Source: Microbacterium sp. CFH 31415 (GTDB taxonomy: Bacteria; Actinomycetota; Actinomycetes; Actinomycetales; Microbacteriaceae). Taken from it: a stretch of DNA of 64,000 nucleotides. The DNA is taken from contig NZ_JAKYXC010000010.1 in the NCBI RefSeq assembly GCF_022538185.1, positions 186,001-250,000 of the forward strand, written 5' to 3'. Under the pieces are notes generated by a model that had not been told where the DNA came from, searched no databases, and saw nothing but the letters and a program-made list of their open reading frames with translations. Shown piece by piece: positions 1 through 64,000 of the stretch; within the stretch, counting starts at the first letter, position 1, and every line of letters starts with the position of its first letter. The translations under genes were made by a program, and so were the position numbers.

Positions 1-243
1 CCGGATCGCGGCGATGTACTCCAGGTACGCGATCAGCGCCACCACGAGCATCGCGATCAGCGCCGCGATGAACGGGTTGAGCCCCAGCGTGACGATGCCG
101 GTGTACGTGATGAACGCGCCGACCATCATCAGCTGCGCCTGGGCGAAGTTGAAGGTCTTGGTCGCGATGAACACGATGTTGTAGCCGATCGCCACCAGCG
201 CATAGACAGCGCCGAGTGCGAGGCCGCTCCAGATGATGGTCAT
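1..243 (-). CDS. LivH-like branched-chain amino acid-type ABC permease, N-terminal part
   Basis: This is the first 81 codons of an inner-membrane permease; the rest lies beyond the left edge. The N-terminus (MTIIWSGLALGAVYALVAI) followed by GYNIVFIATKTFNFAQ is the typical opening of LivH permeases of the HAAT importer family, where the first membrane helix is followed by an FNFAQ/FNLAQ loop. The ATG at 243 fits this family start. It probably works with the LivK-like binding lipoprotein at 13089-14333, and the ATPase and second permease genes may lie further left. A palindromic operator candidate lies 110 bases upstream. In catabolic islands such systems often import aromatic or steroid-like acids rather than amino acids, so the substrate cannot be read from the sequence. 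Confidence 0.85.
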   Translation of the reverse strand, partial: MTIIWSGLALGAVYALVAIGYNIVFIATKTFNFAQAQLMMVGAFITYTGIVTLGLNPFIAALIAMLVVALIAYLEYIAAIR

Positions 244-353
244 CGGCGCACCGCCTGCGGAGCGTGCGGAATGCCGGAGTCGACGTGGGATCGTCGATCG
301 TGTCGCGCCATGTTCTTCCTCTTCGAAGTCATGTTCTCGGGTGGAGCCACGTT

Positions 354-371
354 ACCAAGCAATTGCTAGTT
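354..371. promoter_or_regulatory. Operator candidate 1 of the island palindrome
   Basis: ACCAAGCAATTGCTAGTT lies in the 161-base gap in front of the livH-like gene. The left half matches the island consensus ACCAAGCAA exactly; the right half is imperfect. It would control the permease operon transcribed leftward. The protein that binds is not known; symmetry and length suit a TetR-type repressor. Confidence 0.55.
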
Positions 372-404
372 CGACTACCGTAGCACGGCCGGGTTGGTCG
401 GTGA

Positions 405-1262
405 TCACTCCGCGAAACGCCGAGAGTCGTGGTGAGCCGGCGCCTCGGGCGGCCTCCTCGACGCCAGCTGCGCGCCACGTGCGCACATCGCCTGTCCGAC
501 GTAGTCGGGTTGCGTCAGCAGGTAGAACTCTCCCGCGGCAGCCTGCGCGAAGACGCGCTCGGCTGCGACCACGGGGTCCAGGGCGTGGGGCAGAAGCGCC
601 AGCATGTCTTCTCGGGCCGCCTGCGCAGCTGCGACATCGCCGTCCTCGGGCATCCCGGCGTCGTGGAAGATGTGGGATGCGACGGCCCCCGGCAGCACGA
701 CCGCCACGGAGATCGGGATGCCCGCGTGCTCGATGTCTACTCTGAGGGCCTCGGTCAGTCCGAGGACGGCCTGCTTCGACATCAGGTATGGCGCCTGCCG
801 CGCGATCGACACCACCGCCCCCACGGACGAGAGGTTCCAGATGTGCCCGCCTCGATCTCGCATGCGGGGCACGGCCACCCGGATGCCGTGGTAGACGCCA
901 GTGACGTTGACGTCGACGATGCGCCGCCATCCCTCGTCAGGAACGTCCCACAGATAGCCGAACTGCTCGATGCCCGCATTGTTGACCAGGAGGTCGATGC
1001 CGCCGAACGCCGCTTCCGCCGCTTCCGCCATCGCCTCAACGGAAGCCGCATCGGTGACATCTGTCCGGACCGCGATCGCCTCGCCCCCCGCCGCAGCGAT
1101 CTCCGCCGCGACCCGGCGGGCGGCGGCCTCGTCGACGTCGGCGATCACGATCTTCATCGGCAGGGTGGCTGCGTAGCGAGCAAGTCCAGCGCCCACGCCC
1201 GAGCCGGCGCCAGTGATGACCGCCGTTCGTCCGCCGAAGACCTCGGCCGCGGTGCCGGTCAT
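405..1262 (-). CDS. Short-chain dehydrogenase/reductase (SDR)
   Basis: A 285-residue classical SDR, probably a cytoplasmic NAD(P)-dependent alcohol/ketone oxidoreductase. The Rossmann glycine motif TGAGSGVG is near residue 17, NNAG follows in the middle, and the catalytic Ser and Tyr-x3-Lys are seen as SSVGAV and YLMSK. The ATG at 1262 overlaps the TGA of the upstream metallo-hydrolase gene (ATGA), so the two are translationally coupled and likely act on the same intermediate. A longer reading from 1319 would lie inside the upstream gene and is not favoured. Position in the palindrome-controlled island suggests a role in oxidising a hydroxylated catabolite; the substrate is unknown. Confidence 0.85.
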   Translation of the reverse strand: MTGTAAEVFGGRTAVITGAGSGVGAGLARYAATLPMKIVIADVDEAAARRVAAEIAAAGGEAIAVRTDVTDAASVEAMAEAAEAAFGGIDLLVNNAGIEQFGYLWDVPDEGWRRIVDVNVTGVYHGIRVAVPRMRDRGGHIWNLSSVGAVVSIARQAPYLMSKQAVLGLTEALRVDIEHAGIPISVAVVLPGAVASHIFHDAGMPEDGDVAAAQAAREDMLALLPHALDPVVAAERVFAQAAAGEFYLLTQPDYVGQAMCARGAQLASRRPPEAPAHHDSRRFAE

Positions 1263-2038
1263 CGCTTCTCCCCCGCCCCGCCGAAGCGCTCCCAGTCGGC
1301 TGGGTCGTGCGCGATCCACAGATCGGCCTTCTCTGCATCCAGGATGCCGCGCAGCCGCCGCAGCGATGCCCGTGCGGCGACCGAGTCGACGTCGCCGTGG
1401 TAGTGGAGCTCCGACTCGTAGGCACCCCGCGTGTGCACCACGTCGCCGCTCAGCACGAGGGTCCGCTCCGGGAGTGCCACCTGCAGCGCGAGCGACCCCG
1501 GCGTGTGCCCGGGCAGGCGTCGCACGACGAGCGAGCCGTCGCCGAAGACGTCCTCGTCCTCATCGATGACGTCGAACTCGAGGCCCGTGCCCGCGCCGAA
1601 GTCCTCATCCCGGAACCAGGCGGAGGAGAACCGCTCTGGCGCTCTTGCGTACTCGAGCTCACCTGCACCGAGGATTGTGCGTGCCCTCGGAAACCGCTTG
1701 AGGGATCCCGCGTGGTCGAAGTGGAGATGGGATGCCACGACGGTCGTGACGTCGTCCATGCTGCGGCCGATCGCCTCAAGGTGCGTCTCGACGAGGTGGC
1801 GCTCGTCGAAGACCATGTCGATGCGCTGCGCCATCTCGCCGTACGCGCCTGCGGGGTCGCCGGCGTGATCGGGGTCCAGGCCCGCGTCGAAGAGCACGAA
1901 CCCCTCGGCGTGCTCGACAAGGTAGATCGGGAAGGGGATGCGCGGAGCTGCCGATCCGAATTCCGCGACATGCGCAGGCGAACGGTAGGTGGCGGGCTCC
2001 AGCGCCCACATCCGGACGGCGGTGCCCCTGGACATCAT
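1259..2038 (-). CDS. Metallo-beta-lactamase-fold hydrolase, lactonase-like
   Basis: A 259-residue metallo-beta-lactamase-fold enzyme. The zinc motif SHLHFDHAG (HxHxDH) is near residues 102-110, followed by GHTPGS, GDVVHT and a terminal AHDPADW. This order resembles the AiiA/AhlD lactonase group, so hydrolysis of a lactone is plausible but not proven. Two ATGs, at 2038 and 2035, are possible: a GGGAG ribosome site at 2043-2047 is 4 bases from the first and 7 from the second, so 2035 may be the true start. The gene leads a two-gene operon with the SDR at 405-1262, directly behind operator candidate 2. In this island a lactonase could open the product of the Baeyer-Villiger enzyme at 19335. Confidence 0.8.
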   Translation of the reverse strand: MMSRGTAVRMWALEPATYRSPAHVAEFGSAAPRIPFPIYLVEHAEGFVLFDAGLDPDHAGDPAGAYGEMAQRIDMVFDERHLVETHLEAIGRSMDDVTTVVASHLHFDHAGSLKRFPRARTILGAGELEYARAPERFSSAWFRDEDFGAGTGLEFDVIDEDEDVFGDGSLVVRRLPGHTPGSLALQVALPERTLVLSGDVVHTRGAYESELHYHGDVDSVAARASLRRLRGILDAEKADLWIAHDPADWERFGGAGEKR

Positions 2039-2056
2039 CGTGCTCCCTTCAGCGAA

Positions 2057-2074
2057 ATCAAGCAATTGCTTGGT
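2057..2074. promoter_or_regulatory. Operator candidate 2 of the island palindrome
   Basis: ATCAAGCAATTGCTTGGT is the most symmetrical copy: the two 9-base halves differ from perfect symmetry at one position. It lies 19 bases upstream of the hydrolase start at 2038 and about 120 bases from the divergent thioesterase at 2195, so it could serve both directions. Confidence 0.65.
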
Positions 2075-2194
2075 AGCAAGGTAGTCGGGCGCTGATCGAG
2101 CGTCAACGAATGAGGGTGCCTGTCCCGCACACCGGGACCTGGCCGCGCGAGACCGGACGGCGCCCTCTAGCGTCGCCGCCGACAGGAGGGCCGA

Positions 2195-2812
2195 ATGGAT
2201 CTGCCGGAGAGAGAGTACGGGCCGTCGCCGGCGGCCGACGAGCTGATGACGGCCATGCGCGAGCTGATCCGCGCGGCGACGACCACCGCCGCGGCGTCGG
2301 AGGAGATGGTGCGGATCACGCAGGGAATGCGCGATCTCACCGCAGACCTCGACCGCACCCGCCATGCGAGGGCGCGGCGAATCCCCTTCACTCCCGAGGA
2401 CCGCGAGCGGATCCAGGCGGGTGCGCCGTGGCGAATGTTCCCGTACACGCCGCAGGGGATCCCGCAGGAGATCGTCGTGACAGACGCCGTCGCGCGCTCG
2501 CGCATCCAGCTCACCGCCGCGCACGAGGGCCCGCCCGGGATGCTGCACGGCGGATTCGGCGCCGCCATCATGGACGCGCTGCTGGGAGTGCTGGTGATGG
2601 CCGAGTGCAGACCGGCCGTGACCGTCGAGCTGACGACCCGATTCCTCCGGCCGACGCCCCTGGACTGCACGGTGGAGGCCGTCGGCCGCGTCGTGGAGCA
2701 GGGCCCGCGCCGCATCATCGCCGAGGGCTCCATCGAGCACGACGGCGTCCCCACCGTCACCGCCCGGGGCGTCTTCGTGCCCTACGCGATGCCGGCGCAG
2801 CCCGCAGGCTGA
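2195..2812 (+). CDS. Hotdog-fold thioesterase, PaaI-like
   Basis: A 205-residue protein whose C-terminal two thirds form a hotdog thioesterase domain of the PaaI/4HBT superfamily. The signature LHGGFGAAIMDAL occurs near residue 115, followed by the expected strand TVELTTRFLRP. The N-terminal 60 residues look helical and are not part of the fold. A strong ribosome site (AGGAGG, six bases before the ATG) fixes the start. It would hydrolyse an acyl-CoA, perhaps freeing CoA from dead-end intermediates of the island pathway. It is divergent from the lactonase-like gene and ends six bases before the convergent IclR regulator. Confidence 0.75.
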   Translation: MDLPEREYGPSPAADELMTAMRELIRAATTTAAASEEMVRITQGMRDLTADLDRTRHARARRIPFTPEDRERIQAGAPWRMFPYTPQGIPQEIVVTDAVARSRIQLTAAHEGPPGMLHGGFGAAIMDALLGVLVMAECRPAVTVELTTRFLRPTPLDCTVEAVGRVVEQGPRRIIAEGSIEHDGVPTVTARGVFVPYAMPAQPAG

Positions 2813-2818
2813 CGCAGC

Positions 2819-3577
2819 TCACTCGGCGCCGGGCGTGCGCGCCTGCCACTCGCCAAAGAGGGTCACGCCGATTCGGCGCGCGGCGGCGGCCACGAGCGGC
2901 CCCACATCCCTTACCGAGAGCGTGCCGCGGCGAGCGACCGACAGCGCCGCCACCGGGCCCGCGGGACCCCTGATCGCCGCGCCGACCGAGCTCACGCCGC
3001 TCGGGCGGACCCCGCCGTCGAAGTGCGCGATGCCGCGGCGGCGCACCTCTGCCAGCTCGATGAACAGCTCCTCGTGCGCCCCCGCGTGGGGCGCGCCGGT
3101 GTGGTCGAGCATCGAGACGATCTCGTCGCGATCCGTCCACGCGAGCATGGCGATCCCGCAGGCCGCCTCCGAGGCGACGATGCGCGTGCCGATCTGCGAG
3201 GGCACCGTGGCCGCCACGCCGCCGCCGATCTTATCGATGTAGTGCACGAACCCCCCGCGCAGCACCGCGAGGTGCGCGACGGATGCTGTCATCGAGGCGA
3301 GCTCGTTGAGCACCGGCGAGGCGTGGGAGCGCAGCTCCTCCAGGTCGGTGGAGGCGCCGCGGTGCACGAGGCGGGGTCCCAGCGTGTAGCCGCCGTGGGC
3401 GTGGTCGACCCAGCCGTGCTCCACGAGCTGCACCAGCATCCGGTGGGTCGTGGACTTCGGCAGGCCCGTCGTCTCTACGACCTCCTCCAGCAGCATGCGC
3501 CCGGGGACCTCCGCCAGGCAGTCCATGATGAGCGTGATGCGCTCCAGCACGCCCGGCCTGCGGGTCGCCTCAGCCAT
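2819..3577 (-). CDS. IclR-family transcriptional regulator
   Basis: A 252-residue regulator with an N-terminal winged helix (residues about 10-65, containing TGLPKSTTHRMLVQL) and a C-terminal IclR effector domain (about 80-245). The start at 3577 is chosen because AGGAGA stands six bases upstream; an in-frame ATG at 3597 lacks such a site and lies inside an inverted repeat that may be the operator. It is divergent from the main catabolic operon beginning at 3687, the usual layout for an IclR protein controlling an aromatic or acyl-CoA pathway. The effector is presumably a pathway acid or CoA ester (inference). Confidence 0.9.
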   Translation of the reverse strand: MAEATRRPGVLERITLIMDCLAEVPGRMLLEEVVETTGLPKSTTHRMLVQLVEHGWVDHAHGGYTLGPRLVHRGASTDLEELRSHASPVLNELASMTASVAHLAVLRGGFVHYIDKIGGGVAATVPSQIGTRIVASEAACGIAMLAWTDRDEIVSMLDHTGAPHAGAHEELFIELAEVRRRGIAHFDGGVRPSGVSSVGAAIRGPAGPVAALSVARRGTLSVRDVGPLVAAAARRIGVTLFGEWQARTPGAE

Positions 3578-3591
3578 CTCGTCTCCTGCGA

Positions 3592-3608
3592 GTCTCATCC
3601 ACTGAGAC
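3592..3608. promoter_or_regulatory. Inverted repeat between iclR and the main operon
   Basis: GTCTCATCCACTGAGAC has perfect six-base arms around a five-base spacer. It lies 15 bases upstream of the regulator start and about 80 bases before the acyl-CoA synthetase. It is a reasonable binding site for the IclR protein encoded next to it. Confidence 0.4.
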
Positions 3609-3624
3609 CAAACGTACGCTAGGC
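3607..3624. promoter_or_regulatory. Weak candidate copy of the island palindrome
   Basis: ACCAAACGTACGCTAGGC matches the consensus at about 11 of 18 positions, keeping ACCAA on the left and GCT-GG on the right around a symmetric centre. It is the only trace of the palindrome in front of the main operon and partly overlaps the adjacent inverted repeat. It could be chance. Confidence 0.25.
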
Positions 3625-3686
3625 CGAGCGTCCTGGATAGCTTCTCGACCACCGGCGAAGGATGCCGGCACTGTCGAGGAGGACAC

Positions 3687-5384
3687 ATGCGGACATTCGC
3701 TGAGGTGGTGCGATCTCGCGCCGGCGACATGCACGAGGGGCTGCGCTTCGAGGGCCGGATCTGGACATGGGCGGAGGTGATCGACGAGGCTGCCGCGCGC
3801 GCCGCCTTCCTGCGGACGCTCGAGCCCGGTGAGGGCCGGAGCCAGGTGCACGTCGGCATCCTGCTGCAGAACGTGCCTGACTTCGTGTTCTGGCTGCTGG
3901 CCGCCGCGCTCTCGGGCTCCGTCGCGGTAGGCGTCAACCCCACGCGCCGCGGCGCCGAGCTGGCGCACGACATCAGTCACTCGGACTGCGACCTGCTCAT
4001 CAGCACGCCGCTGTATCTGGAGGTCGACCGCGACGTCATCCCGCTGCCGGACGACCGCATCCTCGACGTCGAGTCGGAGGAGTACAAGGCGATGTTCGCG
4101 GATGCCGCGGGCACACCGCTGCCCGACGAGATCCCGGGCCCGGGTCTCATGTACCTGCTGCTGTTCAGCTCGGGCTCCACCGGGGCACCGAAGGCCGTCA
4201 TCTGCACGCAGGGACGGCTCGGCCGGCTCACCGAGGCGATGAGCGCCCGCGTCGACCTCCACCGCGAGTCGGTCAACTACATGTGCCTGCCCCTGTTCCA
4301 CGGTCACGCCATCATGATGAACCTCGCGACCGCCGCCGAAGTCGGCGCGACGGTCGTGATGGTGCGCAAGTTCTCGGCGAGCCGGTTCGCGAGCGACATC
4401 CGCGCGCACGGCGTCACCTACTTCAATTACGTGGGCCGTGTGCTCAGCTACGTCCTCGCTCATCCCGAGCGTCCCGAGGACGCCGAAAACAGGCTCGAGG
4501 TGGCGTTCGGCTCGGAGGCTGGACCGGCGGAGGCAGTCGAGTTCCGGCGCCGGTTCGGCTGCGACGTGCGCGAGGGCTACGGAGCGAGCGAAGGCGTCAT
4601 CCGCATCGTGCCCACGCCTGACAGCCCTCCCGGAGCGCTGGGCGTTCCCGTGGCCGGCCTCACGGCGGAGATCCGTCGTGCCGAGGACGACACGGAGTGC
4701 CCGCGCGCGCGGTTCGACGAGCAGGGGCGGCTGCTCAACGCCGAGGAGGCCACCGGCGAGATCGTCGTGATCGGCGCCGGCCCCCGCTTCGAGGGCTACT
4801 ACAAGAACCCCGAGGCGATGGCCGAGCGCCTCCGCTTCGGCGGTCTGGACTTCTGGACGGGTGACCTCGCCTACCGCGACGAGCGGGGGTTCTTCTGGTT
4901 CGCCGGCCGCTCCTCGGACTGGCTGCGCGTGGACGGCGAGAACTTCGGGACCGCGCCCGTGGAGCGCATCATCTCCCGGTTCCCCCCGGTTTCCGGCGCT
5001 CACGCGTACGCCGTCCCCGACCCCCGCAACGGCGATCAGCTCATGGTGGCGATCGTCCTGCACCCTGGCGCGGAGTTCTCCGCCGAGGCGTTCGCGGATT
5101 TCCTTGCGGAGCAGCCGGACCTCGGAACGAAGTGGCGGCCGACGTTCGTCCGCGTGCTGTCTGTCGCCCCGACGACCGCCAACGGGAAGGTTGACAAGGC
5201 TCCCCTCCGCCGGGACGCGTGGGAGGCCGGCGACGTGTGGTGGGCGGCCTCGCGAACGAGCCCCTACGTCCTGCTCGACGACGCGCAGCGCGCGGCGTTC
5301 CGCCAGGACTTCGTCGATGCGGGGCGCGAGAACGCGCTTCCCCAATCCTCGCGCGACATCCTCTGGGCTAAGGCGCCGGCATGA
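3687..5384 (+). CDS. Acyl-CoA synthetase, AMP-binding family (FadD17-like)
   Basis: A 565-residue adenylate-forming ligase that would activate a carboxylic acid with ATP and CoA. The phosphate-binding motif SSGSTGAPK lies near residue 161, GYGASEG near 295, WTGDLAYRD near 390, and the C-terminal catalytic lysine region GKVDKAPLRR near 500. Length and motif spacing suit the FadD17/FATP-like group rather than small acetyl-CoA synthetases. It opens the main island operon, preceded by AGGAGG four bases before the ATG, and its end overlaps the next gene (ATGA at 5381). Downstream genes suggest that it primes a short branched side chain of a larger molecule, but the acid itself cannot be deduced. 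Confidence 0.88.
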   Translation: MRTFAEVVRSRAGDMHEGLRFEGRIWTWAEVIDEAAARAAFLRTLEPGEGRSQVHVGILLQNVPDFVFWLLAAALSGSVAVGVNPTRRGAELAHDISHSDCDLLISTPLYLEVDRDVIPLPDDRILDVESEEYKAMFADAAGTPLPDEIPGPGLMYLLLFSSGSTGAPKAVICTQGRLGRLTEAMSARVDLHRESVNYMCLPLFHGHAIMMNLATAAEVGATVVMVRKFSASRFASDIRAHGVTYFNYVGRVLSYVLAHPERPEDAENRLEVAFGSEAGPAEAVEFRRRFGCDVREGYGASEGVIRIVPTPDSPPGALGVPVAGLTAEIRRAEDDTECPRARFDEQGRLLNAEEATGEIVVIGAGPRFEGYYKNPEAMAERLRFGGLDFWTGDLAYRDERGFFWFAGRSSDWLRVDGENFGTAPVERIISRFPPVSGAHAYAVPDPRNGDQLMVAIVLHPGAEFSAEAFADFLAEQPDLGTKWRPTFVRVLSVAPTTANGKVDKAPLRRDAWEAGDVWWAASRTSPYVLLDDAQRAAFRQDFVDAGRENALPQSSRDILWAKAPA

Positions 5385-5923
5385 TCGACCCCGACGAGCT
5401 CCAGTCGTTCGTCGATCAGATCGCCGAGCCGCCGCGCGTCTCGCGCTACCCCGTCGACGTCGCGATGATCCGCAACTGGGCCGAGGCGCTCGACGACCGG
5501 AACCCGATCTATGTCGACGCCGACGCCGCGCGCGCCACCGGTCGAACCGGCATCGTGGCACCCCCGGCGATGATCTCGACCTGGGTGATGAACGGGTACC
5601 GCCGCTGGCGCGAGATCCAGCGCCTCCGCGCGGAAGGCGCTGCCGAGGACAACGCGTACTCGCAGCTCCTGGCGATCCTGGATGCCGAGGGCTACACCTC
5701 GGTGGTCGCAACCGATGTCGAGCAGACCTACGAGCGCGAGGTCCACCCCGGTGACCGCGTCACCTGCCACTACACGATCGAGGCCGTTGCCGGACCGAAG
5801 CGCACGGCCCTCGGAGAGGGCTGGTTCCTGACACTCGGCAAGCGCTACGAGGACGCCACCGGCGCGGTATTCGCGACCGAGCGCTTCCGCATGCTCCGCT
5901 TCCGCCCCGAGGAGAAGAAATGA
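5381..5923 (+). CDS. MaoC-like hydratase subunit (ChsH2 N-terminal type)
   Basis: A 180-residue hotdog protein of the FAS1-like dehydratase/MaoC N-terminal family. It shows the expected pattern IRNWAEALDDRNPIYVD followed by GIVAPPAMISTW and the domain end EREVHPGDRV. In Mycobacterium the corresponding domain is the first half of ChsH2, which pairs with ChsH1 to hydrate the side-chain enoyl-CoA; there it is fused to a DUF35 domain. Here the DUF35 part is the next gene, joined only by an ATGA overlap. It would form a heteromeric hydratase with the MaoC-like protein at 6330. It lacks an obvious complete D-x4-H hydratase motif, as expected of the partner subunit. Confidence 0.75.
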   Translation: MIDPDELQSFVDQIAEPPRVSRYPVDVAMIRNWAEALDDRNPIYVDADAARATGRTGIVAPPAMISTWVMNGYRRWREIQRLRAEGAAEDNAYSQLLAILDAEGYTSVVATDVEQTYEREVHPGDRVTCHYTIEAVAGPKRTALGEGWFLTLGKRYEDATGAVFATERFRMLRFRPEEKK

Positions 5924-6333
5924 CCACCTCCGTCCCCCACCTGGTCCGCACGCAGGACAACGCGTTCTGGTTCGAGGCCGCAGCGGAAGGGCGCCTCGCT
6001 GTGCAGCGATGCTCGGCCTGCGAGACGCTCCGGCACCCGCCCGCGCCCGCCTGCCCGGAGTGCCACAGCTTCGAATGGGATTCCGTCGACGCTCCCCTGC
6101 ACGGCACCCTCCACTCCTGGACCGTCGTCCACCACCCGAAGGACGGGTCGCTGGCCTACCCGCTCGCCGTCGGCCTCGTCGACCTCGAGACCGGCACGCG
6201 CCTCGTCGCGGACTTCGAGGAGGGCACCGACGTGGATGCCCTTCGGATCGACGCGCCCGTCGACATCGTCTTCGGCGAGCACGCCCACGCCGAGATCCTG
6301 CCACGGCTGCGGCTGAGCGGAGGCCGGTCATGA
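5920..6333 (+). CDS. DUF35 Zn-ribbon/OB-fold protein, aldolase partner
   Basis: A 137-residue DUF35 protein. The N-terminal rubredoxin-like zinc ribbon has its four cysteines as CSAC and CPEC (about residues 31-49), and an OB-fold follows (HGTLHSWTVVH, then PLAVGLVDLETG). In known systems DUF35 proteins bind SCP-x/Ltp2-type thiolases: in mycobacterial ChsH2 this domain is needed for Ltp2 retro-aldolase activity, and in ibuprofen catabolism IpfE partners IpfD. Overlaps on both sides (ATGA) place it between the two hydratase subunits, so hydratase and aldolase may be bridged by a separate adaptor here. It acts in the cytoplasm. Confidence 0.85.
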   Translation: MTTSVPHLVRTQDNAFWFEAAAEGRLAVQRCSACETLRHPPAPACPECHSFEWDSVDAPLHGTLHSWTVVHHPKDGSLAYPLAVGLVDLETGTRLVADFEEGTDVDALRIDAPVDIVFGEHAHAEILPRLRLSGGRS

Positions 6334-6731
6334 CCGCCACCGCAGGTACGTCCCTGCCGGAACTGCGCATCCCTATCGATCGCACGCTCATCGTCGCAGG
6401 CGCCATCGCCTCCCAGGACTTCGAGGATGTCCACCACGACCCCGACGCGGCCCGCCGTCGCGGGGCATCCGACATCTTCATGAGCATCAACACGACCAAC
6501 GGCCTCGTCGACCGCTATCTGACCGACTGTGCCGGACCGGGCGCGCGCCTGCACTCCGTCTCGCTCCGGCTGGGCATGCCGCTCTTCCCGGGCGACATGC
6601 TCGCCTTCACGGGCGAGATCACCGAGCTCCGCGGCGACACCGCGACGGTGACGGTGCGCGGCAGCCACGACCGCGGCATCCATGTGACGGCCACGGCGCG
6701 GATCACCCTGTCAAACGGAGAGGACGCATGA
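6330..6731 (+). CDS. MaoC-like enoyl-CoA hydratase subunit (ChsH1-like)
   Basis: A 133-residue single-hotdog MaoC protein. The segment QDFEDVHHDPDAARRRGA supplies the hydratase Asp30 and His35, with the overhang-like stretch INTTNGLVDRY behind it. Size and motif agree with ChsH1, the catalytic half of the ChsH1-ChsH2 steroid enoyl-CoA hydratase. ATGA overlaps tie it to the DUF35 gene before and the Ltp2-like gene after. The reaction would be syn-hydration of a side-chain enoyl-CoA to a beta-hydroxyacyl-CoA with a tertiary alcohol, the substrate for retro-aldol cleavage. The function is known for the family; the exact substrate is inferred. Confidence 0.78.
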   Translation: MTATAGTSLPELRIPIDRTLIVAGAIASQDFEDVHHDPDAARRRGASDIFMSINTTNGLVDRYLTDCAGPGARLHSVSLRLGMPLFPGDMLAFTGEITELRGDTATVTVRGSHDRGIHVTATARITLSNGEDA

Positions 6732-7912
6732 GCGGATTCAGCGGAAAGGCCGCGATCGCCGGCATCGGCGCGACGGAGTTCTCGAAGGACTCCGGCCGCA
6801 GCGAGTGGCGACTCGCGTGCGAAGCTACCCTCGCGGCACTGGAGGACGCGCAGATCGACGTGGCGGAGGTGGACGGCTTCGCGCTGTTCACGATGGAGAC
6901 CAATCCCGAGATCGCCGTCGCACGCGCGCTCGGCATTCCGGAGCTGACCTTCTTCAGCCGGATCCCTCACGGCGGCGGCGGCGCGTGCGCCCCCGTCCAG
7001 CAGGCGGCGATGGCCGTCGCGAGCGGCGTCGCCGACGTGGTCGTCGTGTACCGCGCGTTCAACGAGCGCTCAGGGCACCGGTTCGGCTCCGGTCCGCCTC
7101 CGTTCGCCTACGCGCAGAACACGGACCAGGAGTACCGCAACTGGATCAACCCGTATGGGCTGCTCACACCGGCATCGCAGGAGGCGCTCCTCGCCCGGAG
7201 GTACATGCACGAGTACGGGGCGACCAGCGAGGACTTCGGGCGGGTATCGGTGCTCTCGCGCAAGCACGCCGCGAACAATCCGAAGGCGTGGTTCTACGAG
7301 CGCCCCATCACGCTCGAGGACCACCAGTCATCGCGCATGATCGCCGACCCGCTGCGCCTGCTCGACTGCTGCCAGGAGACCGACGGCGGTCAGGCGCTCG
7401 TGATCGTCAGCGCCGAGCGGGCACGGGACCTTCCGCACCCGCCCGCCGTCATCACCGCAGCCGCCCAGGGCATCGGTCCGCAGCAGATCTCGATGAGCAG
7501 CTACTACCGCGAGCACATCGACCGGATGCCGGAGGTGGAGCTCGTCGCCCGGCAGCTGTGGTCGCAGGCAGGCCACGGGCCGGACGGTATCGACGCCGCG
7601 ATCCTCTATGACGCGTTCACGCCGATGGTGCTGCTGCAGCTGGAGGAGTACGGGCTGTGCGGTCGCGGCGAGGCCCCCGACTTCATCCGCTCGGGTGCGC
7701 TGGAGCTCGACGGCCGGCTGCCGGTCAACACTCACGGAGGCCAGCTCGGCGAGGGCTACCTGCACGGCGTCAACGGCATCGCCGAGGGCGTGCGCCTCAT
7801 CCGCGGCACGTCCGTCAACCAGCCGCCGAAGGACATCGCCAACGTCCTCGTCACCGGCGGCTCCCCCGTTCCGCACAGCGCGCTCGTGCTGGCCGCCGAC
7901 CACGAAGGCTGA
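6728..7912 (+). CDS. Ltp2-type thiolase-fold aldolase (SCP-x N-terminal family)
   Basis: A 394-residue thiolase-superfamily protein of the lipid-transfer/SCP-x type. Features are the opening KAAIAGIGATEFSKDSG, HGGGGACAPVQQAAMAV near residue 82, and the late glycine-rich segments NTHGGQLGEGYLHG and VTGGSPVPHS. Members beside DUF35 and MaoC genes (Ltp2, IpfD) do not perform classical thiolysis; they cleave beta-hydroxyacyl-CoA by retro-aldol chemistry, releasing propionyl-CoA and a ketone. The gene order here is the same, so this is the likely reaction. The nearby methylcitrate genes are consistent with propionyl-CoA as product. ATGA overlap with the ChsH1-like gene; two bases separate it from the first dehydrogenase. 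Confidence 0.83.
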   Translation: MSGFSGKAAIAGIGATEFSKDSGRSEWRLACEATLAALEDAQIDVAEVDGFALFTMETNPEIAVARALGIPELTFFSRIPHGGGGACAPVQQAAMAVASGVADVVVVYRAFNERSGHRFGSGPPPFAYAQNTDQEYRNWINPYGLLTPASQEALLARRYMHEYGATSEDFGRVSVLSRKHAANNPKAWFYERPITLEDHQSSRMIADPLRLLDCCQETDGGQALVIVSAERARDLPHPPAVITAAAQGIGPQQISMSSYYREHIDRMPEVELVARQLWSQAGHGPDGIDAAILYDAFTPMVLLQLEEYGLCGRGEAPDFIRSGALELDGRLPVNTHGGQLGEGYLHGVNGIAEGVRLIRGTSVNQPPKDIANVLVTGGSPVPHSALVLAADHEG

Positions 7913-7914
7913 TC

Positions 7915-9111
7915 ATGCATCCCGACCTGTCTCCCGAGTCCAAGGCGCTGCGGCGGGAGCTGCGCGCCTATTTCGCCGAGATCATCAGCGATGAGGACCG
8001 CCGCGAGCTCATGCACCAGACCGAGGGGGGCCCGACGTTCGACCGGATCCTGCGGCGCATGGGCGCCGACGGGTGGCTCGGCCTCGGCTGGCCGACCGAG
8101 TACGGCGGCCGCGGCGTCGATCCCGAGGCACAGTACGTGTTCTACGACGAGGTCATCCGTGCCGGGGCGCCGCTGTCGCTCGTGTCGCTGAACACCGTGG
8201 CCCCTGCGCTCATGCGCGACGGCTCTGAGGAGCAGAAGCGGTTCTTCCTGCCGAAGATCCTCACCGGCGAGCTGATGTTCGCGATCGGCTACACGGAGCC
8301 GAGCGCGGGCACCGACCTCGCGTCGCTGCGCACGAGCGCCCGCATCGAGGGCGACGAGTTCGTCATCAACGGCAACAAGATCTTCACGAGCGCCGGCGTC
8401 TACGCCGATTGGATCTGGCTCGCCGTGCGCACCGACCCCGATGCACCTGCGCACAAGGGCATCAGCGTCGTGCTGGTGCCGACGACGACGCCGGGCTTCT
8501 CGGTCACCGAGATCCACACGGTCGGCGGCATCAGCACGTCGGCCACCTACTACGAGAACGTACGGGTGCCGCTCACGAACCTCGTCGGCGAGCTCAACGG
8601 CGGCTGGAGCCTGATCACCAATCAGCTCAACCACGAGCGTGTGGCGCTCGCCGCACGTGGCGGCATCGGCAACGAGCTGTTCGATGCCGCAAGCGAGTGG
8701 GCGCGCACCACGTCGTTCGGCCCCGGCGTCGTCGCCGACATCCCCTGGGTGCAGTCCACGCTCGGCGAGGCGTACGCGCTGCTGTCGGCCTCCGACCTCA
8801 TCAACCTGCGACTCGTCGCCGACATCTCCGCGAACACGCTCACCGGCGGCGACTCGTCGGCGGCGAAGGTGGTCGGCACCGAGACGGTGGTCGAGGTCTA
8901 CGGCATGTTGCAGGAGGTGCTCGGCGTGGCCGGACTGCTCCGCCCCGACAGCGAGGGTGCGGTGGCCGCGGGCCGCATCGAGACGCTCGCGCGCCGCGCG
9001 CAGAACAACACGTTCGGAGGCGGGACGAACGAGGTGATGCGCGACCTCGTCGCCGCGAAGACCCTCGGCATGACGCTCGCGCCCCGCCGCAGCGACAGGA
9101 AGGCTCAGTGA
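7915..9111 (+). CDS. Acyl-CoA dehydrogenase, catalytic subunit type (FadE29/ChsE2-like)
   Basis: A 398-residue flavin-dependent acyl-CoA dehydrogenase. The FAD-contact segment GYTEPSAGTDLASLR, the middle domain INGNKIFTSAG and the C-terminal helix with FGGGTNEVMRD are all present. The classical base of the YEGT motif is replaced by Gly, but Glu241 in LNHERVALAARGG sits at the isovaleryl-CoA dehydrogenase position and can be the base. The next gene is a second, shorter dehydrogenase without that Glu, so they probably form an alpha2-beta2 enzyme as ChsE1-ChsE2 do. It would introduce the double bond that the MaoC pair hydrates. Its stop codon overlaps the ATG of the next gene. Confidence 0.88.
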   Translation: MHPDLSPESKALRRELRAYFAEIISDEDRRELMHQTEGGPTFDRILRRMGADGWLGLGWPTEYGGRGVDPEAQYVFYDEVIRAGAPLSLVSLNTVAPALMRDGSEEQKRFFLPKILTGELMFAIGYTEPSAGTDLASLRTSARIEGDEFVINGNKIFTSAGVYADWIWLAVRTDPDAPAHKGISVVLVPTTTPGFSVTEIHTVGGISTSATYYENVRVPLTNLVGELNGGWSLITNQLNHERVALAARGGIGNELFDAASEWARTTSFGPGVVADIPWVQSTLGEAYALLSASDLINLRLVADISANTLTGGDSSAAKVVGTETVVEVYGMLQEVLGVAGLLRPDSEGAVAAGRIETLARRAQNNTFGGGTNEVMRDLVAAKTLGMTLAPRRSDRKAQ

Positions 9112-10232
9112 TGGACTTCGAGTATCCGGAGGACGTGCGCGAGGCCCAGTCCCTCGCCGACGACGTGTTCGCAGGCCTCGCCGGCGTGGAGCGGGTCAAG
9201 CATGTGGAGAACGAAGGAGGCGGGTTCGATGAGGAGCTGTGGGCAGCCGTCGTCGAGACGGGCCTGCTCGGCTTGGCGATCCCTGAGGAGCACGGTGGAG
9301 CCGGCCTCGGCATGCTGGGACTGACCGCGGTGCTCGAACGACACGGCCGCTACGTCGCCCCCATCCCGCTCGCCGCCTCCGTCAGCATGGCGCTCCTGCC
9401 GCTGTCCCGCTTCGGCACAGCAGCCCTGCGCGACCGATGGATGCCGGCGGCGCTTGCCGGCGATGTCCTCCTCACGAGCGGAATCGACGCCGCGACCACG
9501 GGCGACGCGGCGCTGAGCAGCACACCCGACGGCGACGGCTGGCGCCTCACCGGGACGCTCGAGGCGGTGCCCGCCGGAACGCAGGCAGCCGGCATCCTCG
9601 TCGCGTTCACGGGCGAGGGCGCCGTGCGCGCAGCGATCGTGCCCCTCGATCGAGACGGCATCAGCCGCGCATCCGTTGCCGTCACGTCGCGCGCGGCCCA
9701 TGCCCGCGTGTCGTTCGACGAGGTCCGGGTGGAAGCCGGCGACCTGCTCGGCGACGACGCCGAGCCCGTTCGGTGGGCACGCGCTGCCGGGCGCGTCGCC
9801 TACGCCGCCCTCCAGGTGGGTGTATGCGAAGAGGCCATCGCGCGCGCGGCCGCGTACACCAGTCAGCGCGAGCAGTTCGGCCGGCCGCTGTCGACGAACC
9901 AGGCGGTGACGCAGCGCGCCGCGGACGCCCACATGGACGCCGAGCGCATCAAGGTCACCACCCGCCGCGCGGCGTGGCTCGTCGACCGCGACGATCCCGC
10001 GGCGGCTTCGGCGGTGCTCGTCTCGGCGTGGTGGGCGTCCAAGGGCGGACTGCGCGCGGTGCACGCCACGCAGCACCTCCACGGCGGGCTGGGCGCGGAC
10101 ATCGAGTACCCCATCCACCGCTACTTCCTGTGGGGACGCCAGCTGGCGTTCTCGCTCGGCACCGCCGCATCACTCAGCGCCGAACTCGGCGCAGACCTCG
10201 CCTCGCTTCCTCGGATCGGAGCCCCCGCATGA
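9111..10232 (+). CDS. Acyl-CoA dehydrogenase, partner subunit type (FadE28/ChsE1-like)
   Basis: A 373-residue acyl-CoA dehydrogenase. The N-terminal helical domain carries AIPEEHGGAGLGMLGL, the central beta domain is shortened, and the C-terminal domain has TSQREQFGRPL and HLHGGLGADIEYPIHRY. At the helix where the catalytic Glu would lie it reads AGRVAYAALQVG, so no base is evident, while the Arg and Gly-rich FAD-contact segments are kept. This division suits a heteromeric dehydrogenase with the preceding gene, sharing FAD between subunits. The ATG overlaps the TGA of that gene by one base, giving tight translational coupling. Cytoplasmic. Confidence 0.87.
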   Translation: MDFEYPEDVREAQSLADDVFAGLAGVERVKHVENEGGGFDEELWAAVVETGLLGLAIPEEHGGAGLGMLGLTAVLERHGRYVAPIPLAASVSMALLPLSRFGTAALRDRWMPAALAGDVLLTSGIDAATTGDAALSSTPDGDGWRLTGTLEAVPAGTQAAGILVAFTGEGAVRAAIVPLDRDGISRASVAVTSRAAHARVSFDEVRVEAGDLLGDDAEPVRWARAAGRVAYAALQVGVCEEAIARAAAYTSQREQFGRPLSTNQAVTQRAADAHMDAERIKVTTRRAAWLVDRDDPAAASAVLVSAWWASKGGLRAVHATQHLHGGLGADIEYPIHRYFLWGRQLAFSLGTAASLSAELGADLASLPRIGAPA

Positions 10233-11155
10233 CACACCCCACGCCCCGCCTCGCCATCGTCACCGGAGCCAGCCGCGGGCTCGGCCGCGCATTCGCCCGT
10301 CGCCTCGCAGCGGAGGGCATCGCGGTCGCCGCGGTCTCCCGCACTCTCCGGTCGGGCGACGGCGCCCTCGAGGGCTCACTCGAGGAGACCGTCGACCTGA
10401 TCCGCGCCGACGGCGGACGGGCGCGGGCCTACGCCGTCGACCTCGGCGACCCCGACCTGGACCGCGCCGAGCTGGTGACCCGCATCGAAGCGGACTTCGG
10501 CCTCACTGTCGACGCCCTCGTCAACAACGCCGCGGCCGCCCGCCGGTACGACGTGCTGTTCTCCGACATGCGCCGCGAATGGTTCCAGGACTCCATCGAG
10601 ACGAACGTGTGGAATGCGTGGGATCTCGCCGCCGCCGTCATCCCCGGCATGCGCCGCCGCGGCGCCGGCTGGATCGTGAACATCTCCTCCCGCCAGGCCG
10701 GCCCGCGCGTCGGCCCGCCGTTCGCCCCCCACCCGCTCGCGGGTTCGGTGCTCTACGGAGGCACGAAGGCGATGATCGATCGCATGAGCACGGGCGCGGC
10801 GATGGAGCTGTACGAGGACAACATCGCCGTCAACTCCCTCGCGCCGAACCGAGGCGTCGCGACGGCGCACGCCGCCCAGGCCGTCCCCGGCTGGCCGTCC
10901 GAACCCGAGGAGACGATGGCGGAGGCAGCCCTCGCCCTCGTGACCGGCGACCCGAAGGTCCTGACCGGCCGCATCGCCTACAGCCTGCCGCTGCTGAAGG
11001 AGCTCGACCGCCCCGTCCACACGGTGGACGGCCGCGAGCTGGTGCCCGGCTGGCAGCCCGCGGACATGGACGCGAGCACCTTTCTAGGTCACTACCTGAC
11101 CTTCGCGCCGCCCGGCGCCATTCCCAAGGCGCTGCTTGAGGGAGCCTCCCGGTGA
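10229..11155 (+). CDS. Short-chain dehydrogenase/reductase (SDR)
   Basis: A 308-residue SDR with TGASRGLGRAF near residue 12, NNAAAARRYD in the middle, and an intact SSRQ...YGGTK catalytic set (Ser, Tyr-x3-Lys). It is longer than classical SDRs of about 250 residues; the extra C-terminal part (LLKELDRPVHTVDGREL onward) has no domain I recognise. ATGA overlap with the upstream dehydrogenase and GTGA overlap with the next SDR keep it in the main operon. It could oxidise a hydroxyl on the substrate core or reduce the ketone released by the aldolase. Start choice rests on the overlap. Confidence 0.85.
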   Translation: MTHPTPRLAIVTGASRGLGRAFARRLAAEGIAVAAVSRTLRSGDGALEGSLEETVDLIRADGGRARAYAVDLGDPDLDRAELVTRIEADFGLTVDALVNNAAAARRYDVLFSDMRREWFQDSIETNVWNAWDLAAAVIPGMRRRGAGWIVNISSRQAGPRVGPPFAPHPLAGSVLYGGTKAMIDRMSTGAAMELYEDNIAVNSLAPNRGVATAHAAQAVPGWPSEPEETMAEAALALVTGDPKVLTGRIAYSLPLLKELDRPVHTVDGRELVPGWQPADMDASTFLGHYLTFAPPGAIPKALLEGASR

Positions 11156-12045
11156 CCGGCGACGTCCGGCTCCCCGACGCCGTCGGACTCGACGGCCGGA
11201 CAGCCCTCGTCACCGGCGGAGGCAACGGCATGGGGCTCGCCACCGCCCTCCTGCTCGCCGACGCCGGATGCGACGTCTCGATCGTCGACGTGGATGCCGC
11301 GGCCGCCGAGGCCGCCGCCGAGCAGGTGCGCTCGCGCGGCCGGCGCGCCGCCGCGATCACGGCTGACATGAGCACGACGGAGGCGCCCGCGCGCGCCGTC
11401 GCCGAGACGGTCGACGCCCTCGGTGAACTCAGCGTCGCCGTGAACTTCGCGGGTGGCACGGCGGGCGTCATGAAGCCCTTCCTCGACATCACCCCGGAGG
11501 AGTGGCAGCGCCCTCTCGCCCTCAACCTCACTTCCACGCTCCTGTCGTGCCAAGCGCAGGCACTGTCGATGATCCGCGGCGGCCGGGGCGGCACGATCGT
11601 GACGGTCGGCTCGTCCAGCGGCATCACCGCCGCGCCGAACCTCGCCGGCTACGGTGCGGCGAACGCCGCCGTCATCCACCTCACCAAGACGATGGCGCTG
11701 GAGCTGGCGCCGTACGACATTCGCGTCAACTGCCTCGTTCCCGGGACCCACTGGTCAGCGGGAACGCGGCATCGCGCCACGAGCCCGGACTCCCCTCCCG
11801 GCACGCGCGAGTTCTTCCAGACGGCCGAGCGGGTCACGCCCCTCGGCCACCTCGGCGAGCCCGCGGAGACAGCAGGCGTCGCCCTGTTCCTCGCGTCGGA
11901 GCTGTCGCGCTACATGACGGGACACCATGTGGTCTCGGACGGCGGCATCCTCCACACCACCGCGCGACCGGCCTTCGGCGCGCCTCGCACCCCGGACGCA
12001 GTGACGGCGGCGCTGGGCGCTGTGAAGGAGGAGAACGATGAGTGA
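11152..12045 (+). CDS. SDR-family protein with altered catalytic Lys
   Basis: A 297-residue SDR-fold protein starting at GTG 11152 (GTGA overlap). The cofactor motif TGGGNGMGLATALLL and the later VNFAGG, VGSSSG and NCLVPGT segments are standard. In the active site, however, Tyr167 is followed four residues later by Asn171 (YGAAN) rather than Lys. Loss of this Lys usually abolishes or strongly lowers dehydrogenase activity, so it may be a binding partner of the preceding SDR, or use another residue. The reading frame is otherwise intact and the C-terminal VSDGG motif is kept. The last eight bases overlap the amidohydrolase gene. Confidence 0.8.
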   Translation: MTGDVRLPDAVGLDGRTALVTGGGNGMGLATALLLADAGCDVSIVDVDAAAAEAAAEQVRSRGRRAAAITADMSTTEAPARAVAETVDALGELSVAVNFAGGTAGVMKPFLDITPEEWQRPLALNLTSTLLSCQAQALSMIRGGRGGTIVTVGSSSGITAAPNLAGYGAANAAVIHLTKTMALELAPYDIRVNCLVPGTHWSAGTRHRATSPDSPPGTREFFQTAERVTPLGHLGEPAETAGVALFLASELSRYMTGHHVVSDGGILHTTARPAFGAPRTPDAVTAALGAVKEENDE

Positions 12046-13030
12046 CCTGCGCATCATCGACATGCACGCGCACGTGCAGCGCAGCGACGCGCACGGGCAC
12101 GAGATCCGCGACTACTTCCTGGGGCCCGCCCTGGTGAAGCCGGGCGCGCCGAACCTCGGAACCGTCGACGAGGTACGCGAGATGATGGCGGCCACCGGCA
12201 TCTCCGAGGTCAACATGCTCCAGTTCACGTGGAGCGGCCGCTACCTCCGCCACGGGCGCTACACGCTGCCCGACGACCCCGCGGATGCCGCGGCCGGGGA
12301 GGAAGAACTGCGTCGACGCGCCGCGCGTCGGGCATCGGACAACAACGCCTGGGCCGCCTCCGTGCACGCCGAGGACGCGCGCTTCACGTTCTTCGCGGGT
12401 GTGAACCCGGTCGTGATGGGGGCCGAGGGCGCAGCCGAGGAAGCGCGCAGGCGTGTCGCCCAGGGCGCGCTGGGCATCAAGATCGTGCCTAGCGACATGG
12501 GCATCTCGGGCGACGACACACTGCTGTTCCCGCTGTACGAATACTGCGTCGAGGCCGGCGTACCGGTGCTGACCGAGACGGGCGGCCACAGCCCGCACTG
12601 CCAACCGGCACCGTTCGGCGCCGCTCTGGGGGCGTTCCCTGGTCTGCGGATCGTCTTCGCGCACTGCGGTCACGACCGCGAGCTGGGCGGCGCGCTCGAC
12701 CAGGAGGTGCTGGAGCTCGCTGCCCGCCACGAGGGCGTCTACGGCGACACGTCACTGCGCCTGCACGAGGTCGCCGACGGGACAGTCAGCGCGGATGACA
12801 TGGTGCGTTTCCTGCGTCGTATCGGGTTCGACCGGCTGATGTTCGGCTCCAACTACATCTTCTGCGACGTCCTCCCCACCCGGCCCGGTCACGTCGCGGC
12901 GCCGGACCACGTCGACCCGCGGTTCACGCAGGTCTGGAAGTCGGTGCAGGTCCTGCGCACGCTGCCGGTCGGCGACGACGAGCGTGAGCGTCTCGCGTCC
13001 GGCACCTTCCTCGAGCTCACTCGATCCTGA
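12038..13030 (+). CDS. Amidohydrolase-2 family protein (ACMSD-like fold)
   Basis: A 330-residue TIM-barrel metal hydrolase or decarboxylase relative. The N-terminal metal pair is present as DMHAHV (His10, His12), the central strand ends in VFAHCGHD, and YGDTS is as in ACMSD-type proteins. At the fourth-metal/catalytic position these proteins normally have GSDxP; here it is GSNYIF (Asn272). The start ATG at 12038 follows GGAGGAG. Relatives decarboxylate aromatic acids or hydrolyse ring-fission products, so this could act on a ring-cleavage product late in the pathway, but the changed Asp makes this unsure. Last gene of the main operon; a strong terminator follows. Confidence 0.75.
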   Translation: MSDLRIIDMHAHVQRSDAHGHEIRDYFLGPALVKPGAPNLGTVDEVREMMAATGISEVNMLQFTWSGRYLRHGRYTLPDDPADAAAGEEELRRRAARRASDNNAWAASVHAEDARFTFFAGVNPVVMGAEGAAEEARRRVAQGALGIKIVPSDMGISGDDTLLFPLYEYCVEAGVPVLTETGGHSPHCQPAPFGAALGAFPGLRIVFAHCGHDRELGGALDQEVLELAARHEGVYGDTSLRLHEVADGTVSADDMVRFLRRIGFDRLMFGSNYIFCDVLPTRPGHVAAPDHVDPRFTQVWKSVQVLRTLPVGDDERERLASGTFLELTRS

Positions 13031-13040
13031 CGCCGCGCGC

Positions 13041-13078
13041 AGAACGCCCCGTCCCGCGAGAGCGGGACGGGGCGTTCT
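13041..13078. terminator. Bidirectional hairpin terminator
   Basis: A perfect 17-base-pair stem (AGAACGCCCCGTCCCGC with its complement) closes on a GAGA tetraloop. It lies between the end of the main operon (13030) and the end of the convergent binding-protein gene (13089), so it can stop transcription from both sides. The T-run is short (TCTTG), as is usual in high-GC actinobacteria. Confidence 0.85.
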
Positions 13079-13088
13079 TGTGCGTCGA

Positions 13089-14333
13089 TCAGTTCTGCGG
13101 GTGGTACTGCCCGTCGATGACCGGCGACGGGACGACCATCGCGAACTCCTCCGCACCGGCGTCGGGCGCGTGGCTCGTGCTGGAGAATACGTAGTGCCCG
13201 AGGATCGCGGTGTCGGCGACGTCCGTCACCTTCGGGTCCTCGATCGCCTTCGCGATCGCCGCCGCGTCGTCGGCGCTGTCGAGGTGCTCGGCAGCCGCCT
13301 TGATGAGGCGCAGCGCGTCGTAGTTGTACGCGAGGATGAGCGTCGCCTTGATCGGTCCGAGCTCGAGCATCGCGTCGACCGCCTCATTCACGAGCGTCGC
13401 GTCGTCCTGGTGCACGGTGCTGTTGTAGACCTGCATCACCAGGTTCTTCACCTGGTCGGTGCCGAGCACGCCGCTGGGCGGTTCGGTGGAGACGAGGCCC
13501 GTAGCCGCGACCGAGGTGTTTCCCGCGATGGGCACATCCCAGGCGAGCTTCTCCATGCCCTGCAGCACATAGCCCAGAGGTGCACCGTAGGCGTCGAGCA
13601 TGAGGACGTCGGGGTCTTCCGCCTTGAGCTTCTCCAGCTGCGGAGTCATGTCGAGCGCCGCGACGTCGTACTCCTCGTTGCCGACGATGGTGAACCCATC
13701 GGCCGCGAAGACCTCGTCGGACATCTTGCCGTACAGCTCGCCATACGAGCTCGAGCCGTGGAGGATGCCGACGGACTCGTAGCCCTGCTCCTTGAAGTAG
13801 GCCGAGACACCGCGGATCTGGTCCGCGGCCGAAACCGACAGGTCGAAGTTGAGGGGGAACTGGGCGGGGTCGGCCGAGCCTGAGGTCGGGCCGATGTTGA
13901 AGGAAAGGATGCCCGCCTGCGAGATGATGGGCAGCGTCGCGTCGGCGACCGTCGACGGGCCGGAGTTGAGGATCGCATCCGGCGGCGTGTCGGAGTTGAT
14001 CGCCTCTCGCACGAGGGTGACGGCCACCGTCGGGTCGGCCTGGTCGTCGACGACTGTCACCTCGATCTCGCGACCCAGGATGCCGCCGGCCTCGTTCAGG
14101 ACTGCGGCGCTCGCCTCAGCAGACTGCACGGATGTGCTGGCGTTGTTGCCGAGGGCACCCTCGGCGCTGATGCCGCCGAGGACGAGTACACGGTAGGGCT
14201 CGGCGTTCTCGCCGTCCCCGCCATCTCCCCCGTCTCCGCCTGCACCACCGGCGCAGCCGGAGAGCGCGAGTGCGGTGACGGCGGCGACGGCAAAGCCGGC
14301 GGCCCGTGCTGCTCGGGACTTTCCGAACTTCAT
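13089..14333 (-). CDS. LivK-like substrate-binding lipoprotein of an ABC importer
   Basis: A 414-residue periplasmic-binding-type protein anchored as a lipoprotein: the signal ends in LALSGC with the lipidated Cys27, followed by a Gly/Asp-rich linker. The mature part is a two-lobe type I binding fold (YRVLVLGGISAEGALG, AVLNEAGGILGREIEV, VVDDQADPTVAV) as in LivJ/LivK and related amide or aromatic-acid binding proteins. The ATG at 14333 is fixed by AAAGGAG six bases upstream. It is the likely receptor for the permease at 1-243, although 13 kb separates them. Two palindrome copies stand in its promoter region, shared with the divergent operon at 14557. Confidence 0.88.
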   Translation of the reverse strand: MKFGKSRAARAAGFAVAAVTALALSGCAGGAGGDGGDGGDGENAEPYRVLVLGGISAEGALGNNASTSVQSAEASAAVLNEAGGILGREIEVTVVDDQADPTVAVTLVREAINSDTPPDAILNSGPSTVADATLPIISQAGILSFNIGPTSGSADPAQFPLNFDLSVSAADQIRGVSAYFKEQGYESVGILHGSSSYGELYGKMSDEVFAADGFTIVGNEEYDVAALDMTPQLEKLKAEDPDVLMLDAYGAPLGYVLQGMEKLAWDVPIAGNTSVAATGLVSTEPPSGVLGTDQVKNLVMQVYNSTVHQDDATLVNEAVDAMLELGPIKATLILAYNYDALRLIKAAAEHLDSADDAAAIAKAIEDPKVTDVADTAILGHYVFSSTSHAPDAGAEEFAMVVPSPVIDGQYHPQN

Positions 14334-14411
14334 AGTCTTCTCCTTTGAAGGGGCTGCTCCGGTGGACGGCCGGAGCGGGTCACCACGCGGATGCCGCGGC
14401 TTGGCCGGGCT

Positions 14412-14429
14412 ACCAAGCAACCGTTAGTT
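14412..14429. promoter_or_regulatory. Operator candidate 3 of the island palindrome
   Basis: ACCAAGCAACCGTTAGTT: the left half is consensus, and the right half resembles the degenerate half of candidate 1 (both end TAGTT). It lies 78 bases upstream of the binding-lipoprotein start in a 223-base divergent promoter region. Confidence 0.45.
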
Positions 14430-14460
14430 TTGGACTGTAGCACAGCGATTTCGTCAAGTC

Positions 14461-14478
14461 ACCAATCGCTTGCTTGGT
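14461..14478. promoter_or_regulatory. Operator candidate 4 of the island palindrome
   Basis: ACCAATCGCTTGCTTGGT: the right half is consensus, and the left half keeps ACCAA. Centre-to-centre distance from candidate 3 is 49 bases. One site may face each of the two divergent promoters (lipoprotein leftward, SnoaL-like operon rightward). Confidence 0.5.
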
Positions 14479-14556
14479 GGATGAATCGTTCGGTGCTAGC
14501 GTCCCCGAAGGGCAGGGTCGCACCGGCGCGACCCTGACGACACCGGGGAGACGACC

Positions 14557-15012
14557 GTGACGACGCACGACCTTCAGCGGACGCAGGACCACCTCGAGCT
14601 GCTCACCCTGGAGGCCCGCTACGCCAGCACCTGGGACTGCGGTGACGCAGCGGGATGGGCCGGCGTGTTCACTGCGGACGGCACATTCGAGATCACAGCC
14701 GTCGGCGAACGACCGCCCGTGGTGGTGCGCGGCCGGCAGGCTCTGGCTGCCTTCTGCGCGGACTTCACGTCGTCCACCCAGGGGGTGCACCTTCCGTCGC
14801 TCCCTCTCCTCGAGATCTCGAGCGAGACCGCCAGCGGAACAGTCCCGTTTCACTTCGTCGGCATCTCGCGCCTGCGCCCCGATCACACGGTGTCGCGCTC
14901 GGCGAGTGGGACGTATCGGGTGGAGTATCGCCGCACCGCGGACGGGTGGCGGATTCATCGCCGGGTGGAGACCGCGCTGATCAGCAGCCGCGCCGAGCAC
15001 TTCGGAAGCTGA
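14557..15012 (+). CDS. SnoaL-like (NTF2-fold) protein
   Basis: A 151-residue NTF2/SnoaL-like protein, with a helix-rich start (LELLTLEARYASTWD), then GDAAGWAGVFTADGTFE and the barrel strands RVEYRRTADGWRIHRR. Families with this pattern include ketosteroid-isomerase-like and dehydratase-like enzymes as well as binding proteins without activity. A GTG start at 14557 follows GGGGAG. It begins an operon with the flavin reductase and SDR downstream and is divergent from the binding lipoprotein. A second member of the same family is at 25825. The role is unknown; isomerisation or dehydration of a catabolite is a reasonable guess. Confidence 0.75.
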   Translation: MTTHDLQRTQDHLELLTLEARYASTWDCGDAAGWAGVFTADGTFEITAVGERPPVVVRGRQALAAFCADFTSSTQGVHLPSLPLLEISSETASGTVPFHFVGISRLRPDHTVSRSASGTYRVEYRRTADGWRIHRRVETALISSRAEHFGS

Positions 15013-15017
15013 TCACG

Positions 15018-16958
15018 ATGACCGCGACCACGCCCGCTCTGACTCGGCTCTTCACCCCCATAGATGTGGGACCGATGCGGGTGCGCAACCGCGTGGTGTC
15101 GACCGCCCACCTGACGAACTTCGCCGCCGACGGCCTGCCTACTGTCCGTCATCGCGAATACTGGCGGGCGAAAGCGCGCGGCGGGGTCGGCCTGATCATC
15201 ACCGAGGGCTCGCTCGTCCACCCCTCGTCGCGTACCCCTGACACGAAGTTCATCGAACTGTGGCGCGATGAGGTCGTCGGACCGCTGCGCGAGATCGGGG
15301 CGGCCGTGCGCGCCGAGGGTGCGGCGCTCGTCGCCCAGCTGAACCACATGGGGGTCGGCTGGACCGCGTCGCCGTGGATGCGGCCGAACGGGATGCGCGC
15401 CCACGGCATGACCCGCGTGGAGATCGACGAGGTGGTCGCGGGTTTCGCGGCAGCGGCCCGCAGGATCCGAGAGGCTGGTCTCGACGGGATCGAGATCCAT
15501 GCCGCACACGGCTACCCGATCGAGCAGTTCCTCTCGCCGCTGACCAATCGCCGCTCCGATGAGTACGGCGGAAGCGAAGCGGCGCGCATGCGCATGCTCA
15601 TCGACGTCATCCGCGCGGTGCGTCTGGCCGCAGGTCCGGACCTTGCGGTGGGCATCCGGGTGGGCGGCGACCAGTTCACGCCCGGCGGCCTCGACCTCGA
15701 CGACATGCGCCGGATCGTGCCGGAGGTGCTCGCGCAGGCGCCGGTCGACTTCGTGAACGTCAGCTTCTACCGCAACCATCGATTCGGCCCGGGCGGCAAT
15801 TCCATCGTTCCGATGTACGTCCCCGAGGGGCGGTTCGTCGATCTCGCGCAGGGGATCAAAGAGGTCGTCGACGTCCCCGTCTTCTGCGTGAACCGAATCG
15901 TCGATCCCCGCATGGCGGAGGAGATACTGACCGCCGGCCAGGCGGACATGGTCGCGATGACGCGCGCGCACATCGCCGACCCCGAGCTGTCGCGAAAGGC
16001 GGCAGAGGGGCGCTTCGACGAGATCCGCCCGTGCATCGGGGTGAACGAGGGATGCCTGGGGCAGGTCATGAGCGGAGCAGCCAGTCCGCTCACCTGCGCC
16101 GTCAACCCCTCGGCAGGGCACGAGCATGAGCGCGTCGACCCCGCCGGCGTCTCGCTCGCCGTGGCCGTGATCGGCGGAGGAATGGCCGGCATGGAGCTCG
16201 CACGCGTCGCCGCAGGCCGCGGGCACCGCGTGCGGCTCTTCGAATCCGAGGACCGTCTCGGCGGCCAGCTGGCACTGGCCGCACGCATCCCCGGGCTGAA
16301 GGACATGGGCAGGCCGGTCGCCTACTACGAGCGCCAGTTCGAGCTCCTCGGCGTGACGATCGAGCTCAGCAGGCGTGTGGGTCAGGACGACCTGGCAGCC
16401 ATCGGGGCCGATGTCATCGTCGTGGCTACCGGCAGCCGGGGTGCCGACTGGGCCGAGACGGGGCTGTCGAGGGAGCCCCGTCTGCCGTGGCTCACCGCGC
16501 GGGACGCCTTCGACGCCGGTCGGCCGGGTCACCGCATCCTCATCTACGCGACCGACCAGACGATGGAGCCGCTCGGACTGGCCGACCGGCTGGCGACGGA
16601 CGGCGCCCAGGTCGCCCTGGCCACGCCGGCACCGGGGCTCGGCGCGCTGGTGGAGAACGTCACCCGGCCGTTCATCCTCGATCGGCTCACGCGCAACGGC
16701 GTGGAGCTCGCCATCCTGAGTCGCCTCCAGACGACCGCGGAAGCCACTCTGCTCGTGCGCGGAGACCGCGGCGATCACGATGTGGACGTTGCTTCGGAGT
16801 ACGACCTGCTGGTCGTCGCCGGCGGAGCGGTCGCGGTCGACGACCTCGGCTGTGCCCCCGCGGGCGGAAGGCCCGTCCACGTCATCGGCGACGCCTTCGC
16901 GCCCCGCAAGCTCGTCGCGGCCACACAGCAGGCCTGGGAACTCGGAAGGACATTGTGA
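15018..16958 (+). CDS. FMN/FAD/Fe-S NADH:flavin oxidoreductase (2,4-dienoyl-CoA reductase type)
   Basis: A 646-residue two-part enzyme: an Old Yellow Enzyme-type FMN barrel (about 1-370: FTPIDVGPMRVRNR, AAHGYPIEQFLSP) fused to a pyridine-nucleotide/FAD module (about 385-646: VAVIGGGMAGMELA). Between them lies the iron-sulfur segment, with Cys339, Cys346 and Cys360. In E. coli FadH this segment has four cysteines; the second is Val342 here, so the cluster may be incomplete or differently ligated. Such enzymes reduce carbon-carbon double bonds conjugated to a carbonyl or CoA thioester. It is five bases behind the SnoaL-like gene and its TGA overlaps the GTG of the SDR. Confidence 0.85.
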   Translation: MTATTPALTRLFTPIDVGPMRVRNRVVSTAHLTNFAADGLPTVRHREYWRAKARGGVGLIITEGSLVHPSSRTPDTKFIELWRDEVVGPLREIGAAVRAEGAALVAQLNHMGVGWTASPWMRPNGMRAHGMTRVEIDEVVAGFAAAARRIREAGLDGIEIHAAHGYPIEQFLSPLTNRRSDEYGGSEAARMRMLIDVIRAVRLAAGPDLAVGIRVGGDQFTPGGLDLDDMRRIVPEVLAQAPVDFVNVSFYRNHRFGPGGNSIVPMYVPEGRFVDLAQGIKEVVDVPVFCVNRIVDPRMAEEILTAGQADMVAMTRAHIADPELSRKAAEGRFDEIRPCIGVNEGCLGQVMSGAASPLTCAVNPSAGHEHERVDPAGVSLAVAVIGGGMAGMELARVAAGRGHRVRLFESEDRLGGQLALAARIPGLKDMGRPVAYYERQFELLGVTIELSRRVGQDDLAAIGADVIVVATGSRGADWAETGLSREPRLPWLTARDAFDAGRPGHRILIYATDQTMEPLGLADRLATDGAQVALATPAPGLGALVENVTRPFILDRLTRNGVELAILSRLQTTAEATLLVRGDRGDHDVDVASEYDLLVVAGGAVAVDDLGCAPAGGRPVHVIGDAFAPRKLVAATQQAWELGRTL

Positions 16959-17710
16959 ACACGACACCGCAGAGCATCGACGTCGCACTCGTCACGGGTG
17001 GATCGGGCGGCATCGGCGCCGCCATCGCCCGCCGACTGGCCGCTGAAGGCACCACGGTCATCGTGACCTGGCGGTCCAGCGAGCCGACCGAGCTCCTCGC
17101 GGAGCTCGGTGCCGGTGCGGAGGCGCACCGGCTCGACGTCACGGACGCGGCCGCGGCATCCGCTCTCATCGCCGACATCGTGGATCGCCACGGCAGGCTC
17201 GACGCGCTCGTCCACGCGGCCGGCCCCCACGTGCCGATGATCCACCTCTCAAAGGTCACACCGGCCCAGTTCGCCGATCAGGTGCACCAGGATCTCGTCG
17301 GCGCATTCACGGTGATGAGCGCAGCACTTCCCGCGCTGCGCGCCTCTGCAGGCTCGATCGTGGCAGTGACCACGGCGGCGACGCGCCGCTATCCCGTGCG
17401 CGACGGCTTGTCCGCGGCTCCGAAGGGCGGAGTCGAGGCGCTCGTCATGGGCATCGCCGCGGAGGAGGGCCGTTACGGAGTGCGAGCGAACTGCGTCGGC
17501 CCGGGCATGCTCGACGACGGCATGTCCGCGCGGCTCATGGCTTCCGGCGAACTCGACGAGCGCGCCCTCGAGGTCACCCGTGCGAACATCCCGCTCCGGC
17601 GGTTCGGCACGTCCGCCGATATCGCCGAAGCGGTGGCCTTCCTCGCCTCGCCCCGCGCGGGGTTCATCTCGGGCCAGAAGCTCGATGTGGACGGCGGCTA
17701 CGGCGTGTGA
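16955..17710 (+). CDS. SDR-family protein lacking the catalytic Tyr
   Basis: A 251-residue SDR-fold protein (start GTG 16955, GTGA overlap with the reductase). The cofactor motif TGGSGGIGAAIARRL and the C-terminal segment PRAGFISGQKLDVDGGYG are typical of FabG-like reductases. At the active site the Lys is kept (Lys157) but the residue four before it is Ser153 (SAAPK) instead of Tyr, and the usual NAG reads HAAGP. Enoyl-reductase-like SDRs and non-catalytic members also deviate here, so ketoreductase activity should not be assumed. It forms a unit with the flavin reductase and SnoaL-like protein. Confidence 0.8.
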   Translation: MNTTPQSIDVALVTGGSGGIGAAIARRLAAEGTTVIVTWRSSEPTELLAELGAGAEAHRLDVTDAAAASALIADIVDRHGRLDALVHAAGPHVPMIHLSKVTPAQFADQVHQDLVGAFTVMSAALPALRASAGSIVAVTTAATRRYPVRDGLSAAPKGGVEALVMGIAAEEGRYGVRANCVGPGMLDDGMSARLMASGELDERALEVTRANIPLRRFGTSADIAEAVAFLASPRAGFISGQKLDVDGGYGV

Positions 17711-17717
17711 GCCATGG

Positions 17718-18302
17718 TCACACGCCCCCCGCCTCTTCCTCCAACTCACACAGGAGGCGCTGACGCATCCACTCGATGCGGTCCGCCTCATCGTTCCAGT
17801 ACTTCGCCGACCATTCGCACGACAGAGCCGCGTAGTGCCACGCCGGGACTTCCTGCGCGCGCCGGCCGTGCGCGGCCGCCTTCTCGGCGCGACGCCGCGA
17901 TTCGTCGCGGTGATCGGCGAGCATCGCCACGAGCCGACGTCGGTCGCCGTTGTGCGCCGCCCACAGACGCAGCACGGCGGGGTTCTTCAGCACCACGGGC
18001 TCGAGAACAGGATCATCGGCCCACTCCGCCATCGCGGTCTGTCCGGCGTCGGTGATCGCATAAAGGCGTCGGGCCTTGGCTTCGTGCGTCTGCTCCACGC
18101 GCGAAATCGCGAGGCCTGCCTCCTCCAGTCTGCGCAGCTCGGAGTAGATCTGGCTCTGCGACGGCGCCCAGTAGAAGAAGGCGAGACTCTGGTCCGCCCA
18201 GCGCTTGACGTCGTAGCCGGTCATCTCCTCGCCGAACGAGAGGATTCCCAGCACCGCGCGCGCCGTCGCGGGCAGTTCCCCGCCCTTGGGATGGATCGCC
18301 AC
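17718..18302 (-). CDS. PadR-family transcriptional regulator
   Basis: A 194-residue PadR protein: an N-terminal winged helix (LPATARAVLGILSFGEEMTGYDV, then SQSQIYSELRRLEEAG) and a C-terminal helical dimerisation region rich in Arg/Ala (about 100-190). The GTG at 18302 follows AGGAGG by four bases; an ATG at 18323, seven codons upstream, is an alternative with a weaker GGA site. It is divergent from the esterase/Baeyer-Villiger pair at 18376-20933, which it probably represses until an aromatic or hydrophobic inducer appears (family knowledge). It is convergent with the SDR at 16955. Confidence 0.88.
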   Translation of the reverse strand: MAIHPKGGELPATARAVLGILSFGEEMTGYDVKRWADQSLAFFYWAPSQSQIYSELRRLEEAGLAISRVEQTHEAKARRLYAITDAGQTAMAEWADDPVLEPVVLKNPAVLRLWAAHNGDRRRLVAMLADHRDESRRRAEKAAAHGRRAQEVPAWHYAALSCEWSAKYWNDEADRIEWMRQRLLCELEEEAGGV

Positions 18303-18375
18303 TTGACCTCCTAGAGACAGCATGCAATATTCCTAACAGACCTATACCTAATAGTCATAGATCGAAGGACATCTC

Positions 18376-19338
18376 ATGGACGAGACGCAGCGCATGCTGG
18401 ACCTGCTGAACTCCACTTTCCCCGACCTTGCCTCCATGTCGCCCCGCGAGGCACGGGAAGCCGCGGACGCGCGGGTTCGTCCCGCCCCGAACCCCGAAGA
18501 CGTGGCGGCCACCGACGACCAGGTCCTGTCCGCCGACGGTCATGACGTGACCATCCGGATCTACCACCCGCACGACCGCGACCCGGGGATGCCCCTGACT
18601 GTCTACGCGCACGGCGGTGGTTTCCTCCACGGCTCGATCGCCAGCCACGACAGCTTCTGCCGCCGCTGGGCGAAGGGAACCGGGTCCACCGTCGCGTCGG
18701 TGGAGTACCGGCTGGCGCCGGAGCACCGGCCCGCGGATGCTGCCGCCGATGTCGCCGCCGCGGCGCGGTGGGCAGCCGCCCTCTCGCCCACGGGGACGGT
18801 CCTGCTCGCCGGAGACAGCGCCGGCGCGACCGCCGCCGCCCAGGCCTCGCTCGTGCTCGCAAAGGATCCGGTCGGGATCCTCGCCGGACAGGTGATCGCC
18901 TATCCCATGCTCGACCCGGAGTGCGCGTCGGAGTCCCATCGGACGCGCGCCACCGGGTACTTCGTCACGCACCGCCAGATCCGCTACTACTGGGACACCG
19001 CACTCACGGGCGGCACGCCCTCCGGCGAGGACACCCCGTGGCTCGCAGACAGCCTTCCGACCCTCCCCGCCACGATCGTGGTCATCGGCGGGCTGGACGT
19101 CCTCTCCGACGAGGGACGGGAGTACGCCTCACGGCTGCGTGCGGCCGACACGCCTGTCATCCTGCGCGACTACCCCGATCAGTTCCACGGCTTCCTCACG
19201 ATGCCCGGATACGGACCAGGCGAGTCCGCCCGCGAGCTGCTCTGGTCCGACATCCGGGCGACGTTCTCCACCGCGCGGGCCGCGGACCCGGCAACCACTT
19301 CACCCACCGAACTCGCACACGAAGGAGTGTCCTCATGA
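18376..19338 (+). CDS. Alpha/beta-hydrolase, hormone-sensitive-lipase family esterase
   Basis: A 320-residue alpha/beta hydrolase. The oxyanion motif HGGGF is near residue 79, the nucleophile elbow GDSAG near 154, and the late Asp (GGLDVLSD) and His (DQFHGF) complete the triad expected of the HSL family. It would hydrolyse a carboxylic ester. Its ATG follows GAAGGA and its last codons overlap the Baeyer-Villiger monooxygenase start (ATGA). The pairing of monooxygenase and esterase is a common way to cleave a ketone: oxidation to an ester or lactone and then hydrolysis. The PadR gene divergent from it is the likely regulator. Confidence 0.88.
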   Translation: MDETQRMLDLLNSTFPDLASMSPREAREAADARVRPAPNPEDVAATDDQVLSADGHDVTIRIYHPHDRDPGMPLTVYAHGGGFLHGSIASHDSFCRRWAKGTGSTVASVEYRLAPEHRPADAAADVAAAARWAAALSPTGTVLLAGDSAGATAAAQASLVLAKDPVGILAGQVIAYPMLDPECASESHRTRATGYFVTHRQIRYYWDTALTGGTPSGEDTPWLADSLPTLPATIVVIGGLDVLSDEGREYASRLRAADTPVILRDYPDQFHGFLTMPGYGPGESARELLWSDIRATFSTARAADPATTSPTELAHEGVSS

Positions 19339-20933
19339 CCCACGACGCCGACATCATCGTCGTCGGTGCCGGACTCGCTGGCATCTACACCAGCATCCAC
19401 GCCGACCGTGCCGGCCTGAGCATCATCGGCTTCGATGCCGCAGGCGACGTGGGAGGCACCTGGTACTGGAACCGCTACCCGGGAGCCCGCTGCGACGTCG
19501 AGAGCATCGACTACTCATTCTCGTTCGACCCGGAGCTCGAGCAGGAGTGGCGGTGGACGGAGCGCTACGCGGCTCAGCCCGAGATCCTCGCGTATCTCAA
19601 CCACGTCGCCGACCGATACGACGTGCGCCGCCACTTCACGTTCGGCCGGCGCGTCGCCTCAGCCGACTGGGACGAGGCCACGCAGCGCTGGACCGTGCGC
19701 ACACACGAGGGCGACGAGGCCCGTGCACGCTGGGTGATCATGGCGAGCGGCTGCCTCTCGGCCCCGCATCTGCCCGCCATCCCCGGCCGGGACGACTTCG
19801 CCGGCGAGGTGTATATGACCGCGGCCTGGCCTCACGAGAAGGTGGACTTCACCGGCAAGCGCGTCGCACTCATCGGCACGGGCTCCTCGGGCATACAGTC
19901 ATTGCCCCTCATCGCCGATGAGGCGGCCGAAGTGGTCGTGTACCAGCGCTCGGCGAACTACTCCGTCCCGGCCTCCAATCGCACGCTGTCCGATGAGGAC
20001 TGGAAGCACGCGCTGAGCGAATATCCCGAGCGTCGCCGGAAGTCCTGGAACGGGCTCGCCGGCTCGCCATGGGGCAGCAACCCGACGCGCTACCAGGACA
20101 CCCCCGAAGAGGAGCGCGACGCGATCTTCGAGGAGAGCTGGGAGCGTGGCGGCGTGCTGTTCTCCAAGGCGTTCCCGGGGCAGATGGTCGACCGCGAGAC
20201 CAACGAGGCGGCACGCCTCTTCTTCGAGAGAAAGCTCGCCGAGAAGGTGAAGGACCCGCAGGTCCTGGTCGACCTCACACCGACGGACCACGCGATCGGC
20301 ACCAAGCGCATCTGCACGGACACGGGCTACTACGAGACGTTCAACCGGGAGAACGTGACGCTGGTCAACCTGCGTCGCGAGCCCATTCTCAAGATCACGG
20401 CCGAGGGGGTCACCACGGAGTCCGGAGCGCGCCGGTTCGACGCGATCGTCTATGCGACCGGCTTCGACGCCATGACGGGGGCGCTCACCTCGATCGACAT
20501 CCGCGGCCGCGACGGGCGGCTGCTGCGCGACGAGTGGGCCGGCGGACCGTCGACCTTCCTCGGCTTCGGCATCCCCGGCTTCCCGAACCTGCTGTCACTC
20601 AACGGCCCGGGCTGCCCGAGCGTGCTGTCGAATATGGCGCTCGGGTCGGAGCAGCAGGGCGACTTCGCCCTGAGGCTGATCCAGCACTGCGACGCCCAGG
20701 GGTACACATCAGCCGAAGCCCGCGCGGACGCTGCGGCCGCGTGGACGGCGCACTCGCAGGAGCTGGCCGAAGCGACCCTCTTCGCTGAGGCGCCGAGCTG
20801 GTACATGGGCGCCAACATCGAGGGCAAGGCGCGGACGTTCCTCCCGTACCTCGGCGGATTCCGGCCATACATCGAGCGCTGCGAGGAAGTCGTGGATGCC
20901 GGGTACCGCGGGTTCGTGCTGAGTTCTCGCTGA
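19335..20933 (+). CDS. Flavin-dependent Baeyer-Villiger monooxygenase-like protein
   Basis: A 532-residue class B flavin monooxygenase. The FAD Rossmann motif GAGLAG begins the protein, followed by the cyclohexanone-monooxygenase hallmark GGTWYWNRYPGARCD, a second dinucleotide motif GTGSSG for NADPH near residue 180, and the ATGFD motif. The Baeyer-Villiger fingerprint FxGxxxHxxxWP is present as FAGEVYMTAAWP, with Met161 in place of the conserved His. The enzyme would insert oxygen next to a ketone. ATGA overlap with the esterase couples the two. Possible substrates include the ketone released by the Ltp2-like aldolase (inference). The changed His leaves its rate or reaction type uncertain. 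Confidence 0.87.
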   Translation: MTHDADIIVVGAGLAGIYTSIHADRAGLSIIGFDAAGDVGGTWYWNRYPGARCDVESIDYSFSFDPELEQEWRWTERYAAQPEILAYLNHVADRYDVRRHFTFGRRVASADWDEATQRWTVRTHEGDEARARWVIMASGCLSAPHLPAIPGRDDFAGEVYMTAAWPHEKVDFTGKRVALIGTGSSGIQSLPLIADEAAEVVVYQRSANYSVPASNRTLSDEDWKHALSEYPERRRKSWNGLAGSPWGSNPTRYQDTPEEERDAIFEESWERGGVLFSKAFPGQMVDRETNEAARLFFERKLAEKVKDPQVLVDLTPTDHAIGTKRICTDTGYYETFNRENVTLVNLRREPILKITAEGVTTESGARRFDAIVYATGFDAMTGALTSIDIRGRDGRLLRDEWAGGPSTFLGFGIPGFPNLLSLNGPGCPSVLSNMALGSEQQGDFALRLIQHCDAQGYTSAEARADAAAAWTAHSQELAEATLFAEAPSWYMGANIEGKARTFLPYLGGFRPYIERCEEVVDAGYRGFVLSSR

Positions 20934-20967
20934 TTCGTCGCGGCGGGAGCCGAAGGCGCTAGCATTG

Positions 20968-20985
20968 CACAAGCAAATGCTTGGT
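20968..20985. promoter_or_regulatory. Operator candidate 5 of the island palindrome
   Basis: CACAAGCAAATGCTTGGT, with a near-consensus right half and CAAGCAA on the left. It lies 19 bases upstream of the SDR start at 21005, close enough to cover its promoter or transcription start. Confidence 0.6.
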
Positions 20986-21004
20986 TGAGCCACAAAGGAG
21001 TGCC

Positions 21005-21745
21005 ATGGCCATCGACTTCGGCTTCCCCGCGGGAACCGCCCTGCTCATCACGGGGGCGGGGAGCGGCATCGGAAAGGCGACCGCGCTGCACGCCGCGCGC
21101 ATGGGAGTCGCGTGCAGCGTGTGGGACATCAATCCCGACGGGCTCGGCCGCACGGTCGCCGAGCTCGACGCGATCGGCGCGCGGTCGCATTCGGTGGTCG
21201 CCGATGTCGCGGATGAGGAGGACGTACGCCGGGGCATCGCGGAGGCCACCTCCGAACTCGGCCCGATCAGCCTGCTGCACAACAACGCCGGACCGCCGTC
21301 GAGCGTGCCGCTCGCGTTCGACGAGGCGATCGTCATGTCGATCGGCAGCGTGCGACGTATGACGGAGGCCTGGGCCGCGACGGGACCCGGCGAGGGCGCA
21401 GCGATGGTCGTAACCTCCTCCGTCGCGGGCAACCTCGTGGGAACCGAGAGCGATTGGTATTCCGCATCCAAGGCCGCCCTCGCCGGCTACGTGCGCCACC
21501 TCTCGGCCCATCGCGCCCATGAGTTCCGCAGCAACGCGGTGGCGCCCGGCATGACCCTCACGCCGCGCCTCGAGCAGTTCGCGGCGAGCGACATGGGCCG
21601 GCGCATCCTGGACCGGATCCCGCTGCACCGCATGGCCTCGGCCGACGACATCGCTCTGGCGACGCTGTTCCTGCTGTCACCCGCCGCGTCCTACATCAAC
21701 GGCGTGCTCCTGCCCGTGGACGGCGGATGGACGACGACCCAGTGA
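21005..21745 (+). CDS. Short-chain dehydrogenase/reductase (SDR)
   Basis: A 246-residue classical SDR with TGAGSGIGKATALHAA, HNNAG, a Ser and an intact YSASK catalytic motif, and the C-terminal VDGGW. It is probably an NAD(H)-dependent hydroxyacyl or alcohol dehydrogenase. The start follows AAAGGAG by four bases. It is the first gene after operator candidate 5, and the thioesterase gene overlaps its end, so the pair form a small operon. No obvious oddities in the active site, unlike the SDRs at 11152 and 16955. Confidence 0.87.
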   Translation: MAIDFGFPAGTALLITGAGSGIGKATALHAARMGVACSVWDINPDGLGRTVAELDAIGARSHSVVADVADEEDVRRGIAEATSELGPISLLHNNAGPPSSVPLAFDEAIVMSIGSVRRMTEAWAATGPGEGAAMVVTSSVAGNLVGTESDWYSASKAALAGYVRHLSAHRAHEFRSNAVAPGMTLTPRLEQFAASDMGRRILDRIPLHRMASADDIALATLFLLSPAASYINGVLLPVDGGWTTTQ

Positions 21746-22167
21746 CCGCCTCACCCATCCTCCACTCGCACACCGTCCGCCTGAGCTACGCTGACACCGA
21801 TCCGGCCGGCATCCTCTACTACGCCGCCTGGTTCCCCAAGATGGAGGCCCTCCAGAGCGAGTTCCTCTTCCTTCAGGGCCTGCGGCAGGACACCCTCAAG
21901 GAGCGCTTCGGGTGGTGGACGGTCTCTCGCGCGACCGAATGCGAGTATCTCGCCGCCGCACAGCTGTTCGACGTCACCAGAATCGACCTGCGGCTCGGAC
22001 GCATCGGTGCGAGCTCGTTCCGCTTCGAGTTCACGATGACGCGCGTCGACGATGACGTCGTGGTGGCGCGTGCCGCCAACACCGTCGTGACCGTGTCGCC
22101 CGAGCAGTCGACGGTGCGGATTCCAGCCGACCTGCGGGAGCGGCTGGAGGCGTGGAGTCAGCCCTGA
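21742..22167 (+). CDS. 4-hydroxybenzoyl-CoA thioesterase-like hotdog protein
   Basis: A roughly 141-residue hotdog thioesterase of the 4HBT/YbgC type: YADTDPAGILYYAAWF near the N-terminus contains the Asp used by this family, and RLGRIGASSFRFEF forms the following strands. It would release a free acid from an acyl-CoA. A GTG at 21742 gives the GTGA overlap seen elsewhere in the island; the ATG at 21727, inside the SDR gene, is an alternative adding five residues. Its end overlaps the convergent hydrolase gene by ten bases. Confidence 0.8.
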   Translation: MTASPILHSHTVRLSYADTDPAGILYYAAWFPKMEALQSEFLFLQGLRQDTLKERFGWWTVSRATECEYLAAAQLFDVTRIDLRLGRIGASSFRFEFTMTRVDDDVVVARAANTVVTVSPEQSTVRIPADLRERLEAWSQP

Positions 22168-23168
22168 GCATCCGCCACTCGACCCAGCAGGTCCTCGGCG
22201 TGCCCTTCGCGCACGAGGACGAGGTGCCGTTCGGTCTGCAGGAGCGCCGAGTGCAGTCCGAAGCCGCGCAGGCCGCTCCAGCCCGCGGTCCACGGCAGGC
22301 GGGAGGCGTACTCCCACACGGTGGCCTCACCCAGCTCGGGCAGCAGTCGCATCACCTCCGCCGTGCGGCGCAGGTGATGTGCGGTGAGCACGGCCCGTCG
22401 GGCACGCAATCCCTCGAACGGCTGCTCGTGGCCAGGCAGGATCAGCCAGTCGTCGTAGGGGGCGAGGCGCTCGAGCGAGGCGAGGTAGTCCGCGAGCGGA
22501 TTGCTGCGCCCGAGGGTACCGAGGCCGATGCCCGAGTTGATGCCCGGGAGCACGTGATCGCCGGTGTACACGACAGCGCGGTCCGCGTCGACGAGGCACA
22601 GGTGTCCGTCGGTGTGGCCGGGCGTCATCACCACACGGAGGGAGTGGCCCGGCCAGTCCAGCTCGTCGCCGTCACCGACGACGGCGTCGGGCTCCACGTC
22701 GAGGATCAGCGGCGGACCGTCGGTGAAGGAGCGGATCATGTCGCCCTGGCGGTCGTCCGGCACTCCCCATGCCTCGAGTTGGAGCCGGTACAGGCGGGGG
22801 TCGCGGCGCTCGGGCCGCACCTGGTGCGCGAGCACCGTGCGCTCGTCCGCCGACATGATGATGCGCGCGCCGCTGAGCTCCCGCAGCCTCGGCGCGATCC
22901 CGAGGTGATCGGGGTGGTGGTGCGTCGCGACGACGGCCCGCACATCGTGGAGCGCGAACCCGATGTCCGCGAGGGACGATCGGAGTGCCCGCAGATTCGC
23001 CTCACCCGACCAGCCCGGATCCACGATGCGGATGCCGTCGGATCCCTCGAGCACGTAGGTGAGCGTGTAAGGCGGAGGCCCGCCCGGGATCGGCGAGGCG
23101 ATCGCCCATACCCCGTCGCGCACACGCGCCGGGGCCGGCCGTGGGCGGAATGCCTGTGCTGGTGCCAC
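22158..23168 (-). CDS. Metallo-beta-lactamase-fold hydrolase, LACTB2-like
   Basis: A 336-residue metallo-beta-lactamase-fold protein with THHHPDHLG as zinc motif, then TPGHTDGH, TGDHVL and PGHEQPF, plus a helical C-terminal region that resembles the winged-helix tail of LACTB2-like proteins. A hydrolytic role on a thioester, ester or lactone is likely. The start is uncertain: an in-frame ATG at 23207 exists, but that reading would run through operator candidate 6, so the GTG at 23168 just downstream of it is preferred. No clear ribosome site precedes it, which would suit a leaderless transcript. Divergent from the MFS gene and convergent with the thioesterase. Confidence 0.78.
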   Translation of the reverse strand: MAPAQAFRPRPAPARVRDGVWAIASPIPGGPPPYTLTYVLEGSDGIRIVDPGWSGEANLRALRSSLADIGFALHDVRAVVATHHHPDHLGIAPRLRELSGARIIMSADERTVLAHQVRPERRDPRLYRLQLEAWGVPDDRQGDMIRSFTDGPPLILDVEPDAVVGDGDELDWPGHSLRVVMTPGHTDGHLCLVDADRAVVYTGDHVLPGINSGIGLGTLGRSNPLADYLASLERLAPYDDWLILPGHEQPFEGLRARRAVLTAHHLRRTAEVMRLLPELGEATVWEYASRLPWTAGWSGLRGFGLHSALLQTERHLVLVREGHAEDLLGRVADAQG

Positions 23169-23179
23169 CCCGGTACCAT

Positions 23180-23197
23180 ACCAAGCGCTTGCTCCAA
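23180..23197. promoter_or_regulatory. Operator candidate 6 of the island palindrome
   Basis: ACCAAGCGCTTGCTCCAA, with inner bases AAGCGCTT perfectly symmetrical. It lies 12 bases upstream of the GTG proposed for the hydrolase and about 40 bases from the MFS start, so it could control both directions. Confidence 0.5.
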
Positions 23198-23236
23198 TGA
23201 GCGGCATGTCCTCGAGAAGCGTCAGGAGTGCGTCCT

Positions 23237-24649
23237 GTGACCTCCGAACCCGGACGCCGCGAACGCGCCACGATCGCCGTCCTCGCACTGAGCGGCATGC
23301 TGTCGTCGCTGCAGTTCACCCTCATGGTCCCGGCACTCCCCGACGTGCCCGCTGCTCTCGGAGTCAGCGCGAACGACGCCTCCTGGGTCGTGACGATCAC
23401 CTTGCTCGCGGGGACCGTCGGCACTCCCATCGTCACCCGGATGGCGGACATGTACGGCCGCCGGCGGCTGCTCCTCATCTGCCTGGCCCTGCTGGCAGCC
23501 GGCTCCGCCCTCGCCGCCGTCGGAATGACGTTCCCCACGGTGCTCGTCGGCCGCGCGCTGCAGGGGTTCTCCGCCTCGATCGTGCCCATCGGCATCAGCC
23601 TGATGCGCGATTCGATGAGCCGCGACCGTGCGGTGGGCGGCATCGCCCTCATGAGCGGCACCGTCGGCATCGGCTCGGCTCTAGGGCTGCCCCTCTCCGG
23701 CGTGCTGGGCTCGGTCGGCGGGCTCGCCGCCATCTTCTTTTTCTCCGCGGGAGCCGCTGCTCTCTTCGTCCCGCTCGTCTGGCGGATAGTCCCCGAGTCT
23801 CCTGTCCTCGAGCGTGAGCGGTTCGACCTGACCGGCGCCCTGCTGCTGTCGGCCGGACTGACGGCCCTGCTCCTCGCGATCTCGAAGGGCTTCGTGTGGG
23901 GCTGGACCAGCCCCCCGATCCTCGGATGCGCCCTCGTCTTCGTGGTGGCGATCGCCGCGTGGATCCCTCTCCAGCTGCGCAGCCCGTCGCCGATCGTCGA
24001 TCTGCGAACCTCGCTCCGCCGCCAGGTCCTACTGACCAACGTCGCCGCGTTGTTCGTCACATTCGGCATGTTCGCCAACCACCTGCTCACCACGCATGAG
24101 GCGCGGGCGCCGATCGAGAGCGGCGCCGGGCTCGGGCTCCCCACGATTCTGGGCGGCCTCACAATGCTGCCCTCGGCTCTCGCAATGGTGGGGCTGACAC
24201 CGGTCGCCGCGCGAATGCTGCGGCGCCGCGGCGGCCGGGAGACCCTGATGCTCGGCTCGGCGATCATCACGCTGGCTTTCGTCTTCCGCCTGCTCGTGCA
24301 CGACGGAGTCGTCGCGGTCGTCCTGGGAGCGTTCCTCGTGGGGATCGGCACCGCGTTCGCCTTCGCGGCGATGCCGACCCTCATCAGCGATGCCGTGCCG
24401 CGCGACGAGCTCGCCGCCGCCAACGGACTCAATTCGCTGGTGCGTTCGCTGTCGGGCGCGGTGACGAGCTCGCTCTTCGCGATGGTCATCGCCTCGATGC
24501 CGTGGCCGGGCAGCCCTGAATTCATCTCAGGCGACGGCCTCGCCGTCGCGTTCGCAGTGACGGCGGCGGCGACTGCGGTCGGCACGGCGATCGCATTCTT
24601 CCTCCCCCGCCCGCCTCGACTCGCCCAGGAAGCAGCAGTACTCGCATGA
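23237..24649 (+). CDS. MFS transporter, DHA2-like drug/solute exporter
   Basis: A 470-residue major-facilitator protein with many hydrophobic helices. Helix 1 is LALSGMLSSLQFTLMVPAL, the loop between helices 2 and 3 carries the MFS motif MADMYGRRRLL, and helix 5 holds the exporter-type motif GTVGIGSALGLPLSG. Length and motifs suggest the DHA2 family of proton-driven exporters, which may have up to 14 helices. The GTG at 23237 follows AGGAG by eight bases. ATGA overlap with the flavin oxidoreductase downstream links it to the catabolic island, so it could move a substrate or an over-accumulated intermediate. Confidence 0.85.
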   Translation: MTSEPGRRERATIAVLALSGMLSSLQFTLMVPALPDVPAALGVSANDASWVVTITLLAGTVGTPIVTRMADMYGRRRLLLICLALLAAGSALAAVGMTFPTVLVGRALQGFSASIVPIGISLMRDSMSRDRAVGGIALMSGTVGIGSALGLPLSGVLGSVGGLAAIFFFSAGAAALFVPLVWRIVPESPVLERERFDLTGALLLSAGLTALLLAISKGFVWGWTSPPILGCALVFVVAIAAWIPLQLRSPSPIVDLRTSLRRQVLLTNVAALFVTFGMFANHLLTTHEARAPIESGAGLGLPTILGGLTMLPSALAMVGLTPVAARMLRRRGGRETLMLGSAIITLAFVFRLLVHDGVVAVVLGAFLVGIGTAFAFAAMPTLISDAVPRDELAAANGLNSLVRSLSGAVTSSLFAMVIASMPWPGSPEFISGDGLAVAFAVTAAATAVGTAIAFFLPRPPRLAQEAAVLA

Positions 24650-25818
24650 GCCCGAAGTCAGCCGCACTGTTCCAGCCGCTCACGCTGAGCGGCGTCACTC
24701 TTCCGAATCGCATCGGCGTCTCGCCGATGTGCATGTACGGAGCAACCAATGGCCATGCGGCGGACATGCATCTCATCCATCTTGGGCGCTTCGCCATGGG
24801 CGGCGCGGGCCTCGTGCTGGTCGAGGCGACCGCGATCGAGCCGCGCGGACGCATCTCGCACCACGACCTCGGGCTGTGGGCGGACTCGCACATTGCACCC
24901 CTCCGGCGGATCGCCGATGCGCTCCGGGCGGAGGGCACAGTCCCCGGCATCCAGCTCGCGCACGCTGGTCGACGCGCTTCGGTGCGCGAACCATGGCGCG
25001 CGGGCGCCCCGCTGGACGAGACTGATGCCGCGGCCGGATCGCCGCCCTGGCAGACAGTCGCTCCCTCGGCGGTGGAGCCCGGCCCGGGATGGCCGCGCCC
25101 GAGAGCGCTGACCGCAGCCGAGATCCGCACTTCGATCGACGAATGGGCGGCGGCCGCGCGGCGTGCGGTCGAGGCGGGCTTCGACGTCGTCGAGCTGCAC
25201 GGCGCGCATGGGTATCTGCTGCACCAGTTCGTCTCGCCCCTGTCCAACCTGCGCGACGACGAGTGGGGAGGCGACGACGAGCGCCGCCTCCGGTACCCGC
25301 TCGAGGTCGTTCGGGCGGTGCGGGCCGAGATCGGCGACCGCGCGCTCCTGTACCGGGTGTCGTCGATCGACGGCCCGGAGGGAGGCCGCCGGATCGAGGA
25401 GACGGTCGCATTCGCGCACCGTCTGCGCGCGGAGGGCGTGGACCTCGTGGATGCGTCGTCCGGCGGGCTCTCCACCGACCGCTCCCGTGACCTCCGTGTT
25501 CGGCGCACGTTCGGGTATCACGCCGACTTCTCGCGCTCCGTCCGGGAGGCCGGGGCCGGCCCGGTGGCGACGACCGGATACATCGTGGACGCGGAGCAGG
25601 CCGCCATGCTGGTCGAGAACGGTGACACAGATCTCCTGCTGCTCGGTCGCGAGATGCTCGACGACCCCAACTGGCCGCAGCACGCGCGACGCCGGCTCGA
25701 TGCCGAGGAAGCCGCACACTGGCACCCGCGGTTCGGCAGCGCGATCGTTCCGAGACTGGGCAGCCTCCAGCGGCTCGTCGAACGGGGAGAAGGCCCGCTC
25801 GCCCGGTTCGGCCGCTGA
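24646..25818 (+). CDS. Old Yellow Enzyme, YqjM-like NADH:flavin oxidoreductase
   Basis: A 390-residue single-domain FMN enzyme of the thermophilic-like (YqjM) class: SPMCMYGA at residues 26-33 carries the Cys that tunes FMN in this class, QLAHAGRRAS has the His/Arg region, and ELHGAHGYLLHQFVSPLSN is the barrel signature. It reduces activated carbon-carbon double bonds (enones, unsaturated esters) with NAD(P)H. ATGA overlap with the MFS gene; convergent with the SnoaL-like gene seven bases on. It differs from the larger Fe-S enzyme at 15018, so the island has two separate ene-reductases. Confidence 0.88.
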   Translation: MSPKSAALFQPLTLSGVTLPNRIGVSPMCMYGATNGHAADMHLIHLGRFAMGGAGLVLVEATAIEPRGRISHHDLGLWADSHIAPLRRIADALRAEGTVPGIQLAHAGRRASVREPWRAGAPLDETDAAAGSPPWQTVAPSAVEPGPGWPRPRALTAAEIRTSIDEWAAAARRAVEAGFDVVELHGAHGYLLHQFVSPLSNLRDDEWGGDDERRLRYPLEVVRAVRAEIGDRALLYRVSSIDGPEGGRRIEETVAFAHRLRAEGVDLVDASSGGLSTDRSRDLRVRRTFGYHADFSRSVREAGAGPVATTGYIVDAEQAAMLVENGDTDLLLLGREMLDDPNWPQHARRRLDAEEAAHWHPRFGSAIVPRLGSLQRLVERGEGPLARFGR

Positions 25819-25824
25819 CCGGGG

Positions 25825-26295
25825 TCAGCGGCGGTCGAACAGGCGCGGCACGCCGCGGCTACCGTCGAGGAGCGCGTTCGTGCGGCGGCGCACCCGCCAG
25901 CCGCCGTGGCCGCGCTCGAGCTCCCAGCGGTTGGCGGACAGCCGCTCTACGCGCCAGCTCTCACCGCTGCGCAGAACCAGCATCGAGTGGTTGACGGCGA
26001 CCGCCGAGTCGCCGTCGATCTCAACCCGTGGGCTCGTGAGAATGTGTCCGCATCCCGCCTCGACGTAGGCGCGATGGCCGGGCAGGTCGACCAGCTGTGC
26101 GACCTCCTGCCCCTCGAGCGTCACGGAGTCGAATGCGTATGCCCCGTCCTCCGCCCACAGCTCGGCGAGCGACTGGCCGTCGAGGGAGTCGACCGCCGGA
26201 CCGTAGCGCGAGACGAGGTCGATTATCGCCAGGCGATCCTCCACCGCGCGCAGGCGCGCCTCGAGGTCGGCCATCCGCTCCTCGCCCACGCTCAC
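25825..26295 (-). CDS. SnoaL-like (NTF2-fold) protein
   Basis: A 156-residue SnoaL-like protein with a coiled opening (MADLEARLRAVEDRLAI) leading into DLVSRYGPAVDSLDGQ, then LAELWAEDGAYAFD and the barrel strand SWRVERLSANRWEL. It resembles SnoaL_4-type proteins found near ring-modifying enzymes. The GTG at 26295 overlaps the stop of the preceding gene (GTGA); an ATG at 26274 with GAGGAG close by is an alternative seven codons in. Transcribed with the EthD-like gene under operator candidate 7. Function unknown; no catalytic residues can be named. Confidence 0.7.
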   Translation of the reverse strand: MSVGEERMADLEARLRAVEDRLAIIDLVSRYGPAVDSLDGQSLAELWAEDGAYAFDSVTLEGQEVAQLVDLPGHRAYVEAGCGHILTSPRVEIDGDSAVAVNHSMLVLRSGESWRVERLSANRWELERGHGGWRVRRRTNALLDGSRGVPRLFDRR

Positions 26296-27065
26296 CAGTC
26301 CTGCCATGGGTTGATCGTTGTGAGCGGACCGGACATCAGCACTTCCTCTGCCGTGGAGGCCTCCGGGTCGGCCGCGGCATCCAGCTGTTGCGTCGTCCGC
26401 GCGATCTCGGATGACGCCTCCAGGGGGTCGCCGTCGAGGTAGGCGAGCCGGATGCGCAGCGACTGCGGGACGATGGTGTCGTCGCCCGCGAGGGGCAGCG
26501 ACGAGTGCTGCTGGGGGAACGCGAAGGAAAAAGTCCACGCGCCGGCGACGCCGTCCAGGCGCAGCAGCTCCGGAATGAGCTCGCGGTCCTCCCACCGGAA
26601 CCGCTCGTGGGCGGCCAGGCCGTGGTGATCCGCGTAGCGGCTCATCGTGAAGTGGATGCCGCGGTTGGGCCTGAACGGCAGCACCTCGGCACCTACGCCG
26701 ATGCGCGGCGCCGCATGGCCCGCCACCGGCCGGAAGAAGCCGAGGAACGGACGGCTGACGCCGGGGATGATGGGGCCGCGCCCCCACTGGAACGAGTCCT
26801 CTCCCAACCTGGTCCAGGCCCTCACGCTCTCGTCGACCGGCTGCCGGAACCAGTACATCGCGACGTAGTCGACGCCGGCGAACTCCGCGGACGCCGACCC
26901 GTGATCCTTCAGGCCGTCACGCCGCGCCCACCGGTCACCCCAGGCGACGCCCGGGAGGGCGAGGTTCTCGGGCCGGTGATCCAGCTGGTGCCACTCGTTG
27001 TAGGCACGGTGGACCGTCGGGTCCGTGAGCTCCACGAACGAGAAGAATGCGAGGTCTGCGAACAT
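26292..27065 (-). CDS. Uncharacterised EthD-like/dimeric alpha-beta barrel protein
   Basis: A 257-residue protein I cannot name with certainty. The N-terminal segment FFSFVELTDPTVHRAYNEWH and LDHRPENLALPGVAWGDRW resembles EthD-type dimeric alpha/beta barrels, in which a His in the H(A/R)P segment is conserved, and a second similar unit seems to follow (RGIHFTMSRY to RELIPELLRLDGVAGAW). It may therefore be a tandem of two ferredoxin-like repeats. The ATG at 27065 follows GGGGAG. The best-supported context is the island regulon: operator candidate 7 begins 17 bases upstream. A role as a small accessory or decarboxylase-like enzyme is speculation. Confidence 0.6.
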   Translation of the reverse strand: MFADLAFFSFVELTDPTVHRAYNEWHQLDHRPENLALPGVAWGDRWARRDGLKDHGSASAEFAGVDYVAMYWFRQPVDESVRAWTRLGEDSFQWGRGPIIPGVSRPFLGFFRPVAGHAAPRIGVGAEVLPFRPNRGIHFTMSRYADHHGLAAHERFRWEDRELIPELLRLDGVAGAWTFSFAFPQQHSSLPLAGDDTIVPQSLRIRLAYLDGDPLEASSEIARTTQQLDAAADPEASTAEEVLMSGPLTTINPWQDW

Positions 27066-27081
27066 GGCGACTCCCCATTGA

Positions 27082-27105
27082 GTAACAAAGCGCTTGCTTG
27101 GTTAC
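27082..27105. promoter_or_regulatory. Operator candidate 7, extended palindrome
   Basis: GTAACAAAGCGC followed by TTGCTTGGTTAC: the 24-base stretch matches its own reverse complement at nine of twelve paired positions, the longest symmetric copy. The 18-base core is 27085-27102. It lies just upstream of the EthD-like gene and is the right boundary of the regulon as seen here. Confidence 0.65.
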
Positions 27106-27148
27106 GCTAGCAGGTCATTCGCACACCGCGCACTCGTGCGCCCTCGCC

Positions 27149-28333
27149 TTACGCCTCCCAGCGCCGGATCAGCGCCGCCAGCGCCTGGCCGCCGCCGATG
27201 CACATCGTCACCACGGCGTACTCGAGGTCGCGGCGCTGCAGGTCCAGCGCGGCGCGAACGGTGAGGATCGCGCCCGTCGCACCGACGGCATGCCCGAGCG
27301 CAATCGCGCCGCCGTACGGATTGACGCGCGCGGGGTCCAGTCCCGCATCGCGGATCACGGCGACCGCCTGGGCAGCGAACGCCTCGTTCAGCTCGATCAC
27401 ATCGACGTCGGCCGCCGTGAGACCCGTCTGCGCCCACAGCCGCTCGAGCGCGTACACCGGGGCGTAGCCCATGAACTCGGGCTCGTTGCCAGCGGTCGCC
27501 ACTGCCTCGATCGTCGCCAGTGCGGGCAGCCCCTGCGCGCGCACGTCGGCCTCGCGCATGAGCACGGTAGCCCCGGCGCCGTCGTTGATCCCCGATGCGT
27601 TGCCTGCGGTGACCGACCCGTCCTTCTGGAACGCCGGACGCAGCCCCGCGAGTGTCTCGAGCGTCGTCCCCGGCTTCGGGTGCTCGTCGACGGAGACCTC
27701 GACCGGCTTGCGGCCGGACGTCGTCACCGTCACGATCTCCTCCGCGAACGCGGCCCTCGCGGCATCCGTCGCAGCCCGTCGCTGGCTCTCCACGGCGAAC
27801 TCGTCCTGCTCGGCCCGCGAGACGCCGTACTTCGCCGCGACGTTCTCGGCGGTCACGCCCATATGCGTGCCCGAGAACGGATCGGTCAGCATCGCCACCG
27901 TCCCGTCGACCAAGGTGCGGTCGCCGAGCCTGTCGTTGAAGCGGGCGTTGAAGTCGTAGAAGGGCATCCGCGTCATGTTCTCGTCGCCGCCGGCGACGAT
28001 GACGTCGGCGCCACCCCACAGCAGCTCCTGTGCGCCCGACCAGATCGCCTGCAGTCCCGACCCGCAGAGTCGGTTGACCGTGAGGGCGGGCGTGCGCACC
28101 GGCATCCCGGCCGCCAAGGCGACTCGGCGCGCGTTGTAGGCGTCACCGGCCACCTGGCCGATGCAGCCCATCACGACCTCGTCGACCTGGTCCGCGCCGA
28201 GTCCCGCCCGGCGCAGTGCCTCCACCACGGCGGCAGCGCCGAGCTCGTGGGCGGGAGTGTCACGGAACACTCCGCCGAAGCTGCCCACCGGGGTGCGGGC
28301 ACCGGCGACGATGGCGACCTTCTCACGAGTCAT
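27149..28333 (-). CDS. Acetyl-CoA acetyltransferase/3-ketoacyl-CoA thiolase
   Basis: A 394-residue classical thiolase. The acyl-accepting Cys90 lies in NRLCGSG, the late His in GHAVGATGA, and the second Cys in CIGGGQ, so the full catalytic set is present. It cleaves 3-ketoacyl-CoA to acetyl-CoA and a shortened acyl-CoA, or condenses two acyl-CoAs. This contrasts with the Ltp2-like gene at 6728, which belongs to the retro-aldolase group. The ATG is preceded by AAGGAG about ten bases upstream. No palindrome copy stands in front of it, so it may be controlled separately or with the following thioesterase. Confidence 0.92.
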   Translation of the reverse strand: MTREKVAIVAGARTPVGSFGGVFRDTPAHELGAAAVVEALRRAGLGADQVDEVVMGCIGQVAGDAYNARRVALAAGMPVRTPALTVNRLCGSGLQAIWSGAQELLWGGADVIVAGGDENMTRMPFYDFNARFNDRLGDRTLVDGTVAMLTDPFSGTHMGVTAENVAAKYGVSRAEQDEFAVESQRRAATDAARAAFAEEIVTVTTSGRKPVEVSVDEHPKPGTTLETLAGLRPAFQKDGSVTAGNASGINDGAGATVLMREADVRAQGLPALATIEAVATAGNEPEFMGYAPVYALERLWAQTGLTAADVDVIELNEAFAAQAVAVIRDAGLDPARVNPYGGAIALGHAVGATGAILTVRAALDLQRRDLEYAVVTMCIGGGQALAALIRRWEA

Positions 28334-28422
28334 ACGGGCAGTTCTCCTTCAGTCCAGGCTCTTGCAGTAGCCGCGCGGTCCGCGCGCGACGGAGTGAGTC
28401 GAATGGATGCCGCCGCTCACCC

Positions 28423-28878
28423 TCAGCCCCGCTCCCCCGGCGTTCCATAGGTCGAGCGCTGCTCGATCACGGCGAGCGTGCAGCGCGAGATGCAGGCCAG
28501 CCGCCCCGCGTCGTCGACGATGCGCACCTCCCACACCTGCGACCGGCGGCCGATCGCGGCGGGCGTCGCCGTCGCGGTCACCCACCCGGCGAAAACCGGA
28601 CGGATGTGGTTGGCATTGATCTCCTGGCCGACGACGTGGAACCGCTCACGGTCCACCGCCAGGTAGCCCGCCCACGATGCGAGCGTCTCGGCCAGGGCGA
28701 CCGACGCGCCGCCGTGCAGGACGCCCGCCGGCTGGACGGAGCGCCGGTCCACCGGCATCCGTCCCACCAGCGCGTCGTCGCGGACCTCGACGATCTCGAT
28801 GCCGAGGTTCTCGATGAGCGTGCCCGTGGCCATCGCCGTGAGGTCGATCCCCGAGACGTCGCCGAACCACAGGCTCAC
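28423..28878 (-). CDS. PaaI-family hotdog thioesterase
   Basis: A 151-residue hotdog thioesterase with the PaaI signature VLHGGASVALAETLASWAG near residue 53 and GQEINANHIRPVFAG following. It hydrolyses small acyl-CoAs (hydroxyphenylacetyl-CoA or similar in the type enzyme). The start is GTG 28878, four bases behind the end of prpC, so it is probably co-transcribed with prpDBC. That placement suggests a role in freeing CoA when short acyl-CoAs accumulate (inference). Confidence 0.8.
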   Translation of the reverse strand: MSLWFGDVSGIDLTAMATGTLIENLGIEIVEVRDDALVGRMPVDRRSVQPAGVLHGGASVALAETLASWAGYLAVDRERFHVVGQEINANHIRPVFAGWVTATATPAAIGRRSQVWEVRIVDDAGRLACISRCTLAVIEQRSTYGTPGERG

Positions 28879-28882
28879 GGCG

Positions 28883-30073
28883 TCACCCCGCGGCTTCCTC
28901 TTGGCGCTCGGCGGCGGCGAGCTCCGCCTCGTCGGGCACGTAGCCCTCGATGTGGCGCTCGTCGGGGCCGTTGTACGCGGACAGCGGGCGAATGAGCGCG
29001 TTGGATGCGGCCTGCTCCATGATGTGCGCGGTCCAGCCGGTCACCCGCGCCGCCACGAAGAGCGGCGTGAACGTCAGCGTGTCGAAGCCCATGAGGTTGT
29101 AGGCCGGACCCGACGGGTAGTCGAGGTTCGGGTAGATGCCCTTGCGGCTGACGAACTCCGACTCGAGGGTGTCGTAGAGCGCGGCGACATCGGGCCGGTC
29201 GTAGTGCTCGACGAGCGTGTCGAGCGCCTTCTTCATCGTCGGCACGCGCGAGTCGCCCTTCTTGTAGACGCGGTGCCCGAAGCCCATGATCTTGCGCTTC
29301 TCCGCGAGCGCCTCGTCGAGCCACGGCCCCACCTTCTCGGCCGTGCCGATCTCGTCGAAGATGTGCAGGACGGCCTCGTTGGCGCCGCCGTGCAGCGGAC
29401 CCTTGAGCGCGCCGATCGCACCGACGACGGCCGAGTACAGGTCGCTCAGGGTCGACGTGACCACGCGGGCGGTGAACGTCGAGGCGTTGAAGGAGTGCTC
29501 AGCGTAAAGGATCATCGACCGGTTGAACGCATCGACGACGACCTCGTCAGCTTCTTCGCCGAACGTCATCCACAGGAAGTTGGCCGCGTAGTCGAGGTCG
29601 TTGCGCGGGGCGATCGGCTGCTGACCACGGCGGCGGCGCTGGCCGTATGCGACGATCGCCGGGAGGACGGCGAACAGACGGATGCTGCGCGCGAGGTTGT
29701 CGTCGGCGCTGCCGCTGGCGTCGAGCACCGAGCCGATGCCCGCCATGTCGCGCGCGCCGATCAGGCTCACGGCGGTGCGCACTTCGTCCATAGGGTGGGC
29801 GTCGACGGGGACCAGGTCGATGGCGGCGCGCACGTCCGGCGGCAGCGCGCGGTAGGACCGCTCGGTGGCGCGCAGGTGCGCGAGCTCGACCTCGGTCGGC
29901 AGCTCGCCGTGCCAGAGCAGATACGCGACCGCCTCGAACGGCTGGGTGGAGGCGAGCTCCTGCACGGGGTATCCCCGGTACAACAGCGAGTTCGTCTCAG
30001 GGTTGACCTTCGAGACCGCCGTGTAGTCGACGACGACACCGGCAAGGCCCTTCTTGATGTCGGGTTCGGTCAT
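28883..30073 (-). CDS. prpC: 2-methylcitrate synthase
   Basis: A 396-residue type II-like short citrate synthase. LYAEHSFNASTFTARV, GPLHGGANEAV and MGFGHRVYK contain the His and neighbouring residues of the citrate-synthase active site. Its place behind prpD and prpB identifies it as the methylcitrate synthase that condenses propionyl-CoA with oxaloacetate; plain citrate synthase activity may also exist. The ATG follows AAGGAG at the usual distance. Since the aldolase encoded at 6728 is expected to give propionyl-CoA, this is the probable entry point of that carbon into central metabolism. Confidence 0.92.
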   Translation of the reverse strand: MTEPDIKKGLAGVVVDYTAVSKVNPETNSLLYRGYPVQELASTQPFEAVAYLLWHGELPTEVELAHLRATERSYRALPPDVRAAIDLVPVDAHPMDEVRTAVSLIGARDMAGIGSVLDASGSADDNLARSIRLFAVLPAIVAYGQRRRRGQQPIAPRNDLDYAANFLWMTFGEEADEVVVDAFNRSMILYAEHSFNASTFTARVVTSTLSDLYSAVVGAIGALKGPLHGGANEAVLHIFDEIGTAEKVGPWLDEALAEKRKIMGFGHRVYKKGDSRVPTMKKALDTLVEHYDRPDVAALYDTLESEFVSRKGIYPNLDYPSGPAYNLMGFDTLTFTPLFVAARVTGWTAHIMEQAASNALIRPLSAYNGPDERHIEGYVPDEAELAAAERQEEAAG

Positions 30074-30096
30074 GACTGCTCCTTCGGGTCAGTGAC

Positions 30097-30996
30097 TCAG
30101 CGCTGGATCTGGAAGTTGAAGACGTCCTGGTCGAAGTGGTTGTACTGCTCGTAGTCGATCAGGTCGTACAGATCGGCGCGGTGCTGCATCTCGCCGAGCT
30201 TCGAGGTCAGGTGCCCCTCGCCTGAGAGCGTATCGAGAGCGCGGGATGCCGCACCCATCGCGATCCGCAGCAGCGAGACGGGCCAGATCACGATGTTGAC
30301 GCCGGCACTGCGCAGCTGCTCGGTCGAAAAGAGGTCGCTCTTGCCGAACTCGGTCATGTTCGCGAGGATCGGCACGTCCAGCGCGGCCCGCATCGCCTCG
30401 AACTCGCCCAGGTCGCGCATGGCCTCCGGGAAGATGGCATCGGCGCCGGCATCCACCAGCGCCTTCGCGCGGTCGATCGCGGCATCCATCCCATCGACCG
30501 CGCGGATGTCGGTGCGCGCCATGATCAGGAAGTTCGGGTCGCGACGCGCGTCGACGGCGGCCCGGATGCGCTTGACGGCGGTGTCCTCGTCGACGACGGA
30601 CTTGCCGTCGAGGTGGCCGCAGCGCTTCGGGTTGATCTGGTCCTCGATATGCGTTCCGGCGAGCCCGGCGTCTTCGAGCGTCTGGATCGTGCGGGCGACG
30701 TTCATGGGCTCGCCGAAGCCGGTGTCGGCGTCGATGATCGCCGGCAGGTCGGTCATGCGCGCGATCTGCTGCCCCCGGCCGGCCACCTCGGTGAGGGTCG
30801 TGAGCCCGATGTCGGGCAGTCCGAGATCGGCGGACAGCACGGCACCCGAGATGTAGACGCCCTCGAAGCCCTTGCGCTCGATGAGGCGCGCGCTGAGCGG
30901 GTTGAATGCGCCGGGGAACCGGAGCAGCTCACCCGAGGCGAGCCGCTCGCGGAGCAGGCGCCGCTTCTCGGCGGCCGTCACGCCGGAGTACAGCAT
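30097..30996 (-). CDS. prpB: 2-methylisocitrate lyase
   Basis: A 299-residue isocitrate-lyase-superfamily barrel. The catalytic loop KRCGHLDGK (Cys near residue 126) and the metal motif DADTGFGE identify methylisocitrate lyase, which yields pyruvate and succinate. Its ATG at 30996 overlaps the TGA of prpD by one base (TGATG). The C-terminal YDLIDYEQYNHFD is usual for PrpB. Shorter than glyoxylate-cycle isocitrate lyase, as expected. Confidence 0.95.
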   Translation of the reverse strand: MLYSGVTAAEKRRLLRERLASGELLRFPGAFNPLSARLIERKGFEGVYISGAVLSADLGLPDIGLTTLTEVAGRGQQIARMTDLPAIIDADTGFGEPMNVARTIQTLEDAGLAGTHIEDQINPKRCGHLDGKSVVDEDTAVKRIRAAVDARRDPNFLIMARTDIRAVDGMDAAIDRAKALVDAGADAIFPEAMRDLGEFEAMRAALDVPILANMTEFGKSDLFSTEQLRSAGVNIVIWPVSLLRIAMGAASRALDTLSGEGHLTSKLGEMQHRADLYDLIDYEQYNHFDQDVFNFQIQR

Positions 30997-32522
30997 CAGA
31001 ACAGGCCCTTGGGCGCGGGTGCCGCAGCGAGCACGCCGAACTCGGCGACGATCGAGAGCTGCTGCACCTCTTCCGGCGTGAGCTCGGGCAGGCGCTCGGC
31101 GAGGTCGAGGAACCGGTCGATCTCCTCGGCGGAGAGCACCGGCTCGGCCAGGATGCGGAACTTGCGGATGTAGTCCGCACGGGCGAACGGGCGCGCACCG
31201 AGCGGGTGCGCGTCGGCGACGGCGATCTCGTCCTCGATCGTCTCGCCGCTCGTCAGGCGGATCTCGACGCGACCGCCGAACGCCTTCTCGTTCGGGTCCT
31301 CCGAGTGGTAGCGGCGCGTCCACTCCGCGTCCTCGGCGGTCGTGATCTTGTGCCACAGCGCGACGGTGTCCTCGCGGCCCGCGCGCTCGGGGGCGTACGA
31401 GTCGACATGGTGCCAGCCGCCGTCCTGCAGCGCGACAGCGAAGATGTACGGGATCGAGTGGTCGAGCGTCTCGCGCGACGCCTTCGGGTCGTACTTCTGC
31501 GGGTCGTTCGCGCCCGAGCCGATGACGTAGTGGGTGTGGTGCGAGGTGTGCAGCACGATCGACTCGACGTTCGCCGGATCGATCAGCTCGGGGTGCTCGC
31601 CGTGGAGCTTGCGCGCCAGGTCGATCCACGCCTGCGCCTGGTACTCGGCCGAGTGCTCCTTCGTGTACGAGTCGAGGATGCCGCGCTTCGGCTCGCCGGG
31701 GGCGGGCAGCGGCACGTCGTACGAGGCGTCGGGTCCGTCGAGCATCCACGCGACGACGCCGTCCTCGCCTTCGTAGATCGGGCTGGGCGAGGTCTCGCCG
31801 CGCATCGCGCGGTCGACGGCCTCGACCGCCATCTTCCCGGCGAAGGCGGGGGCGTGGGCCTTCCAGGTCGAGATCTCGCCCTTGCGCGACTGGCGCGTGG
31901 CGGTGGTGGTGTGCAGCGCCTGGCCGACGGCCTGGTAGATCGTCTCGACGTCGAGGCCGAGGAGCGTGCCGATGCCGGCCGCGGCCGAGGGGCCGAGGTG
32001 GGCGACGTGGTCGATCTTGTGCTTGTGGAGGCAGATCGCGCGCACGAGGTCGATCTGGATCTCGTAGCCGGTCGCAAGGCCGCGCACCAGCGCCGCGCCG
32101 TCGGCGCCGACGTGCTGGGCGACCGCGAGGATCGGCGGGATGTTGTCGCCGGGGTGCGAGTAGTCGGCCGCCAGGAAGGTGTCGTGGTAGTCGAGCTCGC
32201 GCACGGCGACGCCGTTCGCCCACGCCGCCCACTCCGGGCTGGTGCGGCGGTCGAGAGCGCAGCCGAACACGGTCGCGCCGTTGCCGCCGACCGACACCGC
32301 GTGGTCGAGCGCCTGCTGACGAGCCGCGCTGACGGGAGCGCGGGTGAGGGATGCCGCGGCCACGGCGGCGTTGTCGATGACGCGGTTGATGATCATGTCG
32401 ACGACGTCGGGCTCGACCTCGACGGGGTCGGCGGCGATCGCGGCGATGTGCCAGGCAAGCTGTCCCTCGCGCGCGAGGTTCTCATCGCTGCGGTGGACTC
32501 GGAGGTGGTGGGTGACGGTCAT
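30996..32522 (-). CDS. prpD: 2-methylcitrate dehydratase
   Basis: A 508-residue MmgE/PrpD-family dehydratase. Recognisable blocks are [41 protein letters not shown] and [22 protein letters not shown]. It converts 2-methylcitrate to 2-methyl-cis-aconitate, which a housekeeping aconitase would rehydrate; no prpF or acnB homologue is seen here. The ATG overlaps the end of the GntR regulator gene (ATGA), so regulator and enzymes are one operon, in the order regulator-prpD-prpB-prpC-thioesterase. Confidence 0.95.
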
Positions 32523-33157
32523 GATCGTCCTAACTTCAGTGACTCGAGGATGTTCGTGAGCGCGTTGTGCAGATGCACGTGCGTGGCGTGCGCGGCCAGG
32601 TCGGCGTCGCGCGCGGCGATCGCCGAGGCGATCAGGCGGTGCTCGGCGGCCGAGACCGCGAGCCGGTCGGGGTTGTCGCGCGCGAGGCGCCGCACCCGCA
32701 CGAGATGGGTGCGCACCGTCTTGAGCGCGGCAGTGAGGTATTCGTTGGCGACCGACTCGTCGAGGCGGCGGTCGAACCGGGCGATGAGGGCGTAGTACGC
32801 GTCGGGTCCGGCGGCGCCGGCGACGTCCGTGCGCGCGAACTCGTCGGCGAGGTCGGCGAAAGCAGCGGCATCCCCGCGCTCGGCGGCGAGCCGGGCGGCG
32901 GACTCCTCCAGCGCGCGGCGCACCTCGAAGATCTCGCGGATGTCGCCGGCGTCGATCGGTGTGACGACGGTGACGCGCGGCGACTGCTGCGCGACGAGCC
33001 CGTCGGCCGCGAGCCGCCCGAGCGCTTCACGCAGAGGTGTGCGGCTGACCCCGAGACGAGCGGCCTGCTCGACCTCGCCGAGCACAGCCCCGGGGGGCAG
33101 AGCACCGTTCTGAATCTCGTCGAGGAGCGTCGCGTACGCCCGGTCACTTGCCCGCAT
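32519..33157 (-). CDS. GntR-family (FCD type) regulator of the prp operon
   Basis: A 212-residue GntR/FadR-like regulator: a winged helix with [22 protein letters not shown] (about 30-55) and an FCD effector domain with the Asp/His pattern expected for metal binding ([39 protein letters not shown]). The ATG at 33157 follows GAGGAGG. It heads the methylcitrate operon, so an organic acid such as 2-methylcitrate is the likely effector. Two GTATACATA repeats in its upstream region are its probable binding sites. Confidence 0.9.
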
Positions 33158-33190
33158 CGTTCGCACCTCCTCATTCACAACGCGACCTAG

Positions 33191-33201
33191 TGTATACATA
33201 A
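33191..33201. promoter_or_regulatory. GntR-type operator box 1 of the prp operon
   Basis: TGTATACATAA contains the perfect eight-base palindrome TGTATACA. It lies 34 bases upstream of the regulator start. GntR/FadR-type proteins commonly bind short AT-rich palindromes of this kind, and this is one of the few AT-rich spots in the region. Confidence 0.55.
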
Positions 33202-33242
33202 GCCGACTGAAGAGCCAGCGGATGCCGCATCCATGCCCCATT

Positions 33243-33253
33243 CGTATACATAG
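33243..33253. promoter_or_regulatory. GntR-type operator box 2 of the prp operon
   Basis: CGTATACATAG repeats the nine bases GTATACATA of box 1, 52 bases away (about five helical turns), in the same orientation. Both lie between the regulator and the divergent ABC exporter genes, so the site could also touch the exporter promoter. Confidence 0.5.
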
Positions 33254-33320
33254 AGCCGTGCATCGCCTTGCGCATGGACCAGTATTCACAAATTCCTGAA
33301 ATCGGCGTAGCGTGACCGGC

Positions 33321-34268
33321 ATGACCACCGTCATCCGCACCAGCGGCCTCGCCAAGCACTACGGCCGCGTCCACGCCCTCGACGGGCTCGACCTCGAGGT
33401 CGCGCCCGGCCAGGTCCACGGCTTCCTCGGCCCGAACGGCGCGGGCAAGTCCACCACGATCCGCATCCTCCTGGGGCTCGCGCGCGCGACCTCCGGCGAG
33501 GCATCCGTATTCGGTCTCCACCCGTGGAACGACGCGGTCGCGATCCATCGACGGGTCGCCTACATCCCCGGAGACGTGAGCGTCTGGCCGAACCTCTCCG
33601 GCGGCGAGGCCGTCGACCTGCTCGTGCGGCTCCGCGGAGCGTCGCGACGCGGCGGCGCATTCGCCCGCGAGAAGGCTCGCCTCATGGAGGCGTTCCAGTT
33701 CGACCCGCGCAAGAAGGGCCGCGCCTATTCGAAGGGCAATCGCCAGAAGGTCGCCCTCATCGCCGCCTTCGCCGTCCCCGCCGAGCTGTACATCTTCGAC
33801 GAGCCCACGAGCGGGCTCGACCCGCTGATGGACGTGATGTTCCGGCGCGAGGTCGCACGCGTGCGCGCAGCGGGCGCAACGGTGCTCCTGTCGAGCCACA
33901 TCCTGTCGGAGGTCGAGCAGCTGTGCGATCGGGTCTCGATCATCCGCGACGGGCGCGTCATCGAGTCGGGCACCCTCTCCGACCTCCGTCATCTGACGCG
34001 CACGGAGGTGTCGTTCGAGGGAGCGGATGCCGCGGCCGCGGCCGCCCTCCCCGGGGCGCACGACGCGGTCGCCGAGGACGGGCGCGTGCGGTTCACCGTC
34101 GATTCCGACCACGTGGCCGCCCTCCTCCCGGCCCTGGGAAGCCAGGGCGTCACGGGCCTGCGTGTCGCGCCCCCTTCTCTCGAGGAACTCTTCCTCCGCC
34201 ATTACGGCGATGACATCGCCGAGCTCGAGGGCAACGGGCGTCCAGCGCTGCGGAGCGTTCGCCGGTGA
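33321..34268 (+). CDS. ABC exporter ATP-binding protein
   Basis: A 315-residue ATPase of the drug/antibiotic-export type: Walker A GPNGAGKST near residue 40, an unusual signature YSKGNRQKV in place of LSGGQ (common in this subfamily), Walker B IFDEPTSGLDP and switch SSHILSE, followed by a roughly 90-residue C-terminal accessory domain. ATG 33321 is preferred to the GTG at 33312; neither has a clear ribosome site. GTGA overlap joins it to the permease gene. Confidence 0.88.
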   Translation: MTTVIRTSGLAKHYGRVHALDGLDLEVAPGQVHGFLGPNGAGKSTTIRILLGLARATSGEASVFGLHPWNDAVAIHRRVAYIPGDVSVWPNLSGGEAVDLLVRLRGASRRGGAFAREKARLMEAFQFDPRKKGRAYSKGNRQKVALIAAFAVPAELYIFDEPTSGLDPLMDVMFRREVARVRAAGATVLLSSHILSEVEQLCDRVSIIRDGRVIESGTLSDLRHLTRTEVSFEGADAAAAAALPGAHDAVAEDGRVRFTVDSDHVAALLPALGSQGVTGLRVAPPSLEELFLRHYGDDIAELEGNGRPALRSVRR

Positions 34269-35884
34269 GCAGCGTCGGCATCCTTCTCGGGCAGCGCATC
34301 CGCCGCGACTGGCGGCAGCTGACGCTCTGGATCGTCGGCACGGCCGGCCTCGCCTATCTTGCGTACACCGGCGTCGGGGAGTCGTTCGGCACGGAGCAGG
34401 AGCGCTCAGCCCTCATCGCGACGGCTCTCGCCAACCCCGTGATCCTGCTCTTCCGCGGCCTCCCGTCCGGTGTCGGTCAGAGCTCCGTGATGGTGTTCCT
34501 CATCCTCCCGTGGCTGGCGATGCTCGCCGCCTTCATGAGCACGTTCCTCGCCGTGCGCCACACGCGCGGAGAGGAGGAGCCGGGTCGCGCCGAGCTCATC
34601 GCCGCGACCCCTGCGGGCCGCACCGCGCCGATCGTCGCGACGGCGCTGCACGGCCTCCTGGCGAACGTGCTGCTCGCCGCCCTCACCACGGCCGCCTTCC
34701 TCGCGACCGGCAGCGATCCGGGCGGGTCGCTGCTCGTCGGCGCGGCGGCAGGGTCCGTCGGCGTGGCCTTCCTCGGGATCGGCCTGTTCGCCGCCCAGCT
34801 GATGCGCACCTCGCGCGGCGCCAACTCCGTGGCGGTGTGGACGCTGCTCGTCACGTTCGTGATGTGCGGCATCGGCAACGCGCTCGGAACCCCGAGCGAC
34901 GACCTCACCCGGATGGAGAGTTCCGGGCTCACCTGGCTGTCGCCCTTCGGCTGGGCCGAGAACACTCGCGCGTTCGACGAGGACGCGTGGTGGCCGCTCG
35001 CCCTCTGCCTCGGCCTGGGGGTGGTGCTCGCCGGGGTGGCGATCGCCCTCACGGCCGCGCGCGATCTCGGGGGCAGCTTCATCGCCGAGCGGCAGGGTCG
35101 CACCACGGCGCCGGCTTCGCTGTCAGGCCCCGCCGGGCTGGTGTGGCGCCTCACCCGCGGAAGCCTCCTCGGATGGGCGGTCGGCGGGCTCCTCACCGGG
35201 ATCCTCGCGACCACGCTGGCGAGCGTCGTCGGGGAGATCGGCGCCCAGAACCCCGCGATCGGGCAGATCCTCGACCAGATCTCGGGCGGCGGAGACCTCG
35301 AGCAGGCGACCATCACCACCTTCTTCACGATGCTCGGCATCCTGGCCGCCTGTGCGGCCGTGCAGACGGTGTGCCGCGCCCGGCAGGAGGAGTCGCACGG
35401 CACGGCCGAGCCGGTGCTCGCGACCGGCGTCGGGCGGGTGCGGTGGCTCACCGGCTACCTCGCGCTCGCCCTCGCGGGCCTCCTGGCGGTGGTCGCCGCC
35501 GGGGCCGCGGGGTCGCTGCTCGGCCTGGCGAGCCGCGGCTCCGACGAGCACCTCGTGAAGACGGTGCTCGTCACGGCGGCAGGTCAGGTCGCCGCGGCAT
35601 CCGTGTTCCTCGCCCTCACCGCCCTGGTGTTCGTGCTCCTCCCCCGGCTCACCATCCCGATCGGCTGGATGCTCGTCGTGGTCGGAATGACGCTCGGCCT
35701 GTTCGGCCCGATCTTCGGCTTCCCCGAGTGGGTCACGAATCTGTCGCCCATCGCGGTCGCCCCGGTGGTGCAGGGCGACGACGTCGATGTGCAGGGCGTC
35801 TGGTGGCTCATCGCGGTCGTCGGTGCCGGAGTCGCGGCATCCCTCGCCCTCATGCGCCGCCGCGAGCTCGCAGCGGGCGGGTAG
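34265..35884 (+). CDS. ABC exporter permease (large ABC-2 type)
   Basis: A 539-residue integral membrane protein with about twelve hydrophobic segments in two similar halves, each starting with a helix such as LTLWIVGTAGLAYLAYTGV or LVWRLTRGSLLGWAVGGLL. This suits the large polyketide-antibiotic-type permeases of actinobacteria that pair with the preceding ATPase. It overlaps the ATPase stop (GTGA at 34265). A MarR/GbsR-like regulator follows ten bases downstream, completing a self-regulated efflux unit. Substrate unknown. Confidence 0.85.
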   Translation: MSSVGILLGQRIRRDWRQLTLWIVGTAGLAYLAYTGVGESFGTEQERSALIATALANPVILLFRGLPSGVGQSSVMVFLILPWLAMLAAFMSTFLAVRHTRGEEEPGRAELIAATPAGRTAPIVATALHGLLANVLLAALTTAAFLATGSDPGGSLLVGAAAGSVGVAFLGIGLFAAQLMRTSRGANSVAVWTLLVTFVMCGIGNALGTPSDDLTRMESSGLTWLSPFGWAENTRAFDEDAWWPLALCLGLGVVLAGVAIALTAARDLGGSFIAERQGRTTAPASLSGPAGLVWRLTRGSLLGWAVGGLLTGILATTLASVVGEIGAQNPAIGQILDQISGGGDLEQATITTFFTMLGILAACAAVQTVCRARQEESHGTAEPVLATGVGRVRWLTGYLALALAGLLAVVAAGAAGSLLGLASRGSDEHLVKTVLVTAAGQVAAASVFLALTALVFVLLPRLTIPIGWMLVVVGMTLGLFGPIFGFPEWVTNLSPIAVAPVVQGDDVDVQGVWWLIAVVGAGVAASLALMRRRELAAGG

Positions 35885-35893
35885 GTTCGATCG

Positions 35894-36376
35894 ATGGGCG
35901 AGGACAGAGGGCATCCGGGCGTCGAGGCGGCCGAGCAGGCGGCCGCGATGCTCGCCGCCGCAGGCATGGCACGCATGCCGGCGCGGGTGATGATGGCCCT
36001 CGTCGGCTCGCCGGACGAGGGGTACACCGCCGCCGAGCTGGCCGAGCGCCTGGGGGTCTCGGCCGCCGCGGTGTCGGGAGCCGTGCGCTACCTGGTCGGG
36101 ATGCGGCTCATCCAGCGCCTGCCCCGCCCCGGCGACCGCCGCGACCGCTACGACCTCGTCGACGACGCGTGGGCCGGGATGATCACCGCGAACTCGCCGC
36201 TGTACGCGGGGCTGGCCGCGCAGATGGACGCGATCGCCGACGAGAACGCCGATGCACCGCAGTCCGTCGCGCGGGCGCGGGACGTCGCCGACTTCCTGCG
36301 ATATCTGGCGGAGCGGATGCCGCGGCTCGCGGACGAGTGGCGGGCCCAGCGCGGAGCGGACCCCGAGCCCGGGTAG
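35894..36376 (+). CDS. MarR/GbsR-like winged-helix regulator
   Basis: A 160-residue winged-helix protein: MPARVMMALVGSPDEGYTAAELAERLGVSAAAVSGAV spans the first helices and recognition helix, and LPRPGDRRDRYDLVDD is the wing. The C-terminal half is helical and may dimerise. It belongs to the MarR/GbsR-type proteins often placed behind ABC-2 exporters in actinobacteria, so it likely represses the preceding two genes until the exported compound binds. Ten bases separate it from the permease gene. Confidence 0.82.
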   Translation: MGEDRGHPGVEAAEQAAAMLAAAGMARMPARVMMALVGSPDEGYTAAELAERLGVSAAAVSGAVRYLVGMRLIQRLPRPGDRRDRYDLVDDAWAGMITANSPLYAGLAAQMDAIADENADAPQSVARARDVADFLRYLAERMPRLADEWRAQRGADPEPG

Positions 36377-36386
36377 CCTTGCCCGA

Positions 36387-36917
36387 GTGACCGACTCCCC
36401 CCGCTACATCGTTGCCACCGACGGCGCCTGCAAGGGCAACCCCGGACCGGCGGGCTGGGCGTGGGTCGGCGAGGACGGCCAGTGGGCAGCGGGGTCCATC
36501 CCGGTCGGCACCAACAACATCGGCGAGCTGTTGGGCCTGCTCAAGGCCATCGAGGACCACCCTGACGTCGAGAACCTCGTGGTGCAGGCCGACTCGAGAT
36601 ACGCCATCGACACCTACACGAAGTGGATGGACGGGCACCGCCGCCGCGGCTGGAAGACCTCGACCGGCGCGCCCACGAAGAACGTCGACCTGCTCGAGCA
36701 GCTCATCGCCGTGCGCGACGCCCGTCGCGCCGCCGGCCTTCCCGACGTCGTGCTCGAGCACGTGCGCGGGCACTCCGGCCACGTGCTCAACGCCTGGGCC
36801 GACGAGCGCGCCGTGCGCGCATCCGAGCACGCGGCCAAGGGAGTCGAGAGCGCCTGGTCGTCGCTCGGCGCACAGGATCCGATCGACGTCTCGGTCGCGC
36901 CCAAGAACGGGCGCTGA
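36387..36917 (+). CDS. Ribonuclease H-like protein
   Basis: A 176-residue RNase HI-fold protein starting at GTG 36387. The four acidic metal ligands are visible: Asp12 (TDGACKGNPGPAGW), Glu47 (NNIGELLG), Asp69 (ADSRYAID) and Asp139 (NAWADERA), with the preceding HVRGHSGH as handle-like region. It would cleave RNA in RNA/DNA hybrids, for example at primers or R-loops. It is 10 bases behind the regulator gene but functionally unrelated. The last 25 residues are a variable tail. Confidence 0.88.
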   Translation: MTDSPRYIVATDGACKGNPGPAGWAWVGEDGQWAAGSIPVGTNNIGELLGLLKAIEDHPDVENLVVQADSRYAIDTYTKWMDGHRRRGWKTSTGAPTKNVDLLEQLIAVRDARRAAGLPDVVLEHVRGHSGHVLNAWADERAVRASEHAAKGVESAWSSLGAQDPIDVSVAPKNGR

Positions 36918-36959
36918 ACCAACCCGTTCCGTCTCGCTCCGTTCGCCCGACGACCGGGT

Positions 36960-37433
36960 TCAGACCCCGGCCTCCGCGAGGTGCGACTCGAGTGCGTCGA
37001 GGGCGGGCCGCTGGCCCTTCACGAGCTTCTCGCGTGCAGCGGGAAGCGGCATCCACTCCACCCTGTCCACTTCGGGGAAGGACGCCGTCCGACCCGACCT
37101 CGGCGGCCACTCGAGCTCGAACTCGCCGAACTCCAGCCCGTCGAGCGAGAGGGCTGCGCCGTCGGCGATGAACACCGTGACGCGCTTACCCGACGAGTAG
37201 ACGAAGGTGCCGAGCTCGGCGTACGGGCCGCCCGGCGCGTCGATGCCGAGTTCCTCGCGGAACTCGCGCTGCGCTGCGTCGAGCGCCGGCTCGTCCCCTT
37301 CGCGGAACTCGCCCTTCGGGATCGACCAGGCGCCGGCGTCCTTCGAGGCCCAGTACGGTCCGCCCATGTGCGCGATGAGCACCTCGGGTTCGGGACCGAG
37401 CCGGTAGAGGAGGATGCCGGCGCTGGTCGTCAT
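36960..37433 (-). CDS. NUDIX hydrolase
   Basis: A 157-residue NUDIX protein. The box reads KGEFREGDEPALDAAQREF followed by REELGI, with the REFREE core intact; the Gly at the start is shifted by one residue from the strict pattern, as in several NTP-pyrophosphohydrolase relatives that begin PKGE. It would hydrolyse a nucleoside-diphosphate derivative. The preceding segment AGILLYRLGPEPEVLIAHMGG is the standard first strand. The ATG is nine bases upstream of the aldo/keto reductase end, so they may form one transcript. Confidence 0.88.
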   Translation of the reverse strand: MTTSAGILLYRLGPEPEVLIAHMGGPYWASKDAGAWSIPKGEFREGDEPALDAAQREFREELGIDAPGGPYAELGTFVYSSGKRVTVFIADGAALSLDGLEFGEFELEWPPRSGRTASFPEVDRVEWMPLPAAREKLVKGQRPALDALESHLAEAGV

Positions 37434-37442
37434 GCGGCGAGG

Positions 37443-38456
37443 CTAGACGATGCGCGTCTTGGGCGAAACGCCGTAGGTGTCTTCGGGATCGTCGTAGACG
37501 GCGCCGGCGAGCGCGGTGTCGATCGCGGCCATCGTGTCGGCGTCGAGCACGACGCCCGAGGCCTTCACTGTGTCGGCGAGCTGCTCCGGGCGCGAGGCGC
37601 CGACCAGGGCCGAAGCGACGTTCTTGTTCTGCAGCACCCACGCGATCGCGAGCTGCGGCATCGTGAGCCCCGCCTGCTCGGCGATGGGCGTGAGCCGCTG
37701 CACCGCCTCGAGCACCTCATCGCGCAGGAAGTCCTTGATGAACTGCGCGCCGCTCTTCTCGTCGGTGGCCCGCGAGCCCGCGGGCACCGGCTGACCGGGC
37801 AGGTACTTGCCCGACAGCACGCCCTGCGCCATCGGCGACCAGACGATCTGCGAGATGCCGAGCTCCTGCGACGCCGGCACGACCTTGCCCTCGATCACGC
37901 GCCACAGCATCGAGTACTGGGGCTGGTTGGAGATGAGCTGGATGCCGAGTCCCTTCGCCAGGGCGTGCCCCTCGCGAAGCTGCTCGGCCGTCCACTCCGA
38001 GACGCCGATGTACAGCGCCTTCCCCTGGCGGACGATGTCGGCGAACGCCTGGAACGTCTCCTCGAGCGGCGTCTCGTAGTCGAAGCGGTGCGCCTGGTAG
38101 AGGTCGACGTAGTCGGTACCGAGGCGCGCGAGCGATCCGTTGATGGACTCCATGATGTGCTTGCGGCTCAGTCCGGTGTCGTTGGCGCCACGGGGTCCGG
38201 TCGGGAAGTACACCTTCGTGAAGATCTCGAGCGACTCGCGCCGGCGGCCGGCGAGCGCCTTGCCGAGCACGGTCTCGGCGGCGGTGTTGGCGTACACGTC
38301 GGCGGTGTCGAACGTCGTGATGCCGGCATCCAGCGCCGCGTGCACCGTCTCGATCGCCGCCGTGTCGTCGACCTGCGATCCGTGCGTCACCCAGTTGCCG
38401 TAGGTGATCTCCGAGACCTTGAGACCGCTGTTGCCGAGATACCGATAGTTGACCAT
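37443..38456 (-). CDS. Aldo/keto reductase
   Basis: A 337-residue NADPH-dependent aldo/keto reductase. The tetrad is seen as Asp and Tyr in FDTADVYANTAAE, Lys in EIFTKV, and His in YQAHRFD, and the cofactor end has VGASRPEQL. The sequence resembles the potassium-channel-beta/YghZ-like group (start MVNYRYLGNSGLKVS). It reduces aldehydes or ketones, with a broad role in detoxification. Divergent from the giant secreted protein gene, with 171 bases between them in which I see no clear promoter. Confidence 0.9.
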   Translation of the reverse strand: MVNYRYLGNSGLKVSEITYGNWVTHGSQVDDTAAIETVHAALDAGITTFDTADVYANTAAETVLGKALAGRRRESLEIFTKVYFPTGPRGANDTGLSRKHIMESINGSLARLGTDYVDLYQAHRFDYETPLEETFQAFADIVRQGKALYIGVSEWTAEQLREGHALAKGLGIQLISNQPQYSMLWRVIEGKVVPASQELGISQIVWSPMAQGVLSGKYLPGQPVPAGSRATDEKSGAQFIKDFLRDEVLEAVQRLTPIAEQAGLTMPQLAIAWVLQNKNVASALVGASRPEQLADTVKASGVVLDADTMAAIDTALAGAVYDDPEDTYGVSPKTRIV

Positions 38457-38627
38457 CAGACAACGCTATCGGCGGGGGGATGCTGCGGGGCCGCCTGTGC
38501 CACCCCCGTGCGGTTCACAGCGGGAAAGCGGATACTGTCCTCGGCGGACTCGGTGTCACCGACGTCACCGGTCACGTCGCCTCGCGCGACGCGACGACCC
38601 TCGGTCCGCGCATGAGTCAGAGCCGTC

Positions 38628-41600
38628 ATGACCGTCGTCCCGTCGCCGCGACGCCGCATCCGCAGGGCCGTGGGCCTCGCAGCTGCGGCGACCGTCGTCG
38701 CGGCCGGACTCGTGAGCCTGCCGTCTCCGGCGTCGGCAGTCCCCTCCCCTCCCCCGGAGGCCGACGTCTACCTGGTGTCGCGCACGGATGAGGGGTCGTC
38801 GGGAGCGCCCTACATCACGCCCGACGGTCAGAGGGTCGCCTACGCGTCCGACGCCGGCGGCCTGGTCGAGGGCACTCAGGTCGCGACGCGGAACATCTTC
38901 CTCGCGACGGCCAAACGCGGCTCCGGTGACCCCTTCTCGGGCCGGCCGCGCCTCGTGAGCCGTCCCGACGGCTCGCTCCCCGACGAGCCGGCGAACGACG
39001 TGAGCGACGACCCCGTGGCGAGCGCCGACGGCCGGTACGTCGCGTTCGTCAGTCAGGCGACGAACCTCGTGCCGGAAGGCGCCACCCCGGGCCTCGCCGC
39101 CGTCTACGTGCGCGACATGAGCGCGGGAACCACGTTCCGCGTCGACGCGGGCCCCGAACCGAACGGGGCCGCGTACGAGCCCGACCTGAGCGACGACGGC
39201 CGCCACCTGGTCTTCACGTCCACCGCCACGAATCTGACACCGGGCGACACCAACGGCGCTCCCGACGTCTTCGTCGCCGACCTCGACAGCAACGGAGACG
39301 GAACGCTCGGCGACGTCGCCGTGACCCGCCTGCTGGGCTCGCGCAGCGTGCCGGGGGGCACGGCCCAGCCGGCGATCAGCGGCGATGGCGCGTGGATCGC
39401 GTTCACCGCCTTCCTCGCCGACCCGACCGGAGCATCCGGAACGTCCGGCGACGTCGCCTCGGTGTTCCGCACCCGCCGTGGCGCCGAAGCCGAGACGCGC
39501 ATCCTTGCCGCAGGCGCCCACCATGGCGCGGTCGACGCGACCGGCAGCGCCTACGCGGTGGTCGTCGACGATTGCCAGGGCGACGCCGTCGTCGCCGGCG
39601 TGACGCTCGACGCCGCCGGAACCCCCTTCGCGGTCGGCATCGGCAGGATCGAGGTGGAGCGCGGCGTCGGCAGCGTCTGGGCTCCGGCGATCTCGGCCGA
39701 CGGGTCGACCGTGGCATGGGCGACCACGCAGCCGGACGCCGGCCGGTCCGAGCCGCTCGCCGACCCGGTGGTGCGCGTGGCCGAGCCGGCGTGGGAGGAG
39801 GCCCGCGCGGGGGAGATGCCGTGCGCGGGCGACCACGACGACGCCACCGAGCTCGGCGTCGGCGATGCACCGACGCTGTCGGCGTCGGGCCGCACGGTCG
39901 CGTTCGGCGGGCCGAGCGACATGACCTCGGCGGAGACCTCGGTCACCGCCGTGGACCGCCGGACCCATGACGGTCTCTGGGTGTCGAACACGATGGGCGG
40001 GCTGACCGTCCCCGGCTACGTCACGAGTGTGGCGATCTCCGAGATCCCGGTGTCGGCGGTCGCCGCGTACGCCGGGGCGCTTGCGGACGTGCCGATCCAG
40101 CGGCTGCCCGTCTCCCGTCTCCCGCTCACGGCGCTGCCGATCCACCGGCTGCCGGTCCACCGCCTGCTGGACGGCGATTCGCCGATCTATCGCCAGCAGG
40201 CCGACGATGCCACGCTCCGCCGGGTGCCGATCGACCGGCTGGCGCTCCACCGGGTGCCGCTCCAGCGCCCCGACATCCCCGGCGGCTGGCAGCAGGTGCT
40301 CGCCGCCACCCCGTTCGCCGGCCGGCTCACGCAGAGCGTGACGCTCGCCGAGGTTCTCGGCTGGGCGGACAGGGCGCGCCCCGGTCGGTCGTCGGGTGGC
40401 GCGGCGGAAGCCGCGACCCTGATCCGGAGCCTGTCGCTCGGTGACGTCGACCTCGACGGCTCGGGCATCGACGCGCTCTCGGTCGGGTCGCTGCTCCTCG
40501 GCGCAGCGCCGCTCCCCGAGGTCGAGGTGGCCGGCTCCGGCTCGCCCCTCGAGCGCTGGCAGGCGCTCGCCGACGCACAGGGACTCGGCGTCACCGCCGA
40601 CGACACGACCTACCTGGCGGAGCTCGACGCCGCGGGGCTCGATCTCAGCCGGACGGGTGTCGATGCAGTCCCCCTGAACCAGCTGCCCCTCGACGCCACG
40701 ATGCTCGACGACATCACGCTGGCTGCCTCCGGCCGCCAGCCGGGGCTGTTCCTGGCCGGCACACCGCTCGGGGCGGTCGAGGTCGACTCGCTGAGCACAG
40801 CCGCGCAGACGGTGCTGTTCGGCGGAAGCCGGTCGGGGACGCTCGCCGAAAACGCCGGCGCCCTGCGCCCCTCGGCGACGCTCGCCGACCTGGCGGCGGG
40901 TGCGCCCGACTCTGTCACCGTCGGCACGGCGCTGTTCTCGCTCATCGACCGTGCCGCCTATCCGTGGGAGCAGATCGACCCGACGGTCATCCCTGCCGGC
41001 GCGGCGGTCCAGCAGACCGCCGATCAGGACTGCGACGAAGGCGGCCGGTGCGGACGCGTCGCACAGTTCCAGTTCACGTTCGATCCCGGTCCGGGGGAGG
41101 CAACCCTCTTCCCCGCGCCCACCGCATCGGTCACGTTGCCGGCGTCGTCGCGCCTCTCGCTCGTGCGGGCGACCGGCTCGGGCCCCCGCTTCACGCCGGA
41201 CGGCGACCAGGTCTACGACGGTCCGGTGCAGGCCGAGGGATCGCTGGTGCGGTTCCCGCTGCCCGACACGGCGGGCGGCACCGTGCGGTCGCTGTCGCTC
41301 GAGTACACGGCGAGCCGGCAGCCCGGTGCGTGGAGCTCCCGCGCCGAACTGACCAGCGCCGACCTGCGCGCGGACGACGAGATCCTCCTCACCGCCGCGC
41401 CGGAGTACTACGACGTCGCCGACCACAACCGCACGCCGGACGGCCAGTGGCAGGCCATCCCGCAGACGCTGGCCGAGGGGGTTCTCCGCTACGAGTGGAT
41501 CTCGCCCGCGTCGATCGAGTCCGACGACGAGGGGCGACAGCTTACCGCCCCGGCCGACGACGAGGACTGGTTCTCCGTCGAGCCGCCGAAGCCGGGGCAG

Positions 41601-44600
41601 CGCCTCGTGGTGTCGTCGCACGCCGCAGACGGTGGGATCTCGCTCGCGCTCCTCAAGCCCGCGCAGACGCTGTCGCCGCTCGGCCTGCCCAGCCTGGGCG
41701 TCGCGCCCGGCACCGCCGTCACCGAGCAGGAGGAGAGGGATGCCGCGGCCCCCGCCGAGTCGGGAGCGGACACCGGTACGGCCGTACCCGGCCACGTGCT
41801 CCTCGACCAGGCGACGGTCGGCGGAGACGGCACGGTGACGGTTCAGGCATCCTCCGCCTTCACCGAGGGCGAGGCGGACTGGCTCGTGCGGGTGACGAGC
41901 GGGAACGGACTCGCCGGCTCGCAGCTCTACTCCCTCCGCGCGACCTACCTCCCGGAGCCGCCGGAGCAGCGCTGCGCGCCCTGGCTGGCGCCCCTCGACG
42001 TCGAGCCTCAGAACCCCGACGACCCGTGGCCGTTCGTCGTCAGCGACCCGGTCGGCGCGGCCACGAACACGCTCTACCTCATCGACACGACGCGCTTCCG
42101 GCTGACCCACGGCCTGCAGGCGACCGACGAGGTCATCGCGGCGATCCGGGCCCTCGACGGCACGGGCACGGTGGGCGACGCCACGATCTCCGGTGCGATC
42201 CTCTCGATCGACACCGATCCCGCCGTCGTGGCTGCCCGCGCGGCACTCGACCAGGAGCCGTGCTCGCTGAGCGCCCGGCGCTCCCTGACCGCCGCGATCA
42301 CCGCGTTCGTCACCGCGGCGGTCGGCCCCGCCGCCGAGCAGATCGAGTCGATCGTCATCGTGGGCGGCGACGACATCGTGCCCTTCGCGCCCGTCCCCCA
42401 GCATGCCGCGCAGTTCACCGAGGCGAGCCACGCCGCCGAGCTCAGGCTCCCCGCGCAGCCGGACGGCACCCCCTGCCCTGCCGGGCTCCGGCCGGGCGAG
42501 GTCGACCCGTGCGCCACGCCGCTGTCCGCCGCGGCCGCGGCGGGCGTGATCCTCACCGACGACCCGTACGGCCTCGCCGATGCCTACCCGTCCTTCGGCG
42601 GCCATCTCTACGTGCCGACCGTCGCCGTCGGCCGTCTGGTCGACACTGCCGACCAGATCCGCGGCCAGCTCGACCGATTCCGCTATGCCGATGGGGTCCT
42701 CGCGGGCGACTCGGCTCTCACCGGCGCCTACGGCGCGTGGGCGGAGCTTCCGCAGCTGGTCAGCGAGAAGCTCGCCTGGCGGCTCGGCGGCGACGAGTCG
42801 CTGGAGCAGCCGTGGTCCAGGCAGGACGCCGAGTCCCGTCTCTTCCCCCGCGGCGCGGACGCGCCGCGGATCGTGTCGCTCAACGCGCATTCCGACGAGC
42901 GGCGCCTGGTGGCCGGCGTCGAGGACGCCGCGACCGGGGCGGTCGACGACTCCGCCGTCATCGACGCCGGCGATCACGCTCCTCCGGCCGTCCCGCGCGC
43001 GGAGGAGGTCTTCGATCCGCGCGCGCCGACGAGCCCGCTCGACGGCGCGGTCGTCTTCATGATCGGCGGACACGCGGGCAACAACCTCCCGGCCGCCTAC
43101 TACGGCGACGTCACCGACTGGGCGGACGTGTTCTCGCCGGCGGGCGGCTTCGTCGGCAACACCGGATTCGGCCTCGCGAACGGCGCTGCGACCGCGTTCA
43201 GCGAGCGTCTGCTCGGCCTCTACGCCGACTGGATCGGCGTGCAGAGCGCCCGGGGGCCGGTCTCGTCCGGCGGTGCGCTCGCCTACGCCAAGCAGGCGTA
43301 CGCCGGTGCGCTGGGCCTGTACTCCGGGTACGACGAGAAGGTCCTGATGCAGGCCGTGTACTACGGCATGCCGATGTACACCTTCGAGGATTCGACGAAG
43401 GAAGCACCCCTCCCCGCGGCGCCCGAGCTCCGGATCGCCGACGGGCGGTCCGGGCTCTCGTCGGCCCCGCTGACGCTGACGCCGTCCTTCGCCACCGTGA
43501 CCAGGGAGGACCTCACCGGCGCACAGCTCACCTACGTCACCGTGGGCGACGAGCAGCCGATCGCCGTTCCCGGCCAGCCGCTGCTGCCGAGACTCGTCAC
43601 GCAGATCCCGTCATCCGACGAGGCAGGCAGGATCCCGCGCGGCGCCCTGATCACGAGCCTCACCTCCTCGTGGACCGGCACGGTGCGCCCCGCGATCGGC
43701 GACCCCGGCATCGGGATCGAGCGGGCGCCGGTCGTGAAGGACGGTCTCGCCTTCCCCTCCTCCTTCACCTCGATCTCGCGGCAGGAGACGCCGAGCGGCC
43801 CCGTCAGCCTTCTGGTCACGGCACCCGCCAACGTCCAGTCGGCCACGGGCGGTCTCGGCCGGATCGAGACCTTCCCGTCGATGGGTCTCGAGATCCTCTA
43901 CGGTCCCGACGACGGCGACGTCGTGCCGCCCATGATCCGCTGGACGCAGCACCGCGACGGCGAGGTCGCCATCGCCGCGCAGGACGCGGGCGGCGAAGTG
44001 GCCCGCGTGGTGCTCCTCGTGCAGGAGGCCGACGCCCCGGCGGACGACGCCACGCGCGACTGGGAGGCCGTCGAGCTCGAGCTCGACACCGACGGCATCT
44101 GGCGCGGCGACATCCCCGTCTCGGTCTCGGGCCCCTACCGCTGGATCGCGCAGGCCGTTGACGCCTCCGGCAACGTCGCGACCGACAGTGCGCGCGGGCG
44201 CATCCAGGTCGCCGGCGCCGCCGGGCCCGTGCTCGGCGCGCCCGGCGGTCCGCTGACCGTGAACGCCGGAGACCGCGTGGTGCGCAGCATCCCCATCACG
44301 GAGGCCGCACCCGGAGCCGTCGTCACCGGGTCGTATCTCCTCCTCGACGCCGGCGGACGGGAGCTCGCGGCGGGTCCCGTGACCGTCGCGACGGCTGCCG
44401 ACGGCGCGATGCACGCCGTCGTCGACCTCATCGCCGACACCCCGGGCACGTTCCAGGTCTCGGTGACGGCCTGCAGCGGCGGCCAGGACTGCGGCGAGCC
44501 CGCCGGTTTCGCCCTGACGGTGCAGTCGCGCAACTCGGCTCCGACGGCATCGGTCTCCCTCGATCGCGAGGGCATCACACCAGGCAGCCTGCTGACGGCG

Positions 44601-45350
44601 GAGGCGGCCGGCGCCGATCCCGACGGCGGCGACGTCGTCACCCTGTCGTACCGCTGGCTGCGCAACGGTGTGCTGCTCGACGGCGCTGAGGTCGCGATGC
44701 TCTCGCTCGACGGAGTCACGCGCCCGGGCGACGTGATCCGCGTCGAAGTCGTCCCGAACGACGGCGAGACGGACGGACACGCCGCATCCGCCGAGATCGT
44801 CGTCGGAGACGAGCTCGCGCTTCCGACGATCGCCGCCTGGGCGACATCGGCGGGCGACATCTACGACGACGGATCGTGGGCATCGGACGACGTCGTCGTG
44901 TCGTTCACGTGCACGGGCACGGGCGTGTCGTGTCCGGTGCCGTTCACCGTCTCCGCCGACACCGACAGCACGCGGGTCGAGCGCACCATCAGCGATGTCC
45001 AGGGGCGCCAGGCGACCGCGGGCATCACGGTGCGGCGCGATGCGACGGCCCCGTCGCTCTCGCCGTCCGTCACTCCTGATCCCGTCGCCGTCGGCGGCAC
45101 CGCGACGGCCGTGCCGGCAGCGATCGACACCGGTTCGGGCATCGCCGTGCAGTCGTGCGATCAGCCGGTCACGGCCACCGAGGGCGTGAAGAGACTGACC
45201 TGCCGTGCCACCGATGTCGCCGGCAACAGCGCGGTGACCACCGTCGCGTACACCGTGATCGGGCCGGCGGGATCGATCGGGGCACCGGCGCCGGGCGGCG
45301 GCGGCCGGCCGCCCGCCGTGGGCGTCGGTCCTAGTCCTCGAGCGGAGTGA
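38628..45350 (+). CDS. Giant secreted protein: propeller-like repeats, pentapeptide-like array and gingipain-like domain
   Basis: A 2240-residue exported protein. A signal peptide (RRRIRR, a hydrophobic helix, cleavage after PASA near residue 36) is followed by about six PD40/TolB-like blades (about 50-445; for example [16 protein letters not shown]), a five-residue-period array (about 488-550), and a domain with peptidase C25 layout (about 1230-1590): [27 protein letters not shown], and His1482 in MIGGHAGNN. Where the catalytic Cys of gingipains would be, it reads VGNTGFG (Asn1511, Thr1512). Ig-like domains fill the C-terminus (about 1780-2240). No LPxTG or membrane anchor is seen, so it is probably released or loosely wall-bound. 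It overlaps rlmN tail-to-tail by 20 bases. Function unknown. Confidence 0.85.
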
Positions 45351-46575
45351 CGGCGGCGACCGCCTGGTCGTCCTCGGTCGCGACCAGCTGGCCGCACGCG
45401 CCGTCGATCTCCTTACCGCGGGTGTCGCGGAGCGTGGTGGGGATGCCGGCGTCGTTGAGGCGGCGCACGAACTCGTTCTGCACTGGGATCTCGGAGGCCG
45501 TCCAGATGGAGCCGGGCGTCGGGTTCAGCGGGATCGGGTTCACGTGCACCCAGCCCCGGCCGCGCGCGTTGAGCTTCTCGGCGAGGAGGTCGGCGCGCCA
45601 GGCGTGATCGTTCATGTCCTTGATGAGCGCGTACTCGATCGAGACGCGGCGCCCGGTCCTGTCGAAGTACGCCCGTGCGGCGTCGAGCGCCTCGTCGACC
45701 TTCCACCGCGAGTTCACCGGGATGAGCTCATCGCGCAGCTTGTCGTCCGGCGCGTGGAGCGACAGCGCGAACGTCACGGGGATGTCCTCGTTCGCGAGCT
45801 TCGTGATCGCCGGCACCAGGCCGACGGTCGAGACCGTCACGCCACGGGCACTCATCCCCAGCCCGTGGGCCTTGTCGGTCATCACGCGCACCGCCTGCAT
45901 CACGCGGGCGTAGTTGGCCAGGGGCTCGCCCATGCCCATGAAGACGATGTTCGACACTCGCTCGGCGGAGTGGTCGTCGCGCTTCTTCCCGCCCAGCTGC
46001 CCGTCGGCGATCACGCGGTTCGCGCGAACGATCTGCTCGACGATCTCGGCAGCCGACATGTTGCGCGTGAGACCCGCCTGCCCGGTGGCGCAGAAGGGGC
46101 AGTTCATGCCGCAGCCTGCCTGGGATGAGACGCACAGCGTGATGCGGCCGGGATAGCGCATGAGCACCGACTCGACGAGGGCACCGTCGTGCAGCTTCCA
46201 CAGGAACTTGATCGTGTCGCCGCGGTCGGTCTCGAGCCGGCGCACCTCGGTGAGCAGCGGCGGGAGCATGCCGTGCACGAACTCCTCGCGCCCCTCCGCC
46301 GGGAGGTCGGTCATGTCGGCGGGGTCGTGGGTGAAGTGCGTGAAGTAGTGCTTCTCGAGCTGCTTCGCGCGGAAGCCCGGCATCCCGAGCTCCTTCACCT
46401 TCTCGACGCGCTGCTCGGGGGTCAGGTCGGCGAGGTGGACGGGGGGCTTGCCGCGCTTCGGGCTCGCGAACTGCAGGAGCGGCCGCCCTTCGGCGTCCTT
46501 CTTCTGCGACCAGCCCTCCGTGGCAGGACGCACCTGACGGGGCTTCGTGGTGCGCACGGGAGGCTCAGTGGTCAT
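45331..46575 (-). CDS. rlmN: Dual-specificity 23S rRNA/tRNA adenine C2 methyltransferase
   Basis: A 414-residue radical-SAM methylase. The cluster motif CGMNCPFC (CxxxCxxC) is followed by [11 protein letters not shown], then [11 protein letters not shown] and the late Cys segment [14 protein letters not shown] that carries the methyl-accepting Cys. It methylates A2503 of 23S rRNA and A37 of some tRNAs. The first 60 residues are a charged N-terminal extension. Ends inside the last 20 bases of the giant gene; divergent from the membrane protein at 46634. Confidence 0.95.
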
Positions 46576-46633
46576 GATCCGAGGGTAGGGGACGCACCTG
46601 AACGCACGCCCGAATCAGGGCTACCGTTGAAGA

Positions 46634-47539
46634 GTGGACGCCGCGACCCGCGTCGAGCTCGCCGGTCTGCGTCGCCGCGCCTACGGCCCCGAGGCCGACA
46701 TCGACGGCGACGCGGAGGCCCTGCTGCGCCTCGTCGAACTCGAGGACCTCGTGCGGCGCGAACACCTCGCTCCGGCCGCTCCGGCCGCAGCGCCCGCAGC
46801 GGCGGCGGCGGCGAAGGCCGCCCGCACCGCTCCTTCCTCGCGCCGCTCGTCACCCGCGATGCCCACGGCAGCGCATCCCGCGACGACGGCCTCCACCGCG
46901 AGCGCTCCCGCGCCGCGCGCCGCACGCCGCACGGCATCGCGCCCTCCCGAGCCCCGCCTGCCACGCCGGCTCGGACTCACCCTCGCGCTGGTCGGCGGAG
47001 CGCTCGCGGTGGCGGTCGCCGCGGTGATCGGCATCCGGCTGCTGACCGCTCCGGACGAGACGCCCGACACCCGCTCGACGCTCTCGCCCGCGTTCCAGGC
47101 CTCGCGCGCGGCCTACTCGTTCGCGCGCGACACACACGCCGTGACGCTGCTCAACATCCCGCTGGACGGCTCATTCGGCGGGTTCATCGACCTTCCCTCG
47201 GACGGGCACGTGCCCGAGTTCCCGACCACCGGCGAGGTCGAGTGGGCGGTGCACCTGGGCGAGTACTTCGGGTGGGATGCCTGGATCGCCGGCGCCATGG
47301 TGGACACCGCGGGCTTCCGTCGCGACCACTGCGTGCTGGTCGAACGCGGCGACGTCACCCGCGGACGCTGCGTGCCGGCGTCGATCCGCTCGCAGAGCGC
47401 GCTGCTCGTGGACGTGCCGTACACGTTCATGCCCGCCGAGGATCGCCCGATCGGGATGCAGGAGGACCAGCGGCTCGGGTTCTGGTGGCGTCGCGACCAG
47501 GCGGTCACGGTGCTGCTCGGCGACGACCCGCTGCGGTGA
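46634..47539 (+). CDS. Hypothetical single-pass membrane protein
   Basis: A 301-residue protein starting at GTG 46634. The first 45 residues are charged, about 45-105 are an Ala/Pro-rich low-complexity stretch, a single transmembrane helix follows (LGLTLALVGGALAVAVAAVIG, about 115-135), and the remaining 165 residues would be outside. The outer part has two Cys (DHCVLVERG, GRCVPAS) that could form a disulfide. I recognise no family; similar proteins are common in Microbacteriaceae. It precedes the LysE gene by 16 bases. Confidence 0.7.
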   Translation: MDAATRVELAGLRRRAYGPEADIDGDAEALLRLVELEDLVRREHLAPAAPAAAPAAAAAAKAARTAPSSRRSSPAMPTAAHPATTASTASAPAPRAARRTASRPPEPRLPRRLGLTLALVGGALAVAVAAVIGIRLLTAPDETPDTRSTLSPAFQASRAAYSFARDTHAVTLLNIPLDGSFGGFIDLPSDGHVPEFPTTGEVEWAVHLGEYFGWDAWIAGAMVDTAGFRRDHCVLVERGDVTRGRCVPASIRSQSALLVDVPYTFMPAEDRPIGMQEDQRLGFWWRRDQAVTVLLGDDPLR

Positions 47540-47555
47540 CGACTATCGTTTCCTC

Positions 47556-48194
47556 GTGGTCCCTCCCGAGAACCTCCTCGCCTTCACCCTCGCCGCGATC
47601 GTCCTCATCGTCATCCCCGGCCCGAGCGTGCTCTTCACGATCGGTCGGGCGCTGGCGCTCGGCCGGATGGGCGGCCTGCTCAGCGTGCTCGGCAACGCGC
47701 TCGGCCTGCTTCCCGTGGTCGGCCTCGTCGCCCTGGGCGTCGGCGGCATCGTGGCGCAGTCGGTCGTGCTCTTCACGATCGTCAAGGTCGTCGGCGCCGG
47801 GTACCTGATCTATCTCGGCATCCAGGCGATCCGGCACCGCTACCGCGCGGCCGACCAGGCGAACGGCGCGATCGCGCCCCGTTCGGCCTGGCGCCAGCTC
47901 GGCGAGGGGTTCCTCGTCGGCATCACCAACCCGAAGACCATCGCGTTCTTCGTCGCGGTGCTCCCGCAGTTCGTCGATCTGAGCGCCGGCGCCGTGCCCC
48001 TGCAGATGATCCAGCTCGGCCTGGTGTTCTTCGCCATCGCGCTCGTCTCGGACGGCATCTGGGCGCTCGTCGCCGCATCCGCGCGCTCGTGGTTCGGCAG
48101 GTCGCCGAAGCGCATCGCCCGGCTGTCGGCGACCGGCGGGGGGCTGATGATCGGCCTGGGCGGGCTCCTCCTCTTCACCGGCGGAGACCACTGA
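47556..48194 (+). CDS. LysE/RhtB-family exporter
   Basis: A 212-residue membrane protein with six hydrophobic segments. The N-terminal signature LIVIPGPSVLFTIGRALALG is the conserved first helix and loop of LysE/RhtB exporters, and GITNPKTIAFFVAVLPQFVD the mid-protein motif. It exports amino acids or homoserine-lactone-like compounds. The GTG at 47556 is used because upstream residues in frame belong to the preceding gene. Convergent with the VOC protein gene. Confidence 0.88.
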   Translation: MVPPENLLAFTLAAIVLIVIPGPSVLFTIGRALALGRMGGLLSVLGNALGLLPVVGLVALGVGGIVAQSVVLFTIVKVVGAGYLIYLGIQAIRHRYRAADQANGAIAPRSAWRQLGEGFLVGITNPKTIAFFVAVLPQFVDLSAGAVPLQMIQLGLVFFAIALVSDGIWALVAASARSWFGRSPKRIARLSATGGGLMIGLGGLLLFTGGDH

Positions 48195-48234
48195 CCCGCA
48201 GCATCCGCTGAGATGATCCGGCAGTTCGCGCGGA

Positions 48235-48618
48235 TCAATCGGTCGAATCGGATGCCGCGAGCCCGAGGTTGACGAGATTTCCGTCGGGGTCGCGCACCTG
48301 CGCCACCCGCTCACCCCACGGCATGTCGGCGGGCTCCGCCACCGCGTCGCCGCCGGCGGACCGCCACCGCGCGAAGGCGTCGTCGACATCGTCGACGTAG
48401 AACCACAGGGCGATGCGGTCCCCGGTGCCGTGCCCGGGCGTCGCGGGATCGCGGCCTATGCCGAGCGACGCCTCACCGATCGTGAGCGACACGTAGTCGT
48501 CCTCGTCGGCGCTGCCGAAGCGGTAGCTCACCTGCCCGTGGAGCGCATGCTCGTAGAAGCTGACCAGCCGCGGCAGGTCACGCGTGAGCAGGATCGGGAA
48601 CAGGCTCCGCACGCCCAT
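48235..48618 (-). CDS. VOC-family (glyoxalase-like) protein
   Basis: A 127-residue vicinal-oxygen-chelate protein with two half-modules: FPILLTRDLPRLVSFYEHAL and ALWFYVDDVDDAFARWRSAG, ending VAQVRDPDGNLVNLG. The last is the family signature containing the usual metal-side Asp/Asn. Members act as glyoxalases, dioxygenases or drug-binding resistance proteins; none can be chosen here. ATG at 48618. Confidence 0.82.
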   Translation of the reverse strand: MGVRSLFPILLTRDLPRLVSFYEHALHGQVSYRFGSADEDDYVSLTIGEASLGIGRDPATPGHGTGDRIALWFYVDDVDDAFARWRSAGGDAVAEPADMPWGERVAQVRDPDGNLVNLGLAASDSTD

Positions 48619-48640
48619 GTCCCCACCTTACGCGTGGCGG

Positions 48641-49495
48641 TCAGTCCAGGAAGATGTCCGGGAAGAGCTGGTCGTCGGGGGTGCCCGGCACGGCGGCGTA
48701 GCCCGAGAAGTCGGTGACGCCCGCCTCACGCAGCACGTCCTCGACGATGAGCGTCTGCCCCGTGTACTCGGCCGCGGGCTTGAGGAACACCTCGTAGGCG
48801 GCGTCGGCGTACACCTCGGGGGTGCGGCTCACCTTCATCATCGCGTCGCCGCCGAGGGCGAACTGCACTGCAGCCGTCGCGATGGTCGTCGCCGGCCACA
48901 GGGTGTTCGCGGCGATGCCCGCCTTCGCGAACTCCGCCGCGAAGCCGAGGGTCGTCATCGTCATGCCGTACTTGGCGAGCGTGTAGCCGGTGTGCGCGCC
49001 GAGCCACTTCGGAGACAGGTTGAGAGGCGGCGACAGAGACAGGATGTGCGGGTTCTCGGCATCCTTCAGGATCGGCACGGCCGCGCGGCTGAGCATGAAG
49101 GTGCCTCGCACGTTGACGTCCTGCATGAGGTCGTACTTCTTCGCGGCGAGGTCGAGCGAACGGGAGAGGTCGATGACGCTGGCGTTGTTCACCACGATGT
49201 CGATCCCGCCGAACTCTCCCTGCGTCTTGAGCACGGCCTCGGTCACGTCGTCGTCGTCGCGGACGTCGCCGACGATCGGCAGCGCCTGGCCGCCGGCCTC
49301 GCGGATCTGCTCGGCCGCGGAGTGCACCGTGCCCTCGAGCTTCGGGTGCGGGGTGTCGGTCTTCGCGAGCAGCGCGATGTTCGCGCCATCACGGGCGGCG
49401 CGCAGCGCGATCGCGAGGCCGATGCCGCGGCTGCCGCCCGACATCAGGATGGTCTTGCCGGCGAGGGTCGGGGCCGAACCGGTCGAAGGGCTCAC
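48641..49495 (-). CDS. SDR, HSDL2-like
   Basis: A 284-residue SDR of the hydroxysteroid-dehydrogenase-like-2 group, with MSGGSRGIGLAIALRAARDG, NNASVIDLS, LSLSPPLNLSP and the catalytic YTLAK (Tyr-x3-Lys intact), followed by GMTMTTLGFAAEF. HSDL2-type enzymes are thought to act on fatty-acyl or branched acyl intermediates. The GTG at 49495 overlaps the stop of the crotonase gene (GTGA), making it the third gene of a beta-oxidation operon. No sterol carrier domain is attached, unlike animal HSDL2. Confidence 0.87.
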   Translation of the reverse strand: MSPSTGSAPTLAGKTILMSGGSRGIGLAIALRAARDGANIALLAKTDTPHPKLEGTVHSAAEQIREAGGQALPIVGDVRDDDDVTEAVLKTQGEFGGIDIVVNNASVIDLSRSLDLAAKKYDLMQDVNVRGTFMLSRAAVPILKDAENPHILSLSPPLNLSPKWLGAHTGYTLAKYGMTMTTLGFAAEFAKAGIAANTLWPATTIATAAVQFALGGDAMMKVSRTPEVYADAAYEVFLKPAAEYTGQTLIVEDVLREAGVTDFSGYAAVPGTPDDQLFPDIFLD

Positions 49496-50277
49496 GCGTT
49501 CTCCTTGGTTGAAGCCTTGCGCGATGCGGCGGCGAAGGCGGCCACGCGCATCTGCGACTCGGGGGTGTCGAAGCGGGCGCCGATCGTGGCCGCTTCGTCG
49601 TCGAGGTTCTCGGCGAACGGCCGGTCGGCGCCCGTGCGCACGAGTCGCTTGGCGTGACCGAACGCCGCTGTCGCATTCGCGAGCCAGAAGCCCGCGATCT
49701 CCTCCACGCGACCCGCGACCGCTGCGGCGGGGACGACTTCCGCCACCAGCCCCCACTCCAGCGCCTCTTCGGCGTTCAGGGTGCGGTCCTGCAGCAGGAG
49801 CTGCAGCGCGCGTCGCTGACCGACCGCCGCCGGGAGCAGCGTCGAGACGCCGAGGTCGGGCGTCAGCCCGATGTTGGCGTACTTGCTGACGAACTTCGCC
49901 GATTCGGCCGCGACGATGTAGTCGGCGGTCAGCATCAGGCCGATGCCGCCGCCCGCGACGGCGCCCTGCACCGCGGCGACGATCGGCTTGTCCGACAGAG
50001 CGAGCGTGCGGATGCCCTCGTGGATGACGTGGGCCATCCGGGTCACGTCCGCACCTCCGGCGCCCCGCGCCATCGCCACCACGTCACCGCCCGCGCAGAA
50101 GGCCGGCCCGGCGGCATCCAGGATCACCGCGCCGACCGAGGGGTCGGAGGTCACCGCGTGGGCGACGTCGCGCCAGCGGCCGCCCATCTCGAAGTCCATC
50201 GCGTTCAGCGATGCCGGCCGGTTGAACGTCACGCGGGCGAGGCCGCCCTCGACGTGGAGGAGGATCGAATCGCTCAT
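49492..50277 (-). CDS. Enoyl-CoA hydratase/isomerase (crotonase family)
   Basis: A 261-residue crotonase-fold protein. The first oxyanion segment is AFCAGGDVVAMA and the second AAVQGAVAGGGIGLML; downstream SKYANIGLTPDLGVS has an Asp where isomerases and hydratases vary. Hydration of an enoyl-CoA is the likely reaction, though isomerisation is possible. It lies between two SDR genes, 13 bases after one and overlapping the other, forming a hydratase/dehydrogenase set. Confidence 0.87.
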   Translation of the reverse strand: MSDSILLHVEGGLARVTFNRPASLNAMDFEMGGRWRDVAHAVTSDPSVGAVILDAAGPAFCAGGDVVAMARGAGGADVTRMAHVIHEGIRTLALSDKPIVAAVQGAVAGGGIGLMLTADYIVAAESAKFVSKYANIGLTPDLGVSTLLPAAVGQRRALQLLLQDRTLNAEEALEWGLVAEVVPAAAVAGRVEEIAGFWLANATAAFGHAKRLVRTGADRPFAENLDDEAATIGARFDTPESQMRVAAFAAASRKASTKENA

Positions 50278-50290
50278 CAGAGTCCTGGTT

Positions 50291-51052
50291 CTACTTGGGT
50301 GCCATGCGGATGGCGCCGTCGAGGCGGATGGTCTCGCCGTTCAGGTAGCCGTTGTCGACGATCGACTCGACGAGTCGCGCGTACTCGTCGGGCCTGCCGA
50401 GGCGCTGGGGGTACGGCACCTGCTGGCCGAGGGAGTCCTGGGCGGCCTGCGGCAGGCCCATCAGCATCGGCGTCTCCATGATCCCGGGGGCGATCGTCAT
50501 GACGCGGATGCCGTATCGCGCCAGCTCGCGGGCGATGGGCAGCGTCATCGCATGCACGCCGCCCTTGCTCGCGGCGTACGCGGGCTGACCGATCTGGCCG
50601 TCGAACGCCGCGACACTCGCGGTGTTGACGATGACGCCGCGGCCCCCATCGGAGTCGGGCTCGGTGCGGGCCATCGCCGCGGATGCCTGGGCCACGACGT
50701 TGTACGTCCCGATGAGGTTCACGCGGATGATGCGCTCGAAGCCGTCCAGGGGTGTCGGCGCGCCCTCACGATCGAGGATCTTCGCGGGCGGGGCGATTCC
50801 GGCGCAGTTCACGACCACGCGCAGCGGTCCGGCCGTGGACGCGGTCTCGACGGCGGCGGCGACCTGCTCGGGGTCAGTCACATCGGCCGGGGCGAACGAG
50901 CCGCCCAGTTCTGCGGCGATGTCGGCGCCGGCGGAGCGTGGCAGGTCGACGATCGTGACAGCGGCGCCGGCTGCGGCGAGCCGGCGTGCGGTGGCAAGCC
51001 CGAGTCCACTCGCACCGCCGGTGACGAGGGCGGAGGCACCCGTGAGATCCAT
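50291..51052 (-). CDS. 3-hydroxyacyl-CoA dehydrogenase type 2-like SDR
   Basis: A 253-residue SDR with [45 protein letters not shown] (catalytic Ser and Tyr-x3-Lys intact) and [10 protein letters not shown]. It resembles HSD17B10/3-hydroxyacyl-CoA dehydrogenase type 2 proteins, which oxidise 3-hydroxyacyl-CoAs with NAD. The ATG at 51052 follows GAAGGAG. It leads the three-gene operon, and a short palindrome lies 49 bases upstream. Confidence 0.88.
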
Positions 51053-51100
51053 GCGTTCTCCTTCGAACAGCCAAGACATTGCATCCCACCTTACGCGGGA

Positions 51101-51111
51101 CTGAGTCTCAG
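51101..51111. promoter_or_regulatory. Short palindrome in front of the beta-oxidation operon
   Basis: CTGAGTCTCAG is a perfect five-plus-one-plus-five palindrome between the divergent SDR (start 51052) and DUF488 (51150) genes. It could be an operator; nothing else supports it. Confidence 0.25.
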
Positions 51112-51149
51112 ATCAGACGGGATGCCATGTCCAGGCTACTGGGCGGAGC

Positions 51150-51512
51150 ATGATGGGTGGCATGCCGGTGAAGCTGAAGCGGGTGTACGACGTCCCCTCG
51201 CCCGACGACGGGCATCGCGTGCTCGTCGACCGGCTGTGGCCGCGCGGTCTCACCAAGGATCGCGCCGCCGTGGACAGCTGGGCGAAGGACGCCGCGCCCT
51301 CCGCCGAGCTGCGTCGCGCGTTCCATCGGGGCGACCTCGCCTGGGAGGAGTTCGAGGCGGCCTACCGCCTCGAACTGACAGGCAACCCGGCGGTCGGCGC
51401 GCTGCGGACGGAGCTCGCCGCGCATCCCACGTCGACGCTCCTGTTCAGCGTGAACGACCTGGTGCGCAATCACGCCGTGATCCTGCTCGACGTGCTGGGG
51501 AGTGGCTCGTGA
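51150..51512 (+). CDS. DUF488-family protein
   Basis: A 120-residue DUF488 protein. LKRVYDVPSPDDGHRVLVDRLWPRG at the start is the family hallmark, and LRTELAAHPTSTLLFSVND follows; no function is established for the family. Three close ATGs (51150, 51153, 51162) are possible; GGAG at 51145-51148 best serves 51153. Divergent from the beta-oxidation operon. Confidence 0.82.
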   Translation: MMGGMPVKLKRVYDVPSPDDGHRVLVDRLWPRGLTKDRAAVDSWAKDAAPSAELRRAFHRGDLAWEEFEAAYRLELTGNPAVGALRTELAAHPTSTLLFSVNDLVRNHAVILLDVLGSGS

Positions 51513-51578
51513 CCCGAGCGACCCCCTGGGGAGGGCTGCCGACCGTGGTTCTGGCGCCCCCGGCCGGCGAGTGCCAGC

Positions 51579-52121
51579 ATGGAACGCGAAATGACCGACA
51601 GCACTGAGAAGAACGACCGCGCCGCGATCACGGGCACCGTCACCGATATCGACGGTCACCCCAACCTCGTGCTCACGCGGGCCTTCCCGATGCCCGCGGC
51701 CGAGCTGTGGCGGGAGCTTACCGACTCGGCCCGCCTCGAGCGGTGGATCGGCCGATGGGAGGGCGACCCGAAGACCGGTCGCGTCGCGTTCTTCATGACC
51801 GCCGAGGGCGAGGATGTCCCGCCCGAGGAATACACGATCCTCGAGTGCGATCCGCCGCGCCGGTTCGCCGGCGACACCTCCGCCGCGACCGGCTCGTGGC
51901 ACCTGTGGTTCGAGCTCGTCGCGAAGGGCGAGGCGACGCTCCTGGTGTTCGGCCAGCGGCTCAACCCCGGCGAGGACGTCGGCTCGATCGGCCCTGGCTG
52001 GGAGTACTACCTCGACCGGCTGGTGGCGGTGACGAAGGGGCGGGATGCCTCGACCATCGCGTGGGACGCCTACTTCCCCGCCATGCAGCCGGCGTATCAG
52101 ACGCTCGTCGCCGCCGGCTGA
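51579..52121 (+). CDS. SRPBCC/AHSA1-type protein
   Basis: A 180-residue START-like protein of the activator-of-Hsp90-homologue type: LVLTRAFPMPAAELWRELTD leads into LERWIGRWEG and the late GWEYYLDRLVAV helix. Members bind hydrophobic ligands or act beside ArsR regulators; the role here is unknown. ATG 51579 or, twelve bases on, 51591 (MTDSTEKN). Convergent with ykoC. Confidence 0.8.
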   Translation: MEREMTDSTEKNDRAAITGTVTDIDGHPNLVLTRAFPMPAAELWRELTDSARLERWIGRWEGDPKTGRVAFFMTAEGEDVPPEEYTILECDPPRRFAGDTSAATGSWHLWFELVAKGEATLLVFGQRLNPGEDVGSIGPGWEYYLDRLVAVTKGRDASTIAWDAYFPAMQPAYQTLVAAG

Positions 52122-52130
52122 CCGAGGGCG

Positions 52131-52937
52131 TCAGGACCACACGAAGCGGAAGCTGCCGAACGCGACGGCTGCCGTGATGGCGAGTGCCATGATGACGATG
52201 CCGCCGAGCAGCGCGACCGCGTCACGCGCGTGCAGCCGTGACGGTCTCGACCAGGTGCGGGGGATGCCCGACCCGAATCCGCGCGCCTCCATGGCGGTCG
52301 CGAGCTTCTCGCCTCGGCGCACGGCGAACACGAGCAGCACGAACGCCATCGAGAAGAACCTGCGCACCGCGCCGGTGTCGCCGACCCCCCGGGAGCGGCG
52401 GGCGAGCTGCATGCTGCGCCAGTCGTCGAGGAACAGCCCGAGCGTGCGCGTGCCGGCGAGCACCCCGAGGACGAAGCGTGACGGCAGCTTCGCGACCTGG
52501 GCGAGGGCGTCGGCGAGTTCGGTGGGGTCGGTGCGGCCGAACAGCAGGATGGTCGGCAGACCCAGGGCGACGACTCGCACACTCACCGCGATCGCCAGGG
52601 CGATGGAGTCGTCGCTGATCGTGGCGTACCAGAACGTTCCGTACACCTGCCCGCCGGGCTCCGCGTAGAGGAGCATGCTCACTCCCGCGACGGGGGCGAA
52701 CAGCGCGATCGGCAGCAGCCGCTTGGCGACCGTCGCGATCGGCAGGCCGGTGAGCGGCACGCAGGCGAACTGCAGCGCGATGGCGGCGAGCGCGCTCACG
52801 ACGTCGATCGACGCGAACAGCGGCACCGAGAGCAGCAGTGCGAGCACCACCTTGGTCACGGGATTGACGCCGTCGAGCCAGGCCGCCTTCTCTTCGCGGG
52901 TGATCGCGGCGGTCGCACCGGTGTCGAGGGCCGTCAT
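52131..52937 (-). CDS. ykoC: ECF transporter T component of the thiamine-precursor importer
   Basis: A 268-residue energy-coupling-factor transmembrane protein. Several membrane helices (VVLALLLSVPLFASIDVVS, VVALGLPTILLFG) are followed by cytoplasmic coupling helices with the Ala-Arg-Gly-type motifs AARSRG-like ARRSRG and MEARGFG. It joins the ATPase YkoD with the substrate protein YkoE. Last gene of the ykoEDC operon, with ATGA overlap to ykoD. The TPP riboswitch upstream supports uptake of thiamine or hydroxymethylpyrimidine. Confidence 0.85.
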   Translation of the reverse strand: MTALDTGATAAITREEKAAWLDGVNPVTKVVLALLLSVPLFASIDVVSALAAIALQFACVPLTGLPIATVAKRLLPIALFAPVAGVSMLLYAEPGGQVYGTFWYATISDDSIALAIAVSVRVVALGLPTILLFGRTDPTELADALAQVAKLPSRFVLGVLAGTRTLGLFLDDWRSMQLARRSRGVGDTGAVRRFFSMAFVLLVFAVRRGEKLATAMEARGFGSGIPRTWSRPSRLHARDAVALLGGIVIMALAITAAVAFGSFRFVWS

Positions 52938-54400
52938 CGCAGCACCCCTGCCGGTGCGGCGAGCTCGATGCGGTGGCCACCGAGGTGATGCGCGACCTCA
53001 GCGTCGTGGGTGACCGCGACCACCGTCGTGCCCGCGGAGATCTCGGACTGCAGCAGCCGGACGAGTTCGATCCAGCCGCGGCGGTCCTGACCGAAGGTCG
53101 GCTCGTCGAGCACGATCACGGGCGGCGCATCGGCGAGCACCGTGGCGACGGAGAGACGCCTCTTCTGTCCGCCCGACAGGGTGAACGGGTTCGCCTCGGC
53201 GAGCGCTGCGAGGTGCAGTCTCTCGAGGAGTTCCTCGACGATGAGATCGACGTCGGCGCGTTCGACCCCGCGGGCACGCGGTCCGATCGCGAGCTCGTCA
53301 CGGACGGTCGAGGCGAGGAACTGATGCTCGGGCTCCTGGAACACCGTGCCGATCCGGGTGAGCAGTTCGCGCGACTTCCACGCCGACGGGCGGCGGCCCG
53401 ATCTCGCCGCGAGCTCGGGCGCGGCCCGCACGGTGCCGTCGAACTCGGGCAGAAGACCGGCCAGTGTGAGCGCGAGCGTCGACTTGCCGACCCCGTTCGG
53501 CCCGGTGACGATGGTCGCTCGTCGCTGGGGAACCCGCAGGTCCAGCCCCGCGCGCACGAGTGTGCGCCCGTCCCGGGAGATCGCGAGCCCGTCGGCTTCG
53601 AGCGCCGCCGGGCCATCCGCACGGCGGTCGAGGGCAGGAAGGTCGATCGGGTGACCCGGCACCCACACGCCCGCGGCGGCGAGCTCGTCGCCGAGCCGCG
53701 AGAACACGACGTCGGGCGAGCCGTCGGCGAGCAGGCCGCCGTCGGCTCCCACGACGATCACGCGTGTCATCAGATCCGCCCAGACCGCGGTGCGGTGCTC
53801 GATGACGACGAGCGTCGCACCGGTCTGCGCCACCGCGCGCTCGACACTGTCGCGCACCTCGCGCACCCCCTCGGGATCGAGGTTCGCGGTCGGCTCATCC
53901 AGCAGCAGCACCCCGGGGCGCATGGCGAGCGCACCGGCCAGGGCGAGCCGCTGCTTCTGCCCTCCCGAGAGCGCCTTGGTCGGACGGCCGAGCGGCACGT
54001 CGAGTCCGACGTCCGCCAGCGCCGCGGCGACGCGGCCGGGAATCTCAGCGGCGGGGATGCCCAGGTTCTCGCAGCCGAACGCCACGTCGTCGCCGACCTT
54101 CGACAGCACGATGCCCGCGTCCGGATCCTGCTGCACCAGGCCGACGCGACCGCGATGGGCCTCGGGCTGCGCGCCGTCGATCAGCAGCCGTCCCGAGACG
54201 TGACCCTCATCGGCGCCGCCGAGCAGACCGGCGATGCCTGCGAGCAGCGTCGACTTCCCGGCGCCCGACGCTCCGAGCAGCAGCACGCGCTCGCCGGGCT
54301 CGATCGTGAACGACACGTCGCGCACCGCCGGCGCGCGCCTGCCCGCATAGCGCCAGCCCCAGCCGGCCGCGGTGATTCGACCAGGACGGACCGGAGGCAC
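52934..54400 (-). CDS. ykoD: ECF transporter ATPase, two fused ABC domains
   Basis: A 488-residue tandem ATPase. Domain 1 (about 1-240) has GASGAGKST, LSGGQKQR and LLDEPTANLDP; domain 2 (about 255-488) has GPNGVGKST, LSGGQKRR and VLDEPTFGQD. The GTG start at 54400 follows GAGG and lies two bases beyond the ykoE stop. Fused A components are typical of YkoD. Hydrolyses ATP to drive the membrane partners YkoE and YkoC. Confidence 0.92.
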   Translation of the reverse strand: MPPVRPGRITAAGWGWRYAGRRAPAVRDVSFTIEPGERVLLLGASGAGKSTLLAGIAGLLGGADEGHVSGRLLIDGAQPEAHRGRVGLVQQDPDAGIVLSKVGDDVAFGCENLGIPAAEIPGRVAAALADVGLDVPLGRPTKALSGGQKQRLALAGALAMRPGVLLLDEPTANLDPEGVREVRDSVERAVAQTGATLVVIEHRTAVWADLMTRVIVVGADGGLLADGSPDVVFSRLGDELAAAGVWVPGHPIDLPALDRRADGPAALEADGLAISRDGRTLVRAGLDLRVPQRRATIVTGPNGVGKSTLALTLAGLLPEFDGTVRAAPELAARSGRRPSAWKSRELLTRIGTVFQEPEHQFLASTVRDELAIGPRARGVERADVDLIVEELLERLHLAALAEANPFTLSGGQKRRLSVATVLADAPPVIVLDEPTFGQDRRGWIELVRLLQSEISAGTTVVAVTHDAEVAHHLGGHRIELAAPAGVLR

Positions 54401-54402
54401 GA

Positions 54403-55047
54403 TCAGACCTCGCGCCGGCGTTCCCTGCCCGCCGCGAAACGGTTCAGGGCGCCGGTGGCGGCCAGCGCGCGAACTGCCAGCCAGCCGAGCAGACCGGCCA
54501 GCACGGCACCGGAGACGACGAGCGCGATCAGATAGATCGTGTTGAACTCCGCCGTCTTGAGGATGTTCGGCGAGCTGCCGTAGAACAGCTCGAAGACCCA
54601 CGCACCCACGGCAGCGCCCACGCCGGAGAGCATCGCCACGGGGAGGGTGAACCGAGCGTAGAGGAACAGCGCGAAGACCAGCTCGGCGCCGAGCCCCTGC
54701 ACCACGCCCGACAGAAGCGTCGACACGCCCCACACATTGCCGATCAGCATCGACACGACGGCCGCGATCACCTCGACGAGCAGCGCCGCGCCGGGCTTGC
54801 GGATCACGAGACCGCCGATCACGCCGCCGATCAGCCAGATGCCGACGGCCAGTCCGCCCAGGCCAGGGGTGAGCGCATCCATGCTGACGAACCAGGCGTA
54901 TCCGACGGTGTTCCACCCCCAGAAGACCAGGCCGAGGGCGACACCGAGAACGGCGGCTACGACGATGTCGACCACTCGCCAGCGGAATCGGTGGGGGGCG
55001 GCAGCGGTGCCCTGCGACGAAGTGGTCTCGAACGTGGACGCGTGCAT
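54403..55047 (-). CDS. ykoE: ECF transporter S component, thiamine/HMP type
   Basis: A 214-residue membrane protein with about six helices, for example VVDIVVAAVLGVALGLVFWGWN and LGGLAVGIWLIGGVIGGLVI, and the family-like segment GELFYGSSPN-type ELFYGSSPNILKT. It is the substrate-binding part of the ykoEDC importer, presumably for thiamine or its pyrimidine precursor. GGAGGAG precedes the ATG at 55047, and the riboswitch sits directly in front of it. Confidence 0.87.
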   Translation of the reverse strand: MHASTFETTSSQGTAAAPHRFRWRVVDIVVAAVLGVALGLVFWGWNTVGYAWFVSMDALTPGLGGLAVGIWLIGGVIGGLVIRKPGAALLVEVIAAVVSMLIGNVWGVSTLLSGVVQGLGAELVFALFLYARFTLPVAMLSGVGAAVGAWVFELFYGSSPNILKTAEFNTIYLIALVVSGAVLAGLLGWLAVRALAATGALNRFAAGRERRREV

Positions 55048-55057
55048 TTGTTCTCCT

Positions 55058-55142
55058 CCCTGCGCCGGCATGATCCGGATCAGGTTCGACGGTCGAAGCG
55101 TGGATCGCTTCCTCTCAGCCCGGCTCACCGGACTCCCGTGGT
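55058..55142 (-). ncRNA. TPP (THI-element) riboswitch
   Basis: On the minus strand the conserved blocks appear in order: GGGCTGAGAGG near 55111-55125, then GAACCTGATCCGG near 55074-55086 and TCATGCCGGCGCAGGGAGG ending at about 55055. This is the thiamine-pyrophosphate aptamer. The last stem runs into the GGAGGAG ribosome site of ykoE, so TPP binding probably hides the site and blocks translation. No separate terminator is seen between aptamer and gene. Confidence 0.92.
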
Positions 55143-55186
55143 TGTGGCACGAGTATACGCCCGCCGGGGCGACGTATTCTGAGCGG

Positions 55187-56800
55187 GTGACACCCCACGA
55201 CGTCCCTGCTGCGCCGCGCCGTGCGCGCGCGCGGACAGGCGCGTTCGCGGTCACCCCCCGGGGGACGGATGCCGCGGAGGGCACGCTCACCCTCGACGAG
55301 ACGTCCGTGGACCGGGCGTCGACGCCGGCGAGCTCGATCGCCGCGCCGGCCGGTGCCGCCACCGAACCGGCCACCGCGACGCCCCTCGGCGAGCTCGGAT
55401 CGACGGCAGCCGCCGGCACGGCGACGACGGACCCCGCCCACGCGTCGGAGGCGCCGTCCTCGGGCCGGGTGGCGCTCACCTGGGTCGACGAGCGGGACGT
55501 CGCTTCCCCTCCCGCGCCGGCCGATCTCTCCGCGGCGTCGACCTCGTACATCCCGGTCGAGAACGACCTGCTCGCGCACCTCCCGCGCCGCTCGCCGCTG
55601 CGAGCCGGGGTGATGGTTCCCGCGGCGATCATCGCGAGCCTCGCCGGCGCGTACGCCGCCACCACGCTGCTGTGGCCGCTGCACGCGGTCGAGCCGACCG
55701 TCGCGGCGGTGCAGCTGCAGTCGGTGCCGGCCCCCGGGACCGAGCTGCCCTGGCCGGCAGAGGGCAGCGCGGCCGTCTCGATCGGCGGCATCGCGGGGAA
55801 CGCGGCATCCGGTTCCGATCGTGAATCGATCGCCAGCATCACGAAGGTCGTCACCGCCCTCGTCGTCCTCGACCAGATGCCCCTCGCCGTCGGCGAGGGC
55901 GGTCCGGATTACCGGTTCGGCTACGGCGACATGCTCGCGTACTGGGACTACCGAGCCCGTGGCGAGTCGGCCCTCGACGTCCCCGTGGACGGCACGCTCA
56001 CCGAGTACCAGCTGCTCCAGGGCATGCTCATCGGATCCGCGAACAACTACGCCGACCGTCTCGCCTCCCGCCTCTTCCCCTCCGACGCGGTGTTCGCCGA
56101 CGCCGCGATGACGTGGCTCGAGACGCACGGGGTGCCGGGCGTGCGGATCGTCGAGCCGACCGGGATCGACTCGCGCAACACGGCCACGCCCGAAGCGCTG
56201 CTCGTCCTGGCACAGAAGGCGCTGGCGAACCCGGTGATCGCCGAGATCGTCGCGCAGAAGTCGGTGGACCTGCCCGGCGCCGGCACCGTGGAGAACACGA
56301 ACGCGCTCCTCGCCGACCCCGGGGTGGTCGGGATCAAGACCGGAACGCTCGACACCTGGAACCTGCTCTCGGCGAAGGATGTGACGATCGGCGGCACGCC
56401 GGTGCGGATGTTCGCGTCGGTGCTCGGCCAGCCCGACGACGACACCCGCACCGCCGCGACGCGCGCACTCTTCGACCGGCTGGAGGACGAACTGGCGCTC
56501 GACCCCTCGGTTCCCGCAGGCACGCTCGCCGGCACGGTCGACACGGCGTGGGGAGACACCGCCCGCATCGTGGTGGCGGACGACGCGTCGGTCGTGCTCT
56601 GGAACGGCGGCTCGGGCGTCGTGACTCCCACCTATTCACTGGGCGATGCCCGTGAGGACGGCGACACCGTCGGATCGATCACCGTGGACGGACCTCTGGA
56701 CGCCGTGACCGTCGACCTGCGACTCGACGGCGACATCGAGGATCCGAGCCCCTGGTGGCGGCTCACCCACCCGCTCGAGCTCTTCGGCCTGACCGACTGA
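55187..56800 (+). CDS. D-alanyl-D-alanine carboxypeptidase-like protein (PBP5/DacC family)
   Basis: A 537-residue cell-wall serine peptidase. Residues 1-140 are a Pro/Ala/Thr-rich cytoplasmic-side stretch, one membrane helix follows (VMVPAAIIASLAGAYAA, about 145-165), and the outer domain has the penicillin-binding motifs: S217-I-T-K220, SANNY (about 284-288) and KTG (about 384). It trims peptidoglycan stem peptides. A GTG at 55187 is preferred because upstream in-frame codons cross the riboswitch; no good ribosome site precedes it, so a leaderless mRNA is possible. Confidence 0.87.
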   Translation: MTPHDVPAAPRRARARTGAFAVTPRGTDAAEGTLTLDETSVDRASTPASSIAAPAGAATEPATATPLGELGSTAAAGTATTDPAHASEAPSSGRVALTWVDERDVASPPAPADLSAASTSYIPVENDLLAHLPRRSPLRAGVMVPAAIIASLAGAYAATTLLWPLHAVEPTVAAVQLQSVPAPGTELPWPAEGSAAVSIGGIAGNAASGSDRESIASITKVVTALVVLDQMPLAVGEGGPDYRFGYGDMLAYWDYRARGESALDVPVDGTLTEYQLLQGMLIGSANNYADRLASRLFPSDAVFADAAMTWLETHGVPGVRIVEPTGIDSRNTATPEALLVLAQKALANPVIAEIVAQKSVDLPGAGTVENTNALLADPGVVGIKTGTLDTWNLLSAKDVTIGGTPVRMFASVLGQPDDDTRTAATRALFDRLEDELALDPSVPAGTLAGTVDTAWGDTARIVVADDASVVLWNGGSGVVTPTYSLGDAREDGDTVGSITVDGPLDAVTVDLRLDGDIEDPSPWWRLTHPLELFGLTD

Positions 56801-56831
56801 CGCGCAGGCTGACGGGGCGACAGCCCGGCAC

Positions 56832-57758
56832 TCAGGCGAACCGCACCGCCTGCTGGAGCCGCGTGCGCACGTCGAAGACCTCGTTGCCGCCGATCGCCCG
56901 CACGCCGGTGATCCCCCTGCGGAGCACCGTCGACAGCGCGCCGCGCGCGACGATCGCGACGGGCGTGCCCTTCACCTTGCCGATCTCGTCGATGACCTGC
57001 AGCACGTCGTCATCGGGCAGCACGACGATCGCGCCGCTGAACCGCACGCCCGCGGCTCGCGCGAGTCCGCGCATGCGCGCGACGAGGGTGGCGATCGGGG
57101 CGCCGTCGACGCCGTCGCCGATGAGCTCGCCGCGGCGCAGGCGGACGGGGCCGCCGAAGTCCTCCGACAGGATGCCGTAGAGCCCGCTGGGGCCGAGCAC
57201 GATGTGGTCGATCTTGGCGTCGGGGTCGGCGCCCCGCACCGACGGCGCGACGTCGTGCCAGACCGTGTAGCCCATGCCCAGCTCGGCGACGATGCGCGCG
57301 GTCGCCTCCTCGGCGAGCGCGTCGGCCAGCAGCCTGCGCACGTGCTGCGGCGCGGAGCGCACGAGCGCCGGGTCGTAGGGATCCTCGAGCGTGACGCCGC
57401 GGCCCGCCCACTCGCGGATGAGCGTCAGGTACCGCTCGCGACGCCAGCCGCCGGGGTGTCCGTACGAGCGGGCGCGCGGGCGGGTGTCGGTCCGGGCAGC
57501 GGGCGCGCGCCAGCCCGACCACTCCGGCGCCGGTGCGTCGCCGAACCCATGGCCGCGATCGTACGCGGCCCGCGCTTCCGCTGTGCCGACGAGCTCCCAG
57601 GCGCGCTGCACCTGGATGAACACGGCGGCGTCGCCCCCGGTGTCGGGGTGCGTCTGACGCAGCCGCAGGCGGTACGCCTTGCGCAGCGACTCCTCGTCGG
57701 CCGTGGGGTCCACCCCCAGCACGTCGTAGGCCGACGCGGACAGCGGGCTGTCGAACAC
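56832..57758 (-). CDS. J-domain protein fused to a NERD-like domain
   Basis: A 308-residue protein. The N-terminal J domain (about 8-70: YDVLGVDPTADEESLRKAYR, with the HPD triad at 37-39) would stimulate an Hsp70. A linker region (70-110) leads to a C-terminal part (about 130-300) with AKIDHIVLGPSGLYGI and GAIVVLPDDDV, matching the nuclease-related NERD domain. The acidic catalytic residues of NERD nucleases are only partly visible, so nuclease activity is uncertain. Convergent with the carboxypeptidase gene. Confidence 0.82.
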   Translation of the reverse strand: MFDSPLSASAYDVLGVDPTADEESLRKAYRLRLRQTHPDTGGDAAVFIQVQRAWELVGTAEARAAYDRGHGFGDAPAPEWSGWRAPAARTDTRPRARSYGHPGGWRRERYLTLIREWAGRGVTLEDPYDPALVRSAPQHVRRLLADALAEEATARIVAELGMGYTVWHDVAPSVRGADPDAKIDHIVLGPSGLYGILSEDFGGPVRLRRGELIGDGVDGAPIATLVARMRGLARAAGVRFSGAIVVLPDDDVLQVIDEIGKVKGTPVAIVARGALSTVLRRGITGVRAIGGNEVFDVRTRLQQAVRFA

Positions 57759-57835
57759 GCATCCTCCTGATCCCGGCCGCCGCAGCGGCGGATCTCAGGC
57801 TAGACCACGCGTCGCGGGGCGGGCTCCGGCGCGAA

Positions 57836-58375
57836 TCAGGGGCGCTCCCTGCGTCGTGCGTACGCGGCGGCGCTCCGGCTCGACAGTGCGAGGAGCAGCA
57901 GGATGTCGATCGCGAGCGACACGAAGCTGCCTTCGAGCGTGATCTCCTGCCCCTGCACCCACCACGCACCGAACACCGTGCTGATCGACAGCACCGAGAT
58001 GCACATCACGATGACCCTCGCCCAGTTCCGGCCGAGGAACACGAGCACCGCGAGCAGCAGGTCGACCAGCAGCACAGCGGCGCCGACGGCGAGTACCACC
58101 CGCAGGGCTGCGTTCCAGCCCTCGGGGGTCGGGTCGAAGCCCTCCAGCGCCGCCCCCGCCTGGGTGCGGAGGTCGTCCCACCCCGCCGCGAGACTCACCA
58201 GCACGACGACGCCGGCGATGACCCGCAGCAGGACGAGCGCGGCCCCGGCTGTCACTGAGGCCGGCCTGCGCATGTGCGGGTCCCGCGCGACCGGTCGCAG
58301 CAGCCGCGCGGGCGGCTCGAACGCCGGACGCTTCTCTGGGCGGATCGGCACCGGCGAGGGCTCGGGAGTCGTCAC
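57836..58375 (-). CDS. Hypothetical membrane protein
   Basis: A 179-residue protein with four hydrophobic segments (ALVLLRVIAGVVVLVSLAA, VVLAVGAAVLLVDLLLAVL, VIVMCISVLSIST, FVSLAIDILLLLALS) after a Pro/Arg-rich N-terminus. I recognise no family. The GTG at 58375 overlaps the stop of the LssY-C protein gene (GTGA), so the two membrane proteins probably work together or are at least co-translated. Confidence 0.7.
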   Translation of the reverse strand: MTTPEPSPVPIRPEKRPAFEPPARLLRPVARDPHMRRPASVTAGAALVLLRVIAGVVVLVSLAAGWDDLRTQAGAALEGFDPTPEGWNAALRVVLAVGAAVLLVDLLLAVLVFLGRNWARVIVMCISVLSISTVFGAWWVQGQEITLEGSFVSLAIDILLLLALSSRSAAAYARRRERP

Positions 58376-59190
58376 CGCATCACCTCCGCGAGGGCGCGCA
58401 CATCGATGATCGGCAGGTCTCCGTCGGTGCGGATCGTGTCGCCGCCGCCGTTGCGCGCGTGGTACCCGGAGGCGAAGTCGGCGATCACGTCCACGGCGAC
58501 GCGGGAATCGGCATCCGTCACCGTCGTGACGATGTGGTCGCGCTCGACATCGGTGTCGGCGTCGATGCGGTGCGTGACCTGCAGCGTGAACAGCGACAGC
58601 CCGACGCTCGTGTCGAAGGTGCCGGCGGCGAGCCAGTCCACGCGTCGCCCGCCCGGCAGCTGCCAGTCGTCGGGACATCGCCAGAACCGCACGTGGTGGC
58701 GCTGGGCCGGGTTGCCGTCGACTTCCTGCTGGTAGGCGAAGTCCTGCTGGCGGCCGAACAGGAAGAGCGGGCTCACCGGCGCCTCGTGGTAGCTGCGGCG
58801 CCCCAGGGTGGACGTGATGATGCGCCACGACGACGCCAGCGTGACCGGGTCGGCCTTCGTCCACCCCGCCGCCCGCATCGCCATCTCGATCTGCGCCCCG
58901 GTCCCCAGGAACGCGAGGTTGACGGGATCGCCGAGCAGGCCGTCGCTCGTGCGCGTGCGCCCGATGAAGTAGTCGGGCACGTAGATCGTCGTGAGGATTC
59001 GGTGCAGCCGCGGCAGCACGAGATATGCCAGCAGCACCCAGAACGCGGCGAAGAACAGGATGCCCCACCAGCCGACCTTGAACGACTCGGTGAAGCTGAG
59101 GTACGCCAGCCAGATGGCGGCGAGGCCGGCGAAGACGAAGAAGAACCAGTCGATCGCGATCCCGATCGAGTAGCTCCGCTTCCCGGCCAT
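58372..59190 (-). CDS. LssY C-terminal-domain membrane protein
   Basis: A 272-residue protein with two N-terminal membrane helices (IAIDWFFFVFAGLAAIWLA, GILFFAAFWVLLAYLVL) and a large soluble part resembling the LssY C-terminal domain: DPVNLAFLGTGAQIEMAM, AAGWTKADPVTLASSW, FLFGRQQDFAYQQEV and HHVRFWRCP. In other bacteria the domain is joined to a PAP2 phosphatase; here it stands alone. Role unknown, presumably at the membrane. One base separates it from the acyl-CoA hydrolase gene on the same strand. Confidence 0.78.
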   Translation of the reverse strand: MAGKRSYSIGIAIDWFFFVFAGLAAIWLAYLSFTESFKVGWWGILFFAAFWVLLAYLVLPRLHRILTTIYVPDYFIGRTRTSDGLLGDPVNLAFLGTGAQIEMAMRAAGWTKADPVTLASSWRIITSTLGRRSYHEAPVSPLFLFGRQQDFAYQQEVDGNPAQRHHVRFWRCPDDWQLPGGRRVDWLAAGTFDTSVGLSLFTLQVTHRIDADTDVERDHIVTTVTDADSRVAVDVIADFASGYHARNGGGDTIRTDGDLPIIDVRALAEVMR

Positions 59191-59191
59191 G

Positions 59192-60268
59192 TCAGTCCCC
59201 GGTGGGACTTGCCCAGAGCGGCACGTCGGGACGGTGCGCGAGCGCCGCCGACGCGAGGTCGGGCGGCAGGGCGGCGATGGTCGCCGGCTGCCACTTCGGG
59301 GACCTGTCCTTGTCGATGACCTGCGCGCGGATGCCTTCCGGCAGGTCGGGCTGCGTCGAGGCGAACCACATCACGAGGCCGTACTCCTGCTCCAGAGCGG
59401 CGCGCAGCCCGGGCAGGTCACGCGACCGGCGGACGGAGGCGAGCGTCACGGCGAGACCGGTCGGCGAGAGTTCGCCGAGGAGGTCGGCGGTGGCGGATGC
59501 CTCGGGCTCGGGGCGCACCCGCAGGCGCTCGACGATGTCGGCGACGGTGTCACCCGCGAACGCGTCGTCGATCCACGCGCGCGCACGCTCGAGTCTCGAC
59601 GGCGGCGGAGTCTCGTCGAAGAGCAGCACCAGCTCGGTCGGGCTGGACGGGTCGGCGCGCGTCTCGAGTGCGTCGCGCAGCCCGTCGAGGTGGGCGGACG
59701 GAACGAAGTGATCGGCGAATCCGGCGTACAGCGCGTCCGAGGCATCCATCACCGCACCGGTCAGACCGAGGTATTCGCCGAGGCGGCCCGGCGCGTGGGC
59801 GAGCAGCCACGTGCCGCCCACGTCAGGTGTGAAGCCGATGCGGGTCTCGGGCATCGCGAGCTGCGAGCGCTCGGTCACGATCCGGATGGCGGCGTGCCCC
59901 GCCACTCCGATGCCGCCGCCCATCGTGATGCCGTCGGCGAGCGCGACGAAGGGCTTCGGATACTCCGCGATCCGCGCGTTGAGCGCGTACTCGTCGCGGA
60001 AGAACAGGGCAGAGTCCTCGGAGCGACCGCTCATGACCCGCTCGGCGAGGCCCCGCACGTCGCCGCCGGCGCACAGTCCGCGCTCGCCTGCGCCGTCGAG
60101 CAGCACGACGTCGACCTCGGTGTCGTGCTCCCACGCGTCGAGTGCGGCGTGCAGCTGGTGGATCATGTCGAGATCGAGGGCGTTGATCGCGCGCGGGCGG
60201 TTGAGGGTGAGCCGTCCCAGTCCGCCGCGGGCGCGGACGAGGACGGTGGGCTCGGCGGCATCGGTCAC
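59192..60268 (-). CDS. 3-hydroxyisobutyryl-CoA hydrolase-like protein
   Basis: A 358-residue crotonase-superfamily protein of the HIBCH type: LCAGGDVRGLAERV and ADGITMGGGIGVAGHAAIR form the oxyanion hole, MPETRIGFTPDVGG carries the Glu and Asp expected for the hydrolase, and a C-terminal extension of about 100 residues distinguishes it from small hydratases. It releases 3-hydroxyisobutyrate in valine breakdown, a route that also leads to propionyl-CoA. GTG start at 60268; an upstream extension would lie in the divergent ABC region. Confidence 0.87.
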   Translation of the reverse strand: MTDAAEPTVLVRARGGLGRLTLNRPRAINALDLDMIHQLHAALDAWEHDTEVDVVLLDGAGERGLCAGGDVRGLAERVMSGRSEDSALFFRDEYALNARIAEYPKPFVALADGITMGGGIGVAGHAAIRIVTERSQLAMPETRIGFTPDVGGTWLLAHAPGRLGEYLGLTGAVMDASDALYAGFADHFVPSAHLDGLRDALETRADPSSPTELVLLFDETPPPSRLERARAWIDDAFAGDTVADIVERLRVRPEPEASATADLLGELSPTGLAVTLASVRRSRDLPGLRAALEQEYGLVMWFASTQPDLPEGIRAQVIDKDRSPKWQPATIAALPPDLASAALAHRPDVPLWASPTGD

Positions 60269-60430
60269 GGTCGCAACGTTACCGGGGCGACCCCCGCGGG
60301 CCGAGACGCGCAGCGACGCGGACAGCGCCGGGACGCCGCGCCACGATGCGAACCGGCCGCTGATTTCCCACGGCGACGGGCAGTTTCCGACAGGATAGGG
60401 GAAGTGCTCCCGAGGACGAGAGGGTTCGGC

Positions 60431-62251
60431 ATGCCGGAAGGACAGGTGCTGGAGTTCTCCGGCGTGACCAAGCGCTTCGGCGCAGTCACCGCAGTCTCGG
60501 ACTTCACCGCACGTGTCCAACCTGGGCTGGTCACCGGCTTCCTCGGCCCCAACGGCGCCGGCAAGACGACGTCGCTCCGCATGCTGCTCGGGCTCGTGCG
60601 GCCCACCGCCGGGCACGCCACGATCGGCGGGGCGAAGTACGCCAAGCTCGCCCACCCGCTGCAGACCGTCGGCGCCGTGCTCGAGGCATCCAGCTTCCAC
60701 CCCGGCCGCACCGGTGCCGCACACCTCACGGTGTACGCGCACGCGGCGAAGATCCCGAAGGCGCGGGTCGACGAGGTGCTCGGCCTGGTCGGACTGGCGG
60801 ATGCCGCGGGCCGCAAGGTCGGGGGCTACTCGCTGGGCATGCGGCAGCGCCTCGGCCTCGCGTATGCGCTCCTCGGCGACCCGGGCGTGCTGGTGCTCGA
60901 CGAGCCGACGAACGGCCTCGACCCCGAGGGCATCAAGTGGATCCGCGGGTTCCTCCGCCGGCTCGCCCGTGAAGGCCGCACCGTGCTCGTCTCGTCGCAC
61001 CTCCTCACCGAGGTGCAGCAGACCGTCGACGCGCTGCTGATCATCTCGCAGGGCCGTCTCGTGTTCGAGGGCGGCATGGATCAGCTGGTCGACCCGTCCG
61101 AGCAGGCCACCGTCGTCGACTCGGAAGACCGGGCGGCGCTGGCCGAGGCGCTGCGCGCCGCGGGCGTGCCGTTCGAGGTGCTGCGGTCGGGACTCACAGT
61201 GCGGGGCATCGAGCCGGCCGCCGTCGGCCTGGCCGCGGCCGCCGCGGGCGTGCCGCTCTCGACGCTGCACAAGCGCGGCCCCGCGCTGGAAGAGGTCTTC
61301 CTCGACCTGGTCAACGGCACGCGCGTGCATGCGAGCGCCTCCGGTCGACGGGACGACGTCATTCCCGCCCTCGAGTCGGGCCCGACCGGCGCCGTGCCCG
61401 TGCAGGAGTCGGTTCCGGATGCCGCGGCCGACGTCCCGCCGACGGACGGCGACGCGGTTCCCCCCGAAGCGGACGCCGTCCCCGCCGAGCCCGACGCTGT
61501 TCCCGCCGAGCCCGACGCTGTTCCCGCCGAGCCGGAGGACGGCGACACCGCGGGGATCGCCGCCGAACTCGACGCGGAGTGGTCGGGCGGCGCCATGGCC
61601 GGCGCAGCCGCCGTCGGCGCGGCCGAAGCCGCGCGTGAGGCCGAGGAGCGCCGCGCGGATGACGAGGCGGAAGAGGAAGCCGGCGCTGAAGCGGAGACCG
61701 CGGCCGACGAGGTCGCGCCGAGCACCGAAGCCGACGCCGCGCCTGAGGCTGAGCAGGACGCCGAAGCCGTTCCCGAGGTCGAGCCCGAGGCCGCGCCTGA
61801 GCCGGAGCCGGAGCCTCACACCGCGTCCTTCGCCGTCGCCAGCACCGGAGTGATCGACATCATCCCGGGCGACGAGCCCACGGCAGACGAGGTGTCCCCG
61901 GCCGAGGACGAACCGTCCGACGACGAGCCCTCCGACGAGTCCGACGACGAGCCGCCGTTCGTCGCCGAGGACGACGACCGCTCGTGGGAGGACTACGTCA
62001 AGACCGACGCCGACCTCGAAGCCGACCGCTTCTTCGCCGCCTTCGACGCCGAGGCCGAGTCCAGGGCGGCGGCCGAGGCCGCCGCGGAAGCAGAGGCATC
62101 AGATGTCGAGCCCGAAGCCCCGGCCGAAGAAGTCGGCGGGGCCGAGGCATCCGAACCCGAGTCATCGTCCGAACAGGAGCCGGAACCCGACCCCGAGCAA
62201 GAGCCCGACCCCGATCACGCACCCGAGTCCGAAGGGGGTGAGCAGCGATGA
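60431..62251 (+). CDS. ABC transporter ATPase with long acidic C-terminal tail
   Basis: A 606-residue protein. Residues 1-300 are a standard exporter-type ATPase: GPNGAGKTT near 40, YSLGMRQRLGLAYALLG as signature, VLDEPTNGLDPEG, SSHLLTE. Residues about 310-606 are an extremely acidic, Ala/Pro/Glu/Asp-rich low-complexity tail with a triplicated PDAVPAE unit and the only order-like part at SWEDYVKTDADLEADRFFAAFDAE. Typical relatives end near 300 residues. It is followed by its permease (ATGA overlap). The tail may be a disordered interaction or anchoring segment; its purpose is unknown. Confidence 0.85.
   Translation: MPEGQVLEFSGVTKRFGAVTAVSDFTARVQPGLVTGFLGPNGAGKTTSLRMLLGLVRPTAGHATIGGAKYAKLAHPLQTVGAVLEASSFHPGRTGAAHLTVYAHAAKIPKARVDEVLGLVGLADAAGRKVGGYSLGMRQRLGLAYALLGDPGVLVLDEPTNGLDPEGIKWIRGFLRRLAREGRTVLVSSHLLTEVQQTVDALLIISQGRLVFEGGMDQLVDPSEQATVVDSEDRAALAEALRAAGVPFEVLRSGLTVRGIEPAAVGLAAAAAGVPLSTLHKRGPALEEVFLDLVNGTRVHASASGRRDDVIPALESGPTGAVPVQESVPDAAADVPPTDGDAVPPEADAVPAEPDAVPAEPDAVPAEPEDGDTAGIAAELDAEWSGGAMAGAAAVGAAEAAREAEERRADDEAEEEAGAEAETAADEVAPSTEADAAPEAEQDAEAVPEVEPEAAPEPEPEPHTASFAVASTGVIDIIPGDEPTADEVSPAEDEPSDDEPSDESDDEPPFVAEDDDRSWEDYVKTDADLEADRFFAAFDAEAESRAAAEAAAEAEASDVEPEAPAEEVGGAEASEPESSSEQEPEPDPEQEPDPDHAPESEGGEQR
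61469..61531 (+). repeat. Three tandem 21-bp units in the ATPase tail
   Basis: The last two units (61490-61510 and 61511-61531) are identical; the first differs at a few bases. Each encodes (P/A)DAVPAE, so the repeat keeps the reading frame and can expand or shrink without frameshift. It lies inside the acidic tail. Confidence 0.9.
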
Positions 62252-63066
62252 GCCTGGCCGCAGCGACCCGCTCCGAGACGACCAAGCAGTTCTCCACCGC
62301 GATGTGGTGGGTGCTCGCGATCGTGCTCGCCGGCTACGTGGGCTTCACGGCCGCAGCGCTCGGCTTCGTCTTCGCCGCCGCAGCGACCGGTTCGCTCCCC
62401 GGCGACGCGCCCCCGCTCCCCGAGGACGGCCTCGCCGGCCTGCTGTACAGCACGGCGACGGCCGTGGGCTACGTCTTTCCGCTGCTCATCGGCACGCTCA
62501 TGGTCACCGCCGAGTTCCGGCACAAGACCCTCACGCCGACCTTCCTCGCAACGCCCCGGCGCGGCCGCGTGCTGTGGGCGAAGCTCTTCGCCGGTGTGGT
62601 GCTCGGCGTGCTCTACGGCGTGATCGGCATCGCCGCCGCGGTCGGCCCCTCGGTCGGGTTCCTCGCCGGGTACGGCATCGACACCATGCTCGCCTCGATC
62701 GACACGTGGGCTCAGTTCGGACGGATGCTGCTCGCCTACGTGCTGTGGGTGCTCATCGGCATCGGCGTCGGTGCGCTCGTGCGCAACCAGGTCGGCGCGA
62801 TCGTCGGCGTGCTCGTCTTCACGCAGTTCATCGAGCCGATCGCCCGCCTCGCCGCCACGTTCATCGAGCAGATCGGCGACTACACGCAGTACCTGCCGGG
62901 TGCCGCGAGCGATGCCCTCGTCGGATCCAGCATCTTCGCGATGAGCATGCAGGGCGGGTCGGTCGACCAGCTCGAGTGGTGGGTGGGCGGCCTCGTGCTC
63001 GCCGGCTACGCCGTGGTCTTCCTCGTCCTCGGATACCTCACCAGCTGGCGCCGCGACGTCAGCTGA
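62248..63066 (+). CDS. ABC-2 type transporter permease
   Basis: A 272-residue membrane protein with about six helices (WWVLAIVLAGYVGFTAAALGF, VGYVFPLLIGTLMVTAEF, MLLAYVLWVLIGIGVGALV). The segment AEFRHKTLTPTFLATPRR is typical of permeases paired with NatA/CcmA-like ATPases. ATGA overlap with the preceding ATPase makes them one exporter. Substrate unknown. Confidence 0.85.
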   Translation: MSLAAATRSETTKQFSTAMWWVLAIVLAGYVGFTAAALGFVFAAAATGSLPGDAPPLPEDGLAGLLYSTATAVGYVFPLLIGTLMVTAEFRHKTLTPTFLATPRRGRVLWAKLFAGVVLGVLYGVIGIAAAVGPSVGFLAGYGIDTMLASIDTWAQFGRMLLAYVLWVLIGIGVGALVRNQVGAIVGVLVFTQFIEPIARLAATFIEQIGDYTQYLPGAASDALVGSSIFAMSMQGGSVDQLEWWVGGLVLAGYAVVFLVLGYLTSWRRDVS

Positions 63067-63095
63067 CGGGCCCGCTCGGACGGGAGGGACCGCTG

Positions 63096-63557
63096 TCAGA
63101 CGGCGGGTGCCGCAGCGGTCTTGCGCGACCGCGGCTTGCGCGCCGGAACGGTCGGGATGGTTCCGGTCTCGGCAGCGATGTCGACGACGTCGCTCGCCTC
63201 GTCGGCGAGGTCGAGTCGCAGTGCCTGCACGAGCTCGAGACCGTGGCGCGTGGTCAGGATGATCCGCTGGAACTCGGGGTGCCCCTCGAGGTCGATCACG
63301 ACGCTCGGGCGATGACGGCGGATGATGGCGAAGTCGTCGCCACCGGCGGATTTCCACGTGCCCATCGCGACCACACCGCGCAGGTGGGTGCCGGGGCTCG
63401 GAACGCCGCGCAGCCACGTCCAGGCATCGTCGGTGAGCTGCACCTTGGTGATGGTCGAGCGCTCGATCACGACATTCCCCTTGCGGAATGCCATGGCGCG
63501 CTCGGCCCCGGACAGCACCACTTCGAGCTGCGTCGAGTCGAGCAGCATGGTCACCAT
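63096..63557 (-). CDS. Hypothetical PH-like protein
   Basis: A 153-residue protein without known motif. The pattern LEVVLSGAERAMAFRKGNVVIERSTIT followed by a DFAIIRRHRPSVVIDL strand resembles the small PH-like proteins common in actinobacteria, but this is only an impression. The C-terminal 20 residues are Lys/Arg/Pro-rich. A start at 63557 or 63548 is possible. Convergent with the ABC permease; no clear hairpin between them. Confidence 0.65.
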   Translation of the reverse strand: MVTMLLDSTQLEVVLSGAERAMAFRKGNVVIERSTITKVQLTDDAWTWLRGVPSPGTHLRGVVAMGTWKSAGGDDFAIIRRHRPSVVIDLEGHPEFQRIILTTRHGLELVQALRLDLADEASDVVDIAAETGTIPTVPARKPRSRKTAAAPAV

Positions 63558-63660
63558 GCCTCTAGTCTGCCAGCGGCCACCCCCAGTGCCAGGGTCATTT
63601 GCTTACAGGAGGGCAACGATCGACCGCGCCGAGGTCCGCGTCCGGTGCGAGACTGGACCG

Positions 63661-64000
63661 GTGACCTTCGCGGCATCCTCCCTCACCTCGCCCCCGGAGA
63701 CGGCGCGCGCGCTCGATCTCGCGGCCGCCTGCGGGCGCCTCGAGGTCGATGACGCGGCCGCACTCCTCGCCGCGGGCGGGCCCGACCTCGACCAACTGCT
63801 CGAGCTCGCCGGCGCGATGCGCGACGCCGGGCTCGAGGCATCCGGTCGTCCTCGCGTGATCACGTACTCGCGCAAGGTGTTCGTCCCGCTCACCACGCTC
63901 TGTCGCGATCGGTGCCACTACTGCGTCTTCGTCGACACTCCGGGGCAGCTGCTCAAGAAGCACAAGCCCGCCTTCATGTCGCCCGGGCAGGTGCTCGCTG
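63661..64000 (+). CDS. fbiC: FO synthase (coenzyme F420 biosynthesis), N-terminal part
   Basis: The first 113 codons of a gene that runs off the right edge, starting at GTG 63661. After a helical N-terminus, the radical-SAM motif is seen as C81-R-D-R-C85-H-Y-C88, preceded by RVITYSRKVFVPLTTL and followed by KHKPAFMSPGQVL, as in CofG/FbiC. The enzyme makes the deazaflavin FO for coenzyme F420. Whether the gene is a full CofG-CofH fusion (FbiC) cannot be seen, though this is usual in actinobacteria. Confidence 0.87.
   Translation, partial: MTFAASSLTSPPETARALDLAAACGRLEVDDAAALLAAGGPDLDQLLELAGAMRDAGLEASGRPRVITYSRKVFVPLTTLCRDRCHYCVFVDTPGQLLKKHKPAFMSPGQVLA

Follow-up and report, generated by a model that had tools for sequence, protein, structure and literature searches.

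The mycobacterial igr locus encodes ChsE1-E2, ChsH1-H2 and Ltp2, with the MaoC-like and DUF35 domains fused in ChsH2, and it is accompanied by cyp125. An Ltp2-like aldolase with a DUF35 partner (IpfD/IpfE) is also found in ibuprofen degradation, where a Rieske dioxygenase is located beside the aldolase. In the systems studied, the DUF35 domain links the hydratase to the aldolase, and this coupling is thought to ease an unfavourable hydration equilibrium. PMC12502768 describes a Comamonas TA441 mutant in which ChsH2-MaoC and ChsH2-DUF35, naturally fused in this organism (ORF40-44), were expressed separately, and both activities were seen. For Ltp2 of Thermomonospora curvata (TcLtp2), Tyr294 and Tyr344 are given as the catalytic tyrosines, and loss of His296 lowered efficiency about 14-fold (PMC12329534).

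Here we describe a related locus in Microbacterium sp. CFH 31415, located in a stretch of 64,000 nucleotides (the window; positions 186,001 to 250,000 of contig NZ_JAKYXC010000010.1). It contains the same enzyme set as igr, and the subunits in 4WNB and 4X28 match its proteins, but ChsH2 is encoded by two genes.

Gene content and predicted reactions

The module starts with a forward-strand acyl-CoA synthetase gene (3687..5384) of the CasI (steroid-22-oyl-CoA synthetase) family. Its product scores 580.9 bits against NF052587, below the family cut-off of 900, and no solved relative was found at E<=1e-40. The ATG at 3687 is preceded by a GAGGAGG ribosome site, although the gene caller chose 3729 instead. 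The following genes, all on the same strand, encode a ChsH2-type MaoC protein, the hydratase binding subunit, without a DUF35 domain (5381..5923; 4WNB_A, E 8.4e-35; 4W78_A, E 7.9e-35), a stand-alone ChsH2-type DUF35 protein with a four-Cys Zn ribbon and an OB fold (5920..6333; PF12172, PF01796), a small ChsH1-type catalytic MaoC subunit (6330..6731; 4WNB_B, E 1.9e-32, with DF.DVHHD aligned) and an Ltp2-type aldolase (6728..7912). The DUF35 protein matches ChsH2-DUF35 (6OK1_B) at E 2.8e-32 with the four Cys visible in the alignment, and its scores favour steroid ChsH2 (115 vs at most 31.6 bits). The aldolase scores 557.9 bits against the lipid-transfer protein Ltp2 (6OK1_A) and at most 166.8 against other thiolases. 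It is also above the cut-off of NCBIfam NF005892 (PRK07855 “lipid-transfer protein”; 648.2 vs 469 bits), a model which we take to be Ltp2-type. Two acyl-CoA dehydrogenase subunits follow, one of ChsE1 type (7915..9111; Tcur3483, 6WY8_B, 425.7 bits; 4X28_A, 384.3) and one of ChsE2 type (9111..10232; Tcur3481, 6WY8_A, 252.3 bits; 4X28_D, 183.9).

By these matches, both a heteromeric MaoC pair and a heteromeric dehydrogenase pair are present, their assembly being predicted, and each protein for which a solved match was found has the corresponding steroid subunit as its best one. The T. curvata structures 6OK1 and 6WY8 provide these best matches for the aldolase, the DUF35 protein and both dehydrogenase subunits. 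The solved chain pair 9MYR, presumably Sal/Shy, scores far lower against the aldolase (147.1 bits) and the DUF35 protein (29.1 bits). The parts list of the preliminary description is thereby confirmed gene by gene; the outcome that it had named as contradictory, a thiolase among classical degradative thiolases and unrelated MaoC proteins, was not what we found, as the best matches are Ltp2 and the ChsH1/ChsH2 pair.

The operon probably extends past 10232, through an SDR assigned to the module by synteny and Pfam adh_short (10229..11155, +), a second SDR (11152..12045, +; Pfam) and an amidohydrolase-2 family protein (12038..13030, +; PF04909), the latter two with overlapping starts. A gene 72–73% identical to the first SDR is found in four split-type loci (L065, L068, L069 and L071). 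Divergently oriented upstream is an IclR-family regulator (2819..3577, −; Pfam IclR_C/HTH_IclR). In Arthrobacter APC 3897 the same operon is flanked by a gene 54% identical to this regulator, and in two Rhodococcus the synthetase has a neighbour that is 40–41% identical to it. The gap between regulator and synthetase holds a perfect inverted repeat, GTCTCA-5-TGAGAC (3592..3608), with one match in the window where 0.15 was expected (<=1 mismatch allowed). It is a candidate operator only, and a search of six relative loci did not find it. A promoter and terminator scan gave nothing above chance.

We infer that these genes quite likely constitute a complete module for removal of a C3 (propanoyl) side chain from steroid C17. 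The CasI-like ligase would convert a C22 steroid acid to its CoA ester, ChsE1-ChsE2 would form the C17-C20 double bond, and the MaoC pair would hydrate this bond, leaving a hydroxyl at C17. Ltp2, whose shape the separate DUF35 protein would maintain, would then split the product by a retro-aldol reaction into a 17-ketosteroid and propionyl-CoA. Because the DUF35 protein is predicted to be free, its only coupling being the ATGA overlap between the genes, the hydratase and aldolase need not share one complex.

The split ChsH2 and the aldolase active site

ATGA overlaps are found at four successive junctions (5381, 5920, 6330 and 6728), and the genes at 5381 and 5920 are indeed separate open reading frames, as first described. 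In 14/14 clade relatives a DUF35 start codon likewise lies over or directly next to the MaoC stop codon. Since the same junction recurs in all of them, the split is real and not a frameshift or sequencing artefact. Among 80 named loci, the best of 576 confirmed and used here as relatives and not as a measure of population frequencies, ChsH2 was fused in 57, split in 15, represented by DUF35 alone in one and undecided in seven. The split is therefore not private to this genome, as 14 of these loci group with the window in a split-type clade (SH-aLRT 98), whose split is placed on the tree as one change. Nocardioides litoris has split ChsH2 separately, outside the clade. At locus L074 the DUF35 gene beside the matched Ltp2 stands alone, while a second module at the same locus is fused. 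A separate set of 29 loci gave nine that could be judged, all fused, the other 20 being on the minus strand or without a hit in the 1.5-kb flank.

The preliminary description had compared the locus with mycobacterial igr; nearer kin are found elsewhere. On the Ltp2 tree, a quick one without bootstrap and with long end branches flagged (among them L074, L076 and L121), the split clade appears to adjoin cas-order operons and to be nearer to these than to igr. The terms igr order and cas order here denote only whether the distance from the ChsH2/DUF35 gene to ChsH1 is short or as long as a gene. By their gene order, and by gene names in PMC12502768 and PMC7807495, we take the cas-order loci to be cas operons. 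The Rhodococcus cas (cholate) operon, CasI-L-M-N-O-P, shares with the window a CasI-family ligase, a four-Cys DUF35 and a neighbouring Ltp2 branch. Cas-order loci differ in being fused with a gene-length gap between ChsH2 and ChsH1 (29/29), so that the split is no general cas-operon trait, and the window ligase falls under the CasI cut-off. By a simple pattern search, the four-Cys DUF35 motif is present in 15/15 split loci and absent from 22/28 igr-order fused loci. By sequence, the module belongs to a split-type lineage distinct from both igr (cholesterol) and cas (cholate), one that has been little noticed so far.

The aldolases were compared in an alignment of 110 Ltp2 rows (15 split, 95 others; TcLtp2 itself left out). 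Tyr294 and Tyr344 are kept in the window aldolase, as in TcLtp2, and in 110/110 rows. The oxyanion His296 of the YDHF motif, found in 91/95 of the other rows and in TcLtp2, is replaced by Ala in the window, and the motif reads YDAF in 15/15 split rows. Furthermore, His383 is characteristic of the split clade and is found in 0/95 other rows, and the loop 123-141 is nearly fixed within the clade, unlike in the other rows. The Ala296 residue and the changed loop suggest that the enzyme may act on a different class of steroid, most probably one with a carboxyl side chain already in place.

Predicted steroid genes around the module

The steroid monooxygenase (STMO) 4AOS, which we take to act on the progesterone side chain, is the nearest solved relative (630.2 bits vs 530.0 for PAMO) of a Baeyer-Villiger monooxygenase (BVMO) encoded in the window (19335..20933, +), which is therefore predicted to be STMO-like. 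Its gene overlaps by four bases with that of an HSL-type alpha/beta hydrolase (18376..19338, +; PF07859; LipP1 224.6, cut-off 350). BVMO homologues (53–54%) are located 2–5 kb from a KshA match in the genomes of five relatives. As a marker of KshA-less genomes the BVMO failed, being present (1e-130) in 0/3 of these and 11/14 others. A methylcitrate operon, prpC-prpB-prpD (28883..32522, −), is also present (PRK14033 609.9 vs cut-off 479; prpB 398.5 vs 354.4; PrpD 864.1, under its cut-off of 950), and these enzymes may serve as a sink burning the propionyl-CoA released by the aldolase. A conserved protein at 26292-27065 gave a predicted structure of mean pLDDT 33.1 (from three sequences).

A HIP-type (C/D-ring) cluster is located on the same contig, 14–32 kb upstream of the ligase. 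The predicted KstR2-type set comprises EchA20 (420.4, cut-off 260), FadA6 (696.8/591), IpdF (408/336), FadD3 (624.4/657, just below), and IpdAB (CoA-transferase pair) and IpdC (FMN enzyme), assigned solely from their Pfam families and gene order; the pathway names of the EchA20, FadA6 and IpdF models, that of FadD3 excepted, are taken as given. The order echA20-ipdA-ipdB-ipdC and fadA6-ipdF-ACAD matches the gene table in PMC5380842. Because an STMO-like BVMO and a methylcitrate operon lie in the window and the HIP cluster upstream, a steroid is still the most probable substrate.

KshA_C had no match in the genome, whereas 16/19 relatives were positive, among them 12/12 split-clade genomes searched (L067 and L068 left out). 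A PRK07843-type KstD query likewise gave none at 1e-10, with 8/9 others positive, one weakly. With TIGR03213 as a stand-in for HsaC, the best score in the genome was 68.2 bits, compared to 302–401 in 7/9 others, three of them above cut-off. Candidates set aside were the protein at C7:101741 as canonical KstD (PRK12834, 934.4 bits) and three as HsaC: one on C11 (244.5 on catechol 2,3-dioxygenase, cut-off 320.2), one on C20, HpaD-like by neighbours and sequence as judged by eye, and C10:271927, by eye only. No C24-type ligase was recognised; the upstream FadD3-like ligase scored 312.5 on CasG (cut-off 750). Nor was a full-length P450 found in the whole genome, one partial match being L176 (30.9 bits, over cut-off, model positions 323-424), so the reported lack of cyp125, a difference from igr, extends beyond the window. 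The earlier statement that the window lacks sterol-ring genes holds for the canonical nucleus-opening enzymes searched but not more widely, as the contig has ring C/D genes upstream and the window itself contains the STMO-like BVMO. The side-chain module lies near C/D-ring genes in a genome where searches for the usual enzymes of A/B-ring opening, canonical KstD and KshA and an HsaC-type dioxygenase, found none, so that no known route takes the nucleus to the C/D stage. Enemella dayhoffiae resembles this genome in having a fused module and HIP-gene homologues, with no match for KshA or KstD and a best HsaC-type score of 119.8 bits.

Possible substrates and significance

It had been suggested that the module was reused for another substrate. 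For a non-steroid, such as a terpenoid acid or, as with ipf, a 2-arylpropionate, this is highly improbable: steroid Ltp2 and ChsH2 score far ahead (557.9 vs <=166.8 and 115 vs <=31.6 bits), and the five Rieske hits in the genome all lie on other contigs, whereas the HIP cluster is on this one. The contrast with the ipf system is one of gene content. The missing full-length P450 would fit such recruitment, and other thiolase-DUF35 pairs do use non-steroids (benzoylsuccinyl-CoA thiolase, PhlB). A different steroid is plausible, since R. globerulus, Rhodococcus IEGM 1379 and a Propionibacterium MAG each contain a fused-type module alongside a split-type one, and the loop and active site of the aldolase differ consistently. 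These same observations, suggesting different jobs for the two modules, make it rather unlikely that the locus is a cas/igr enzyme set in which the gene split is neutral and the substrate an ordinary cholesterol or cholate C22-CoA intermediate, even though the enzyme set is the same, the clade adjoins cas-order operons and a split alone leaves activity (PMC12502768). Counting against the preferred reading, a side-chain module for another steroid, are the ligase score far under the CasI cut-off, the failure to find KstD, KshA or an HsaC-type dioxygenase in the genome, the clade's lack of His296 and the absence of a recognised C24-type ligase.

How the nucleus would reach the HIP stage allows two further readings. 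The host might scavenge steroid remnants, whose A/B rings were degraded by other bacteria and whose C17 side chain was kept, and finish them with its HIP enzymes. The presence of HIP genes without KshA, KstD or HsaC-type matches, and the similar combination in E. dayhoffiae, are consistent with this, as is the release and cross-feeding of intermediates by bile-acid degraders described in PMC8399759. We nevertheless regard it as unlikely: KshA is found in 12/12 split-clade genomes searched, and therefore the clade as a whole needs no ring-opened substrate, and the STMO-like BVMO suggests that intact C21 steroids are also handled. It is similarly doubtful, if conceivable, that an intact steroid is brought to the HIP stage without KshA, KstD and HsaC by a so far undescribed way of opening rings A/B, encoded within and next to the window, with the split Ltp2 module as its side-chain arm and E. 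dayhoffiae, with its fused module, as a second case. Candidate genes for such a route include the BVMO, two OYE-type reductases, several SDRs, SnoaL-like proteins and a luciferase-like monooxygenase with a flavin reductase. Side-chain genes and C/D-ring genes occurring together in the absence of known A/B-ring enzymes raise the question of whether this organism is a scavenger or has a new ring-opening route.

For the enzyme family, the lost oxyanion His and the new His of the C-terminal loop constitute a concrete, testable active-site prediction, and the aldolase may be a biocatalyst with a new steroid range. Furthermore, a lineage cut exactly at the joint between hydratase and aldolase would provide a natural test of whether their coupling matters.

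Gene content of the side-chain operon

The window corresponds to bases 186001-250000 of a 267.5 kb contig (C15) in a 3.46 Mb genome of 21 contigs, rated 100% complete. A plus-strand run of seven genes (3687-10232) encodes a ligase, two MaoC proteins with the DUF35 protein between them, then a thiolase-like protein and finally a pair of acyl-CoA dehydrogenases, with ATGA overlaps at four consecutive junctions. Two SDRs and an amidohydrolase prolong the overlapping run to 13030, and an IclR regulator (2819-3577) is encoded divergently from the ligase operon.

The igr-type set of parts named in the preliminary description (dehydrogenase pair, MaoC pair, DUF35 and Ltp2) is confirmed by the best solved matches. 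The thiolase-like protein, whose kinship had been singled out for checking, is closest to Ltp2 of Thermomonospora curvata (TcLtp2; 557.9 bits, runner-up 166.8), and the DUF35 protein to the ChsH2 DUF35 domain of the same structure (115 bits, runner-up 31.6). The MaoC proteins are nearest to ChsH2 and ChsH1, and the dehydrogenases to Tcur3483 and Tcur3481, followed by the 4X28 pair. For the ligase, no solved relative was found at E<=1e-40; its nearest NCBIfam model is CasI, at 580.9 bits far under the cut-off of 900. Judged from these similarities, the products with a solved match appear to belong to the actinobacterial machinery for the C3 side chain of steroids. Further downstream, the window holds a very large open reading frame (38670-45350, 2226 aa), whose start resembles a signal peptide by eye.

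Distribution and origin of the separate ChsH2 genes

The claimed division of ChsH2 into two genes was borne out, and recurs at the loci most similar to the window among those analysed. A scan of named genomes gave at least 576 confirmed relatives, the best 80 of which were analysed. Fourteen of the 80 have an aldolase 85-89% identical to that of the window; these loci are from Nocardioides, Amycolatopsis, Rhodococcus, Pimelobacter, Arthrobacter and a Propionibacterium MAG. In 14/14 the MaoC and DUF35 genes are separate, with a DUF35 start codon that either overlaps the stop codon of MaoC or directly adjoins it, and in Arthrobacter APC 3897 the operon order is that of the window, with an adjoining IclR gene. 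Among the best 80 of at least 576, ChsH2 is split at 15 loci (the 14 close relatives and Nocardioides litoris), fused at 57 and undecided at seven, and one has DUF35 alone. The fused loci comprise 29 with a gene-length gap between ChsH2 and ChsH1 (cas order) and 28 with a short one (igr order). At E<=1e-100 the aldolase was found in this genome alone among 299 sampled in its family; at 1e-60, 40 of the 396 genomes in a phylum sample had matches. The base composition of the side-chain cluster showed nothing unusual.

A quickly built maximum-likelihood tree with 110 aldolases places the window and the 14 loci on one side of a branch with SH-aLRT 98 (the split clade). Outward from it follow Lentzea (99), Dactylosporangium with Enemella (100) and then a mostly cas-order group, while the mycobacterial aldolases are on the far side of the tree; the program flagged L074 (Lentzea albidocapillata), L076 and L121 (N. 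litoris) among long branches of unsure placement. The N. litoris aldolase groups with igr-type sequences, so that the split requires two changes on the tree and probably arose twice. This apparently separate second split (L121:8640-9529) has an igr-type background, with the YDHF motif kept. In L. albidocapillata the DUF35 gene stands alone before the aldolase gene (L074:9576-11170), and no MaoC gene immediately precedes these two.

A simple pattern search found the four-Cys motif of DUF35 at 15/15 split and 29/29 cas-order loci; at 22 of the 28 igr-order fused loci the same pattern gave no match. When the window's parts are joined and aligned, the break falls at the position of a linker whose length varies among the fused proteins. 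That a natural split is workable is supported by a Comamonas TA441 mutant in which the separately made MaoC and DUF35 parts showed both activities (PMC12502768).

Two further genes accompany split-type aldolases. A protein with no Pfam match recurs at window 26292-27065 (minus strand), L063:5165-5932 and L074:11167-11880, its called gene in Lentzea overlapping the aldolase gene. Directly 3' of the aldolase gene in Rhodococcus is a gene for an RfbH-like PLP enzyme (L064:11203-12408; 255.3 bits, cut-off 423), and by eye L068 and L071 have similar genes.

A natural ChsH2 split is absent from the titles and abstract openings, among the matches listed, of the literature on Ltp2-ChsH2-DUF35, casI-casM in Rhodococcus and steroid DUF35 proteins. 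A stand-alone DUF35 may already be drawn in a figure of a 2016 survey of steroid degraders (PMC4810484), whose accessible text names 16 actinobacterial genera and contains no word starting with "Microbacter". In Pimelobacter (Nocardioides) simplex VKM Ac-2033D, a different strain from that of L072, an igr-type operon under KstR has been described with phytosterol (PMC7807495), as has a separate lithocholate-induced cluster E (PMC7593942); the accessible portions of these papers do not describe split-type genes.

The aldolase active site

In TcLtp2, Tyr294 and Tyr344 serve as base and acid, and His296 of the YDHF motif forms the oxyanion hole, its replacement costing about 14-fold (PMC12329534). 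Both tyrosines are present in the window's Ltp2 and in 110/110 aligned rows. The motif reads YDAF in 15/15 rows of the split clade and YDHF in 91 of the 95 others, the remaining four having Ala (three) or Pro (one) at position 296. In the C-terminal loop, residue 383 is His in 15/15 split-clade rows and Thr in 95/95 others, suggesting that His383 may substitute for His296. The Lentzea aldolase combines Ala296 with Thr383, as if it were an intermediate in which Ala296 preceded His383. Furthermore, a stretch within 123-141 is nearly fixed in the split clade and different in the other rows; a loop in this region helps to wall the active site of TcLtp2, as PMC12329534 reports.

Steroid surroundings, ring enzymes and substrate

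At a distance of about 14-32 kb on the upstream side of the ligase, C15 carries genes of the HIP type (steroid C/D-ring) in the order of the KstR2 gene list in PMC5380842. They encode EchA20 (420.4, cut-off 260), a CoA-transferase pair as IpdAB, an IpdC-type FMN enzyme, FadA6 (696.8, cut-off 591), IpdF (408, cut-off 336), a FadD3-like ligase (624.4, under the cut-off of 657), dehydrogenases, one matching the IpdE2 model under its cut-off (223.4 vs 450), a second CoA-transferase-like pair recognised by eye, and a TetR regulator. Within the window, the nearest solved relative of a BVMO (19335-20933) is steroid monooxygenase (630.2 bits; PAMO 530.0). Homologues of 53-54% lie 2-5 kb from a KshA match in five relatives' genomes, and in Pimelobacter simplex 2.3 kb separate one of 58% from a match to extradiol dioxygenase. 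The surroundings of the side-chain module thus look steroidal. Four SnoaL_4 proteins occur in about 37 kb of C15 (window 14557-15012 and 25825-26307; L034:9638-10656, L034 being another stretch of C15); this type of fold is also found in bile-acid dehydratases.

The suggested lack of cyp125 is consistent with the host genome, where no full-length P450 was found. The statement that the window has no sterol-ring gene holds in part: the BVMO lies within it and C/D-ring genes lie upstream on the contig, but canonical enzymes of A/B-ring opening were not found genome-wide. KshA_C had no match in the host, with 16 of 19 relatives positive. KstD had none at 1e-10, and 8/9 other genomes matched, Dactylosporangium weakly; the query itself passes the 3-oxosteroid 1-dehydrogenase cut-off (990.6 vs 788). 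With TIGR03213 as a stand-in, no HsaC-type dioxygenase was found in the host (best 68.2 bits); seven of nine other genomes gave 302-401 bits, three over the cut-off. The relatives without a KshA match are Microbispora, which has a KstD match and no strong HsaC-type match, Dactylosporangium, which has an HsaC-type match, and Enemella dayhoffiae. In the last, homologues of EchA20, IpdF, IpdC and IpdAB come after a fused module; KshA and KstD gave no match, and HsaC-type scores reach 119.8 at best.

The host and Enemella may either use steroids that are already partly degraded or open rings A/B with enzymes outside the canonical list. A candidate for ring chemistry outside known routes is a gene pair for a flavin reductase and a luciferase-like monooxygenase, located between the HIP cluster and the window (L034:14330-16746; C15:180330-182746). 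KshA in 12/12 named split-clade genomes tested speaks against a tie between the missing A/B enzymes and the split.

The module most likely strips a C22 steroid acid of its propanoyl side chain, as predicted from its gene products; dehydrogenation, hydration and retro-aldol cleavage would follow one another, with DUF35 as a free subunit. The methylcitrate operon (28883-32522) could be a sink for propionyl-CoA. Thiolase, SDR and acyl-CoA dehydrogenase genes flank L062, L066, L070 and L072 (e.g. a 741-aa dehydrogenase at L072:13105-15330) and could serve prior shortening of a longer side chain; unlike these split-type loci, the window operon has no such set, but upstream of the HIP genes an MFE-2-type hydratase and an SDR are encoded (C15:155440-157127). 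Of the proposal that the module has been reused for another substrate, the steroidal setting (HIP cluster, BVMO) leaves a narrower form. Split-type and fused-type modules stand side by side in R. globerulus (L069/L080), Rhodococcus IEGM 1379 (L068/L083) and the Propionibacterium MAG (L067/L105), which argues for the split-type module serving a distinct class of steroids.
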